44,651 nucleotides of DNA from Rathayibacter tritici. Lineage in GTDB: Bacteria > Actinomycetota > Actinomycetes > Actinomycetales > Microbacteriaceae. Below, one piece after another: positions 1 to 44,651 of this stretch. The notes below the pieces were generated by a model. That model ran no database searches. It was not told the origin of the DNA and was given only the letters and a program-made list of their open reading frames with translations. How positions within the stretch are numbered: position 1 is the stretch's first letter; every line of letters starts with the position of its first letter. A program made the position numbers and the translations under genes. The stretch spans positions 1 to 44,651 of the forward strand of contig NZ_PSWS01000080.1 of assembly GCF_002932875.1 (NCBI RefSeq), read 5' to 3'.

Positions 1-140
1 GCAGCCACCCAATTAGTGAGGGTCTGCGGAACCAGTCCGAGCTCTCGAGCGACGTCCGCGACGGATCGCGACCTATCAATCACCTCGCGCACTGCCTCCG
101 CGCGGAACTCCGGAGAATACTTCCCACGGGAACTGGACAT
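1..140 (-). CDS. IS3-family transposase OrfA, N-terminal part
   Basis: This is the start of an OrfA-type transposase helper, of which 46 residues are visible. It begins MSSSRGKYSPEFRAEAVREV and continues through a helix-turn-helix (VADVARELGLVPQTLTNWV). That layout is characteristic of IS3-family OrfA, which binds the element ends and is joined to the DDE subunit OrfB by frameshifting. The ATG is at 138-140. The gene leaves the window at position 1, so the catalytic part is not visible. Insertion sequences are a common cause of contig breaks, which probably explains why the window starts here. Confidence 0.8.
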   Translation of the reverse strand, partial: MSSSRGKYSPEFRAEAVREVIDRSRSVADVARELGLVPQTLTNWVA

Positions 141-194
141 CCCGGGCCTTCCTTTCGGTCATCGCGGTAATCCTACCAATTCCGCGGTGGTCCA
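1..194 (-). mobile_element. IS3-like insertion sequence, left end (partial)
   Basis: The first 194 bases read leftward as the start of an IS3/IS481-type element: a non-coding leader of about 54 bp and then the orfA gene, which runs off the window. The outer tip probably lies near position 194, where the minus strand begins TGGACCACCGCGG. Immediately beyond it (195-571) is an open frame with no start codon, as expected if the element inserted into a gene. The exact tip and target duplication cannot be fixed because the other end is outside the window. Confidence 0.6.
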
Positions 195-571
195 GAAAGA
201 ATGGGGCACCTCAGCAGGCTTGCAGCATCAACACCGGCAATGTCTACAAGCGTGCTTCAGGGGGAGAGTTCCCATACGGTGCCGTTGGTGGGCATCCTGC
301 CACGCAGTGCACGGTGATCATGGCGCAGATCTCTCAGACCACTGATCTGTACAAGACGGTGTGGTGGGGGCTGCAAAAAGTGGCGGGCCCTTTCACCTCG
401 GTGAATGTGGGCCAGGGGCGTCTCGAACAGACATCCCCGATTCGCAAGTGCGATGACCTTCGTCAGACGACTTTCCGGATGATCGTTAGGAGCACCGGCA
501 CGTTCCCTACGGGCACGACGGGGACTGCATCGGCGTACGAGGAAGCGAACCTCGCGTGCGGTACTCATTAG
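195..571 (+). pseudogene. 3' fragment of an interrupted, possibly secreted protein
   Basis: An open frame runs from the edge of the IS (about 195) to the TAG stop at 569-571 and encodes roughly 125 residues. It has no plausible start: the first internal ATG is at 314, well inside sequence that still looks coding (CSINTGNVYKRASGGEFPYG upstream of it). The product is rich in Thr, Gly and Tyr, has scattered cysteines and lacks long hydrophobic helices, which would suit an exported domain. I do not recognise the family. The simplest reading is that the IS inserted in the gene and removed its 5' part, including any signal peptide. Confidence 0.5.
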
Positions 572-577
572 CACCCA

Positions 578-594
578 AGCGGCGCGGGGCCGCT
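578..594. terminator. Small hairpin between convergent genes
   Basis: AGCGGC (578-583) and GCCGCT (589-594) form a 6-bp stem with a 5-nt loop, placed between two converging gene ends (571 and 611). It could end transcription from both sides. There is no U-tract and the stem is short, so this is weak. Confidence 0.3.
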
Positions 595-610
595 CCAGCC
601 CCCGCGTCGC

Positions 611-865
611 TCATTTTCCCGTGTCGTCGGGTCCGAATGTGACGTAACCAGGCCCACTGTCGTATCGGTATCCGAGCGTGAACTTCGCGTAGATGACCCC
701 TTTAGGGAAGCGGTGCTGAACCTCCTCAGCAAAGGTGGCCGCTTCAGCTTCCGATGCGAAGACGCCAAGGATCGTGTTGTTCGGCGATTCATCGTGCTGC
801 ACGACCCAAACGTCCGGCGGGAGCACTGCGTGTGTCTCTTCGTGCTGACGTCGTTTCCACACCAT
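611..865 (-). CDS. Small hypothetical protein
   Basis: This 84-residue soluble protein begins MVWKRRQHEETHAVLPPDVW. The ATG at 863-865 is chosen over an upstream in-frame start because a perfect AGGAGG (871-876) lies 5 nt before it. The middle part (VFASEAEAATFAEEVQHRFP) looks like an amphipathic helix following a strand, and the end (YAKFTLGYRYDSGPGYVTF) is aromatic and beta-like. It has no membrane segment or signal peptide. I do not recognise a family or function. Confidence 0.6.
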   Translation of the reverse strand: MVWKRRQHEETHAVLPPDVWVVQHDESPNNTILGVFASEAEAATFAEEVQHRFPKGVIYAKFTLGYRYDSGPGYVTFGPDDTGK

Positions 866-960
866 CGGTGCCTCCTGATCCTTGAACAACCATCATGCTC
901 GTACGGGCGACCTCGTCGAAGCGACGGTAGGCATCTTGGAAACCATTAGCTTTCTGAGAC

Positions 961-1090
961 GGCCCGTCGAGAGCCGTTCCGAGGTTGGCCTCGGCCGGAA
1001 CGGCGGAGATCCCACTGTCTCAACAACTTGTCTCGCGGTACTTCGTCTCAGGAGGGTGCTCGCAGGGACTTTCCGAGTCAGACTGGGCTC
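961..1090 (+). promoter_or_regulatory. Candidate res site upstream of left resolvase
   Basis: The non-coding leader of the left resolvase contains repeated GTCTC elements (CTGTCTCAAC near 1015, TTGTCTCGCG near 1028, TCGTCTCAGG near 1045) and an AGGAGG. The same spaced elements occur in front of the right-hand resolvase. Tn3/Tn552-type resolvases usually sit beside their own res site, so this is the likely recombination and autoregulation site. The subsite boundaries are inferred. Confidence 0.4.
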
Positions 1091-1687
1091 GTGAGACTTC
1101 TCGGATATACACGTGTGAGTACGTCGAGTCAGGACGCGCAGTTGCAGGTCGACGCGCTCATCGCGGCCGGCGTGCAGAAGCGCGACGTGTTCGCCGACGT
1201 GACGTCCGGCAGCAAGACCGCCATCGAGCGGCGCGGGATGACGAAGCTGCTCGAGTACGCCGAGGACGGGGACACCGTCGTCGTCTGGCGAGTGGACCGT
1301 CTCGGCAGGTCGCTGATCGATGTCCTCAACACGGTGAACCTGCTGCGTGAGCGGGGGGTGCAGGTCCGGTCGATCTCCGACGGCATCGACCCGTCGACGT
1401 CGACGGGCCGATTGATGCTGAACATGCTCGCCACGCTCGCGGAGTACGAGCGGGAACTCATCGTCGAACGCGTCAACGCCGGCATCGCCGCCGCTCGTGC
1501 GAGCGGAACCCGCTTCGGCCGGCCCCTGTCGGACCCGGTGGTCGTGGCGGACAAGCTCGCGATCGCCGCGGACGCGCGAGCGCGCGGCCGCACGGCGGAG
1601 GACGCGGCCCGTCTCGTCGGGTGGAGCCGTGCGAGCCTCTACCGTCACCAGCAGGCTCACGCGGCCCGCGAGAGCGCAGGGATGTAG
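1091..1687 (+). CDS. tniR: Serine resolvase of the tni element, left copy
   Basis: This 198-residue serine recombinase resolves cointegrates formed by replicative transposition. The N-terminal catalytic domain begins VRLLGYTRVSTSSQDAQ, with Arg8 and the nucleophile Ser10. The conserved WRVDRLGRSLID and ERELIVERVNAGIAAAR regions follow, then a C-terminal helix-turn-helix (AEDAARLVGWSRASLYRHQ). I place the start at GTG 1091 because homology with the right copy begins there. The AGGAGG lies about 40 nt upstream, so the true start is uncertain. It differs from the right copy at 9 of 198 positions by eye. It reads toward tniB rather than into tniA, so it stands outside the main operon. Confidence 0.85.
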   Translation: MRLLGYTRVSTSSQDAQLQVDALIAAGVQKRDVFADVTSGSKTAIERRGMTKLLEYAEDGDTVVVWRVDRLGRSLIDVLNTVNLLRERGVQVRSISDGIDPSTSTGRLMLNMLATLAEYERELIVERVNAGIAAARASGTRFGRPLSDPVVVADKLAIAADARARGRTAEDAARLVGWSRASLYRHQQAHAARESAGM

Positions 1688-1693
1688 CGAGAC

Positions 1694-1719
1694 ATCGACG
1701 GTTTCGAGCGGTGGCGGAC
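1694..1719 (+). pseudogene. Relic of the tniA 5' end
   Basis: Directly after the left resolvase stop, the sequence ATCGACGGTTTCGAGCGG and the following GTGGCGGA match the first eight codons of the intact tniA (4057 downward). The start codon is changed from ATG to ATC, and all similarity ends at about 1719. This shows that the left arm once continued into a second, oppositely oriented tniA that has been lost. Confidence 0.65.
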
Positions 1720-1825
1720 GCATCACTGCGGCGCTCGTGACGTTCGTCAAGGCGCCCGCGCCGAGCAGCGATCGTTCACCGGTACACACACGCGAAGCGG
1801 GACGAGCCGCGAGTGTGGAGTTGCT

Positions 1826-1867
1826 CGCTTGATGGCGGCGTTCTCTGATCGCTCGATGGCGCCGTTC
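1826..1867 (+). repeat. Direct repeat at the tniB-distal end
   Basis: CGCTTGATGGCGGCGTTC (1826-1843) and CGCTCGATGGCGCCGTTC (1850-1867) match at 16 of 18 positions and start 24 bp apart. The second overlaps the tniB stop codon. Tn7/Tn402-type elements carry several transposase-binding repeats near each end, so these could mark what is left of the original end beyond tniB. This is inference. Confidence 0.35.
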
Positions 1868-2675
1868 AGCTCCCGATGACGAGGACGCTGGCGGCGGCTT
1901 CGATGACGTCGTCGGTGATCGTCTCGAGTTCGTTGATCTTGAGCACGCGGCTGATCTGGGGGAAGAGTCGTTCGAGGAGGCGGAAGTTCCCGCGGGTGAT
2001 GCGTTCGATGGCGGCGACTGCTTGAGCGTCGGTGAAGTCGTCGGGGTTGAGGGTGCGTCCGAGGCGTTTCCAGTGTCGGTCGAGGACGAAGAGGAGTTCG
2101 TCTCGGCCGAGGGCGCGGTAGCGGTGAGAGAAGCCGAGGCGGCTGTAGAGCTGGGGGTAGTGGCGGAAGCGCTGGTCGATGCCGGGCATGCCGATCAGGA
2201 TTATCGCGAGGTGGGTGCGGTCGTGTTCGTCGCGGAGCAGCTCGAGCGCGGTGGGCGTGAGCCGCTCGGCTTCGTCGACGATGAGCATCTCGACCCACCG
2301 AGTGGTGTTGCCGTTGTGCATGCCGCTGACTTTCCCGATCGTGCGGAGGTGCTCGTCGATGCAGATGCCGAGGTGGGCCTGCCACTTGCCGATCTCCCGC
2401 ATGAGGTCTTTGGGTCGCGGTAGCACCTCGGGTGTGTAGAAGACGGTGCGGGAGCGATGCGCGAGCGCGTTGTGTTTCGCGTCGTCCTCGCTCCGTGGGC
2501 CCCACGCGGTGATGTAGGGCTCGAGGGTGTCCCAATTGGCGTAGCGGCGGGCGGAGTTGGTCTTGCCGACTCCGGCGTCGCCGTGGCAGATGCCGATGGT
2601 GCGTTCCTTCTTCACCGCGTTCGCGAACTCGGTGAAGCGGCGGTGTTCCTTGGTGGCGATGAAGGTCTGGGTCAT
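1866..2675 (-). CDS. tniB: TniB-like AAA+ ATPase, transposition helper
   Basis: This 269-residue ATP-binding protein belongs to the TniB/TnsC/MuB type and would activate the transposase and choose target DNA. Walker A (GDAGVGKT) is at residues 32-39 and Walker B (LIVDEAE) at about 131-137. A sensor-like ILIGMPGI segment and a C-terminal helical region follow. The start is the ATG at 2673-2675, which shares one base with the tniA stop (TGATG). The GAGGAGGAG that would serve as ribosome site lies inside the end of tniA, so the two are translationally coupled. A longer reading of the same frame upstream is antisense to none and overlaps tniA, and is not used. Confidence 0.85.
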   Translation of the reverse strand: MTQTFIATKEHRRFTEFANAVKKERTIGICHGDAGVGKTNSARRYANWDTLEPYITAWGPRSEDDAKHNALAHRSRTVFYTPEVLPRPKDLMREIGKWQAHLGICIDEHLRTIGKVSGMHNGNTTRWVEMLIVDEAERLTPTALELLRDEHDRTHLAIILIGMPGIDQRFRHYPQLYSRLGFSHRYRALGRDELLFVLDRHWKRLGRTLNPDDFTDAQAVAAIERITRGNFRLLERLFPQISRVLKINELETITDDVIEAAASVLVIGS

Positions 2676-4057
2676 CACTCCTCCTCGTAGGTGCGGAGTC
2701 GTTTCTTGCGCGGGGTGGGGTCCGCGAGGTGGGGTTCTTCGCGGTGGGCGACGGTGGGGATGCGGTCGTTGATGGTGCGGCGGAGTTCGTGGCGGCGGGC
2801 GCGGCGGGCGGCTTCGATCTCGCGGAGGCTGAGGCGGATGTTGGGGTGGGCTTCGTCGACGGCGACGCAGATGAAGGTGTCGTGGTCGTAGACGCGGATC
2901 TCGGAGACGTCGCGGGGGTCGTAGCGGATGGTGACGGTGTGTCCGACGAACGGGGCGAGGGTGGGCGCGAGGTAGCGCTGACCCTGGAAGTGGATTCCGT
3001 CTCGTTGCACGGTCCGATGCGTGGGCACGGTGAGCAACAGGCCGTCGAGCTCGTCGAGGGTGTCGGGCATGCGGGGCATCCACCCGTCCGCGACCCACGC
3101 GTCGCGCGGGGAGATACCGAGCTCTTGGTGGGTGCGCTGGTTGTAGGTGGCGATGAAGGCGCCGATCGCCCGGTCCACGCCCGGGAGATCGAGCACGGGC
3201 TGCGGGCTGCGGTTCCCCGGGCCGAGGTGGCCGGGAAGAGTCGGGAGGACTTCGGTATTGATGGTGCCGAAAAAGCGCTCGATCTTGCCGCGCCCCTGGG
3301 GCCGACCGACGGTCGAGAAGATGAGCCGGAGGTGCAGCTCGACGGCGGTGCGTTCGAGGTGGTGGCTGGTGAAGTCGGAGCCATGGTCGACGTGCAGCAC
3401 GTCGGGGATCCCGCACATCGCCCACGCGGTGTCGGTCTTCCGCCAGATCGCCTGCCGCAAGGCGAGAGCGGTGTTCAGCGACGAGGGTGCCCCGGTGAAG
3501 ACCATGTAGCCGCAGATCGCGCGGGAGTGATCATCCATCACGGTCGTCAGCCAGGGGCGGTCGGGCTTGCCATTCGCGCCGACGATAAGGATGTCGAGTT
3601 CGGTGTGGTCGGCCTGCCATATCTGGTTAGGCCGTTCCGCGCGACGGCGGAACACCAGCTCGTGGCGGTCGCGATAGGAAGCAGGACCCTCCAGAGCGAG
3701 AGTGACGAGCGCGGGGTCGAGGGCCTGCACGATCTCGCGGACGGTCGCATAGCTCGGCGCCGGCCTGCCGTCGTGCAGGCACCCCTCGACGGTGAGGCGA
3801 TGCAACGTCGCGATCGACGGACGAGGCCGAGTCAGGGCGAGCCCCTCGATGGCGGCGACGGTCGCCGGATCCGTGCGCCGACCGCCCTTGTCCGTCCCCG
3901 CAGCGTCATCGAGCCCGGCGAGCCCGTCCCTCTTATAATGCTGATGCCAGCGCTGCAGCGTCCGCGCGCCGATGCCGCTCTCGCGGGCGAGGGCCGCGAG
4001 AGAGACCTGATCTTCGACGTGAAGTCGAAGGATCCGCCACCGCTCGAGGCCGTCCAT
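2675..4057 (-). CDS. tniA: TniA-like DDE transposase
   Basis: This 460-residue transposase of the Mu/TnsB/TniA class carries out strand cleavage and joining at the element ends. The N-terminus has a helix-turn-helix (VSLAALARESGIGARTLQRW). The RNase-H-like catalytic core shows D150 (QADHTELD), D224 (LHVDHGSDF) and E260 (GRGKIERFF), with 35 residues between the second Asp and the Glu. A Mu-type beta-barrel C-terminal domain follows (about 330-400). The C-terminal tail is basic and suited to contact TniB. It is shorter than the roughly 560 residues typical of Tn402 TniA. It starts 6 bp after the right resolvase stop and overlaps tniB by one base. Confidence 0.88.
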   Translation of the reverse strand: MDGLERWRILRLHVEDQVSLAALARESGIGARTLQRWHQHYKRDGLAGLDDAAGTDKGGRRTDPATVAAIEGLALTRPRPSIATLHRLTVEGCLHDGRPAPSYATVREIVQALDPALVTLALEGPASYRDRHELVFRRRAERPNQIWQADHTELDILIVGANGKPDRPWLTTVMDDHSRAICGYMVFTGAPSSLNTALALRQAIWRKTDTAWAMCGIPDVLHVDHGSDFTSHHLERTAVELHLRLIFSTVGRPQGRGKIERFFGTINTEVLPTLPGHLGPGNRSPQPVLDLPGVDRAIGAFIATYNQRTHQELGISPRDAWVADGWMPRMPDTLDELDGLLLTVPTHRTVQRDGIHFQGQRYLAPTLAPFVGHTVTIRYDPRDVSEIRVYDHDTFICVAVDEAHPNIRLSLREIEAARRARRHELRRTINDRIPTVAHREEPHLADPTPRKKRLRTYEEE

Positions 4058-4063
4058 CAGTCG

Positions 4064-4660
4064 CTACATCGCTGCGCTCTCGCGGGCCGCGTGAGCCTGC
4101 TGGTGGCGATAGAGCGTCGCGCGACTCCACCCCACGAGACGAGCCGCGTCCTCCGCGGTGCGACCGCGCGCTCGCGCATCTGCGGCGATCGCGAGCTTGT
4201 CCGCGATCACGACCGGATCCGACAGAGGCCTACCGAACCGGGTGCCGTTCGCGCGGGCGGCCGCGATGCCAGCGTTGACCCGCTCCACGATGAGCTCGCG
4301 CTCGTACTCCGCGAGCGTGGCAAGCATGTTCAGCATCAGCCGGCCCGTCGACGTCGACGGATCGATGCCGTCCGAGATCGACCGGACCTGCACCCCGCGC
4401 TCGCGCAGCAGGTTCACCGTGTTCAGCACGTCGATCAGGGAGCGGCCGAGGCGGTCGACTCGCCAGACGACGACGGTGTCGCCATCCTCGGCGTGCTCGA
4501 GGAGCTTCTTCATCCCGGTCCGCTCGATCGCGGTCTTGCTCCCCGAGGTGACGTCCGCGAAGACGTCGCGCTTCTGCACCCCGGCGGCGACGAGCGCGTC
4601 GAGCTGCAGCTGCGCGTCCTGACTCGACGTACTCACACGCGTATAACCCAGAAGCCTCAC
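4064..4660 (-). CDS. tniR: Serine resolvase of the tni element, right copy
   Basis: This 198-residue serine resolvase heads the tniR-tniA-tniB operon. It has the same domains as the left copy: catalytic Ser10 in YTRVSTSSQ, VDRLGRSLID, and a C-terminal helix-turn-helix. The start is taken at GTG 4658-4660 to match the left copy. An in-frame GTG at 4684, closer to an AGGAGG, is also possible and would add eight residues. It ends 6 bp before tniA, so both are probably on one transcript. The order resolvase-transposase-ATPase differs from classical Tn402, where the resolvase comes last. Confidence 0.87.
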   Translation of the reverse strand: MRLLGYTRVSTSSQDAQLQLDALVAAGVQKRDVFADVTSGSKTAIERTGMKKLLEHAEDGDTVVVWRVDRLGRSLIDVLNTVNLLRERGVQVRSISDGIDPSTSTGRLMLNMLATLAEYERELIVERVNAGIAAARANGTRFGRPLSDPVVIADKLAIAADARARGRTAEDAARLVGWSRATLYRHQQAHAARESAAM

Positions 4661-4790
4661 GAGCCCATTCTGACTCGGAAACACCCTCTGCGACCCCTCC
4701 TGAGACGAAACACGGCAAGACGGCTTTCCGAGACAGACTCGCGCCCGAGATCCCGGCTCCAGCGGACCTCGAGTCGCATCTTGATCAGGT
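4661..4790 (-). promoter_or_regulatory. Candidate res site and promoter of the tni operon
   Basis: Read leftward, this leader contains repeated GTCTC elements (CTGTCTCGGAAAG, TTTCGTCTCAGGAGG) in the same spacing as at the left arm, then the ribosome site. It probably combines the res site with the operon promoter. Because the two res-like sites are inverted, recombination between them would invert the tniAB segment rather than delete it. Confidence 0.4.
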
Positions 4791-4950
4791 GTCTCGAAAA
4801 GCTACTGTTTTATGAGCGTCGATGGGGTGCCCCTCGTGCACTCCGAGCATCACTGCTTCCGCCGCATGTTTGTGTCTGCACGACGTTTGGATGGCTCGTG
4901 CGTGCTGTTCTGCCGCCGGTGGTGGCGGAGGTCGCTGACATGATGGCCGG

Positions 4951-5664
4951 GTGCTGATCGCGTACCTGGACGAGTCCTACACACAGGACTTCTACTTCAT
5001 CGGCGCTGCCGTGACGACGCAGGAGAAGTGGGAGCAGCTCGAGCAGGGCTACGCCGCTCTCCGGGAGCAGATCGCCGCGGACCACGGGGTGCCATCCGAC
5101 GTCGAGTTCCACGGGCACGAGTTGATGGGTGGCGCTGGCGAGTGGGCTCCTCTGCGCGGGAAGCATCGTGAGGCGGCCGGCATCTATGCGGCCGCGCTGC
5201 GCATCGCGCAGGAGGCTGAGGTCCGTTACCTGTTCCGAGGCGTGGACGTGAATCGGTTGAACGCCCGGTACCGGTACCCGGAGCAGCCGCACAAGGTTGT
5301 CTTGCAGCACCTACTCGAGCGGGTGAACGAGTACCGCCGCTACGTCTTCTCTTCCGACACGGAGGAGGTGATAGTCGTCGCTGACGAGATCGCGACGCAG
5401 GAAGAGCACCGGCGGCAGTTCGAGAGCTACCAGCTGTTGGGAACGCCGGGCTACCGGCCGAGCAAGCTCGACCTGATTTCCTCCCCGATCCAGTTCGCGT
5501 CCTCAAGGAACGCCGCCGGGTTACAGGCGGTGGACCTCGCGGTCTATCTGCATCGGCGCCGCCAGACGGTGACAGAGACGCACCCGAAGTCCGCGGCGAC
5601 GATGGCCCGGTTGAGCGGACTGGTCGCCGCGTCGACGTCGCACGACTGGATCTGGACGCCTTAA
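4951..5664 (+). CDS. DUF3800 protein
   Basis: This 237-residue protein belongs to the DUF3800 family. It begins VLIAYLDESYTQDFYFIGAA; the family hallmark is an N-terminal YxDESG-like strand with acidic residues, thought to be an RNase-H-like fold. Further acidic segments (VVADEIATQEEH) and the C-terminal QAVDLAVYLHRRR motif also fit. The start is GTG 4951, with no clear ribosome site. Members occur widely on mobile elements and near defence genes, and their activity is not firmly established. It lies just outside the right tip of the tni element and ends at a strong hairpin. Confidence 0.75.
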   Translation: MLIAYLDESYTQDFYFIGAAVTTQEKWEQLEQGYAALREQIAADHGVPSDVEFHGHELMGGAGEWAPLRGKHREAAGIYAAALRIAQEAEVRYLFRGVDVNRLNARYRYPEQPHKVVLQHLLERVNEYRRYVFSSDTEEVIVVADEIATQEEHRRQFESYQLLGTPGYRPSKLDLISSPIQFASSRNAAGLQAVDLAVYLHRRRQTVTETHPKSAATMARLSGLVAASTSHDWIWTP

Positions 5665-5667
5665 AAA

Positions 5668-5695
5668 CTAAGACCCCACCGAGGCGGGGTCTTAG
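5668..5695. terminator. Strong hairpin terminator, mainly for the leftward ars genes
   Basis: CTAAGACCCC (5668-5677) pairs perfectly with GGGGTCTTAG (5686-5695) over an 8-nt loop. Read on the minus strand the stem is followed by TTTTTAAGG, a proper U-tract, so it is an intrinsic terminator for the leftward arsO-arsN1 transcript. It also lies 4 nt after the DUF3800 stop and may act in both directions. Confidence 0.8.
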
Positions 5696-5766
5696 GCTGG
5701 CAACGTTCCGGGAACCGGCCCGTTGTGACGATCACGATACACGCGGATCCTGGACGAGTCACGGCC

Positions 5767-6261
5767 TCACGGGCGCCGCCGCTCGATGAGGATCGTGTCG
5801 CGCCACCGACCGGCCTCCGGCCCATACGTCATCCGCGCGATGCGCTCCCGGATGCCCACGCGCCGGAATCCCGCGCGATCGTGGAGGGCGAGGCTAACGA
5901 TGTTCTCGGGGAAGATGCTCGCCTGCATCATCCACAGGTCCGCGTCGTCTGCGGCGGTGATGAGCGCGGCGAGCAGCGTCGATCCGACGCCGCGGCCGCG
6001 TGCGGCGGCGGCGATGTAGACGGAGTGCTCGACCACGCCCCGGTAGACGGGGCGGGCCGAGACCTTCGACAACGCGGCCCAGCCGAGGATCTGTTCTCTG
6101 TCGACGGCGACCAGGCGCCCGACGTCGAGCTTCCCCGCATCGAACGCCTCCCACGTGGGCGGTTCGGCCTCGAAGGTGGCGTGCCCGGTCGCGATCCCGT
6201 CGCGGTAGATCGTCTCGACCGCCGCCCAGTCCTCGGGGGTCATCGGCCGGATCGCTGTCAC
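5767..6261 (-). CDS. arsN1: GNAT acetyltransferase, ArsN1/phosphinothricin type
   Basis: This 164-residue GNAT N-acetyltransferase is of the length and type of phosphinothricin/arsinothricin acetyltransferases. The N-terminus (IRPMTPEDWAAVETIYRDGI) and the acetyl-CoA loop RGRGVGS (88-94) are typical, as is the C-terminal GFRRVGIRERIARMTYG. ArsN1 enzymes acetylate the amino group of arsinothricin, a glutamine-synthetase-inhibiting organoarsenical, and the location in an ars locus favours that over a pure herbicide-resistance role. GTG 6261 overlaps the preceding stop by 4 bp (GTGA), giving coupling. ATG 6243 is an alternative start. Substrate is inferred from context. Confidence 0.75.
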   Translation of the reverse strand: MTAIRPMTPEDWAAVETIYRDGIATGHATFEAEPPTWEAFDAGKLDVGRLVAVDREQILGWAALSKVSARPVYRGVVEHSVYIAAAARGRGVGSTLLAALITAADDADLWMMQASIFPENIVSLALHDRAGFRRVGIRERIARMTYGPEAGRWRDTILIERRRP

Positions 6262-7577
6262 GAGCAGCAGCTTCCTCCGGCGGATCCGATGTCGGTAGAG
6301 CAGACGCCGGTCTCGGGGAGCACGAGCTGCACGCGCCGGGCAGCGGCGTGATCGCCCGCGAGTTCGTCCGCGATCGAACGGACCTGCTCGTAACCGGTGA
6401 CGAGCAGGAAGGTCGGCGCCCTGCCGTACGACTTCATCCCCGCGATGAAGAAGTTCGGCTCCGGGTGGGCGAGTTCCGCGACGCCGTGGGGGGCGACGGT
6501 GCCGCAGGAGTGCAGGTTCGGGTCGATGAGCGAGGCGAGTGCGCGGGGCGCTTCCACGATCTCGTCGAGGGAGACGCGGATCTCGCGCAGCATGTCGAGG
6601 TCGGGCCGGAACCCGGTGGCCTGAACCACGACATCGACTTCCACACTCTCGCGCTCCTTCCGCCGCCGCCCCATCACCGTGACACCGCCGGAGGGGGCCT
6701 TCTCGAGGCGGTCGATCTCGAAGCGGTCCAGGAGAGTGATCGCGCCGTCGCGGACGAGCTGGTGCACGGTGCCGCCGAGCTTGCCGCGCTCCTCGAGCTC
6801 ATCGTCCCCAGAGCCGAAGACGCGCAGCGGGCTGGTGCCGCGAATCGCCCACGTGATCCTCGTATCCGCTTCCTCGCGGGCGAGACGGGCGAGCTTGATC
6901 AGCGTGTTCGCGGCGGAGTGGCCGGCGCCGACGACGAGGACGCTCTTCCCGGCGAACCGGGCGCGGTCGGCGCCGAGCACGTCCGGCAGGGCGTGACTGA
7001 GATGCTCCGCGACATCGAGGACACCGATTGGGTCCAACCCCGCGGAGGCGAGCGCGTTGGGCGTGGAGTAGGTGCCGGAGGTGTCGATAACCGCGCGGGC
7101 GGTGACGTCGACGGGGCCCTCCGTAGTGTCCAGGAGCAGCAGGAACGGGGTCGCGGCGCGGCCGGTGGAGCGGGTGCGGTCCATGCCCTCGCGGGTCACT
7201 GCGGTGACGCGGGAGCGGTACCGGATGAGGGGGGCGAGCTGCGGGGTCGCGGCGAGAGGTGTGAGGTAGTCGCGGACGAACTCGTGCCCGGTCGGCAGCT
7301 TCTTCGCCGCGGGCGCCTCCCACCCGGCGGCGTCGAGCAGGCGTCCGGCAGCGGCGTCGACCAGGTACTCCCACGGCGAGAACAGGCGAGTGTGACCCCA
7401 CTGCTGCACTGCAGCGCCGGCACTCTCACCGGCCTCGTACACCACGACGTCGAGGCCGCGCTCGAGCAGCTGCGCGGCAGCGGCGAGACCGACAGGGCCG
7501 GCGCCGATGACGGCGACGGGGAGGCCGGTGAGGCGGCGCTCGTCGGGACGGGGCGGGACGGTCAGCAGCATGGTCAT
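6258..7577 (-). CDS. arsO: ArsO-like FAD/NADPH monooxygenase
   Basis: This 439-residue two-dinucleotide-fold flavoprotein has an FAD motif GAGPVG (25-30), an NADPH motif GAGHS (217-221) and an ATGF motif in the last third, as in flavin-dependent monooxygenases. The C-terminus ends with three cysteines (CSTDIGSAGGSCCS), which could bind As(III). Such proteins recur in actinobacterial ars operons under the name ArsO, with no settled reaction. The ATG at 7577 is chosen because GAGGAG (7586-7591) lies 8 nt upstream; an earlier GTG overlaps that site. It is first in the leftward arsO-arsN1 operon, divergent from arsR. Confidence 0.75.
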   Translation of the reverse strand: MTMLLTVPPRPDERRLTGLPVAVIGAGPVGLAAAAQLLERGLDVVVYEAGESAGAAVQQWGHTRLFSPWEYLVDAAAGRLLDAAGWEAPAAKKLPTGHEFVRDYLTPLAATPQLAPLIRYRSRVTAVTREGMDRTRSTGRAATPFLLLLDTTEGPVDVTARAVIDTSGTYSTPNALASAGLDPIGVLDVAEHLSHALPDVLGADRARFAGKSVLVVGAGHSAANTLIKLARLAREEADTRITWAIRGTSPLRVFGSGDDELEERGKLGGTVHQLVRDGAITLLDRFEIDRLEKAPSGGVTVMGRRRKERESVEVDVVVQATGFRPDLDMLREIRVSLDEIVEAPRALASLIDPNLHSCGTVAPHGVAELAHPEPNFFIAGMKSYGRAPTFLLVTGYEQVRSIADELAGDHAAARRVQLVLPETGVCSTDIGSAGGSCCS

Positions 7578-7593
7578 CAGGTGCACTCCTCAA

Positions 7594-7648
7594 CATCGAC
7601 GGTCATCGATGGACCGAGTCTGCCCCGGCATATCGATGACTGTCAATG
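7594..7648. promoter_or_regulatory. Paired ArsR operator in the arsO-arsR divergent promoter
   Basis: CATCGACGGTCATCGATG (7594-7611) and, inverted, the complement of TATCGATGACTGTCAATG (7631-7648) match at 15 of 18 positions. They lie between two divergent genes, one encoding ArsR. The second copy contains TTGACA on the minus strand, a candidate -35 for arsO. ArsR-family operators are usually imperfect inverted repeats overlapping promoters, so ArsR binding here would repress both directions until arsenite is present. Confidence 0.7.
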
Positions 7649-7665
7649 TATGGCAGGGTGGAGGC

Positions 7666-8016
7666 ATGGCGACGACCGAGCTCACTCTCACCGCGGCGGC
7701 GGCCGCGTGCTGCGCGCCGCTCGCGCGCGAGCCGCTGAGCGCGGAGGGCGCGGAGCTGCTGGCCCGGGCGTTGAAGGCGATAGCGGATCCGGCGAGACTC
7801 CGCCTGGTGTCGATCGTCGCGTCGAGCAGCTCGGGCGAGGTGTGCGTGTGCGACTTCACGGAGCCGGTCGGGCTGAGTCAGCCCACGGTGTCGCACCACT
7901 TGAAGATCCTTGTGGACGCCGGGATCCTGGCCCGCGAGAAGCGCGGCACGTGGGCGTACTTCTCCCTCGTTCCCGGCGCGCTCGACTCCCTGGCCGGGAT
8001 GCTCACCCGCGTCTGA
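7666..8016 (+). CDS. arsR: ArsR-family arsenic-responsive repressor
   Basis: This 116-residue ArsR/SmtB winged-helix repressor starts at ATG 7666 behind a GGAGG. The recognition region is GLSQPTVSHHLKILVDAGIL. Candidate As(III) ligands are Cys15-Cys16 near the N-terminus and the VCVCDF cysteines 60 and 62. Corynebacterium glutamicum ArsR is known to use an N-terminal Cys15-Cys16 pair with a third cysteine, so this belongs to that type rather than the plasmid R773 type. Its stop at 8014-8016 abuts the stop of the convergent arsR-arsC fusion with no gap (shared TGATCA). Confidence 0.9.
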   Translation: MATTELTLTAAAAACCAPLAREPLSAEGAELLARALKAIADPARLRLVSIVASSSSGEVCVCDFTEPVGLSQPTVSHHLKILVDAGILAREKRGTWAYFSLVPGALDSLAGMLTRV

Positions 8017-8685
8017 TCAGGCGGCTGTGACCCTCGCGGCGAGAGCGTCGACGCGGGCGGCGAGCTCGTCGTAGGCGGCATCGAAGGCGGCGTCCGTGCC
8101 CGCGGGCACCGGGTCGGGGATCGACCAGTGCAGCGCCGCCGAGCCGAGCTCCTCGTGAGCGGCGTCGCAGACGGTGATCACGAGATCGGTGTCGGCGGCT
8201 ACGTCCGCGAACTGCCGCGGGACACCTTCGGGCAGAGGGAGGCCGTGACGTTCGGCGGTCGCGATCGCCCCGGCGGCGACCGCAATGGCCGGGTGCGTGC
8301 CGGCGGAGGCGACGGGGATAAGGCTGCGTTGCGCCCAAAGCTGCGCGGCGAGCTGGGAGCGGGCGGAGTTCGCCGTGCACACGAACAGCACCCGCCGCGC
8401 GGCGGCGGTGGTCGAGGGCCCGAGCTGATCGAACGCGCCCGGGATCAGGTGGACGTAGCTGCGGCGCCGGTCCGCCTCCGAGCGGCGCCGGAGGATCATG
8501 CCTTCCCGCTCGAGGACGGCGAGGTGGTGCGCGACGAGGTTCGAGGGCATCCCGAGGCGGTCCTGCAACTCCCGCGGCGCCAGGTCCCCAAGGGTGAGCA
8601 GGTCCACGATCCGCAGGCGCGCGGGGTCGCTGAGGGCGGCGTGCCGGGCGGCTCGCGCTTCCAGTTCAGTTCGCTCGGTGTTCAT
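8017..8685 (-). CDS. ArsR-ArsC fusion protein
   Basis: This 222-residue fusion has an ArsR-like winged helix (about 1-90, with MPSNLVAHHLAVLEREGMI) followed by a low-molecular-weight-phosphatase-type arsenate reductase (about 98-222). The phosphate loop VCTANSARS carries Cys103 and Arg109, and Cys173 lies in TVCDAAHEE. The DNA-binding half contains no cysteine, so arsenite sensing, if any, must use the reductase half. The ATG at 8683-8685 sits next to a TTGACT-containing palindrome shared with the divergent aquaporin gene. The domain pairing suggests a regulator linked to arsenate reduction. It could instead be mainly an enzyme with a targeting domain. Confidence 0.8.
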   Translation of the reverse strand: MNTERTELEARAARHAALSDPARLRIVDLLTLGDLAPRELQDRLGMPSNLVAHHLAVLEREGMILRRRSEADRRRSYVHLIPGAFDQLGPSTTAAARRVLFVCTANSARSQLAAQLWAQRSLIPVASAGTHPAIAVAAGAIATAERHGLPLPEGVPRQFADVAADTDLVITVCDAAHEELGSAALHWSIPDPVPAGTDAAFDAAYDELAARVDALAARVTAA

Positions 8686-8692
8686 TGACTCA

Positions 8693-8724
8693 ATCTTGAC
8701 TGAGTGATCACGAGCGGTCAAGAT
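8693..8724. promoter_or_regulatory. Operator palindrome between arsR-arsC and the aquaporin gene
   Basis: ATCTTGAC (8693-8700) and GTCAAGAT (8717-8724) form a perfect inverted repeat with a 16-bp spacer. It lies between divergent genes and overlaps the predicted aquaporin start. The sequence differs from the CATCGACGG-type operator at 7594, so it is more likely the site of the ArsR-ArsC fusion than of ArsR. Confidence 0.6.
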
Positions 8725-9481
8725 GGCCGACGACATGGACACCACCTCCCCTCCTCCGCTCGCTCGTCGGGCCGTGGCCGAGTTCCTCGGCACGGGCCTG
8801 CTCGTGGCGATCGTCGTCGGCTCCGGCATCGCCGCCCAGTCGCTCTCCCCGGACGACGTCGGGCTGCAACTGCTGGAGAACTCCCTCGCGACGGCGCTGG
8901 GGCTGGCGGTGCTGATCCTCGCTCTCGGTCCGGTGTCGGGGGCGCACTTCAACCCGCTCGTGTCCGCTGTCGACGCGCTCCTCGGTCGTCGCGACCGCAC
9001 CGGCCTGTCCGGGCGTGAGCTGGCGGTGTTCGTCGGCGCTCAGCTGCTCGGCGGGATCGGCGGCGCGGTCCTCGCGAACGCGATGTTCGAGGTTCCGACC
9101 GCGATTGCGACGACCGAGCGGGTCACCGCCGGGCACCTGCTCGGGGAGGTCGTCGCCACCGCGGGCCTGGTCCTCGTGATCCTCTCCCTCGCCCGGACGA
9201 ATCGCGGCCCGCTCGCGGCGGCCGCGGTCGGCGCGTACATCGGCGCGGCGTACTGGTTCACGTCCTCGACCTCGTTCGCGAACCCCGCCGTGACCCTCGG
9301 CCGCGTCTTCACCGACACCTTCGCCGGCATCGCCCCCACCTCCGTCCTGCCCTTCATCGCCGCGCAGCTCGTCGGCGCCGCGATCGGCGTCGGCATCGCC
9401 GTGTTCCTCTTCCCGGGCGCCGCCCGGGCCGCCGGGGACCTCGTGGTCCCTGCCACCACTTCGACCTCTTCGCACGTCTGA
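8723..9481 (+). CDS. Aquaporin-family channel, AqpS-like arsenite channel
   Basis: This 252-residue MIP-family membrane channel has six hydrophobic segments and two half-helices. The first channel motif is NPL (77-79, SGAHFNPLV) instead of NPA; the second is NPA (187-189) with the selectivity Arg at 194. AqpS-type channels in ars operons let arsenite from arsenate reduction flow out of the cell down its gradient. With no ArsB or Acr3 pump in the window, this is the only visible arsenite exit. The start at ATG 8723 overlaps the operator and lacks a ribosome site, so translation may begin at ATG 8735. It heads a rightward run with the flavoprotein and arsC. Confidence 0.82.
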   Translation: MADDMDTTSPPPLARRAVAEFLGTGLLVAIVVGSGIAAQSLSPDDVGLQLLENSLATALGLAVLILALGPVSGAHFNPLVSAVDALLGRRDRTGLSGRELAVFVGAQLLGGIGGAVLANAMFEVPTAIATTERVTAGHLLGEVVATAGLVLVILSLARTNRGPLAAAAVGAYIGAAYWFTSSTSFANPAVTLGRVFTDTFAGIAPTSVLPFIAAQLVGAAIGVGIAVFLFPGAARAAGDLVVPATTSTSSHV

Positions 9482-9498
9482 TCCGGAAGGCCCATCTG

Positions 9499-10884
9499 AT
9501 GCATCTCGTCGCCATCGGCGGCAGCGACGCGGGGATCTCCGCCGCGCTGCGCGCCCGCGAGCTCGACCCGTCCATCGACGTGACCGTCGTCGTCGCCGAC
9601 TCGTACCCGAACTTCTCCATCTGCGGGATCCCGTACTACTTCTCTCGCGAGGTGCAGCCGTGGCAGTCGCTCGCGCACCGCACCCACGCCGACCTTGAAG
9701 CCACCGGCATGACCCTGCGCCTGGACACCTTCGCGACCGACATCGACGTCGCCGGACAGCAGCTCACCGTCCGCACCCCCGACGGCTCCCTCGACCGGAT
9801 CGGGTACGACGAACTGATCGTCGGCACCGGCGCCCTCGCCTCCTCCGCCGGCATCGTCGGCGTGGACACGCTGGGGCCGGAGGACGGCGTGCACGTGCTG
9901 CACTCGATGGGCGACACCTTCGCGCTCGAGCGCTTCCTCGACAGCCGCGACCCGCAGACGGCGATCATCGTCGGCGCCGGCTACGTGGGCCTTGAGATGG
10001 CCGAAGCCCTCACCGTCCGCGGCCTCCAGGTCACTCAGCTCCAGCGCGGCCCGGAAGTGCTGTCCACCCTCGACCCCGAACTCGGCGCTCTCGTCCACAC
10101 CGAACTCGACCAGCACGGCGTCGAAGTCCTCACCCGCACCACGGTCGCCTCGATCGAGAAGACCGCGACCGGCCTCGCCGTGCACGCCGACCACGACGGC
10201 ACACCCCTCACCCGCACCGCCGACGTCGTCCTCCTCGTCGTCGGAGTGAAGCCGAACACGGACCTGCTCGCCCGCGCCGGGGCATCCCTCGGCGTCGGCC
10301 GCGCCGTCGTCGTGGACGAGGCCATGCGGACGGGCCTCCCGCACGTGTTCGCCGCGGGCGACGGAGTGACAACCCACCACCGCCTCCTCGGCACCACCTA
10401 CCTGCCGCTCGGCACAACGGCGCACAAGCAGGGTCGGGTCGCGGGAGAGAACGCCCTCGGCGGCGATGCCCGGTTCGCCGGCTCCGTCGGCACGCAGGTC
10501 GTAAAGGTCTTCGACCTCGTCGCCTCCCGCACCGGCCTCCGCGAGCACGAGGCCCTCGCCGCCGGCTTCGCCCCGGCGACGACGACCGCGGTCGCGGACG
10601 ACCACAAGCGCTACTACCCGGGCGCGCAGCCGATCACGATCCGCATCACCGGCGACACCCGCGACGGGCGCCTGCTCGGCGCTCAGCTCGTTGGCCGCCT
10701 CGGCACCGAGACGGCGAAGCGCGTCGACACCTACGCGACCGCCCTGTTCGCCGGGCTCACCGTCGAGCAAGTCTCCGACCTCGACCTCTCCTACACACCC
10801 CCGCTCGGCTCCCCGTGGGATGCCGTGCAGATCGCGACCCAGAGCTGGACCCGCACGACCACCGGAAGCAGCATCCCCGCATGA
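9499..10884 (+). CDS. CoA-disulfide-reductase-like FAD oxidoreductase
   Basis: This 461-residue FAD- and NAD(P)H-binding pyridine nucleotide-disulfide oxidoreductase is of the NADH oxidase/CoA disulfide reductase group. It has an FAD motif (GGSDAGISAALRAR), a redox-active Cys42 in FSICGIPYY, an NAD motif (IIVGAGYVGLEMAEAL) and a C-terminal dimerisation domain from about 330. It follows the aquaporin gene by 17 bp and overlaps arsC by 4 bp (ATGA), so it is part of the arsenic operon. A role in keeping a low-molecular-weight thiol or ArsC reduced is plausible. The substrate is not determined by the sequence. Confidence 0.8.
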   Translation: MHLVAIGGSDAGISAALRARELDPSIDVTVVVADSYPNFSICGIPYYFSREVQPWQSLAHRTHADLEATGMTLRLDTFATDIDVAGQQLTVRTPDGSLDRIGYDELIVGTGALASSAGIVGVDTLGPEDGVHVLHSMGDTFALERFLDSRDPQTAIIVGAGYVGLEMAEALTVRGLQVTQLQRGPEVLSTLDPELGALVHTELDQHGVEVLTRTTVASIEKTATGLAVHADHDGTPLTRTADVVLLVVGVKPNTDLLARAGASLGVGRAVVVDEAMRTGLPHVFAAGDGVTTHHRLLGTTYLPLGTTAHKQGRVAGENALGGDARFAGSVGTQVVKVFDLVASRTGLREHEALAAGFAPATTTAVADDHKRYYPGAQPITIRITGDTRDGRLLGAQLVGRLGTETAKRVDTYATALFAGLTVEQVSDLDLSYTPPLGSPWDAVQIATQSWTRTTTGSSIPA

Positions 10885-11273
10885 TTCAGAAGCCCACCGT
10901 TCTCTTCCTTTGCCAGCACAACGCCGGCCGCTCCCAACTCGGCGCAGGCCTGCTCGAAGTCCTCGCCGGTGACCGCTACACCGCCACCTCCGCCGGGCTC
11001 TCGCCCGCCGACGCCGTGAATCCCGCGATCGCCACGACCGTCGCCGAGCTCGGCCTCGACGTCAGCGACCGCACCCCCCGCGCCGTCACGGTCGAGGACC
11101 TCGAGAACGCGGATATCGTCGTCGCGATGAAGCCCGGCCTCGCGCTCCCCGCGACGCCGACCGGCCGGTTCCTGGAATGGAAGTTCCCCGACCCGACAGA
11201 CTGGAGCGCCGAGAACGTCCGCCCCCTCCGCGAGGCCGTCGCCGCTCGGATCCAGGCCGAACTCCTCGACTAG
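10881..11273 (+). CDS. arsC: Single-cysteine arsenate reductase
   Basis: This 130-residue arsenate reductase is related to low-molecular-weight phosphatases. The phosphate-binding loop CQHNAGRS carries nucleophile Cys11 and Arg17. It is the only cysteine in the protein, so the intramolecular disulfide cascade of thioredoxin-linked ArsC is impossible. This fits the actinobacterial mycothiol/mycoredoxin-dependent enzymes. It reduces arsenate to arsenite for exit through the aquaporin. The ATG lies within the end of the preceding gene (ATGA overlap). Confidence 0.88.
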   Translation: MIQKPTVLFLCQHNAGRSQLGAGLLEVLAGDRYTATSAGLSPADAVNPAIATTVAELGLDVSDRTPRAVTVEDLENADIVVAMKPGLALPATPTGRFLEWKFPDPTDWSAENVRPLREAVAARIQAELLD

Positions 11274-11325
11274 ACGCGACACGGAGCGGCACCAGAACGC
11301 TGCCACAGAGCGCCGAGACCCACAG

Positions 11326-11940
11326 CTGATCGGATACGCGCGCGTCTCGACCGACAAGCAGGACGCACACGCGCAGCGTGACTCGCTGCTCGCTGCGGGG
11401 GTGCCGGCGGACCGGATCTATGTCGACGCCGGCCTCACCGGGTCGAACCGCGAGCGGCCCGCGCTGCGCGAGGCCCTGGCGGCGTGCGACACCGGCTCGA
11501 CCCTGTTCGTGACGAAGCTTGACCGGCTTGCGCGCTCGATCACGGATGCGCGCGACATCGTGGACGAGCTGACGCGCAGGGGAGTGCGGTTGAACATCGG
11601 CGGGTCGCTGCACGACCCGACCGACCCGATGGGCCGGCTGCTGTTCAACGTGTTGGCGATGATCGCGGAGTTCGAGGGCGACCTCATTCGGGCGCGCACG
11701 AAGGAGGGGATGCGGGTCGCCAAGGCGAAGGGGCGCCTGCGCGGCCGGCAGCCGAAGCTCTCTCCGAAGATCGAGGCGCATCTGGTTGCGGAGTACCGGT
11801 CGGGCAACTACACCGTGGCGGAGCTGGCGGAGCAGTTCAGCGTGACCCGCTCGACGGTCTACCGGGCAGTTGAGCGCTCGAACATGACGGAGCTGCGCGC
11901 CGTCGACGTCACCCTCCCGCTCCCCGAGGGGGAGCGGTGA
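11326..11940 (+). CDS. Serine recombinase/resolvase without a standard start
   Basis: This is a serine recombinase of about 204 residues. The catalytic domain (LIGYARVSTDKQDAHAQ with the nucleophile Ser) is intact, followed by KLDRLARSITDARDIVDEL and a C-terminal helix-turn-helix (VAELAEQFSVTRSTVYRAV). The family start should lie at about 11326, where the codon is CTG. The frame is open upstream into arsC but contains no ATG, GTG or TTG before 11401, which lies beyond the catalytic Ser. Either CTG is used or the start was lost when this gene was joined to the ars operon. It is a close relative of the broken gene at 13781. Confidence 0.7.
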   Translation: MIGYARVSTDKQDAHAQRDSLLAAGVPADRIYVDAGLTGSNRERPALREALAACDTGSTLFVTKLDRLARSITDARDIVDELTRRGVRLNIGGSLHDPTDPMGRLLFNVLAMIAEFEGDLIRARTKEGMRVAKAKGRLRGRQPKLSPKIEAHLVAEYRSGNYTVAELAEQFSVTRSTVYRAVERSNMTELRAVDVTLPLPEGER

Positions 11941-12017
11941 AGCCCGAGTGCCTAAATGGTCACTTGATGTGGCGTGTCGGATCGCGTTAATCACAGCCAC
12001 AGCCCTACGTTAAACGC

Positions 12018-12260
12018 ATGGCTTCGACGCGGCGTCCCCGAGGAACGATGGTGGATCCCACCAACGTCGCCTGGACCGTCGAGCGCCAGGCTCGTGACGA
12101 TTTCAATGTCATGGCGCTGCGCGCGAACGTGTCGGCCGCGGTGTTCTTCGAGCGCCTGGTCGAGCACGTTCGGAGCGAGCTGACCGACGAGGGAATCCCT
12201 TCCTGGTGGCCTGCACAGCCGACTCTCCCCGACGAGGAGCTGCCCATCGACACCCGTTAA
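12018..12260 (+). CDS. Small ribbon-helix-helix-like plasmid protein
   Basis: This protein has up to 80 residues. After a basic N-terminus, a strand (NVAWTVERQ) and two helices (ARDDFNVMALRANVSAAVF, then FERLVEHVRSEL) suggest a ribbon-helix-helix DNA-binding fold like CopG. ATG 12018 has no ribosome site; ATG 12048 is preceded by GAGGAA and may be the real start, giving 70 residues. It lies upstream of a Rep-like gene, the same arrangement as at 39939-42404, so a role in copy control or partition is likely. The fold is judged by eye. Confidence 0.55.
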   Translation: MASTRRPRGTMVDPTNVAWTVERQARDDFNVMALRANVSAAVFFERLVEHVRSELTDEGIPSWWPAQPTLPDEELPIDTR

Positions 12261-12265
12261 CGCAT

Positions 12266-12307
12266 TAGGCCCGCCGCTGTCGCGACGGGCCTAGAAGCCT
12301 TGGCTTC
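12266..12307 (+). terminator. Two adjacent hairpins after the RHH-like gene
   Basis: TAGGCCCG (12266-12273) pairs with CGGGCCTA (12286-12293), and right after it GAAGCC (12294-12299) pairs with GGCTTC (12302-12307). They follow the stop codon by a few bases and would end the transcript. No U-tract follows, and the leader of the next gene (to 12444) has no clear iterons. Confidence 0.5.
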
Positions 12308-12444
12308 GCATCTCACTCAGTTTGGCGACTACCGAGATGTGAAGCAGTCCCACCCAAGAGCCGGTTACCAGCCGGGCCTTCGGTGTACCCCCCCGGAACG
12401 TACCCGGAAGGAATGTCCTTATCGTAACAGCGGAGCTCGTCTCC

Positions 12445-13725
12445 GTGCACGTCCGACCCACCCTTTTTTCAGGGGAGGAGTCTGCCGATCGTGCACCTGA
12501 GACGTCACAGGTGGCCGCGTCGTGGCCGAACAGTTCTCGAGCGGGCTCGTGGAGCCCCGCGCCGGCGCCGGGCGCATACGCGCCGCTGCCGTGCTGGACG
12601 TCGGGTGCCGCGTGGTTCGACGCGGTGATGGACGCTCTCGCGACGCCCGAGGGTGAGGCTGTGCGCGCGTCGGTCAAGGTCGCGCCGGACACGCTGCTGC
12701 GCGTGGCTCATGACGAGATGCGCTCGGCCGACGTCGGCACGGGACGCGGCGTGACGACGGCGCACCAGACGGTCGCTGACCGCCTGGGCATGTCCAAGAG
12801 GACGGTGCAGCGCGCGCGGGAGATCCTGCTGCTGCTGGGCTTCGCCGCGATCGTGATCAAGGGCCGCTACCTGTTCGGCGCTGAGCGGGTCGCAGCGCAG
12901 CTCGCACACGGTGGCCGCCAGTTGCGCATGGCCTCCACGAGGGCGCTCGTGATGCCCCGCGCGGCGCTCCCGAAGGCCCCGTGCGCGCCGCCGGCGCCGG
13001 CCTTTGCGCACACCGCGGACGCCGCGGAAATCACGAGGTCTGTGGAGAATGTCCACCTACCCCGTAGGCGCCCGCTTACATCTACAGCCCCAGTTAAAAG
13101 ACACTCACCAACGCGCGGTGAACCGCGCTCGGGAGCCGCTTCGCGGCAGCCGAGACGACGGAGTGACGCGAAACGCAGCTTGACAGGTCGGCCGGCGGTT
13201 CCGAGGTCGATCGAGTTGCAGCGCTTCGCTGCTGCGCTGGCCCAGCGCATCCCGTGGCTTGCCCGTGGAGTGCACATCGGGCACGTCGTCGGGATGCTGG
13301 ATCGCACCGGGATCGACGTCTCGGAGTGGAGCGTCGAGGGGCTGATGTTCGCCATGAACACCTGGCTGTCCCGCGATGGCCGCCAGGTCCCGGAGACGTT
13401 CACCAGTCGCAACGCGCTCGGGTTCTACGGGTGGGTCATCCGCCGCGTCATCACCGAGCACTCGCAGCTGGACACCGCGCGCCGGGTCGCTGCTACGCAG
13501 CGCGACGCCGACCGCGCTCGGGCCGCTGCTGAGCGCGCGGCCGAGGCCGCTCGCCTGGCGAGCATCGACAAGGACGAGGTGGACCGCATCATCGCTCAGA
13601 TGAAGACCGATCAGCGCGAGTTCGAGCGTGCCGCTCGTGAGCGCGAGATGGCCCGTAAGTGCGCCGCCGCCGAGGCCCGCGAGGAGCTGGCCGCGCGCGC
13701 TGCGGAGTTGCGCTCTCAGGGCTGA
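12445..13725 (+). CDS. Rep-like winged-helix plasmid protein
   Basis: This protein has up to 426 residues from GTG 12445. The true start may lie later, since the conserved-looking part begins near ASWPNSSRAGSW. It has a helix-turn-helix (TTAHQTVADRLGMSKRTVQRAREILLLLG, written here as the span about residues 103-131), a Pro/Arg/Ser-rich linker around 200-250, a second folded region (GVHIGHVVGMLDRTGIDVSEW) and a long charged coiled-coil tail rich in Ala, Arg and Glu. From memory it resembles proteins annotated as plasmid replication or HTH proteins in Micrococcales, but I see no catalytic motif. It could be an accessory replication or regulatory protein. Confidence 0.5.
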   Translation: MHVRPTLFSGEESADRAPETSQVAASWPNSSRAGSWSPAPAPGAYAPLPCWTSGAAWFDAVMDALATPEGEAVRASVKVAPDTLLRVAHDEMRSADVGTGRGVTTAHQTVADRLGMSKRTVQRAREILLLLGFAAIVIKGRYLFGAERVAAQLAHGGRQLRMASTRALVMPRAALPKAPCAPPAPAFAHTADAAEITRSVENVHLPRRRPLTSTAPVKRHSPTRGEPRSGAASRQPRRRSDAKRSLTGRPAVPRSIELQRFAAALAQRIPWLARGVHIGHVVGMLDRTGIDVSEWSVEGLMFAMNTWLSRDGRQVPETFTSRNALGFYGWVIRRVITEHSQLDTARRVAATQRDADRARAAAERAAEAARLASIDKDEVDRIIAQMKTDQREFERAAREREMARKCAAAEAREELAARAAELRSQG

Positions 13726-13780
13726 GCACGCACCGAGGCTATCCATCCGATAAGCGGCGCGATGCCGGAGACGGGCGACC

Positions 13781-14305
13781 GTGTCGATGCAGGGGCTGAC
13801 GGGGACGAATCGTGATCGGTCGGCGCTGCGCGAGGCGCTGGCGGCGTGCGACTTCGGCTCGACCCTGCTCGTCACGAAACTCGACCGGCTCGCGCGGTCG
13901 ATCACGGATGCGAGAGACATCAGCGACAAGCTGACCCGGCGCGGGGTGAAGCTCAGCGTCGGGGGAGCGGTGCACGACCCGAAGGATCCCGTGGGTCGGC
14001 TCCTGTTCAACGTCCTCGCGATCGTCGACGAGTTCGAGGAAGACCTCATCCGCGCTCGCACGCGGGAAGGGATGAAGATCGCGAAGGCGAAGGGGAAGCT
14101 CCGCGGGCGCAAGCCCACGCTCTCACCGAAGATCGAGGCGCACCTGGTCGCCGAGCACCGCGCGGGCAACTACACGGTCGGTGAGCTAGCGGCCGAGTTC
14201 AACGTCGCCCGGTCGACCGTCTACCGAGCGGTCCAGCGGGCGGACGCGCGCGCCGCTGCGTCGGTCGACGTCGCTCTCGCGCTGCCGACCGAGGAGGCGC
14301 CGTGA
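13781..14305 (+). pseudogene. Serine recombinase lacking its catalytic start
   Basis: About 170 residues match the protein at 11326 from its GLTG segment onward (KLDRLARSITDARDISDKL, RTREGMKIAKAKGKLRGR, then the C-terminal helix-turn-helix). The N-terminal part with the catalytic Ser is missing. The few codons before it (GACCGTGTCGATGCAGGG, reading DRVDAG) match the expected sequence in another frame, so there is also a frameshift near 13785. It may still make a DNA-binding fragment but cannot recombine DNA. It is in the same orientation as the 11326 gene. Confidence 0.75.
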
Positions 14306-14618
14306 CTGACGCGACACGTGTGCTGATGGCTGATGAGCCCCTGTAGCGTCAGCCGGTCGTTGGGGGCTTCCCAGCGCCTCTATGCGTAAAGCGAGTGGGG
14401 AGTCGCTCTCGGCTACTGCCGCGCTGCGCGCCCCTTGCCATCGAGCAGTGTTCGAGCGTTCTCGACGGCAGGTGGTTGCAGGCGCGAGGCCACGCGAAAT
14501 CCGCCACAGCGCCAGTTCGCCACAGACCGGTGTACCAAAACTCTGACCCGAAACCATTTCGTGCCGTAACTTCTTGCGTACCGTTTTCGGGATACTGTTG
14601 TCAGGGCGGAGGAGTCTG
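14306..14618 (+). other. 313-bp non-coding region before the recombinase-antitoxin gene
   Basis: I see no gene here. GGCTGA (14328-14333) and TCAGCC (14349-14354) may end the preceding transcript. The last 60 bases (14555-14610) are less GC-rich and contain similar short segments (CGTGCCGTAACT, TGCGTACCG, GGGATACTG). These could be the promoter and the recombination site of the following recombinase, but I cannot assign exact elements. Confidence 0.35.
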
Positions 14619-15563
14619 ATGAACAGCATCGTTGGGTATGCGCGCGTTTCGCGGCGCGACCAGAATCTAGCGGCGCAGGAGGCTGACCTCCACGCTGCCG
14701 GGGCAGTGCGGGTCTTCGTCGACCAGGGAGAAGCGAGCCGGATGGCGGATCGACCGCAGTGGTTGGCCTGCCTGGACTTCCTCCGTGACGGCGACACGTT
14801 GCTCGTGAGCCGCCTCGACCGGCTGGGTGGGACGGAGCGGATCGTGATCGGGGCGATCAACGACCTCGAGCGCCGGGGAGTGAACATCAAGAGCCTCACG
14901 GAACCGATGATCGACACGACGTCCCCGATGGGGCGGTCGCTGTTCAGCATTGTCGCCGTGTTCGCGCAGCTGCGCGTGGATACCATCCGGGAGAACACCC
15001 GGCTCGGCCTGGATCAGGCTCGCGCCCAAGGCCGTGTCGGCGGCCGGCCCACGGTAATGACATCGGCACGTCTGCGCGAGGCGCGACGCATGCGCGACGC
15101 CGACCACAGCATCGCCCAGATCGCCGACGTCCTCGGAGTCGGTAAGTCCTCCGTGGCCCGCGCCCTCGCCAAGGTGCCGGCGGCACCGGCGGACACTGAA
15201 CGACGCGTCTTCTACCGCGATGTGAAGCCGTACGACGCCCCCGGATCGTTGGATGACCTCGCAGGGCCGTCGACAGGGACCATCGAGCTCCCCCACCGTG
15301 TGTACTGGGGGCCGGAGCCCACCGTAGATCTCGGTTCCCCGAGCGGCGTCGTGAAGGCGTACCAGGCTGTTCTCAACGAAGGGAGCGCCATAGATCAGAC
15401 AGCACTCCTGAACCGAGACCTCCTGCTCACGATCTGGTCGGAGCTGGCTCTCCCCGACCGGGTGCGCCTACTCTGGGAAGACCGCTTCCCGGAGCTTCTC
15501 GCCCACACAAGGCTGCCCGCTGCTGCCCTCACGGCGCCCGCATCAGAAGGGGTAGGTCGGTGA
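14619..15563 (+). CDS. Serine recombinase fused to an antitoxin-like domain
   Basis: This 314-residue protein starts at ATG 14619 behind GGAGGAG. Residues 1-140 are a serine recombinase catalytic domain (VGYARVSRRDQ with Ser11, SRLDRLGGTERIVIGAIN). Residues about 140-185 are a resolvase helix-turn-helix (HSIAQIADVLGVGKSSVARAL). From about 190 to 300 there is an extra region not found in resolvases (LPHRVYWGPEPTVDL, VVKAYQAVLNEGSA, LNRDLLLTIWSELALPDRV). As I recall, this resembles small proteins encoded just upstream of AbiEii-type nucleotidyltransferase toxins in actinobacteria. Such a toxin gene follows here. The likely reading is an antitoxin fused to a recombinase, able to bind DNA for both functions. 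Confidence 0.7.
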   Translation: MNSIVGYARVSRRDQNLAAQEADLHAAGAVRVFVDQGEASRMADRPQWLACLDFLRDGDTLLVSRLDRLGGTERIVIGAINDLERRGVNIKSLTEPMIDTTSPMGRSLFSIVAVFAQLRVDTIRENTRLGLDQARAQGRVGGRPTVMTSARLREARRMRDADHSIAQIADVLGVGKSSVARALAKVPAAPADTERRVFYRDVKPYDAPGSLDDLAGPSTGTIELPHRVYWGPEPTVDLGSPSGVVKAYQAVLNEGSAIDQTALLNRDLLLTIWSELALPDRVRLLWEDRFPELLAHTRLPAAALTAPASEGVGR

Positions 15564-15640
15564 TCGACGCGGCCGGCTTCTGTGGTTCAGGACACATCAT
15601 CGAGATGAGCGCAAGCGGTCCGCTCTTCGCGGGCGCAACA

Positions 15641-15662
15641 CTGCCTGCTAGGCGGCAGGCAG
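15641..15662 (+). promoter_or_regulatory. Hairpin between antitoxin-like and toxin genes
   Basis: CTGCCTGC (15641-15648) pairs perfectly with GCAGGCAG (15655-15662) over a 6-nt loop, 15 nt before the AbiEii-like start. It has no U-tract. It may partly terminate transcription or slow translation of the toxin, keeping it below the antitoxin. Confidence 0.45.
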
Positions 15663-15677
15663 AGGAACGAGGCTGAC

Positions 15678-16382
15678 ATGGGCAGCCGGAACGAGGAACT
15701 GCAGCGAGAGATCACCCGTGTTGCGCTCGAAGCGCTCGAGGGCACCGGATTCGCTCTCGCCGGCTCCGGTGCGATCCGCGAGCACGGCGTCATTAACCGT
15801 CTGACGGAGGACGTCGACCTCTTCACCTCGAACACTGACGTCGCTAACTTCCGCCGCGCGGTCGACCAGGTGAGCGCGGGCCTCCGCGATCACGGCTACA
15901 CGCTCGACGAGGACCGCTCCACCGAGCAGTTCGCGCGCCTCCACGTACGAACCGCGTCCGGTGAGCAGGTCGACGTCGATATGGGGATGGACTGGCGCGA
16001 CACCGAACCGGTTCGCCTGCAGGTCGGACCTGTCCTCAGCCTCGACGACGCGATCGGGAACAAGGTCAGCGCCCTCTACAGCCGTGCCGAAGCACGCGAC
16101 TTCCTCGATGTCGATTCGATCCGCTCCTCCGGTCACTTCACCGACCAGCAGCTCCTCACCGCCGCTCGCGAACGCGACCCCGGATTCGAGCCCACGATGT
16201 TCGCGCAGCAACTCGACCGCGCCGCCCGACTCACCTCCGACCGGGTCTCGGAGTACGGCATCAACGACACGCAACTCGAAGGCATCCAGCGCCGCTTCGA
16301 GAGCTGGGCGACGCAGATCCGACGTGACCTCCGTCTCGAGCAGATTGATCATCTCGGACACCAGCGCGGGCTCTCCTGCTGA
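15678..16382 (+). CDS. AbiEii-type nucleotidyltransferase (toxin)
   Basis: This 234-residue nucleotidyltransferase of the AbiEii/AbiGii type has the polymerase-beta-like motif GSGAIREHGV (29-38) and then RLTEDVDLFT, with the metal-binding pair Asp45 and Asp47. A third acidic position lies in VDVDMGMDW. The C-terminal half is helical (DAIGNKVSALYSRAEARDFLDV). AbiEii toxins add nucleotides to tRNA or other targets and stall growth, aborting phage infection or stabilising plasmids. It is paired with the recombinase-antitoxin fusion 114 bp upstream. Start at ATG 15678 behind GAGGAACGAGG. Confidence 0.82.
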   Translation: MGSRNEELQREITRVALEALEGTGFALAGSGAIREHGVINRLTEDVDLFTSNTDVANFRRAVDQVSAGLRDHGYTLDEDRSTEQFARLHVRTASGEQVDVDMGMDWRDTEPVRLQVGPVLSLDDAIGNKVSALYSRAEARDFLDVDSIRSSGHFTDQQLLTAARERDPGFEPTMFAQQLDRAARLTSDRVSEYGINDTQLEGIQRRFESWATQIRRDLRLEQIDHLGHQRGLSC

Positions 16383-16465
16383 GCGACTACGAGTGCGAAG
16401 CGAGAGAGCCGGCGAGCCTTCCGCTCACGCGGGATCCACATCGCCGGCCGGTCCCTGGCCAGAGC

Positions 16466-16945
16466 ATGACCTCCGACCGATTCTGGTCCCGCGTCATCAA
16501 GGGCCCCGATCCCTCGGACTGCTGGATCTGGACCGGCGCTATCGGGGACGACGGCTACGGCCGCTTCTGGACACGCACCGTCGACGGCGGGCAGCAGGTC
16601 CTCCGGCCTCAGAGGTACGCGTTCGAGCAGATCACTGGCCGCGTCCTCGAGCGCTCAGTGATGGTGCTGCACTGGTGCGACGTGCCGCTGTGCGTCCACG
16701 CTGAGGTCGTCGAGGCGACGTCGCATCTGCGCGAGGGTGACGCTCGCGGAAACATGATCGACCGTTCCCAGCGCGGCCGCTACGCCGGCCCCACCACGGC
16801 CCTTGGCTCCGTCGGGGCCGCCCGGCGTGAGCGAGCAGCGCGATCGCGCGCCGTGCGCGCGCTCGTGCTCGAGCGCGGTTACGACGCAGCAGAAATACGA
16901 AAGGTCCTCGCCGGTACCGACGAGGACCTTCCCGCGCTCTTCTGA
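16466..16945 (+). CDS. HNH_3-type nuclease-like protein
   Basis: This 159-residue protein is related to phage and homing HNH nucleases. It shows CWIWTGAIGDDGYGRF (19-34), then VLHWCDVPLCVH with His69, Cys71 and Cys76, then HLREGDARGNMIDRSQRGR with His87 and Asn96. That is the usual layout of the His-Me finger group with a GYG segment. The C-terminal tail after 110 is helical. It follows the toxin gene by 83 bp in the same direction. It may be a solitary homing-type nuclease or part of the defence module; the substrate is unknown. Confidence 0.7.
   Translation: MTSDRFWSRVIKGPDPSDCWIWTGAIGDDGYGRFWTRTVDGGQQVLRPQRYAFEQITGRVLERSVMVLHWCDVPLCVHAEVVEATSHLREGDARGNMIDRSQRGRYAGPTTALGSVGAARRERAARSRAVRALVLERGYDAAEIRKVLAGTDEDLPALF
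16901..16930 (-). terminator. Perfect hairpin inside the 3' end of the HNH gene
   Basis: AAGGTCCTCG (16901-16910) pairs perfectly with CGAGGACCTT (16921-16930) over a 10-nt loop. On the minus strand it is followed by TCGTATTTC, so it most likely terminates the leftward genes from 17579, which end at 16962. It lies within the coding sequence of the rightward HNH gene. Confidence 0.55.
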
Positions 16946-16961
16946 GCGACTTCTCCGAGGC

Positions 16962-17147
16962 TCAGCGATCCGCTGTGACGAGGTCGGCGTGGCGGACCCG
17001 ATGGTCGTCGCGATCGGGATCGGTGAGCCAAGGCATGGTGAGCCAGGGTATGTCTCCGCGTACTGCGATCCAGTACCGGTCCGGGCGATCGATCTCGACC
17101 TTCGACGCATCCAAAGGCCACGACAGAGGTGTCTGCTGGCTGATCAT
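16962..17147 (-). CDS. Small hypothetical protein
   Basis: This 61-residue protein begins MISQQTPLSWPLDASKVEID and is rich in Trp, Pro, Asp and Arg. Its ATG overlaps the stop of the gene before it by 4 bp (ATGA), so the two are translated together. I see no signal peptide or membrane segment and do not recognise a family. Its place next to the oriT side of the relaxase suggests an accessory of mobilisation. Confidence 0.5.
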   Translation of the reverse strand: MISQQTPLSWPLDASKVEIDRPDRYWIAVRGDIPWLTMPWLTDPDRDDHRVRHADLVTADR

Positions 17148-17579
17148 GTGGCGTCTTCCTCACGCCACTCGTGCCCTGACATGTCGGGCTGCATTCCCGG
17201 TTCGGCCAGCTCGGGTGCGTCCGAGACGGTGTCGACGGTGTTGCCCGCCGCGCTTCGGAGTGCGGCGCGGACTGCGCTGGCGGGCAGGTCGAGGCGCTGG
17301 GCTATCTCGGCCGCTGACACGCTCAGCGAGGCCATGGCCCGCGATCGCAGCGTTCACCTCATCGCGCGCGGCTGTTGCGCGCTCCGCCGCCCGCTCGCGC
17401 AGCTGCGTGATCGCTTCTTCGAGGTCGGCGTCGATCGCGTCGATCTTGTCGGTGGCGGTGAAGTAGTCCACCGCGAAGCCCTCAAGCTTTTCCTCGCGTT
17501 CGCGGAACGCCGCGGCACGCTCTCGCGCCTTCTTTCGCGCGTCAATCTGGCCAGCAGTTTTCGTTCGTCGCTCAGCCAT
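17144..17579 (-). pseudogene. Helical DNA-binding-type protein, apparently frameshifted
   Basis: The frame from ATG 17577-17579 (MAERRTKTAGQIDARKKARE) encodes a charged coiled-coil with TATDKIDAIDADLEEAITQL and reaches AARDEVNAAIAG near 17335. There the coding signal moves to another frame, which continues with MASLSVSAAEIAQRLDLPAS, a helix-turn-helix, to the stop at 17144. If joined, the product is about 145 residues, a coiled-coil plus HTH protein. If not, the first frame runs to 17160 as an Arg-rich tail. A sequencing error, a true mutation or two overlapping genes are all possible. It is divergent from the relaxase. Confidence 0.5.
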
Positions 17580-18164
17580 CAGGCCGGTCCTTCCCACACA
17601 ACACCTAACGCCCACACCGAGACGTGCGCGCGGAAACCCTGACCTGCCCAGCACCGTAGCAGGCGGCCTCCAGCCGCAGCCGTACGGTGCACCACCGGGT
17701 GGTGCCGCGCGCTGCGCTCCCCTGCGACGTATCTGGCCGTCACGACGATGTGGGCGACGTCGATGATGCGCGCCTCACTCGCCCCCCGGCCTAACGCTCG
17801 CGCTTCCAACGGGCAGGCGGCTGGTGTCTCCGACGGTAGCAGCGCGGTGCGCTGGGATGGAGTTGCCTGCGGCAGCTGGTCTGGCTGGCCGCACCCTGCG
17901 GGTGCTGGTGTCGCGGTGCGGCCCCACTCGCTCCCCGTCCGTGGACGGCATCCGCTGCGCTTCTCCCGCCCACCGCCGGGGGCTCGTTCCTGGCCGCACC
18001 GGCGACGCCGCGCTCACGGTGTTCGCTTTCTGGCGTCGCCTCCGCGCGGATCCCTGCGGGTTCCGGCCAGACCCGTCTTCCTCGTTCCTCGTCAGACCGT
18101 TCCCTCATTCTTCGGTCATCAGGTCGTCATGCACTATTAGTGAATTGGGTAGCCTGTGGGGGTG
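17580..18164 (+). other. Non-coding region upstream of the relaxase, candidate oriT
   Basis: This stretch of 585 bp carries no convincing gene. It contains a perfect palindrome CACCACCGGGTGGTG (17690-17704, 7-bp arms, 1-nt centre) and an inverted pair CGGTGCGGCC/GGCCGCACCG about 75 bp apart (near 17910 and 17990). Just before the relaxase start lies a less GC-rich patch with CACTATTAGTG (18131-18141). MobF relaxases usually have their oriT next to their own gene, and such inverted repeats mark relaxase-binding sites, so the nic site probably lies here. The exact site is not identified. Confidence 0.45.
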
Positions 18165-21100
18165 ATGACCTTGCACAAGCTCAGCGCAGGGGATGGTTAC
18201 GCCTACTACACGTCCGAGGTCGCGACCGCGGACGTGCGCCGCGAGAAGGGTCGCGAGCTGGGTGACTACTACACCGCTGACGGCAACCCGGCCGGTGTCT
18301 GGCTCGGTGGAGGGCTGGCCACGCTCGGCGAGACCGTGACCACCCGCGACGTGGAGGGCCGTGCAGCGTTCGCCGTTCACGAGTCTCGGCGGGTGTCTGG
18401 CGAGGTCACCGAGGCGCAGATGAAGGCCCTGTTCGGTGAGGGGTTGCACCCGAACGCGGACGCTCTGACGGCCGCCAGCATCGACGTCGGCGCTTCGGCC
18501 GAGTCGGCGCTGCAAGCGGTGAAGCTGGGGCGCAGGTTCCCTCGCTACGAGGCGAAGGACACCGAGCTGGGCGCTCGTATCCGTGACGCGTATGCGGCGT
18601 TCGAACGTGTCGAGCATCGCGCCCCTGACCTGGAAGAGCGTCGCCGGATCCGGGTGCGCGAGGGCGCGCAGGTATTCCGGGAGCAGAAGGGCCGAGAGCC
18701 GTTCGACAAGGAGGAGCTGGGCCGGTTCATCACCGCGGCACAGCGTCCGCAGCAGGCCGCTGTCGCCGGGTACGACTTGGTCTTCTCGCCCGCGAAGTCG
18801 GTGTCGACGCTGTGGGCGCTGGGTGATGACGCGACCCGTCACGCGATCGAAGCCGCGCATGAGACGGCCATCGCGGAGAGCGTCGTCTACCTCGAACAGC
18901 ATGCCGTCGCGACCCGGACCGGCAGTCAAGGGGCCGCTCAGGACGACGTTCGCGGCGGGCTCATCGCGACCCGGTTCCGGCATTACGACTCCCGCAACGG
19001 CGACCCTCAGCTGCACGATCACGTGGTGGTGTCAAACAAGGTCCGCGGCGTCGACGGCAGCTGGCGCACCCTCGACGGGGCGCTGCTGCACAAGATGAAC
19101 GTTCCGACGTCCGAGTTCTACAACCAGCGCGTCGCTCACCACATCCGGGAGGCGCTCGGGGTCGCGTTCGAGCCGCACACGGTGCGTGCAGGGAAGCGTC
19201 CGGTGATGGAGATCGCGGGCATCGACCCGGACCTGATGAAGGACTTCTCCTCGCGTTCCACCGACATCCGCCGGGCGGTGAAGGCGTTGGAGAGGGACTA
19301 CCGGGCCGCGCACGGCCGAGGCCCGGATGCCGCCGCCCGCATCGCGATCGCGCAGCAGGCGACCCTGGAAACCCGGCCCGTGAAGGAGCACGCACGGTCC
19401 CTGCGCGAGCTGCGCACCCTGTGGCGATCGCGCGCGGTCGGTGTGGCCGGTGAGGTGACGGTGAACAATCTCCTCGCCCACGCACGGCAGGTCGCCGCCG
19501 ACGCTCGGGACGGTTCCACGCCCCTGCTGCCGGTGGATGTGAACGCGGCCGCGGCGAGCGTGGTGGGGGTCGTGTCCGAGCATCATGCGGTCTGGGGCGC
19601 GAACGTGATCGAGGCGGAAGCGCGCCGGTGGGCGCAGGAGCAGGCCCGCGCGGACGTGACGGAGGAGACGGTGCAGGCGGTCGTGACCGCGGCGCTGCGC
19701 GAGCATTCCGTGTCGATCACTCCCCCGCCGGCGCATGCCGCGTTCGCGCCGTTGACCCGCGCGGACGGTTCGAGCATCTACGAACACCGAGGCCGCGAAC
19801 TGTTCACCTCCCGCGCGGTGATCGACGCGGAAGATCAGCTGCTGACCGCGGCCCGCAGTACTGGCGTCCCACCGGTCGCGGTGGAGCATTTCGCCGCCGC
19901 GGTCCTCGCGCACGAGGGTCCCCTCGATGATGGGCAGCGCGATCTCGCCCGCGAGTTCGCCTGCTCCGACCGGCAGCTCGTCGTCGGTGTCGGCCCTGCC
20001 GGTGCCGGTAAGACCACGTCGCTGAACCTCGCGGCCCGCGCGATCGAGTCCGCCGGCGGCCGCATGATCGGCGTCGCCCCCTCAGCGGCGGCGGCGGCGG
20101 TGTTGAAGGCCGACGTCGGGATCGACACGCACACCCTGCATGGTTTCCTGCTGCAGCTGGAGCGCGGCGAGGAGTCCGCGCAACTGCGCCCGGGCGACGT
20201 CGTCGTGGTCGATGAGGCCGGCATGGCCGGCACCGTGCGCTTGGCGATGATCACCGAACAGGCCACCAGGGCCGGCGCGACAGTGCGGCTGATCGGTGAT
20301 GACCGGCAGCTGTCCGCGGTGGAGGCCGGCGGCGCGCTGCGGCTAATCGAGAACGAGGCCGGCGCGATCCGGTTGGAGACGGTGCACCGCTTCCGCAACG
20401 CTGACGGCACCGCGAACGAGGACGAAGCCGCCGCCTCGCTGCTGCTGCGCGACGCCGAGCAGGCGGCCGGCGGTGACGCTTTCACCTGGTACCGGCAGCA
20501 GGATCGCGTCACGGCCGTGACCGCCGAGTCCGCAACCGACGCGGTCTTCGCGGCGTGGCAAGCCGATACCAGCGCCGGGAAGACCAGCCTCATGATGGCG
20601 TCCACGAACGCGACCGTCGCGGACCTCAACGCCCGCGCGCAAGCGTTCCGCATCAGCACCGGCGACGTCCGCGGCCGCCGCACCGCGGCACTGCGCGACG
20701 GTCTCGCCGCGCACGTCGGCGACGTCGTTGTCACCCGCAGCAACACCAGCACGCTGCGCTACAACGCACGTCGCGATCGCGTCCTCAACAACGACGTCTG
20801 GGACGTGAAACGGGTCCACCCGGATGGCGCCCTCACCGTCCGCAATCGCCGCAACGGCGGCCAGACAAGACTCCCGGCCGAGTACGTGAAGGCGCATACC
20901 GAACTCGGTTACGCCGCGACCGTGCACCGCGCGCAGGGCATGACTGTCGACACCGCGCATGCTCTGGCCGACCGCAGGACCGGCCGCGAAGCGGCCTATG
21001 TCGCCCTCACCCGTGGCCGCTCCCACAATCACCTCTACCTCGCGCTCGAGCCCGGCGAGTCCGTGGACGAGGGCCTGGCCGCGATCGCCGGGAACGTCGA

Positions 21101-22880
21101 CCGCGCCTTGACGGCCACCGAAACCATCCGCGCCGAACAGACTCGGACCGCCGACCTGGGCACTCTCGCCGCGCAGTTCCGCGACGTCCACGACCGCGCC
21201 GACGACATCCGGATCGCCACGGCGATCGACGTCACTCTCGGCGGCCGCACTCTGGACGAGTTGCGGCAGAGCGGCACCTGGGCGGACGTGAAATCCGCGC
21301 TCGTCGACGCCGAGCGGGCCGGTTTCACCCTCGAGAAAGCCGTCGCCACAGCCTGGCAGGACGGCAACGGCCTGGACGGCGCCGATGACCGCGGCGCGCT
21401 CATCGCCTGGCGGATCCGTGACACCAGCCGCTGGGGGCGCGTGCACGCCGACGTCGACACGATCACTGGCCGGCCCCTCGCCGGGATGAGTGATGAGGCG
21501 CTGCAGCGTGCCCTCGAGCACGCGACCCGGACCCGTTGCTTGGCGGAGACCCAGCTGGAGATCGGGGCCAACGCGGACACTCACTGGCGTGAACGCCGCT
21601 TCGGGCACCTCTCCGACCTGACCCTCGCCGGCCGCGTCGCCCAGCAGCGCGTCACCGTCGCGCAGCCCGTCACCGACCGGCAACAAGCGCGCCAAGATTT
21701 GTGGCTGCTCGGCGAGCTCAACGCCGAGAACCGCGCCCGCAAAGCGCTACCCGTCTCCGTCCGGGTGCAGGAGAACCGCGAACGCGGCGCCGCCACAGTG
21801 CGTCCCGACCGTGGCGTCGACCCCGCTTCCGCGACCCCCGGAGCGATCGCGGCGGTCTGGAACGCGCGGACCCTGGAGAACCAGCTCGCGGCCGAGACAC
21901 GTCTGCGCGCCAGGCTTCCCGACACCCCGAGTCGTCCCGTCGCGGATCGTCCGCGGATCCCGGAGTGGATCGCCGACGCCCGCCTGCTCACCGACTCCCG
22001 GGTGCGCGAGGACTGGCGCGAGCACCTCACCGAGCGATACGAGCACCTCGCGAGCCAGTACACGCTCCGCGGCGAACAGCTCGCTGCCGCACCGCCGGCG
22101 TGGGCGGTGGAGCATCTCGGGCCGGTCCCCGCCGGCGACTCCGCGATGCGCCCGGAATGGATCGCGCTCGCGGCCGAGATCGACCACTACCGAGCGGTGA
22201 GCCACACCCTCGACACCGACTCGACCCTTCTGGGTGGTGCCGGGCAGGACACCGTGCTCGCGCAGGCACTCACCGGCCGAGCCGACGAGCTGCGCCTCGC
22301 GAACCCCACCCCGGGCCCGGTCCCCGTCACGGCGCCGGTGGGAGCGGCGGGCCCGCGGACTGTGACCGCGGAGGAGTTCGCGGCGGCCGTCGCCGCCGAA
22401 GCCTTCGCCGCGGGCATGAGCGTCGCTGAGTACGAGCAGCTGGTCGAGTCGTTCCGTCAGACCGGCGAGCCGCTCCCGGCCCAGAACGTGTACTCACGCC
22501 TCTGCGTCGACGAGCTTGAGCCGCTCGCGGCCCAGGAGCCGGCCGGCGTCCTCACCGACACCCTGCCTGAGCCGGAGGGCGCACGCCTGGTGTCGGCGGA
22601 GGAGTTCGCTGCTGCCGTCGCCGCGGAAGCTGCGGACGCGGGGATGACGGTCGCCGAGTACGAGCAGCTGGTCGAGTCGTTCCGTCAGACCGGGCAGCCG
22701 CTGCCCGCGGAGAACGTGTACGCACGCCTGCGCCTCGCCGCCGACGACGACTCCGCCCCGACCGCCGACGCGACCCAGACACGACCTCAGGCGACACGGC
22801 ATCCGGCGTTCCGCGCGGACCCCGCGTCCGCAGCACCAACGCCGCAGGAGGAGGCGCGGCGTCGCGGGCTCGGACATTGA
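18165..22880 (+). CDS. MobF relaxase-helicase (TrwC/TraI type)
   Basis: This 1571-residue conjugative relaxase-helicase nicks oriT, stays bound to the 5' end and unwinds the strand for transfer. The N-terminal relaxase has clustered tyrosines Tyr12, Tyr14 and Tyr15 (GYAYYTSEV) and a metal-binding histidine motif (PQLHDHVVV, about residue 285). The helicase has Walker A GPAGAGKTT near 610 and Walker B VVVDEAGMAG near 682. The C-terminus carries two copies of a 49-residue repeat. ATG 18165 is preferred over GTG 18156 because the family start is close to the first tyrosines. It converges with the T4SS operon on a long hairpin. Confidence 0.93.
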   Translation: MTLHKLSAGDGYAYYTSEVATADVRREKGRELGDYYTADGNPAGVWLGGGLATLGETVTTRDVEGRAAFAVHESRRVSGEVTEAQMKALFGEGLHPNADALTAASIDVGASAESALQAVKLGRRFPRYEAKDTELGARIRDAYAAFERVEHRAPDLEERRRIRVREGAQVFREQKGREPFDKEELGRFITAAQRPQQAAVAGYDLVFSPAKSVSTLWALGDDATRHAIEAAHETAIAESVVYLEQHAVATRTGSQGAAQDDVRGGLIATRFRHYDSRNGDPQLHDHVVVSNKVRGVDGSWRTLDGALLHKMNVPTSEFYNQRVAHHIREALGVAFEPHTVRAGKRPVMEIAGIDPDLMKDFSSRSTDIRRAVKALERDYRAAHGRGPDAAARIAIAQQATLETRPVKEHARSLRELRTLWRSRAVGVAGEVTVNNLLAHARQVAADARDGSTPLLPVDVNAAAASVVGVVSEHHAVWGANVIEAEARRWAQEQARADVTEETVQAVVTAALREHSVSITPPPAHAAFAPLTRADGSSIYEHRGRELFTSRAVIDAEDQLLTAARSTGVPPVAVEHFAAAVLAHEGPLDDGQRDLAREFACSDRQLVVGVGPAGAGKTTSLNLAARAIESAGGRMIGVAPSAAAAAVLKADVGIDTHTLHGFLLQLERGEESAQLRPGDVVVVDEAGMAGTVRLAMITEQATRAGATVRLIGDDRQLSAVEAGGALRLIENEAGAIRLETVHRFRNADGTANEDEAAASLLLRDAEQAAGGDAFTWYRQQDRVTAVTAESATDAVFAAWQADTSAGKTSLMMASTNATVADLNARAQAFRISTGDVRGRRTAALRDGLAAHVGDVVVTRSNTSTLRYNARRDRVLNNDVWDVKRVHPDGALTVRNRRNGGQTRLPAEYVKAHTELGYAATVHRAQGMTVDTAHALADRRTGREAAYVALTRGRSHNHLYLALEPGESVDEGLAAIAGNVDRALTATETIRAEQTRTADLGTLAAQFRDVHDRADDIRIATAIDVTLGGRTLDELRQSGTWADVKSALVDAERAGFTLEKAVATAWQDGNGLDGADDRGALIAWRIRDTSRWGRVHADVDTITGRPLAGMSDEALQRALEHATRTRCLAETQLEIGANADTHWRERRFGHLSDLTLAGRVAQQRVTVAQPVTDRQQARQDLWLLGELNAENRARKALPVSVRVQENRERGAATVRPDRGVDPASATPGAIAAVWNARTLENQLAAETRLRARLPDTPSRPVADRPRIPEWIADARLLTDSRVREDWREHLTERYEHLASQYTLRGEQLAAAPPAWAVEHLGPVPAGDSAMRPEWIALAAEIDHYRAVSHTLDTDSTLLGGAGQDTVLAQALTGRADELRLANPTPGPVPVTAPVGAAGPRTVTAEEFAAAVAAEAFAAGMSVAEYEQLVESFRQTGEPLPAQNVYSRLCVDELEPLAAQEPAGVLTDTLPEPEGARLVSAEEFAAAVAAEAADAGMTVAEYEQLVESFRQTGQPLPAENVYARLRLAADDDSAPTADATQTRPQATRHPAFRADPASAAPTPQEEARRRGLGH
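22356..22503 (+). repeat. Relaxase C-terminal repeat, copy 1
   Basis: This encodes 49 residues beginning RTVTAEEFAAAVAAEAFAAG and ending near NVYSRL. It is very similar to copy 2, which starts 228 bp later. Each copy predicts two or three helices (EEFAAAVAAEA, VAEYEQLVESFRQTG) and may contact the coupling protein or oligomerise. Confidence 0.8.
22584..22731 (+). repeat. Relaxase C-terminal repeat, copy 2
   Basis: This encodes 49 residues beginning RLVSAEEFAAAVAAEAADAG and ending near NVYARL. The central VAEYEQLVESFRQTG is identical to copy 1. Differences between copies are mostly conservative, which suggests both are under selection. Confidence 0.8.
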
Positions 22881-22932
22881 GCGCACGGGCCGGGACGGCC
22901 ACGGTCCGTTCTCGGCGGGATGCATGTGAGGT

Positions 22933-22983
22933 GTGACAGGGGAGGGGAGGTCGGCGGATAGCCGACCTCCCCTCCCCTGTCAC
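22933..22983. terminator. Perfect 23-bp-stem hairpin between converging transcripts
   Basis: The arm from GTGACAGGGGAGG (22933-22955) is exactly complementary to 22961-22983, around a 5-nt loop (GGATA). It lies 53 nt after the relaxase stop and 5 nt before the stop of the leftward operon's last gene. It has no U-tract on either side, but its length and place fit a two-way terminator that keeps the two conjugation transcripts apart. Confidence 0.8.
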
Positions 22984-22987
22984 GGCG

Positions 22988-23785
22988 TCAGTGGTGGCGT
23001 GTGTGGGTGGCGTGCTGGGTGATCTCCTGGGCGGGGGCGTACCCTGTCGCGGCCGGTGCGGTCGTGGTGGTGCGCCGGCCGACGCGGGTGACCGGGTGGT
23101 GGTAGGACTGCGCGACCACTGCCGCTGACTCGATCGCTTCGTCCGGGACCTTGCCCTGCATCGTCGCCGCCCACGCGGTGTGCTGTTCGGCGGCATCGTA
23201 GGCGCCGTCGGCCGCTGCTCGGTGACTCTCGGCACCGTCCTGCACGCGATCGGCGGCCGCGGCCGTCTCCTGCCCGTCCGTGGTGTCGCCAGCACGCAGG
23301 TCGGCGGCGTCGTTGTCGAGCGCATCGGCGACGCGGTCGTGACGGTCGCTGTCGGCGAGGTGGTCACGGCCGCGGTCGCGTTCGACGTCGGCGGCGCGCT
23401 CAGCCTGGATGCGGGCGACTTCGCCGGCGACGTAGGCGGCGTCGGCCGCCGGCGCGGTCGTGTCGATGCCGTACCGGTTCAGGACCTGTTCGCGGATCGT
23501 TGAGGCCGCGATCGCCGCGGCGGGCTCTGTCCCCGCCCACGCGATCGCGGCTTCCTGCACCCGGCCGATGTCGGCCGGACCGGCGTGGTCCCACCACTGC
23601 TTGTCCTTGACGGGGATGAGAGCGGCGAGAGCTTCCGCGCGGTCTGTTCGAGCGGCATTGACCTGGTCGTATCCGCCTCGTTCGAGCGCGCGTGACAGCG
23701 TGTGCCCGAGTTGGGTGGCGATCGCGATCGTGGAGCGGAGGGTGCTGTCGAGTGCGTCGTCGACGCCGTCGTGGTTGAGGTCCAT
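22988..23785 (-). CDS. Conjugation-operon hypothetical protein, helical
   Basis: This 265-residue acidic protein is the last gene of the leftward T4SS operon. It begins MDLNHDGVDDALDSTLRSTI, has an apparent small globular part (WWDHAGPADIGRVQEAAIAW, ASTIREQVLNRYGID) and a long Ala/Asp/Arg-rich coiled-coil (about 120-200). The end is low-complexity (TTTTAPAATGYAP). There is no signal peptide or membrane segment. I do not recognise a family. Its position beside the relaxase suggests it could act at the relaxosome. Confidence 0.65.
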   Translation of the reverse strand: MDLNHDGVDDALDSTLRSTIAIATQLGHTLSRALERGGYDQVNAARTDRAEALAALIPVKDKQWWDHAGPADIGRVQEAAIAWAGTEPAAAIAASTIREQVLNRYGIDTTAPAADAAYVAGEVARIQAERAADVERDRGRDHLADSDRHDRVADALDNDAADLRAGDTTDGQETAAAADRVQDGAESHRAAADGAYDAAEQHTAWAATMQGKVPDEAIESAAVVAQSYHHPVTRVGRRTTTTAPAATGYAPAQEITQHATHTRHH

Positions 23786-23811
23786 CGGGGTCTTTCTTCC
23801 TGGAGGGGTGG

Positions 23812-24270
23812 TTAGTAGTCGCGGACGATGACGGGTGCCGGGTACTCGCTGACCGGGATCGGCCCTTGCCGATCGGTGGGGAAGAAGCCGGCCGGGGGCC
23901 GCTTGTAGGGCAGCAGTCCACCTCGATCGTTGGTGTCGATGCTGGTGGCGAAGGGGCCGTCAGTGGACAGGAGCATGCGCATCTGCGGGTCGACGTGAAC
24001 GAGCCACCAGGCGCTCAGATCCAGCGGTGCTTCGCGGGCGGCTTCCCACAGATGCCAGATCGCGGTCAGCCGGGCTCGGGCTTCCGAGTTCGACCACCAG
24101 GTCGCGGACCAGCGGTGCGGGGCATGGTCTTTCTCGGATCCCACTTTGCGGCGGTAGGAGGGCCACAGGAACTTGCGGAAGAACTCATCGACCGATCCGT
24201 AGTACAGCAGCGACTGCTGCTCGTCCTCGCCCGCCGCCGCTGTTGCCGGGAGGGTGGTGGTGTCGCTCAT
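23812..24270 (-). CDS. DUF4913-type protein
   Basis: This 152-residue protein matches the DUF4913 pattern as I recall it: a Trp-rich core with WSATWWSNSEARARLTAIWH, then LWEAAREAPLDLSAWWLVHV and DPQMRMLLSTDGPF. The family is found almost only in actinobacterial conjugative plasmids and integrative elements, with no known function. The ATG overlaps the end of the coupling-protein gene by 4 bp (ATGA), so the two are coupled in translation. It may assist DNA docking to the coupling protein. Confidence 0.75.
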   Translation of the reverse strand: MSDTTTLPATAAAGEDEQQSLLYYGSVDEFFRKFLWPSYRRKVGSEKDHAPHRWSATWWSNSEARARLTAIWHLWEAAREAPLDLSAWWLVHVDPQMRMLLSTDGPFATSIDTNDRGGLLPYKRPPAGFFPTDRQGPIPVSEYPAPVIVRDY

Positions 24271-26069
24271 GCGGGCACCTTCACCTCCTGCGCGGCGGCC
24301 GCGTTGGCGGTGGCGATGAGGCGGGTGAGGGTGGTGTTCTTGTGCCACGGGGTGGTCTGCAGCAGCGCTGCCCGGTTGCCGGTGGAGAGCATCACGGCGC
24401 GGCCGCGGGGCAGCGCGGACAGCTCGTCGGGTTCGAGGATCCGGTCCCGTTTCAGCGACAGGGACGTGCTGCGCACGCCCTTGTTGAAGCTGACCGAGGT
24501 GGTTTCGCGGTCGTACGAGCCGATCAGGGTGGACAGGTCGCCGAGGAAGTCGGGTTCGGCATCATTGCCCAGGTAAAGCTTCACGTTCGCGGCGGACCAC
24601 AGCTTCTTGATGCCGTCGCGACCGAAGACGTCCTGACCCTGCGCCCAGGACTGGAACACGGCCATGATCGGGATCCCGCGAGATCCGTAGTGCGAGTAGA
24701 GCGAGGGCAGCTCCCGCCACCGGCACACGTTCGCGACCTCATCGAGGACCACGACCAGAGGGGTCGCTAGCCGGCCACCCGGACTCTGCTTCGCGAACCG
24801 TTCGGCAGCGTCGACGGTCGCGGCCGTGAGCGCGGCCACGAGTGGGCCGGCGGTGCCGGCGCCCTCCATCGACAGTGAGTACAGGGTGCCGTGGCCGCGC
24901 ACGAACACGTCCGGGTCGAACTCGGCCCGGCCCGGGGTGCCGGGGGTGACCCAGGAGAGCACGGACGGGTTCTCCAGGCAGGAGACGTAGCCCTGGGTGG
25001 AGGCGTAGACGCCGTCGCGGGTCTCGGGGACGAGGTTCATCGTCGAGCGGATCGACGCGGCGACCCTCGGATAGCTCTTGCGCAGCAGCTCGGCCGGTTC
25101 CTGATCGGTGGCGTTCATCGCCCAGGCGTGCACGGCGTTCAGGGACAGGTTCGCGGTGGTGGCGGCGAGCAGCAGACCAGCCAGCAGGTGGCGGCCCTTC
25201 GAGGGGAAGAAGCCGTCCTCGCCGGACACAGTGCCGTGTCCGGCCCCGTCGGCGAACAGTTGAGCGAGTGTCGCGGCGGTCGCCTCGCCGGTCACGAACG
25301 ACAGCGGGTTCCACCACCAGGCGGCCGGCTCGTCCGCGACCTGCTGCGGGTCGAACACCCACACCGCGGACGCGGAGCAGGTCTCGCACCGGCCCTCGTC
25401 CGGGCAGTACGTGCAGCGGCCGGTGGCGGCCATCGCGGCTCGCACGCGGCGGGTGTCATCGACGACGTCGCGCTTGTTCGAGGTGGTCAGCACGGCGCCG
25501 GGCGCGGCGAGCAGCGCCGGTACCACGGTGCATGTCGTCTTCCCCATCCGCGGCCCGGCGAGCACGAACATCATCTGCTCGAACGACGCGTACACGAGCG
25601 CCTTCTCCGCTTTCGGGTTCGCGCCGACCGGCACGCCGACGGGGATGCCGGGCGCAGCGGTGTCGACGACTCCCAGCCGTCGCGCTTCCTTCCGGGCACG
25701 CACGCCGGTCATCCCGCGCAGATCCCGCGCCCGCGCCATGTAGCGGGCGGCGTGATCCAGCCGGGTGGCCGCGACGCCGGGTCCGGTGCGCAGCCACACG
25801 ATGAACGCGCCGACCGCGCAGCCGGCGAGGACCTCGCCGACCATGATCAGAGTGCCGGCAGGCGGCCAAGACACGGAGCCCTCGAGTAACCCCAGCACGA
25901 TGTTCACGGGGCTCGCAGGTAGCTCCGGGTTCACGCCGCTGAGGACGGATCCCCACGCGACGGCGACCCACAGCCCCGCCAGCACTGCGACGGCGACGAG
26001 GACGAGGCCGAGGATCGCTGTATCACCGCCTCGCCCGGGCTCTGTGCGGCGGTTGTTCGGTGTGGCCAT
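24267..26069 (-). CDS. VirD4/TraG-type coupling protein
   Basis: This 600-residue type IV coupling ATPase brings the relaxosome to the secretion channel. Two membrane helices lie at about 18-40 and 72-94. Walker A GPRMGKTT is at 172-179 and Walker B VVVLDEVANV near 420. The loop after Walker A carries CTYCPDEGRCETC, four cysteines (219, 222, 228, 231) spaced like a zinc site. A longer upstream reading is rejected: ATG 26067-26069 begins right before the membrane region, and 26070-26176 looks non-coding. Confidence 0.9.
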   Translation of the reverse strand: MATPNNRRTEPGRGGDTAILGLVLVAVAVLAGLWVAVAWGSVLSGVNPELPASPVNIVLGLLEGSVSWPPAGTLIMVGEVLAGCAVGAFIVWLRTGPGVAATRLDHAARYMARARDLRGMTGVRARKEARRLGVVDTAAPGIPVGVPVGANPKAEKALVYASFEQMMFVLAGPRMGKTTCTVVPALLAAPGAVLTTSNKRDVVDDTRRVRAAMAATGRCTYCPDEGRCETCSASAVWVFDPQQVADEPAAWWWNPLSFVTGEATAATLAQLFADGAGHGTVSGEDGFFPSKGRHLLAGLLLAATTANLSLNAVHAWAMNATDQEPAELLRKSYPRVAASIRSTMNLVPETRDGVYASTQGYVSCLENPSVLSWVTPGTPGRAEFDPDVFVRGHGTLYSLSMEGAGTAGPLVAALTAATVDAAERFAKQSPGGRLATPLVVVLDEVANVCRWRELPSLYSHYGSRGIPIMAVFQSWAQGQDVFGRDGIKKLWSAANVKLYLGNDAEPDFLGDLSTLIGSYDRETTSVSFNKGVRSTSLSLKRDRILEPDELSALPRGRAVMLSTGNRAALLQTTPWHKNTTLTRLIATANAAAAQEVKVPA

Positions 26070-26176
26070 GGTCCTGTCCTTCGATCGATGCGGATGGGGT
26101 GGTGCTGATGGCAGTGGCCGCGCGTGGATCGGGCACGGCCACCCCGGTGCTTGCGTCGTGTGAGCTCGAGCGGCAT

Positions 26177-26668
26177 CTAGTACGGGTTCTCGCTGGAAGC
26201 GGCCGAGGTGGTGCCGGCGTCGGCGAGTAGCTCGGGGAGGTCTGCGGCCGCCATGTCCCGGTTGTCGATCCACCAGCGGGCCGCGTCGATCGTCTGCGCC
26301 GGCGCGATGATCTGCGCGTCGTAGTCCTGCTCGCTCATGCCGCCTTCCGCGACGAGGGTTTCGTAGGAGCTGATGAGCAGCTCGTGCCGGACTCGCATCG
26401 CCCAGTCGAGCTGCTTCTCGCTGCCGCGCAGCGGCGCGAGACCCAACCGTTCCGCTGCCTCGACGGCGGCGGCCTCGGCCGCGGCGCGCTCGGCCAGGAA
26501 CTCCTTGCTGAGTTCGCGTTCGCCGGCGGCGTCTTTGCAGTCGAAGCAGGGCTTCTTCCCCAGCCACGCGGCGAAGCCGGCGCGTTCGCCGGCGGCTTTC
26601 TTCGAGAGGTCCTTCACCGCGGTGTGTCCGCAGGAGTGCTGGATAGTCCATTCGGTGGCGATAGCCAT
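26177..26668 (-). CDS. Conjugation-operon hypothetical protein with N-terminal Cys/His
   Basis: This 163-residue soluble protein starts MAIATEWTIQHSCGHTAV and has Cys13, His15, and a CFDC pair at about 41-44, which could bind zinc. The rest is helical (FLAERAAAEAAAVEAAERLG, DWAMRVRHELLIS, TIDAARWWIDNRD). I have seen similar proteins in actinobacterial plasmids but know of no function. The start has AAAGGA upstream. It sits between a small gene and the coupling protein. Confidence 0.65.
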   Translation of the reverse strand: MAIATEWTIQHSCGHTAVKDLSKKAAGERAGFAAWLGKKPCFDCKDAAGERELSKEFLAERAAAEAAAVEAAERLGLAPLRGSEKQLDWAMRVRHELLISSYETLVAEGGMSEQDYDAQIIAPAQTIDAARWWIDNRDMAAADLPELLADAGTTSAASSENPY

Positions 26669-26742
26669 GATGTTGTCCTTTCAGAGGGGTGGGTTAGCGG
26701 AGGGTGGCTGGTGCGGGTGAAGTCGGCCATGCGCCGGTACAG

Positions 26743-27048
26743 TCAGCGCAGATTTGTGTGCGTTTGCTCCCGGTCGGGACGCCGGGCGCCGGGCCGGCCG
26801 GCGATGATGCGGATGAACGCGCCGATCAGCGCGTCCGGTGCCGCGGTTGGCGTGGACGCGTCCTGCTCGAGCGCGGCGACCAGGTCGCGCGCGTCGATGC
26901 CGTGCCGGGGATCCTCGACGGGCAACGGGTCGGCACGGTAGGAGGTCGTAGCGAAGTGCTCGATCAGTCGGGCGATCTCCGCGTACTCGCAGTGGTAGCT
27001 CGCGTCGCCGGTCGGCGTGCGCGTCAGGGCGTGTATCGGCGCGATCAT
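26743..27048 (-). CDS. Small conjugation-operon protein
   Basis: This 101-residue protein begins MIAPIHALTRTPTGDASYHC. The ATG overlaps the end of the VirB4-like gene by 4 bp (ATGA). The middle (AEIARLIEHFATTSYRADPL and ARDLVAALEQD) is helical, and the end is basic (GRPGARRPDREQTHTN). No motif is recognised. The same frame is open far upstream, but that part lies antisense-frame within the VirB4-like gene and is not coding. Confidence 0.6.
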   Translation of the reverse strand: MIAPIHALTRTPTGDASYHCEYAEIARLIEHFATTSYRADPLPVEDPRHGIDARDLVAALEQDASTPTAAPDALIGAFIRIIAGRPGARRPDREQTHTNLR

Positions 27049-29039
27049 GCGGCTTCTCCGGTGGGGGTCCGGATGCCGACGCGGGAGCGTTCTTTCCACT
27101 TCTTGTTGGTGTCGTACACGGTCTCCTCCGAGGGAACGAGGTCGACGTGCAGCGGGATCCCGGGACGGCCGCCGACCTTGATCAGGAAGTTGCCCAGCCC
27201 GGGCGGTGTGGCTTCCTCGCCGGTGGTGGAGTCCCACGCGGGTGGGTCCTGCCAGCTGGAGACGTTGGCTTGCTCGGTCGCGGTGAGCGGGATGACGGTG
27301 GACAGCATCGGCATCTCCCGCTTCGGCAGGCCGCCCATGATGACCATCCCGGCGCGTTCGACGAACCCGAGCGCCTTCTTCCGGTCTTGCTCGTCGAGCG
27401 CGTCCAGGTCGGACATGGTGTGGGAGATCATCGCGACGCCGATACCTTCCTGCCGGTTCAGGCGAGTGGTCTCGTCGAGCCGGTCGACCAGGCCGTGGCC
27501 GGCGCGCAGTGCGGACCACATCTCGTCGACGACCACGAAGTAGTGCCGGCGGGGTTCCAGGCCCGCTTCCGCGAGAGCGGAGGCGATGTTGACCGACCCG
27601 AAGCCGTTCGCCCAGCACGCGAGCAGTGCGGCCGCACGGTCCGCGGTCGCGGCCGGCGGGATGCCGGAGATGTCGTACACGACGGGTCGGTCGCGCTGCA
27701 TCGGCTCGTCCGTCGCGGCGGAGAAGATGCCGCCGAACGCGTCGCCTTCGGCGAGGGAACGCAGCACCACTTCCAGGCTGTAGGTGATCTCCTGGTACCG
27801 CTCGAAGCTGCCCCGGTCGATCGCCGCGCGGCGCACCCGGTCGGGGCCGTCCTGCACGATGTGCAGCAGATCCGCGACGGTTGAGATCCGGTCCAGGGTC
27901 GCGTCGAGTTCCCGGATCGCGGCGGAGAGGATCGCTGTCTCCACCGCGGTGGGCGGGTGGCCGTTGGCGATGTTCATCAGCGCGGACAGCATCGTGACCC
28001 GCCGTTGGAACGCGTCGTGCGCGATCTCGTCCGCGAACTCGCGCATCCGCCGTCCGCGTTCGGTGCACTGGCGGGCCTCGTTGCGGAGCGTGATCGCTTC
28101 CTCCGACTCGCCGGCTGCGGCTGGATCGGCCAGGATCCGGGCGCCGTCAGCGTCAGCGTCGGCCGCTGCAGCGTGCAGCTTCGTGATCGCGGACGTCGCC
28201 TCGCCGGGATCCAGCGGGTTGAGGTGGCCGTGGCCGCGGCCGATCGCGATGACCTGCCCGCCGAGCTTGCGGATCAGGTCGACGTAGTCGGGTTTCACGT
28301 CGCCCAGGATCAGCGGGATCGTGCCGTATGCGGCCAGCCCGGTGACCATGCGACGGATGATGGTCGATTTCCCCAGGCCGGGCTTGCCGAGTACGAACAC
28401 GGACGGGTTGAGGATCAGTTTCGCCCGCTGGAACCAGGAGATCGGGTCCGCCATCACGGTCGCGCCGGAGATCAGGTGCCGCCCCAACGGCACCCCGACC
28501 ATCGGGGTGCCGGTGCCGACCGTGAACGGGTAGATCCCGCACACCTGGAACGTGGATCCACGGAAGGTGGGCGGCGGCTGAACGAGAGTGTGAGCGCCTG
28601 CGCCCGGCCCGTACCAGCCCCGCGGCCCCGGCCGAGGAACCGGCCGGGGCTTGCGCGCGTCGCCCGCTTTCGCGCCCGCGCCCGCGCCCGCACCGGCGCT
28701 GGCGTTCACGGGGCGCGGTGTCGTCGCCGTCACCGGCATGGCGGGTGCTGCAGCGGCCGTCGGTGTCGGCTCGGCGCGGGTGCTGGTGAGGGGGCTGAGC
28801 TCCTCGTGCGCTTCGTGCTGCTTCTTCGAGCGGATCCCGCTGCGTGCGAGGGTGGCGCGCAGCTGTGCCCGGTTCGGGCCATCGGTGGCTGGGCTTCGCC
28901 GCTTCTGCTCCTTGCGGGCGAGTGTCACCGCCCTGCGCGCTTCGCGAGGGGTGGCCGGGGCGGGATCGGTGCGCAGATCGCGGCGCCGCTGGGGCGTCGG
29001 GCTGTCCGTGGCCGCGGGGCGGTTGTCGGTGGTGGTCAT
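27045..29039 (-). CDS. VirB4-like secretion ATPase
   Basis: This 664-residue ATPase powers pilus assembly and DNA transfer. The first 160 residues are basic and low-complexity with an Ala/Gly run (SAGAGAGAGAKAG). The ATPase domain follows, with Walker A GKPGLGKST (218-226) and Walker B FVVVDEMWSAL near 505. A later RLNRQEGIGVAMISHTMSDL segment is typical of VirB4/TraC. The VirB4 N-terminal domain appears to be carried by the SCO6880-like protein encoded next to it, so the two together would make the full motor. The gap to that gene is 10 bp. Confidence 0.88.
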   Translation of the reverse strand: MTTTDNRPAATDSPTPQRRRDLRTDPAPATPREARRAVTLARKEQKRRSPATDGPNRAQLRATLARSGIRSKKQHEAHEELSPLTSTRAEPTPTAAAAPAMPVTATTPRPVNASAGAGAGAGAKAGDARKPRPVPRPGPRGWYGPGAGAHTLVQPPPTFRGSTFQVCGIYPFTVGTGTPMVGVPLGRHLISGATVMADPISWFQRAKLILNPSVFVLGKPGLGKSTIIRRMVTGLAAYGTIPLILGDVKPDYVDLIRKLGGQVIAIGRGHGHLNPLDPGEATSAITKLHAAAADADADGARILADPAAAGESEEAITLRNEARQCTERGRRMREFADEIAHDAFQRRVTMLSALMNIANGHPPTAVETAILSAAIRELDATLDRISTVADLLHIVQDGPDRVRRAAIDRGSFERYQEITYSLEVVLRSLAEGDAFGGIFSAATDEPMQRDRPVVYDISGIPPAATADRAAALLACWANGFGSVNIASALAEAGLEPRRHYFVVVDEMWSALRAGHGLVDRLDETTRLNRQEGIGVAMISHTMSDLDALDEQDRKKALGFVERAGMVIMGGLPKREMPMLSTVIPLTATEQANVSSWQDPPAWDSTTGEEATPPGLGNFLIKVGGRPGIPLHVDLVPSEETVYDTNKKWKERSRVGIRTPTGEAA

Positions 29040-29049
29040 CGGGCTGCTC

Positions 29050-30576
29050 CTACAGGTTCACGGTCAGTTCGGTGGGCACCTTGACGTGCTTGGACGGGAT
29101 GATTCCCAGCGGCAGACCGGCGGCGAACGCGGAGTCTTGCGCGCCGTAGGCGGGGCGCAGAGCGATCCGGGAGCGTGCGCCGAGGGTGGCGATCGCGGCG
29201 TCAGCGTCATTGAGGTCGGCGGCGTTCATGACGGAGGAGGTGACGATCATGCCGAAGTTGACCAGGCCCGCTCCGGAGGCTTCCTCGTCGGCGGTGCGCT
29301 GCGCGGCTTCGTAGGCGTGGTCGGAGCGGGCGTTGCGCATCCGTTCCGAGTTCGAGTTGAACCGGGCCGAGCGGAGGTCGTTCTGCACCATGCTCGCCGC
29401 CCGCGCCGGGTCGATCGGCTGATACAGCAGGGTGACTCGTTTGCGGGCGATGTCGGGGTGCGGGGTCAGCAGTGCGGAGAGGATCGAGTCGGGGACGACA
29501 CCTCGGGGCGGTTCGGACATCACGTACGACGTCGAGATCGCCGAGTCGTGTCGGTAGTGGCCCCAGCCCGCTTCGGTCGCGGTCGGGCCGACGTGGTCCC
29601 AGCTGAGCGCGCCGATCGGGTCGGTGTCGGTGGCGTCGAAGCCTCTCGCGGTACGCGCGTCGATCTCGTCGATGGTGGTCGCTACCGCCGGGTCGTAGGC
29701 GGTGCGCACGTAGGAGCACAGTTCGGTCGCGGTCACGGGCCGCACCGAGCCAGCGCCGGTCCCGGCGAGCCGGTCGGTGAGGGACGGCAGACGGGAGGCG
29801 AGGGTGCGCCCCATCTCCTCGAGGGAACGGCGCCGTTTCGTGCGGCCGAGGGTGAACGTCAACGCCAGCATCACCCGCACCCGGGAGGAGCCGGCCGGGT
29901 AGGTCGCGGCGACGTCGCGGAGCACCTGCAGCGCGAACGCGGGCGCGTGGGGGTCGATGGCCCACTCCACCTCGTTCTGCAGCCGGGTGCCGGTGTCGGG
30001 CGCCGTCTCGACGGTGATGGAGAACGCCTCCAGCCCGGGCTCGTCCGCCATCGACGCCATCCACTGCCCAAACAGGGCGACCTGGTTGTCGACGACGTCG
30101 CGGTCGGTGAGACCGGAGCCGTCCGGTTCCGCGTTCAGGATCACGCTGACGTGGCCGGTCTGCGGCAGGTGCACCAGAGAGAACGGGCGTCCCCAGGAGT
30201 CGGTGAACTCGTGCAGCTGGGAGCGGGCGAGGATCCCGGGCAGCTGGTTCGTGCCGCGCGGGGTGCGGCCGATGGCACCGGAACGGTACAGGTGAGCTTT
30301 CGAGTTGCGTGCCAGCGCCCACCCGCCACGAACCAGCGCCCGGTCCAGTACCGAGGACCCGTGCCTGTCCTTCACGACGATCAGCACTAGCAGCGCGGCG
30401 ACGAAGACGCCGACGATGACCGCCGGCAGCAGGCCGGCGGTCATCATGGTGATGATCACGATGATGCAGCCGATAAACAGCACCGCCACACCGATCGTCC
30501 CCAAGCCCTTGAAACCGGCGGACTTGGGTTTCTGCCAATGCCCGTAGGTGCGGTTCGTGATGATCTCGTCGCTCAT
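29050..30576 (-). CDS. SCO6880-family (PrgI/VirB3-like) T4SS protein
   Basis: This 508-residue protein has two close membrane helices near the N-terminus (IGVAVLFIGCIIVIITMMTA and LLPAVIVGVFVAALLVLIVV) and then a long cytoplasmic region. The layout fits the SCO6880 family of actinobacterial T4SSs, a PrgI/VirB3-like membrane anchor joined to a VirB4-N-like domain, and lacks Walker motifs. The start codon shares one base with the stop of the preceding gene (TAATG). It works with the VirB4-like ATPase at the inner membrane. Confidence 0.85.
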   Translation of the reverse strand: MSDEIITNRTYGHWQKPKSAGFKGLGTIGVAVLFIGCIIVIITMMTAGLLPAVIVGVFVAALLVLIVVKDRHGSSVLDRALVRGGWALARNSKAHLYRSGAIGRTPRGTNQLPGILARSQLHEFTDSWGRPFSLVHLPQTGHVSVILNAEPDGSGLTDRDVVDNQVALFGQWMASMADEPGLEAFSITVETAPDTGTRLQNEVEWAIDPHAPAFALQVLRDVAATYPAGSSRVRVMLALTFTLGRTKRRRSLEEMGRTLASRLPSLTDRLAGTGAGSVRPVTATELCSYVRTAYDPAVATTIDEIDARTARGFDATDTDPIGALSWDHVGPTATEAGWGHYRHDSAISTSYVMSEPPRGVVPDSILSALLTPHPDIARKRVTLLYQPIDPARAASMVQNDLRSARFNSNSERMRNARSDHAYEAAQRTADEEASGAGLVNFGMIVTSSVMNAADLNDADAAIATLGARSRIALRPAYGAQDSAFAAGLPLGIIPSKHVKVPTELTVNL

Positions 30577-32045
30577 TAGTTGCCTCCGTTAGCTGATTCA
30601 TCGACCGCGTGACGGGCCGCGCCCGCGGCCGCCGTCCCCGCCCTCACGGCTCCGCCGGCCACCACGACCGCGGCACCCACCGGCCCCGCTGCTGCGGCGC
30701 CTGCGCTGCCTGACGTGGCCGCGGGCATGGCGGCTTTCACCGCGGCGCCGGGCGCGGCCCCGTCCGGTCCGGTCGGGGCCTTGCTGCTCGAGCTGGTGGT
30801 GCTGCTGTGAGACAGGGAGCGGATCGCGCCGTCCGCGATGGCGCCGGCGCCGGCGGCGAGGGCCATCGCGCCGGCCGCTCCCCCGCTGCCGGATCCGATC
30901 GCGGTCGGAGTCACGAACCGCAGCAGAGCCGGCATCGCGACCAGCGCCATCAGCATCAGAGCGAGGCCGGTCATGATCTGCACGAACCCGCCGCCGTCCT
31001 TCTGCCAGACGTTCGAGCTCATCAGCTTGAACGCGGCGGCGTACACGAACGCGGCGGCGGGCTTGTAGAGGATGAACGCGATCGTCCAGCCCAGCAGCCG
31101 GTTCCACCACTGCTTCCCCATCGGGGTGTTCGACATCGCCGCGGCCGTGGGCAGCAGGCCCGCGCAGAGCACGAGCATCCCGCCGCGGATCACCATCAGC
31201 ACGATCTGAGTCAGGGACAGGATGATCGCGAGCAGGCAGGCGATGACCACCCCGATCGCGCCGATCGGGGCCGCGGCCGAGGTCAGCCCGATCAGGGCGA
31301 CGATGTTCTGCCCGAAGCATCCGCCACTCGCGGCATCCACGGGCGCGGCCACGTCGCAGCCGTCCATAGACGCGTTGATGATCCACACGCTGAACTGGTC
31401 CGCGGCTTGGGTGCCGAGGCTGATGACGGTGACGCCGGCACCGGCGACGACGATCAGGCGCAGCAGCGACGCCAGCAGCTCCTTCGCCGGTTCGCCCCTC
31501 TGCTCCCACACCATCCGGGCGCCGGCGAGGATCACAGCGAGGATCGCCAGGCCGCCGGTGTAGTACCAGAGCCCGCCCTGCAGGAACGCGACGATCTCGC
31601 TCGCGCCCCCCGGGGATGCGGTGGGCAGCAGGCCCGCGATCAGCGCGCCCGCGCTACCGATCAAGATAGTGCCGCCGAGGATGAATCCCAGCCGTGCCGA
31701 CGCGGGGTTGCCGCCGTGGCTGCGCTGCCAGCCCAGCCAGGCGCCGAAACCCATCAACCCCAGCACGGCCAGGCCCGCGCAGATCCACATCGCGTACTGC
31801 AGCAGCGTCGTCACCGCTTCCCCACCCGGTGGGGTCGTGGCGGTGCCGGCGCTGTCACCGGCCAGGTTCGGGGAGGGCAGGTACACCCAGAACGTGCCCA
31901 GCGACGCGATCGCGCGACCGTAGGACTCGTAGATGCTGTTCGCGGTCTGCTGCCACGCGTCGGACGCGATCTGTGACACGACGGTGCCGCCGATGCACCC
32001 GAAATCCAGGGGGAGGCAGGCGCTGCCCTGCGCCATGCGGATCAT
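30576..32045 (-). CDS. TrbL/VirB6-like channel protein
   Basis: This 489-residue polytopic membrane protein is likely the T4SS inner-membrane channel. About seven or eight hydrophobic segments lie between residues 70 and 390. The N-terminus has two cysteines (ACLPLDFGCIGG), as does an external loop (DGCDVAAPVDAASGGCFG), and these may form disulfides. The C-terminal 100 residues are Ala/Gly/Ser-rich. ATG 32043-32045 overlaps the stop of the upstream gene by one base (TGATG) and is preferred over an upstream GTG-type extension. Family identity rests on topology and operon position. Confidence 0.8.
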   Translation of the reverse strand: MIRMAQGSACLPLDFGCIGGTVVSQIASDAWQQTANSIYESYGRAIASLGTFWVYLPSPNLAGDSAGTATTPPGGEAVTTLLQYAMWICAGLAVLGLMGFGAWLGWQRSHGGNPASARLGFILGGTILIGSAGALIAGLLPTASPGGASEIVAFLQGGLWYYTGGLAILAVILAGARMVWEQRGEPAKELLASLLRLIVVAGAGVTVISLGTQAADQFSVWIINASMDGCDVAAPVDAASGGCFGQNIVALIGLTSAAAPIGAIGVVIACLLAIILSLTQIVLMVIRGGMLVLCAGLLPTAAAMSNTPMGKQWWNRLLGWTIAFILYKPAAAFVYAAAFKLMSSNVWQKDGGGFVQIMTGLALMLMALVAMPALLRFVTPTAIGSGSGGAAGAMALAAGAGAIADGAIRSLSHSSTTSSSSKAPTGPDGAAPGAAVKAAMPAATSGSAGAAAAGPVGAAVVVAGGAVRAGTAAAGAARHAVDESANGGN

Positions 32046-32806
32046 CAGTTGTCCCCCTGCGCCCACGGCACGTAGCCGCCCATCGACTGCAGCGCCACCG
32101 GCGGATACACCGACTGCGGTCCTTTGGCGATGACCTGCTTCCAGTCGCCGTCCGTCCACCGCAACGCCATCGGCAGCGACATCATCCGGGTACTGCCGTC
32201 CGCGAGAGTGAGGTTCGCGGCTACATCGATCGCGGCCTGCTCCGCGCTGTAGGACAGCACCTGGAAACCGAGAATCTGCAGGCGCCCGTTCGCGGCTGGC
32301 GGGGTCGCTTCGTAGTGCGCGACCATCTCCGCCTGCCCCTCACCGGTCATCAGCTGCTGCGCCATCGGCAGCAGCAGCTCCGAGCTGGTGGCCATCGCCC
32401 ACATGTTGATCGCCGCGACCACAGCGCCCTGCGTGGTGTGCGCGTAGCAGGACCGCAGACCGATTGCGCTGATTACGCCGGGGCCTGCCGTGTCCAAGGC
32501 CGGTGCGCCGGTCAAGCCGACCGTCGACCAGGAGGCCGGGGTGGGCGCTTCGTGCAGCGTCCCGGACTCCTCGAAACCGGGCAGGCCACAGATGCTGCGA
32601 TCCGCGTCCGCGATCGCCGTCGCGGACGCGGTCGGCGCCGCGCTGGCCGTGCCGGCCGGAGCGGCGGGGGTGGGGTTCAGGAGGGACGGGGCGACGATGA
32701 CGGCGCAAGCCGCGATCACGACGACGCCGATCGTCGCGGCGATCGTCGTGATCCGGCCCTTGCCCTTCGTGTTCCCGCCGCCCATGTTCGAGCTGGTGTC
32801 CGTCAT
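32045..32806 (-). CDS. Bitopic T4SS protein, possibly VirB8-like
   Basis: This 253-residue protein has one membrane helix (about 20-42, ITTIAATIGVVVIAACAVIV), a Pro/Ala/Thr linker and an extracytoplasmic domain with cysteines in SICGLPGFEESG and LRSCYAHTT. A mixed alpha/beta domain ending in WTDGDWKQVIAKGPQSVYP would suit the NTF2-like fold of VirB8/TcpC proteins, but I cannot confirm that. It is coupled to the TrbL-like gene downstream and follows the pilin-like gene by 12 bp. Confidence 0.65.
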   Translation of the reverse strand: MTDTSSNMGGGNTKGKGRITTIAATIGVVVIAACAVIVAPSLLNPTPAAPAGTASAAPTASATAIADADRSICGLPGFEESGTLHEAPTPASWSTVGLTGAPALDTAGPGVISAIGLRSCYAHTTQGAVVAAINMWAMATSSELLLPMAQQLMTGEGQAEMVAHYEATPPAANGRLQILGFQVLSYSAEQAAIDVAANLTLADGSTRMMSLPMALRWTDGDWKQVIAKGPQSVYPPVALQSMGGYVPWAQGDN

Positions 32807-32818
32807 CGTCTGCCGCTC

Positions 32819-33151
32819 TCAGGAGGACAAGGCGCCGACGAGGAAGCCGGCCGATCCGATGACGATCGCGCCGCCGAGGATGAACCCCAGGCCCGCGCCG
32901 ATCTCCATCGAGTCGCCGCGCTGGCGGGCAATGGCCATCTTCGCCCCCAGGAACATCAGCGCGAACACGACCATGCCCAGGCACAGCCACTTCGCCCAGT
33001 TCATGACCTGCACGATCAAGGACCCGATCGACCCGGGAGGGGCCTCGCCTCCTCCGGGCTGCGGGAAGTCGGCCGGGAGGACCCCAGCGACGGCCGTGGC
33101 TGTGGTGAGCGCCGTGTGCGCGATGTCCAGAGCGAGAATTCCAGTGCTCAT
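32819..33151 (-). CDS. VirB2-like pilin or small T4SS membrane protein
   Basis: This 110-residue protein has a possible N-terminal hydrophobic stretch and two clear membrane helices (WLCLGMVVFALMFLGAKMAI near 53-72 and LGFILGGAIVIGSAGFLVGA near 88-107). The size, topology and position upstream of the TrbL-like gene fit a VirB2/TrbC-like pilin subunit. The TrbL-like protein shares the LGFILGG(A/T)I(V/L)IGSAG segment with it, which suggests related helices. Confidence 0.65.
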   Translation of the reverse strand: MSTGILALDIAHTALTTATAVAGVLPADFPQPGGGEAPPGSIGSLIVQVMNWAKWLCLGMVVFALMFLGAKMAIARQRGDSMEIGAGLGFILGGAIVIGSAGFLVGALSS

Positions 33152-33367
33152 CGGTGATTCGCTTTCTTCTCAGTGGCCCGGCCACGCGGACGCGTGCCGG
33201 AGATCATGTGCCGTGTCAGCTGGCCGGGTAGGGGACGGCGTCGACCGCGCGCCGGTAGGCGTCGACTATCGCGCGCGTCCACCACCGCAGAGACCGATTG
33301 CGCTGCCGTGTCGACGCTGACCGACGGGGTCGGACGGGGGATGCCTGTAATGGGGGGTCCTGTCTGT
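33152..33367 (-). other. Intergenic stretch with a gene-like tail
   Basis: These 216 bp lie between two operon genes. Read leftward, one frame ends RSLRWWTRAIVDAYRRAVDA followed by VPYPAS at 33216 and looks protein-like, but it has no ATG, GTG or TTG start that does not lie inside the upstream gene in another frame. It may be the remnant of a small gene or pure chance. No terminator is seen, so the operon probably reads through. Confidence 0.3.
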
Positions 33368-34513
33368 TCAGCCGAGGGTGAGCGGGCCGTCGGTGTAGGC
33401 GAAGTCGATGTGGAGGTGGTTGCAGGTGTCCTCGAACTGGGTCACGTGCGGCAGCGTCACGGCGGTACGGCATTCGACCTGGCCGGCGCGGGTGCCGTCC
33501 GGCGCGATCTGCGACAGCCGGGTGAGCAGCTGCATCGACGCCGGATCGCCGCCGGTGAGGGCAGCGCCGGCGAGGCTGTAGAAGTCGACCGCTTCCCCGC
33601 CTCCGTTGATCCAGTGCGACGAGCCGGTACCGGCGCCCGCGAGGGAGCCGGTGCATTGCCGGTTCAGGTCGGAGATGCCGACGGTGCCGAACTGGGTGAT
33701 CGCGAGGGTGATCAGCTGGAGCGTGCGCACATCCAGGCCGCACTGCGCTGTCGCGGTGCCGGCCGCGACGCCACGGATCTGGTCCGCGTACCGGGCCTCG
33801 AGCAGTGTCAACGTCCCGGCGTCCATCGCGGACACCAGGCCCTGCGCGAGCGCGACCGCGTCACCGCTGACCGTGCAACCGCCCGCCGCCGGGAGGGCGG
33901 TTGATGTCGACGGGGTCGAGGTCGAGGGGGTGCCGGTGGCGAGGGTGGTGAAGGAGGCGATGATTTGGGAGGCGGCGTCGCGGTACTTCGTGTAGTGGTA
34001 CGGGTCGGCGTTGATCTGCACCTTGTTGATCGCGATCGAGGGCTCCAGTGCCTCCCAGCCGGTGACCGTGACCAGGCGTTGGAAGAAGAGCGTGGCCGAG
34101 GTGGTCGGGTCCATCCGCTGCGCCACGGTTCCCCAGGAGGACTGCTGCTGGAACAGGCCGATGCTGTCCGCGATCGATCCGTCCGGGTTTATCGCGCCAT
34201 CACCGGAGGCGATGTTCACCAGCGACGACTCCCCGATCGCGGCCTGCACCCCCAACGTCTGCCCGGCGCCGGTGAGCCCCATCGAGGCCGCGGCGTTCGC
34301 GATCAGGCCCGCGTTCACCAGCTGGTCGTGCCCGAAGCCGGCCACGTTCGCGTCCGCGGAGATCGCCGCCGTGTCCACCACACCGGCCGAGGGCGTGCAC
34401 GCGCTCGCGGACGTCGCGCCCCCGCCGAACACCACGACGACGACGATCACCGCGAACAGCGCCACCGGCACCATCGCCAGCGCGAGCACGCCCAGGACTC
34501 CGTGCTGCTTCAT
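33368..34513 (-). CDS. Two-domain murein hydrolase of the T4SS
   Basis: This 381-residue protein is anchored by an N-terminal membrane helix (LGVLALAMVPVALFAVIVVV). Residues about 60-200 look like a lysozyme-type domain (QAAIGESSLVNIASGDGAIN with a likely catalytic Glu, then SIGLFQQQSSWGT). The last 100 residues have HWINGGGEAVDFYSL and HLHIDF, the histidine/aspartate pattern of zinc peptidases such as M15. The enzyme would open the thick cell wall for the transfer channel. ATG 34511-34513 shares a base with the preceding stop (TGATG), which decides against the longer reading. Confidence 0.78.
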   Translation of the reverse strand: MKQHGVLGVLALAMVPVALFAVIVVVVVFGGGATSASACTPSAGVVDTAAISADANVAGFGHDQLVNAGLIANAAASMGLTGAGQTLGVQAAIGESSLVNIASGDGAINPDGSIADSIGLFQQQSSWGTVAQRMDPTTSATLFFQRLVTVTGWEALEPSIAINKVQINADPYHYTKYRDAASQIIASFTTLATGTPSTSTPSTSTALPAAGGCTVSGDAVALAQGLVSAMDAGTLTLLEARYADQIRGVAAGTATAQCGLDVRTLQLITLAITQFGTVGISDLNRQCTGSLAGAGTGSSHWINGGGEAVDFYSLAGAALTGGDPASMQLLTRLSQIAPDGTRAGQVECRTAVTLPHVTQFEDTCNHLHIDFAYTDGPLTLG

Positions 34514-35079
34514 CAGCCCGTCGGCGGCGTGAAACGATCGACCAGCCACGGCTTCGCCGCGGACTCGCGGTGCACGTACGCCTCGTACTCCCCTGCATCC
34601 GTGGGCACCAGGACCCGCATCGTGTACGCGCCGTCACCGTCACGCAGATGCGCCTCCCCGGTGACGCTCGAGCACGGCACCACGCTCGGATCCACGGTCT
34701 CGTACGCGATCGCCGCCTGCTGCGTCAGGTACGGGTACAGCCCCGCCAGCCACTGCGCTTTCGCGAGATCATGCCGGCAGTACGCGGCCACCGCGGCGGC
34801 CGCGACGCTCAACGCCGCCTCTTCCGCCGACGGCTCCGCCGTCACCTCCGCATCATGGGGACCGGAATCCGCGCCCGCCGTCGGCGTGGGGCTGGCGGGG
34901 ACCGTCACCGTCGCTGCAGGCGTGCCACTCGGGATGCGGGGGGAGCTGGTCGGAGTGTCGGGCGAGCTGCTCTCCGTGGCACTGTCGGTGACACCGGTCG
35001 GCGTGCAGCCGCTCAGAACTGCGGCGATCATCGCGCCTGCGACAATCCCGCGCAGTAAGGGTGGTGTGGAGCTGCTCAT
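34513..35079 (-). CDS. Secreted lipoprotein at the head of the T4SS operon
   Basis: This 188-residue lipoprotein has a signal peptide (LLRGIVAGAMIAAVLSGC) with lipobox LSGC at residues 22-25. A Ser/Thr/Pro linker follows, then a small domain (SVAAAAVAAYCRHDLAKAQW to WLVDRFTPP) with paired cysteines. Start ATG 35077-35079 is preceded by AAAGGAA; an upstream extension would bury the signal peptide. It overlaps the murein hydrolase gene by one base. It probably sits outside the membrane as part of the channel. Confidence 0.75.
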   Translation of the reverse strand: MSSSTPPLLRGIVAGAMIAAVLSGCTPTGVTDSATESSSPDTPTSSPRIPSGTPAATVTVPASPTPTAGADSGPHDAEVTAEPSAEEAALSVAAAAVAAYCRHDLAKAQWLAGLYPYLTQQAAIAYETVDPSVVPCSSVTGEAHLRDGDGAYTMRVLVPTDAGEYEAYVHRESAAKPWLVDRFTPPTG

Positions 35080-35146
35080 CGGCACTGTTCCTTTCACGAG
35101 TGGAGGGTCGAGTGGAGCGGGATAGGTCAAGATCCCGCCCCACCCG

Positions 35147-35166
35147 GAAGACCACTGGGGGTCTTC
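35147..35166. promoter_or_regulatory. GAAGACC hairpin, copy 1
   Basis: GAAGACC (35147-35153) pairs with GGTCTTC (35160-35166), followed by TCGCGG. A second copy with the same flanks lies at 35624-35644. It sits upstream of the T4SS operon and downstream of the small gene at 35310, so it could be a terminator or a regulator site. Confidence 0.5.
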
Positions 35167-35309
35167 TCGCGGGTGATCGGCTGATACCGAGCCGGTCCCC
35201 GCGCCCAGTCGGTGAGCCGCTACCGCCACGAGGCGGTGCGGCTGGGCTGAAGGACGGCGTGCTCGAGCACACGACGGGCGAGCACGATCCACCACGCGTG
35301 CCGAACCCG

Positions 35310-35553
35310 TCATCGGTCACTCCGCCGGATCCCGTACCGCGCGGCGAGCAGCTGTACGACGCTCACGGCCGTGGCGCCCGTGAGCAGCACCGGGAAAACC
35401 CACGGGAACGCGCTGCCCCCGACCCTGGCGAGGAATCCGAACGGGTCCCCTCCGGCCACCGGTGCACCCGCGACGTCCTGCAGGAGCAGCCACAGGGCTC
35501 CCGCACCAAGCACGGCCGGCACCGCGAAAGGGGCTCGGAGTGACTGTTGTCAT
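35310..35553 (-). pseudogene. Small two-helix membrane protein, apparently frameshifted
   Basis: One frame starts properly at ATG 35553 (MTTVTPSPFR) after a purine-rich leader. The membrane-protein signal (AVPAVLGAGALWLLLQDVAG and FPWVFPVLLTGATAVSVVQL) lies in the next frame, which has only a GTG at 35522. Removing one base from the CCCCTTTC run near 35530 would join them into a protein of about 80 residues with two membrane helices. It lies between the two GAAGACC hairpins. Function unknown. Confidence 0.5.
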
Positions 35554-35623
35554 TGGCTTCTTCTTCCTAAGGAGGAGAGGTGGTGGGCGGATGAGGGGAC
35601 GAGGTCAGGCGTCCCCCCATCCG

Positions 35624-35644
35624 GAAGACCGATCGAAGGTCTTC
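35624..35644. promoter_or_regulatory. GAAGACC hairpin, copy 2
   Basis: GAAGACC (35624-35630) pairs with GGTCTTC (35638-35644), followed by TCGCGG and preceded by ATCCG. It matches copy 1 (35147) in stem and flanks but not in loop, as expected for a conserved RNA or protein site. It lies between the TetR gene end and the small membrane gene. Confidence 0.5.
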
Positions 35645-35687
35645 TCGCGGCGTTCACCCGTCTCGGCGGGTCAGCGCCACGCCCGGT

Positions 35688-36143
35688 CTAGGGAGCCGCC
35701 GCGCGGAGTCGCGCCGGCTCGAGAGCGGGGGCCTTGTCGGCGACGGCTTGTACGAGCCGTCTCGCTGCTGCTGTGAGCGCCGCCGAGCACCCGTCGGTGC
35801 CGACGGTCGTCGCTATGAGCACGGCTTCGTTGAGGATCTCGAGCTGAGCTTGATGGACCGGGTCACGAGCCAGGACGGCCTCGATCAGGACGGCTCGGTC
35901 GGGGAAGTAGCGGTAGAACGTTCCGGCTGCCACTCTCGCGCGCTTCACGACCTCGCAGATCGTGAGTCGGTCCCGGCCGACCTCCGCCATGACCACCGTC
36001 GCCGCCCGGAGGAGCCGCTCGCGCGTCTCGATCGCGCGCTGTTGCCGCGGCCGCACGCCGCTGGTGCCGGGTGCCACGGTGTTCCTCCGCAGAACGTTCA
36101 GCTCCGGTGAGCCCGTAGGGGTGGTGGATGTGGTGCCGCTCAT
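35688..36143 (-). CDS. TetR-family regulator
   Basis: This 151-residue TetR/AcrR-type regulator has a 30-residue variable leader, then the helix-turn-helix domain (about 35-85: AIETRERLLRAATVVMAEVG and VVKRARVAAGTFYRYFPDRA). A short ligand-binding region follows, smaller than the usual 120-150 residues. ATG 36141-36143 has AAGGAGAG upstream. It lies just before the T4SS operon in the same direction, so it may control transfer genes or the nearby membrane genes. Confidence 0.8.
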   Translation of the reverse strand: MSGTTSTTPTGSPELNVLRRNTVAPGTSGVRPRQQRAIETRERLLRAATVVMAEVGRDRLTICEVVKRARVAAGTFYRYFPDRAVLIEAVLARDPVHQAQLEILNEAVLIATTVGTDGCSAALTAAARRLVQAVADKAPALEPARLRAAAP

Positions 36144-36294
36144 GGTCTCTCCTTGATCGGGGTCGATCGGGCGTGCTGCGCGATGGACGACACGGACCCG
36201 CCGCGGGATGCCGCGAGTGCTCGGGACGGTGCGGCGCGAGGGGTGCGGGGGTGTGCGTCATGACCTCTTTCAGAGGTGCTGGGTCCGGGGGCCC

Positions 36295-36333
36295 TGCGGG
36301 TGGATGCCGTCTCGGGTACGGCATCCACCCGCA
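36295..36333 (-). terminator. Perfect 16-bp-stem hairpin
   Basis: TGCGGGTGGATGCCGT (36295-36310) pairs exactly with ACGGCATCCACCCGCA (36318-36333) over a 7-nt loop. It lies 30 nt beyond the stop of the leftward gene at 36363 and upstream of the TetR gene, so it separates the two units. Confidence 0.7.
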
Positions 36334-36362
36334 CGCCCTCCGGGCGCGACAGAGCGGGAGGG

Positions 36363-36622
36363 TTACTGCTGGGTGTCGCTGGTCGTGTCTGCGGCCGCGG
36401 TGGCGCGGCGCTTACGGGCGTCGCGGCGACGAGCCAGTTCTGCGGATCATCGCCCTGGCGCAGGAGCAGCGCTTCGCCGGCCAACGCGAGAACGTAGGGC
36501 CACGCACCCGCGACCGCACCGAGCACCCGCCCTACCCGATCGCTGGACGGCTGCACCAAGTGGGCGCGACCGACGCCGTCCGACGATCTGGGGACGTTCA
36601 GCTCACCCGGCTCGGTGATCAC
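36363..36622 (-). pseudogene. Small protein gene, apparently frameshifted
   Basis: GTG 36622 overlaps the preceding stop by 4 bp (GTGA). The first frame gives VITEPGELNVPRSSDGVGRA and a hydrophobic part (VLGAVAGAWPYVLALAGEAL). Near 36450 the coding look passes to another frame ending AELARRRDARKRRATAAADT to TAA at 36363-36365. The intact product would be about 86 residues, a membrane-associated protein with a basic tail. The shift may be real or a sequence error. Confidence 0.45.
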
Positions 36623-36840
36623 TGGTCGTCCCCACGCTCGACGCGAGCGGCTCGACCGGCGGCGCTCACGAGCGCGACGCGAAGCAGGGCGACTGCCGTG
36701 GCGGTGATGAGGATCGCGGGGAACAGGGCAGGCAGGGATCCCGCGAGCATCGCCGCGCTGCGCCCCACCGACCGGCCCGCGGCTACGCCCGAGAGCGTCA
36801 TCGCCTGCGCGAGCATCCACACGCCGACCGTGACGAGCAC
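36619..36840 (-). CDS. Small two-helix membrane protein
   Basis: This 73-residue protein from GTG 36840 has two membrane helices (VTVGVWMLAQAMTLSGVAAG and FPAILITATAVALLRVALVS). The frame stays protein-like upstream (LLVRDAILGYAA) behind an AGGAGG at about 36880, but has no standard start there, so the N-terminus is uncertain. It is translationally coupled to the frameshifted gene after it. Function unknown. Confidence 0.5.
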   Translation of the reverse strand: MLVTVGVWMLAQAMTLSGVAAGRSVGRSAAMLAGSLPALFPAILITATAVALLRVALVSAAGRAARVERGDDQ

Positions 36841-37169
36841 CGCGGCATAGCCGAGGATCGCGTCTCGAACGAGCAGCCTCCTGCCATGACCGCGGCGGAC
36901 GGCGCAGCACCCGGAGACCCCAACCCGCCCACACGAGCAAACAGAACCGCACCACCACGATGACTCAGACAGCTCTCATCTCTCGTAGGCGGGAGAGGAG
37001 CCTCCCATCACCAAGACACATTATGAGCCCATACAGCGTGGTCATGCAACTGCTGTGCGGTATCGAAACAACAGCCAGAGCTATCATTACCGAGTCTCCT
37101 GGCGCGGAGTCAGCGCGCCAAGCAGTCTCCACGGGGGTCGACCGGTGCGCATGCGCGATGATGGCTCTC
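36841..37169 (+). promoter_or_regulatory. Upstream region of a winged-helix gene with a palindrome
   Basis: These 329 bp contain no clear gene. TGGCGCG (37100-37106) and CGCGCCA (37114-37120) form a perfect inverted repeat, 50 bp before the regulator start, and may be its operator. From about 36960 the base composition becomes visibly less GC-rich, marking a change of origin. An in-frame extension of the regulator to ATG 36960 exists but does not look coding. Confidence 0.45.
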
Positions 37170-37520
37170 ATGCCAAAGCACCCAGCAGACCTCCATCTCC
37201 CTGAAGGAGTACGAGTGCCACATAGCATCCTGGCGAACCCCACAAACGTGGCGATCCTGAAGTATCTCGCTGGCGTACCGTCTGGGAACTACGGCGACAT
37301 CCAGGACAACCTCGCCGACCTTGCAGCCGCGCAAGGCGTCACCCCTCCGAGCGCGACGACAGTTTCGCGACGGTTGCAGGCGCTCGAAGAGGATGGGGCG
37401 ATATCAGCGGACCTCGCGAAGGGTCGCCGGCGCGGTCGGTCGGTTAACTACTCAGTGGATCGGGCGAAACTCAAGCAGATTTTCGATGAGTTCTCAAGTT
37501 GGCTCCTGGAGCAGTCGTAA
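37170..37520 (+). CDS. Winged-helix regulator
   Basis: This 116-residue protein begins MPKHPADLHLPEGVRVPHSI. A winged-helix pattern covers the middle (NPTNVAILKYLAGVPSGNYG, then PSATTVSRRLQALEEDGAI, then a basic wing GRRRGRSVNYSV). It resembles small ArsR/MarR-like repressors without a clear ligand site. In-frame ATGs at 37158 and 37161 are alternatives. It converges with the PAS-FabG operon and its stop is 17 bp from that operon's end. Confidence 0.7.
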   Translation: MPKHPADLHLPEGVRVPHSILANPTNVAILKYLAGVPSGNYGDIQDNLADLAAAQGVTPPSATTVSRRLQALEEDGAISADLAKGRRRGRSVNYSVDRAKLKQIFDEFSSWLLEQS

Positions 37521-37537
37521 GAACGGAGCGATCCGAA

Positions 37538-38608
37538 TTATGACAGCGTTGGACGGAGGTGCACGTAGACGTAGCGCGCCGAACAATTCTCACCGGTGAC
37601 GCTACTAGCGGCGACGGCGACATCGATGTACTCGCCGGACCCGCTGCGAACCCGAGCATCGATGCTGCTGGGACCGTCTTCATCGTTGCGCTGCCGTGCG
37701 GCAACGAGGTTTCTCACCGCACGCTCGTCCTCCGGGTGGATCACCGCGTAGAAGTCTCCGTGCGGGGGACGTGCCGCTTCCAGCTGGTCGTACCCCGGCG
37801 ACAGGTAGAAGCAGAGGTCTGTGTCGGCATCGATACCACAGATTGCAACTGAATTGGCCGCTCTCATTGCGGCGGAGAAGTGTGGACCAGTGTCGTAGGA
37901 GGGGATACCCGCGCCAATATCGCGGGAGGTGGAATTCGAAAGGTGCGTTATCCCGCGGAGCCGCGTCGTCGCTTCGTCAATGTGAGCGCGTCCGTAGAGC
38001 CTCAGTAGAGCTTCTTCCCGGGATGGCTGCCCGTAACCGAGTAGTACACGGTAGTGCAGGTTGTTGGCCAGCTCCGGAGAGTCAATTCCGGCTGAGATGA
38101 GATGCTGCATCCGGAGACGATCGGCATCTGCTACCACGTCCATCAACCATTGGGGCGCTGACCACCTCCCATCTACTGCCTCCCTGCTCGTTGGAGATAC
38201 CCTGTAGATGTCAAACATCTCGGGAGTCCAATACGCTATCCATGTCCGCGAGGAATCTCCTACTGGGCACCATTCCCACGCGCCGACGAGCGGCCGGAGC
38301 GGTTCGGGCTCATCGGGATGACGCAGGATTCCGATGGCCGCAACAGCCTTGTTCGTGTACGGCGCGCGGATAACGACGATTTTCGCCACCAGTTGTTCGC
38401 CATCGATATCAACGTACTTCGCCCGCTCCTGGTTGTGGCCCACAGAAGAGCTCATCGCCTGCTTCATCGACCCCACAAGCGCACGGGAAACCGAGTGTTG
38501 CAGGTGCCGGGAGGGGCTCACTCCCGTGAACTCTGCATTCCCGGCGAGAATCAGCTTTCCGTCAGCATCGACAAGGATCCACTTGTTGGTGGCTTGCGCG
38601 ACCATCAT
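37538..38608 (-). CDS. PAS-like sensor protein without output domain
   Basis: This 356-residue soluble protein seems built of PAS/GAF-like units: an N-terminal part (KWILVDADGKLILAGNAEFT), a middle PAS-like part (GAWEWCPVGDSSRTWIAYWT, with MFDIYRVSPTSREAV) and a C-terminal one (SVAICGIDADTDLCFYLSPG with HPEDERAVRNLVAARQ and a final strand YVYVHLRPT). It has no kinase, cyclase or DNA-binding output. The ATG overlaps the end of the FabG-like gene by 4 bp, so it likely senses something tied to that enzyme. Family assignment is by pattern only. Confidence 0.6.
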   Translation of the reverse strand: MMVAQATNKWILVDADGKLILAGNAEFTGVSPSRHLQHSVSRALVGSMKQAMSSSVGHNQERAKYVDIDGEQLVAKIVVIRAPYTNKAVAAIGILRHPDEPEPLRPLVGAWEWCPVGDSSRTWIAYWTPEMFDIYRVSPTSREAVDGRWSAPQWLMDVVADADRLRMQHLISAGIDSPELANNLHYRVLLGYGQPSREEALLRLYGRAHIDEATTRLRGITHLSNSTSRDIGAGIPSYDTGPHFSAAMRAANSVAICGIDADTDLCFYLSPGYDQLEAARPPHGDFYAVIHPEDERAVRNLVAARQRNDEDGPSSIDARVRSGSGEYIDVAVAASSVTGENCSARYVYVHLRPTLS

Positions 38609-39300
38609 GCTCCCCCGGCGGCATTCACTGTCGCCCCGGACATATATGTTGACTGCGACACCCAGAATACTACATCGGCAATCTCGTCCGGTGTGCCGAG
38701 ACGTGCAGCGGGAATCTGCGCCACCATCGCTTCGCGTTCTGGCGTCGGTACCGCATTCATCATGTCGGTGTCCGTGGCTCCGGGCGCGACGACGTTCATG
38801 CGGATACCACGACTCGCGTATTCCCGCGCAAAGGATCGCGCGAAGCCTTCGAGACCCGCCTTTGCCGCGGTGTAGTTGGTTTGGCCCACGACTCCGACGC
38901 GCGCTGATGTCGAAGAGATAAGGACAATCGATCCGCGCTTCGCGCGCAACATTCCCTTAAGCGCTAGCTGGGTTGCGAAGATGGGGCCGAGCAGGTTGGT
39001 TTCCACAACCGCGCGGATATCATCCTCCGAGAGGCGCAGCAGGAGACCGTCCCTCGTAATGCCCGAGGATACGACAAGAGTGTCGATTCCCCCGTGCGCC
39101 TCAAGCGTGGCGGCCACCGCGCGTTGTATAGACTCCCGATCGGTGATGTCTGCCTCGATGCCGAGCGCCCCCTGGGGCACCCCGCTCCCCCGATGGGTAG
39201 CTGCGACAAGCCACCCATCGGCTAGGAATCTGCGCACGACCGCGGAGCCGATCCCTTTGCTTCCGCCCACGATGAGCGCCGATTTGTGCTTGGTATCCAT
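38605..39300 (-). CDS. FabG-like short-chain reductase
   Basis: This 231-residue SDR enzyme is closest in pattern to FabG/MabA 3-oxoacyl-ACP reductases. The NADPH motif is GGSKGIGS (12-19), the catalytic residues are Ser130, Tyr143 and Lys147 (TNYTAAKAGL), and VSSGITRDGLLLRLSEDD recalls mycobacterial FabG1. The usual reaction is NADPH reduction of a 3-oxoacyl chain. It is first in the leftward operon with the PAS-like protein and divergent from a small winged-helix gene. As a solitary plasmid-borne FabG, it may make or alter a signal or lipid rather than serve bulk fatty acid synthesis. Confidence 0.8.
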   Translation of the reverse strand: MDTKHKSALIVGGSKGIGSAVVRRFLADGWLVAATHRGSGVPQGALGIEADITDRESIQRAVAATLEAHGGIDTLVVSSGITRDGLLLRLSEDDIRAVVETNLLGPIFATQLALKGMLRAKRGSIVLISSTSARVGVVGQTNYTAAKAGLEGFARSFAREYASRGIRMNVVAPGATDTDMMNAVPTPEREAMVAQIPAARLGTPDEIADVVFWVSQSTYMSGATVNAAGGA

Positions 39301-39372
39301 GTCGTCTGGACACTACACTAGCGGGACTCCTGTGGCCAATACCCAGCCGCCTGTGGCGGTCGTGGTGCCACC

Positions 39373-39390
39373 GGTCGACTATTGTCGACC
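39373..39390. promoter_or_regulatory. GGTCGAC palindrome, candidate operator
   Basis: GGTCGAC (39373-39379) and GTCGACC (39384-39390) form a perfect inverted repeat with TATT between. It lies in the 108-bp gap between the divergent FabG-like and winged-helix genes, 19 bp before the latter's start, so it is the likely binding site of that regulator. Confidence 0.65.
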
Positions 39391-39408
39391 CGTTCGAAGG
39401 TAGCCGAG

Positions 39409-39693
39409 ATGCCAGAACATCTTGTACTCGAAAATGTTGCTCCGACGACAGGCGGTCCGTTCGTCGGACGCATCCGGGCTTTGGATCTTATCGTGCTCAA
39501 GTGCGTGCTCGCGTCGCCGTCAACTGTGCGGGACCTGAGAATGCGCTTTACTCTCTCTCACGCCCAGTGCGCCGAGAGTATCCGCAACCTCAGTGATCTG
39601 GGGCTAATTCGTGAGGTCAGCGGCCAAATTGTCGGGGATCGTTGTGCGGCTGAGGTGGCCTTATATGAGGCACGAGCCTCCATCGGGCTGTGA
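39409..39693 (+). CDS. Small winged-helix regulator
   Basis: This 94-residue protein begins MPEHLVLENVAPTTGGPFVG. A winged-helix unit fills the rest (LDLIVLKCVLASPSTVRDLR, SHAQCAESIRNLSDLGLIRE, a short wing, then a C-terminal helix). It resembles MarR-like proteins reduced to the DNA-binding core. ATG 39409 is used; GTG or TTG starts further upstream would extend into the operator. It is divergent from the FabG-PAS operon and probably represses it. Confidence 0.65.
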   Translation: MPEHLVLENVAPTTGGPFVGRIRALDLIVLKCVLASPSTVRDLRMRFTLSHAQCAESIRNLSDLGLIREVSGQIVGDRCAAEVALYEARASIGL

Positions 39694-39753
39694 GTATGTA
39701 CCCGTCTAGCGGTATCATGGCCCACATGTTTGCAGACGACACGCCCGTCCAAA

Positions 39754-39792
39754 CTCGCACCTGGTGTGCGAATCCTCTGGCGGCGGTGGCCG
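39754..39792 (+). repeat. Stray 39-bp copy of a rep gene segment
   Basis: CTCGCACCTGGTGTGCGAAT and the 19 bases after it match 40778-40816 inside the rep gene with one mismatch (38 of 39). The copy includes the codons for the SSGGGG primase motif. It is not part of any gene here, so it is the trace of another rep gene or of a recombination event. Confidence 0.75.
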
Positions 39793-39938
39793 CGGTCGGG
39801 TCCGCGAACTTGTCGACGAGAACTGGGATTTGCTGAACGTCAGAAGGCCTCATGGCCACGTTGCGTGCCCCGTCTTCCGTTGCGGGTTCTTCGACACGCC
39901 GTCAACCTGCATTCCTTGACATGAAAAGCGTGGTGTTA

Positions 39939-40286
39939 ATGAGTCTCATGGATCGGACTCAGGGACGCGACCCCCGTGGTAGGAAGAGCAAGGGCGACCG
40001 CGACCGGCATGCGGTCCTTCCGCCGGTCGTGTTCGGTGCGATTCTGCGCCTTGACGCTGCTCAGCAGGGCTTGACGGTCGCTGATCACCTCTTGCGCATC
40101 GTGAAGGAATCCTACGGTCTGGACTCCTTTTCTCCCGACGCGTTGGCTCAGCTGATGGCGGATCTGGGTCTGCAGCAGGCCGACGTCGACGCTGAGGTCG
40201 CTCGCGTCATGAAGACTTCCACGCCGCAGCCGCGGCATGGCTCGACTGCTCACCAGGAGGAGTTGCCGATCAGCACCGCCGCTTAA
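39939..40286 (+). CDS. Small RHH-like plasmid protein before rep
   Basis: This 115-residue protein (MSLMDRTQGRDPRGRKSKGD start) has a basic N-terminal part and helices (VVFGAILRLDAAQQGLTVAD, then HLLRIVKESYGLDSF) that suggest a ribbon-helix-helix or similar DNA-binding unit. Several ATGs (39921, 39939, 39948) are possible starts. TTGACA at 39916-39921 may be a -35 element, favouring a later start. It precedes the Rep gene and is probably a copy-control or partition accessory. It is analogous to the protein at 12018. Confidence 0.55.
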   Translation: MSLMDRTQGRDPRGRKSKGDRDRHAVLPPVVFGAILRLDAAQQGLTVADHLLRIVKESYGLDSFSPDALAQLMADLGLQQADVDAEVARVMKTSTPQPRHGSTAHQEELPISTAA

Positions 40287-40294
40287 ACGAAGGA

Positions 40295-40312
40295 GGCCCG
40301 CCGAAGCGGGCC
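40295..40312 (+). terminator. Hairpin terminator after the RHH-like gene
   Basis: GGCCCGC (40295-40301) pairs with GCGGGCC (40306-40312) over a CGAA loop, 9 nt after the stop codon. The stem is GC-rich, and only a weak T-run (TTT at 40321) follows. Confidence 0.6.
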
Positions 40313-40325
40313 CCACCAAGTTTCG

Positions 40326-40369
40326 TAGCTCAAACCCCACCAGGCGACCAAACCACGGGGTTCGAGCTA
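40326..40369 (+). promoter_or_regulatory. Long imperfect hairpin in the rep leader
   Basis: TAGCTCAAACCCC (40326-40338) pairs with GGGGTTCGAGCTA (40357-40369) with one mismatch, enclosing 18 nt. It ends 35 nt before the rep start and could be an attenuator, an antisense-RNA target or a Rep-binding site controlling copy number. Confidence 0.5.
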
Positions 40370-40403
40370 ATCCAAGTCACCAGCCCTCACGGGAGGCTTC
40401 TCT

Positions 40404-42404
40404 ATGCCCGAAAGAATACACGACGCGCCGGTAGATTCAACGGCGGATGTGTCGGCGCGCCTCGGTGTCTCATCGAGGTCCGGTGAGGGTGCGTGGGCGT
40501 TGACGCGTGCGTTGAGTCCTCGGCCGACGGTGCGGGTGATGGCACGCGATGCGTACGGGACGTTCACGGAGAACGCGTATCCGCTGATCCGGGCGGTCGG
40601 GCCGCGCGCCCCGGATGCGCCGTGGGCGATGCATCTCGCATCCGCTGACGGCCGGTACCGGGTGCTGTGCTTCGACTTCGACGGCAAGGACTCAGCCGGT
40701 CACGCCCTCCCGGACCTGATGGAGCAGGCGCAGGACGACTGCGACGTCCTGTCGAACCTTCTGTCTGACGTCGCCGTCTCGCACCTGGTGTGCGAGTCCT
40801 CTGGCGGCGGTGGCCGTCACATCTGGGTGAACGTGCGCGCGGGAGTCGACGCGGATCTCGTGAAGCGGTTGGCGCGAGCGGCGCGGGCGAACTTTGGCAC
40901 GTTGGATCACGGGATGCTCTGCAACCCTGCGACCGGATGCGCTCGGCCGCCGTTGTCGCCCCACCGCGACGGCAGCGCCTCGAGGATCCTCCGTGGCGAG
41001 ATCGACGAGTTGCTGGCCGCGACCACTCCCCCGTCGGTCTTGGCCGAGCTTGCCGACGTCCTGGACGCCCGACGGCCCTCGCTGCGACCCCATGAGAGCG
41101 TCTCCCCGGATCTCACCGTCGCCGATCACCGCGCTCACCGTGCGCTTTCCGCGGCGGGCGCCGCGCACATGGCCACCGTAAACGGTGGGTCGAATCCGTC
41201 GTGGACGGCGTTCTTGTGCCTGATGTCCGCGGCCGCCGCCGGTTGGTCGTTCGCCGACGTCGAGTACGCCGCGCGCACCGCCCCGGGCATGGAGCACTAC
41301 CGGACCAAGAACACCGGTCGCGGCACCCGCGTCCGCCGGCCCGAAGACGAGGCGCGCGCTCGCCTGGAGCGACAGTGGGCGAAAGCCCTGGCCTACACCG
41401 CCGTCCAGAGCCCTCTCCCGCGCGAGCGCGACCCGGAGGACCTCAGCGACCTCGAGCGCCTGGTTGAGGACGCCGCCACGTTGCAGCTGCTCCTGCAGCG
41501 CCACCCCGGCCGATGGGGTGCGTCCGAGTCGGCCGTCAGTGACCGCACCGTCCTCATTGCGCTCGCCTACCTGACCCTGCACACCGGCAAGCGCGTCGTC
41601 GCGGCCGCGGTACGAGATCTCGCCCTCATCACCGGCCTCGGCCGCCAGACCGCTGCCGCCGCACTGCGCCGTCTCGCGGCCGCCGGCCACATCGCCCGCG
41701 TGGCCCCCGACGAGGGTGCTCACGCCGCCCGGTGGGCCCTGACTGTTCGAACAAAAACAGATCCCCTCCATTTTTCCACAGTCCCCGGCACACTCCGGAC
41801 ACAACCTATTAACAACCCCCGCCCCCCCGATCTCTTCAACCAGCGCGCGATCCTCGTGGCGCAGTTCACCACCGCGCTGACCGATGCTCGGCACGATCTC
41901 TTCACCCGCGCTGGCCTCGGACACCTCGCGGGCCGAACCTGGGCAGAGTTACGCCACCACGACTCCGTCACGCCGTCCACACTCGCGAAGATCCTCGGTG
42001 TCACCGTCCGTCACGCCGTCACCGTGCTCTCTCGACTCCGCACCGCCCGCCTGATCGTCAAGCACGCCGACGGATGGGCGCGATCCCGCCGCGACGGCCG
42101 CGATCGCGCAGCGCGATCCCGCGGCATCGACGGGTACCTCGCCGACCGCGCAGACCGTTACGACGTCGAACGTCAGGTCTGGCAATGGTGGCAAGCCGAA
42201 CTCGCCGTCATGCACTCCATCCCCCGGATGCGCCCCCGACGTCCCCATGCAACCGCCCGGCCCCTGTTCACCGATGCCACTCCCCCACAGCGCACCTGGC
42301 CCCGCTACCCCCGCCGAGACGGCCTCGCCCACTGGCGCACCGCCCGCCAACTCGTTGCCGACGGCGCCCTCGACCCCGACGCCCGATGGAAATACCTCGC
42401 CTAG
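40404..42404 (+). CDS. rep: Plasmid replication protein with AEP primase-like domain
   Basis: This 666-residue protein has an N-terminal region with the archaeo-eukaryotic primase pattern: FDFDGK with Asp91 and Asp93, then CESSGGGGRHIWV (130-142) with His139. Together these form the metal and nucleotide site. A helical region follows, then a winged-helix (VVAAAVRDLALITGLGRQTA, about 385-430) and another helix-turn-helix near 530 (VTPSTLAKILGVTVRHAVTV). The layout suits an initiator-primase of actinobacterial plasmids. ATG 40404 is used, though no strong ribosome site is seen. It is followed by the partition locus. Confidence 0.8.
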   Translation: MPERIHDAPVDSTADVSARLGVSSRSGEGAWALTRALSPRPTVRVMARDAYGTFTENAYPLIRAVGPRAPDAPWAMHLASADGRYRVLCFDFDGKDSAGHALPDLMEQAQDDCDVLSNLLSDVAVSHLVCESSGGGGRHIWVNVRAGVDADLVKRLARAARANFGTLDHGMLCNPATGCARPPLSPHRDGSASRILRGEIDELLAATTPPSVLAELADVLDARRPSLRPHESVSPDLTVADHRAHRALSAAGAAHMATVNGGSNPSWTAFLCLMSAAAAGWSFADVEYAARTAPGMEHYRTKNTGRGTRVRRPEDEARARLERQWAKALAYTAVQSPLPRERDPEDLSDLERLVEDAATLQLLLQRHPGRWGASESAVSDRTVLIALAYLTLHTGKRVVAAAVRDLALITGLGRQTAAAALRRLAAAGHIARVAPDEGAHAARWALTVRTKTDPLHFSTVPGTLRTQPINNPRPPDLFNQRAILVAQFTTALTDARHDLFTRAGLGHLAGRTWAELRHHDSVTPSTLAKILGVTVRHAVTVLSRLRTARLIVKHADGWARSRRDGRDRAARSRGIDGYLADRADRYDVERQVWQWWQAELAVMHSIPRMRPRRPHATARPLFTDATPPQRTWPRYPRRDGLAHWRTARQLVADGALDPDARWKYLA

Positions 42405-42483
42405 CCGCCCTCGCTTCATGTCGAGCGCACGGCGCTCGACATGGGTGCTCAACGCGTCTCCCCGCCGCCAGGGCGCCAGGATT

Positions 42484-42620
42484 CAAAGTGAATGCACTTT
42501 GACATCTGAACGCAGTATGAATGCATCTTGCTATCGAAATGCAATGATGGCATAGTGATATTACATTGCAACCAGGTTGCATCCGTGGCAGCGGCCGGAT
42601 GCATCCTGCATGCATCTTGC
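42484..42620 (+). repeat. Partition centromere-like repeat region
   Basis: This AT-richer region before parA has a perfect inverted repeat CAAAGTG-AATG-CACTTTG (42484-42501), a perfect palindrome TGCAACCAGGTTGCA (42567-42581), and three copies of ATGCATC(T/C)TGC (42521-42531, 42599-42609, 42610-42620). The last two are in tandem with an 11-bp period. GCAATG/CATTGC pairs also occur (42541 and 42564). Such arrays just upstream of parA are typical binding sites for the small ParB-like protein, acting as centromere and operator. Confidence 0.75.
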
Positions 42621-42645
42621 ATCCAAATTGAAAGTGGTACGACTC

Positions 42646-43278
42646 ATGATCATCCTGATTGGCAGCCAGAAGGGCGGTCCTGGCAAGACGACCATCGCGG
42701 TCAACCTCGCCACGGAGTACGCCCGTCAAGGCAAAGATGTTTGCCTCGTTGACGCGGACCCGCAGCGCTCAGCTGCCAGATGGCACGCTGACCGCGAGGA
42801 GTATGGGCATCAACCAGCGATCGCGTGCGTGGAGAAACTCGGAGGCATCCATCAGACGCTGCAGGACCTCGCGACTCGGTACGACGTGGTGATGGTCGAT
42901 GTTGCAGGTAAGGACAGCAAGGAGATGCGCACCGGAATGACTGCCGCAGACAAACTCGTCGTGGTCGTTCGGCCCAGCCAGCTCGACCTCGACACCCTCG
43001 GTCACATGACCGAAGTCATCGAACAGGCTCTCGACTTCAATCCAGACCTCGATGTGCGCGGACTCATCGCCCAAGCCCCGTCGAACCCGGCGGTGACAGA
43101 ACGCACGGACGCCGGGGAGTACCTGGCCGAGTATCCGCGCATCCGTCCCCTCGAGACTGTGATTCACGAGCGGAAGGCATACCGCGACGTGGTGGGGGAG
43201 GGGCTCGGAGTCGTCGAGTGGAGCAACGTCAAGGCGAAGGCCGAAATTCAGGAACTCGCCGCGGAGCTGGTGGCGTAA
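42646..43278 (+). CDS. parA: ParA-type partition ATPase
   Basis: This 210-residue ParA/MinD-like ATPase of the small plasmid class has no N-terminal DNA-binding extension. The deviant Walker A is KGGPGKTT (9-16), followed by DADPQRSAARW and a VMVDVAGKDSKEMR segment. It forms the moving gradient on the nucleoid that separates plasmid copies. ATG 42646 is chosen because KGG motifs lie about eight residues from the start in this class; an earlier start would cross the repeat region. Its stop overlaps the next start (TAATG). Confidence 0.9.
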   Translation: MIILIGSQKGGPGKTTIAVNLATEYARQGKDVCLVDADPQRSAARWHADREEYGHQPAIACVEKLGGIHQTLQDLATRYDVVMVDVAGKDSKEMRTGMTAADKLVVVVRPSQLDLDTLGHMTEVIEQALDFNPDLDVRGLIAQAPSNPAVTERTDAGEYLAEYPRIRPLETVIHERKAYRDVVGEGLGVVEWSNVKAKAEIQELAAELVA

Positions 43279-43631
43279 TGGGAATCCGGAAGCGCCCCGC
43301 GACTGATCTCGCCGCCATCGACAGGTTCGGTGATGCGGCCGATGCCCCGTCAACCCCCGCACTGCTGCCGGCATCGCCGGCCAGCACGACACAGGAGGTC
43401 GCAGAGCCGGCCGCGAAAACATCCGGCGTTGCGAAATCGTCCACTGGTACTGCGGGGGAGTGGCCGAGCGGCGTTGGTCGAACGCTCCTCGTTCGCTGGC
43501 CCGATCCCGCCCTGGCGAAGGAGCTGGCCGAGGTGGCAGCCCTCGAGGATCGCAGCCAGCACAAGACCGCACTCCGGGCGCTACAACGTGGACTTGAAGC
43601 CATCCGGGCCGAGCATGAGAGCGATCGCTGA
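43278..43631 (+). CDS. Small ParB-like centromere-binding protein
   Basis: This 117-residue protein is translationally coupled to parA (TAATG). The first 75 residues are flexible (Ala/Pro/Ser/Thr-rich). The C-terminal part (GRTLLVRWPDPALAKELAEV, then SQHKTALRALQRGLEAIRAE) has the strand-helix-helix order of a ribbon-helix-helix domain. In type Ib partition systems this kind of protein binds the repeats upstream of parA and stimulates its ATPase. Confidence 0.75.
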   Translation: MGIRKRPATDLAAIDRFGDAADAPSTPALLPASPASTTQEVAEPAAKTSGVAKSSTGTAGEWPSGVGRTLLVRWPDPALAKELAEVAALEDRSQHKTALRALQRGLEAIRAEHESDR

Positions 43632-43649
43632 GCGCGGGGCCGGCCAGGA

Positions 43650-43680
43650 GCATTCATAGTGATACCGAGATGCATTCATA
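43650..43680 (+). repeat. Paired GCATTCATA direct repeats
   Basis: GCATTCATA occurs at 43650-43658 and 43672-43680, 22 bp apart (two helical turns), between the ParB-like and NrdH-like genes. It shares the GCAT core with the upstream repeats, so it may be a second binding site of the ParB-like protein or an operator for the redoxin gene. Confidence 0.5.
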
Positions 43681-43717
43681 TAGATAGCAGGTTCTTGCTG
43701 GACACGGAGGACAACTG

Positions 43718-43945
43718 ATGCTCACCGACTGGCGCAAGCCCTCGTGCGTGCAGTGCACCATGACCTACCGGGTGCTCGAGAAGAAGGCCATCGAGTACAC
43801 CGTGGTGGACATCACCACGAACCCGGCAGCGCTCGCGTATGTCACGGAGGAGCTGGGCTACTCCGCCGCCCCCGTGGTCGTCGCAAGCGACCAGGACCAC
43901 TGGTCCGGGTTCCGCCCCGACCTCATCGAAAAGCACGCCGCATGA
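43718..43945 (+). CDS. NrdH-like glutaredoxin
   Basis: This 75-residue redoxin has the CVQC active site (Cys10-Cys13) near the N-terminus, VVDITTNPAALAYVTEELGY, and a SAAPVVV segment with the conserved cis-proline. It ends DHWSGFRPDLIEKHAA, typical of NrdH. NrdH supplies electrons to ribonucleotide reductase. On a plasmid with arsenic genes it might also serve arsenate reductase. ATG 43718 has GGAGG upstream. Confidence 0.85.
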   Translation: MLTDWRKPSCVQCTMTYRVLEKKAIEYTVVDITTNPAALAYVTEELGYSAAPVVVASDQDHWSGFRPDLIEKHAA

Positions 43946-43991
43946 GCGGCCCCCACGACTCGGCGTCAGCGGTTTGGGAGAGGATCAGGAC

Positions 43992-44324
43992 ATGGTGAAT
44001 GTGCGCGGGAGACGGTTGCGGGATCGCGTGCTGACATCGAGGGGCCCCGACTACGAGCTGCGGCTCCCGTGGCCCATGACGGCGGGCGAGAGTGTCGGGT
44101 ATCTCTGCATCATGCTCGGATGTTTGCTGACGGGCATCGCAGCCGTAGTGTGGGTATCGGTGCGGCTCATCGAGCCATCCCCGTGGAGATTCGCTCCCAC
44201 CATCATCTGGCTTGTGCTCTTCTGCCGCTGGATCGGTCCGGCCATCGTGCGATCCCTGATGCCCGACGATGTGAATGAGCGGCGGACACTGTTTTCACAA
44301 TCAGACGACCGGAATCCGCTGTAG
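43992..44324 (+). CDS. Small two-helix membrane protein
   Basis: This 110-residue protein has a basic N-terminus (MVNVRGRRLRDRVLTSRGPD) and two membrane helices (SVGYLCIMLGCLLTGIAAVV and FAPTIIWLVLFCRWIGPAIV). A charged tail follows (DDVNERRTLFSQSDDRNPL). ATG 43992 has AGGA upstream. It follows the redoxin gene by 46 bp and may share its transcript. Function unknown. Confidence 0.65.
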   Translation: MVNVRGRRLRDRVLTSRGPDYELRLPWPMTAGESVGYLCIMLGCLLTGIAAVVWVSVRLIEPSPWRFAPTIIWLVLFCRWIGPAIVRSLMPDDVNERRTLFSQSDDRNPL

Positions 44325-44416
44325 TAATCACATCCCGTTTGGGGATCCGTGGCCGGTTGCCCTCAGGTTCCTCCGATGCGGCGGCACGTTTCCGCCTCCG
44401 GCTCGCGGGAGGCCCG

Positions 44417-44572
44417 GTGACTCGCCGACCGCGAGCAGCGCTCCGCCGCCGGTGGGGCCGTCGGATCGTGCTCGGTGTGACCGTGCTCGGGATCCTCGCG
44501 CTCGTGTTCGCGTTTCCTTGCCCTCAGATTCCTTCTGCCGAAGTGATGGAGATGCGCGCGGTGACCTGGTGA
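44417..44572 (+). CDS. Short single-helix membrane protein
   Basis: This 51-residue protein begins VTRRPRAALRRRWGRRIVLG and has one membrane helix (IVLGVTVLGILALVFAFPCP). GTG 44417 is chosen because GGAGG lies just upstream; an earlier TTG at 44339 would add an unlikely 26 residues. Its stop overlaps the next start (GTGA). Function unknown. Confidence 0.5.
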   Translation: MTRRPRAALRRRWGRRIVLGVTVLGILALVFAFPCPQIPSAEVMEMRAVTW

Positions 44573-44651
44573 CGACGAGCGGGCCGCTGGTGGTGTCCGA
44601 GATGGTCGCGCGGACGTGGTTCGGCACTCGGCACGACTATGATCATTTGAT
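44569..44651 (+). CDS. Start of an unidentified gene, cut by the window end
   Basis: GTG 44569 overlaps the preceding stop by 4 bp. The 27 visible codons read MTTSGPLVVSEMVARTWFGT and then RHDYDHL. The overlap with the small membrane gene supports a real, coupled gene. Too little is visible to name a family. Confidence 0.45.
   Translation, partial: MTTSGPLVVSEMVARTWFGTRHDYDHL

Follow-up and report, generated by a model that had tools for sequence, protein, structure and literature searches.

The 44,651-nucleotide stretch of Rathayibacter tritici DNA analyzed here (the window) contains a gene in which a complete small serine recombinase is joined in frame to a C-terminal part of ~105 residues, domain X (residues ~196–293), with a gene for an AbiEii-type nucleotidyltransferase toxin downstream (Table 1). 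We consider it reasonably probable, from sequence comparison, that this gene encodes a chimeric antitoxin composed of a DNA-binding serine recombinase and X, and that it forms an operon-like unit with its cognate toxin gene, the fusion protein binding a res-like element ahead of the gene, repressing the operon and neutralizing the toxin. The same order, recombinase–X and then toxin, is found in Agreia (L009), Amnibacterium flavum (L010), a genome bin of the Microbacteriaceae (L058) and a further member of that family (L092). The recurrence of the fusion in these four loci, together with the pairing of X with AbiEii, is not a matter of chance.

Table 1. Features of the fusion locus (coordinates in the window)
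Feature	Position	Strand	Basis
Four-box res-like element, putative, 57 bp	14534..14590	+	28/32 box positions; just before fusion gene
Element boxes	A 14534–14541, B 14547–14554, C 14563–14570, D (inverted) 14583–14590
GGAGGAG, probable ribosome binding site of fusion gene	14608..14614	+	sequence
Recombinase–X (probable antitoxin) fusion gene, 314 aa	14619..15563	+	open frame; same fusion in L009, L010, L058, L092
Serine recombinase catalytic domain, Ser11 kept	14619..15041	+	PF00239 1e-32, residues 4–139
Recombinase helix-turn-helix	15042..15173	+	PF02796 4.8e-5, residues 142–185
Domain X, probable antitoxin domain	15204..15497	+	X profile E 3e-37; 31–66% identity to 42 X domains from other loci
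114-bp gap, fusion stop to toxin start	15564..15677	+	sequence
AbiEii-type nucleotidyltransferase toxin gene, 234 aa	15678..16382	+	PF08843 4e-12; invariant columns

The fusion gene and its toxin partner

The fusion protein is matched by both the Resolvase and the HTH_7 models of Pfam, the latter at its cut-off, and keeps Y7, R9, S11, D35, R45, D67 and R68. With both domains and, in gamma-delta numbering, the catalytic Ser, R8, R45 and R68, its N-terminal part is a small serine recombinase. The first-pass annotation had described a complete resolvase with Ser11 and a helix-turn-helix, extended by a C-terminal part that resolvases lack; the Pfam domains and catalytic residues agree with this description, and the extension proves to be a domain with relatives of its own. 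Separate production of X from an internal start was considered and rejected: internal start codons differ among the five window-type genes, and that of L058 has none in the stretch examined.

Positions 10000–24000 find their best DNA match in a plasmid of Rathayibacter festucae, which covers 27% of them at 87%, and the window encodes a MobF relaxase and conjugative coupling genes. Among the frames scanned, a subset of all frames in the window, no transposase family rose above its Pfam cut-off. Other resolvase sequences are also present. Two inverted repeats of 704 bp (1015–1718 and 4033–4736), 87% alike and 2.3 kb apart, each cover a resolvase/invertase domain; the two domains are 96% identical at the protein level, and the repeats may bound an invertible or composite segment. 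A resolvase frame at 11323–11874 has its conserved N-terminus and catalytic Ser before the first ATG/GTG/TTG (11401), consistent with an unusual start or a damaged gene; the R. festucae plasmid carries an annotated recombinase gene in the matching stretch. An N-terminally shortened resolvase immediately ahead of the fusion (13754–14302) is 75% identical to the 11323 frame over 156 columns.

The downstream protein has the conserved acidic and basic positions of the AbiEii family, and its match to PF08843 (4e-12) identifies the toxin gene of an AbiE-like (AbiEii/DUF1814) system; an AbiEii toxin beginning 114 bp downstream had been proposed earlier, and both the family and the distances are correct. 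Compared with solved structures, the toxin gave no match below E 0.026. The fusion stop overlaps the toxin start in L009, L010, L058 and L092, in contrast to the 114-bp gap in the window. An attenuator hairpin in this gap was considered and discarded, the RNA fold being not unusual (z −0.98). The toxin gene of L058 is broken (138 codons), and that of L092 loses its frame after 56 codons; hence, decay may be under way at two of the five window-type loci. MenT toxins of the nucleotidyltransferase family are described, in the passages cited, as modifying tRNA acceptor stems (PMC10435456), and the AbiEii toxin may, by family, do likewise.

What is domain X? Searches of Pfam, NCBIfam, PADLOC and PHROGs with the window protein gave no family for its X, and 43 aligned X domains were each compared with Pfam and PADLOC, again without a hit at E ≤ 0.05. 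Pfam includes AbiEi models; because no Pfam model matches any of the 43 at this threshold, X is, by the Pfam test, not an AbiEi-type upstream antitoxin. Solved structures gave chance-level matches only (E 1.1 or worse). By tblastn, relatives of X occur in 85 of 72,556 plasmid records, mainly from Streptomyces and other Actinomycetota, and there is no match in 50,697 phage records. In viral contigs, none of 16 pattern matches to X and none of 73 to the toxin was confirmed, and no copy of the res-like element was found. Although none of these four family libraries has a name for X, a genome scan (E ≤ 1e-10) found it in 61 of the 394 genomes sampled from the class.

X lies directly before AbiEii, on the same strand and within 600 bp, at 76 of the 80 toxin-found loci retained from 228 confirmed toxin relatives in the genome scan; the exceptions are L060, L066, L077 and L078. 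Conversely, AbiEii lies directly downstream at 26 of the 30 X-found loci fetched, a set that includes the Agreia locus again (L136); there is no downstream toxin in L151, L157 and L159, and the contig of L158 ends at X. For plasmid X regions from 12 of the 85 records, an annotated AbiEii gene comes next in 8 (L003–L008, L167, L169). This near-obligate place before AbiEii makes X probably the cognate antitoxin of the toxin, and it upholds the earlier impression that the C-terminal part resembles the proteins encoded before AbiEii. X is likewise no normal resolvase extension of a kind that occurs away from nucleotidyltransferase genes, though a few X do lack AbiEii: L001 and L002 by annotation and profile, L170 by annotation only, and L151, L157 and L159 by profile. 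The X genes of L001, L002, L170 and L159, with no AbiEii found adjacent, are perhaps lone antitoxins. In plasmid region L166, an 852-bp gene sits at the toxin's place after X and is followed by a resolvase. X is also fused to other domains, namely Phd/YefM (L065, 5e-8), VbhA (L011, 2e-13) and HTH_17 (L007, 7e-8). The L065 protein (2884–3483) joins a Phd/YefM antitoxin domain to X ahead of AbiEii, and the L011 protein (2950–3498), with a VbhA antitoxin domain and X, looks like two antitoxins in one.

Recurrence, origin and the four-box element

How widespread is the fusion? Window-type fusions were found in 4 of 398 sampled Microbacteriaceae genomes. Of 396 genomes from the order to which Agreia belongs, 8 match the fusion profile at E ≤ 1e-80, the sole full-length fusion being that of Agreia itself, which is also the only match at this threshold among 396 genomes of the phylum sample; few candidates per genome were scored in these scans, so distant fusions could be missed. 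In the order of Trebonia, 131 of 345 genomes match at E ≤ 1e-30, with at least one full-length fusion among the matches listed (Trebonia kvetii, L066). Its recombinase belongs to another clade, its X to another lineage, and its toxin lies 2 kb away; judged by these placements, the Trebonia fusion is independent in origin of those in Microbacteriaceae. None of 25 matching plasmid records covers 80% of the fusion in one place. A TTTTCCGTACAC-type motif lies on the minus strand just before the start of the Trebonia fusion gene (L066 380–391), and such a motif is also found, on the gene's own strand, ahead of 5 of 19 solo resolvases of that order (L110, L111, L112, L114, L117).

The relatives of the window recombinase suggest where it came from. 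A resolvase frame lies within 2.5 kb 3′ of X at 13 of the 80 toxin loci (broken in L021, L044 and L059; distant in L028). Taking all loci together, X–AbiEii is followed directly by an intact resolvase in 13 cases, 8 inside the window-type clade (L005, L006, L011, L012, L015, L027, L029, L129) and 5 outside it (L003, L013, L022, L023, L025). The clade (SH-aLRT 99) consists of these 8, the five window-type fusions and 21 others, which have no adjoining X–AbiEii and some of which may end other toxin–antitoxin (TA) operons. On plasmids, the recombinase genes closest to that of the window are overlapped or touched by genes such as those for Fic, VbhA, zeta and AbiEii; 11 plasmid regions with close relatives contain Fic in 9 cases (8 with VbhA), zeta in 1 and no annotated TA genes in 1. 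Given these adjoining TA genes, gene order often places a member of the clade at the end of a plasmid TA operon. The window departs from this arrangement: rather than being a separate last gene, the recombinase is fused before X, and thus comes first.

The toxins of the window, L009, L010 and L092 form one clade (SH-aLRT 97; L058, with its toxin cut short, was excluded from the tree). For the recombinase parts of the five fusions, by contrast, descent from one origin was considered and rejected by the AU test (p 1e-4), with L058 placed apart in the recombinase tree and the long branch of L092 in play; the history of these parts is therefore not simple.

The element upstream of the fusion gene has boxes A, B and C in direct orientation and D inverted, with spacings of 13, 16 and 20. 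A and B are direct repeats 13 bp apart, and C and D together make a 28-bp, site-I-like inverted repeat, the central dinucleotides of which are, by eye, not conserved. Crossover sites are inverted repeats of about 28 bp. The window element scores 28/32, whereas 785 upstream sequences generated by first-order Markov shuffling reach 20 at best, and the A+B+D pattern with up to three mismatches has a single match in the window (two mismatches) and none in 100 dinucleotide shuffles. We infer that the element is a recombination site or an operator. No sigma-70-type promoter was found in 14300–15700.

Scores of at least 24 within 600 bp upstream were seen for 3 of 6 fusions, 4 of 8 X–AbiEii–resolvase operons with a resolvase of the same clade and 5 of 20 other clade resolvases. 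Such scores were absent from the 5 X–AbiEii–resolvase operons with non-clade resolvases and from 19 solo resolvases belonging to a different order, and they appeared at 2 of the 99 X loci to which no clade resolvase was assigned (L051, and L028, which has a clade resolvase farther on); the consensus was drawn partly from these same loci. When whole loci are viewed, several further clade resolvases have the element farther upstream (e.g., L094, L096, L098). A scan of 15 plasmid loci (up to 700 bp, spacing 19–21) included 11 outside the consensus loci, and the element scored 24–32 in 8 of these, lying 98–105 bp ahead of the first gene of a TA–resolvase operon in 7 and 253 bp ahead of a solo resolvase in L175; the lower scores among the new loci were 22 (L173), 20 (L174, with C and D perfect) and 20 (L178). 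Loci seen earlier scored 20 (L005), 24 (L006), 18 (L166) and 19 (L167). The element of L171, L172 and L180 is directly preceded by the end of another recombinase gene and could belong to either. On the whole, the element appears to go with the recombinase clade and to head the operon even where the resolvase is last, although in several groups at least half of the clade loci have a weak copy or none. The window shares this feature of TA–resolvase operons.

Nine plasmid Fic operons end in a resolvase of the same kind (L171, L172, L174, L176–L181), 8 of them with VbhA, and 7 of the 9 have the element at a score of at least 24. L006 has a tandem operon (1710–4708) of VbhA, an unknown gene, Fic, X, AbiEii and resolvase, with an element-like match (24/32, spacing 19) 100 bp ahead of it.

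Proposed mechanism and alternative readings

How would a chimeric antitoxin of this kind work? A dimer of the fusion protein would bind the element through its recombinase half and, once bound, would repress its own promoter and operon, while X would bind and inactivate the AbiEii toxin, a division of labour that two-domain AbiEi antitoxins achieve with other domains. In other lineages, catalysis would have decayed while DNA binding and X stayed, the recombinase thus becoming the DNA-binding domain of the antitoxin.

In gamma-delta numbering, all 61 unfused resolvases with the sites covered keep the equivalents of Y6, R8, S10, D36, R45, D67 and R68, as do the fusions of the window, L010 and L058. 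L009 has Leu in place of R8, L092 has lost R8, S10, D67 and R68, and the Trebonia fusion has lost S10, R45 and R68. Catalytic loss therefore affects 3 of 6 fused and 0 of 61 unfused recombinases (Fisher p 4e-4, uncorrected for kinship and with an unfused set that passed score cut-offs favouring intact resolvases). In pairs with L092, dN is 0.41–0.48 for the catalytic part, 0.20–0.30 for the helix-turn-helix and 0.16–0.30 for X, compared with 0.15–0.27 for the catalytic part in pairs without L092; this pattern fits a recombinase kept for DNA binding, although the damaged toxin genes of L058 and L092 speak against it. The accessory boxes A and B are present in the window, L010 and L058, and only C and D are kept in L009 and L092. 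With catalysis lost in three of six fusions, two of them without accessory boxes, the recombinase seems to be turning into the DNA-binding domain of an antitoxin. Has this already happened in every fusion, the window included, leaving the protein an autoregulated antitoxin only? The residues lost in L009, L092 and L066 and the boxes missing from L009 and L092 favour such a reading, as does the R71 position, where every window-type fusion has a residue other than Arg (Gly in the window, L010 and L058, Lys in L009 and Glu in L092). However, every unfused member of the clade has that Gly too and retains the remaining residues, and plasmids often carry close relatives; the full set of residues and recognizable accessory boxes in the window, L010 and L058 also speak against it. 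General inactivity is a real possibility that we nonetheless rate as less likely than not. Because the catalytic residues and recognizable copies of all four boxes are kept, the window fusion may still resolve plasmid multimers. A bolder version makes the protein resolvase, operon repressor and antitoxin at once, with the multimer state of the plasmid setting toxin control: res sites in plasmid dimers would bind and synapse the fusion protein, and synapsis would draw antitoxin away or alter promoter occupancy until the multimers were resolved. If true, the plasmid would possess an inbuilt checkpoint that couples addiction to the resolution of multimers, but we regard this as unlikely; toxin control is more likely linked through promoter binding than through recombination as such. 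The first-pass annotation had tied toxin control to recombinase level or to DNA inversion or resolution. The link between resolution and addiction gains from the res-like element and the resolvase-ended TA operons, whereas inversion fares poorly: the window has one copy of the element, and hence no inverted pair of that site. Small serine recombinases often carry the name DNA invertase, and the best PHROGs family of the window recombinase is so named (phrog_125, 9e-49); that the recombinase flips a segment to switch the toxin is nevertheless, with a single element copy, extremely unlikely.

Two further alternatives to a chimeric antitoxin concern X and the fusion as a whole. X could be an accessory part, such as a regulator or a dimerization module, that travels with AbiEii and is no antitoxin, a view to which its lack of a known fold or characterized relative and the six loci with X and no AbiEii lend something. 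We think this decidedly unlikely in view of the near-obligate pairing, the first-gene position of X, the overlap of its gene end with the toxin gene start in L003, L005, L008 and four fusions, and its fusion to the known antitoxin domains Phd/YefM and VbhA. The fusion could also be a functionless, decaying accident of rearrangement, as its rarity among Microbacteriaceae and the broken toxin genes of L058 and L092 might suggest, yet the frame is full-length in five lineages, in which X is 65–78% identical (59–66% in pairs with L058), dN is below dS for the helix-turn-helix and X wherever dS is computable (many dS values being near saturation), and the fusion arose again in Trebonia; an accident is accordingly highly improbable.

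The wider meaning of a chimeric antitoxin would be threefold. First, a series running from TA–resolvase operon to fusion to catalytically decayed fusion would show an enzyme of mobile DNA becoming the DNA-binding half of an antitoxin. Second, the resolvase-ended TA operons, with their interchangeable toxins (AbiEii, Fic/VbhA, zeta) and the element they have in common, have the look of a plasmid stability module of general use in Actinomycetota. Third, a fusion that recurs in a few related bacteria would be a natural test of plasmid toxin control tied to recombination machinery.

Relation to known systems

No recombinase–antitoxin fusion was evident, by title or abstract opening, among the papers listed in searches of the open-licence PubMed Central literature, in agreement with the first-pass annotation, which knew of no described system of this form. 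The cited part of a review of mobile-element recruitment likewise contains no such case (PMC8987985). The closest relatives by toxin are AbiE and MenAT, in which, as here, a DUF1814/AbiEii toxin has a paired antitoxin, and MenA antitoxins are stated to be diverse (PMC7319586, PMC10435456, PMC11375011). The system described here differs in that X matches no Pfam model and the DNA-binding half is a whole serine recombinase. The toxin of the ccd operon is unrelated to AbiEii. In gene content, the ccd operon of the F plasmid is similar, with a TA pair and a resolvase gene in one plasmid operon, and the passage cited states no fusion (PMC7157771).

Tn3-family transposons also have TA genes beside a resolvase gene and res (Lima-Mendez et al. 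2020, PMC7157771). There, according to the passages cited, the TA genes are separate, lie mostly across res from the resolvase gene and encode ParE, PIN, PIN_3, Gp49 or HEPN toxins, and control of TA expression by the resolvase has been proposed and called an open question (PMC7157771). Here, unlike in those transposons, the genes are either fused or arranged in a co-directional operon that ends with the resolvase. With the fusion and a res-like element at the head of its own operon, the question of resolvase control could be tested with one protein and one promoter.

For the element, the nearest parallel is site II of Sin resH, where head-to-tail recombinase-binding motifs lie beside the crossover site as A and B lie beside C and D (PMC2428073); the likeness is one of box arrangement only, not of sequence or spacing, and the element here is a putative binding site. 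For the fate of the recombinase, the parallel is MrpR of prophage SP-beta, a protein with a recombinase fold that has lost recombinase function and is now a repressor (PMC10516654). MrpR differs in having a tyrosine recombinase fold, and the passages cited describe no antitoxin domain in it (PMC10516654), whereas the fusions described here pair a serine recombinase with a probable antitoxin domain.
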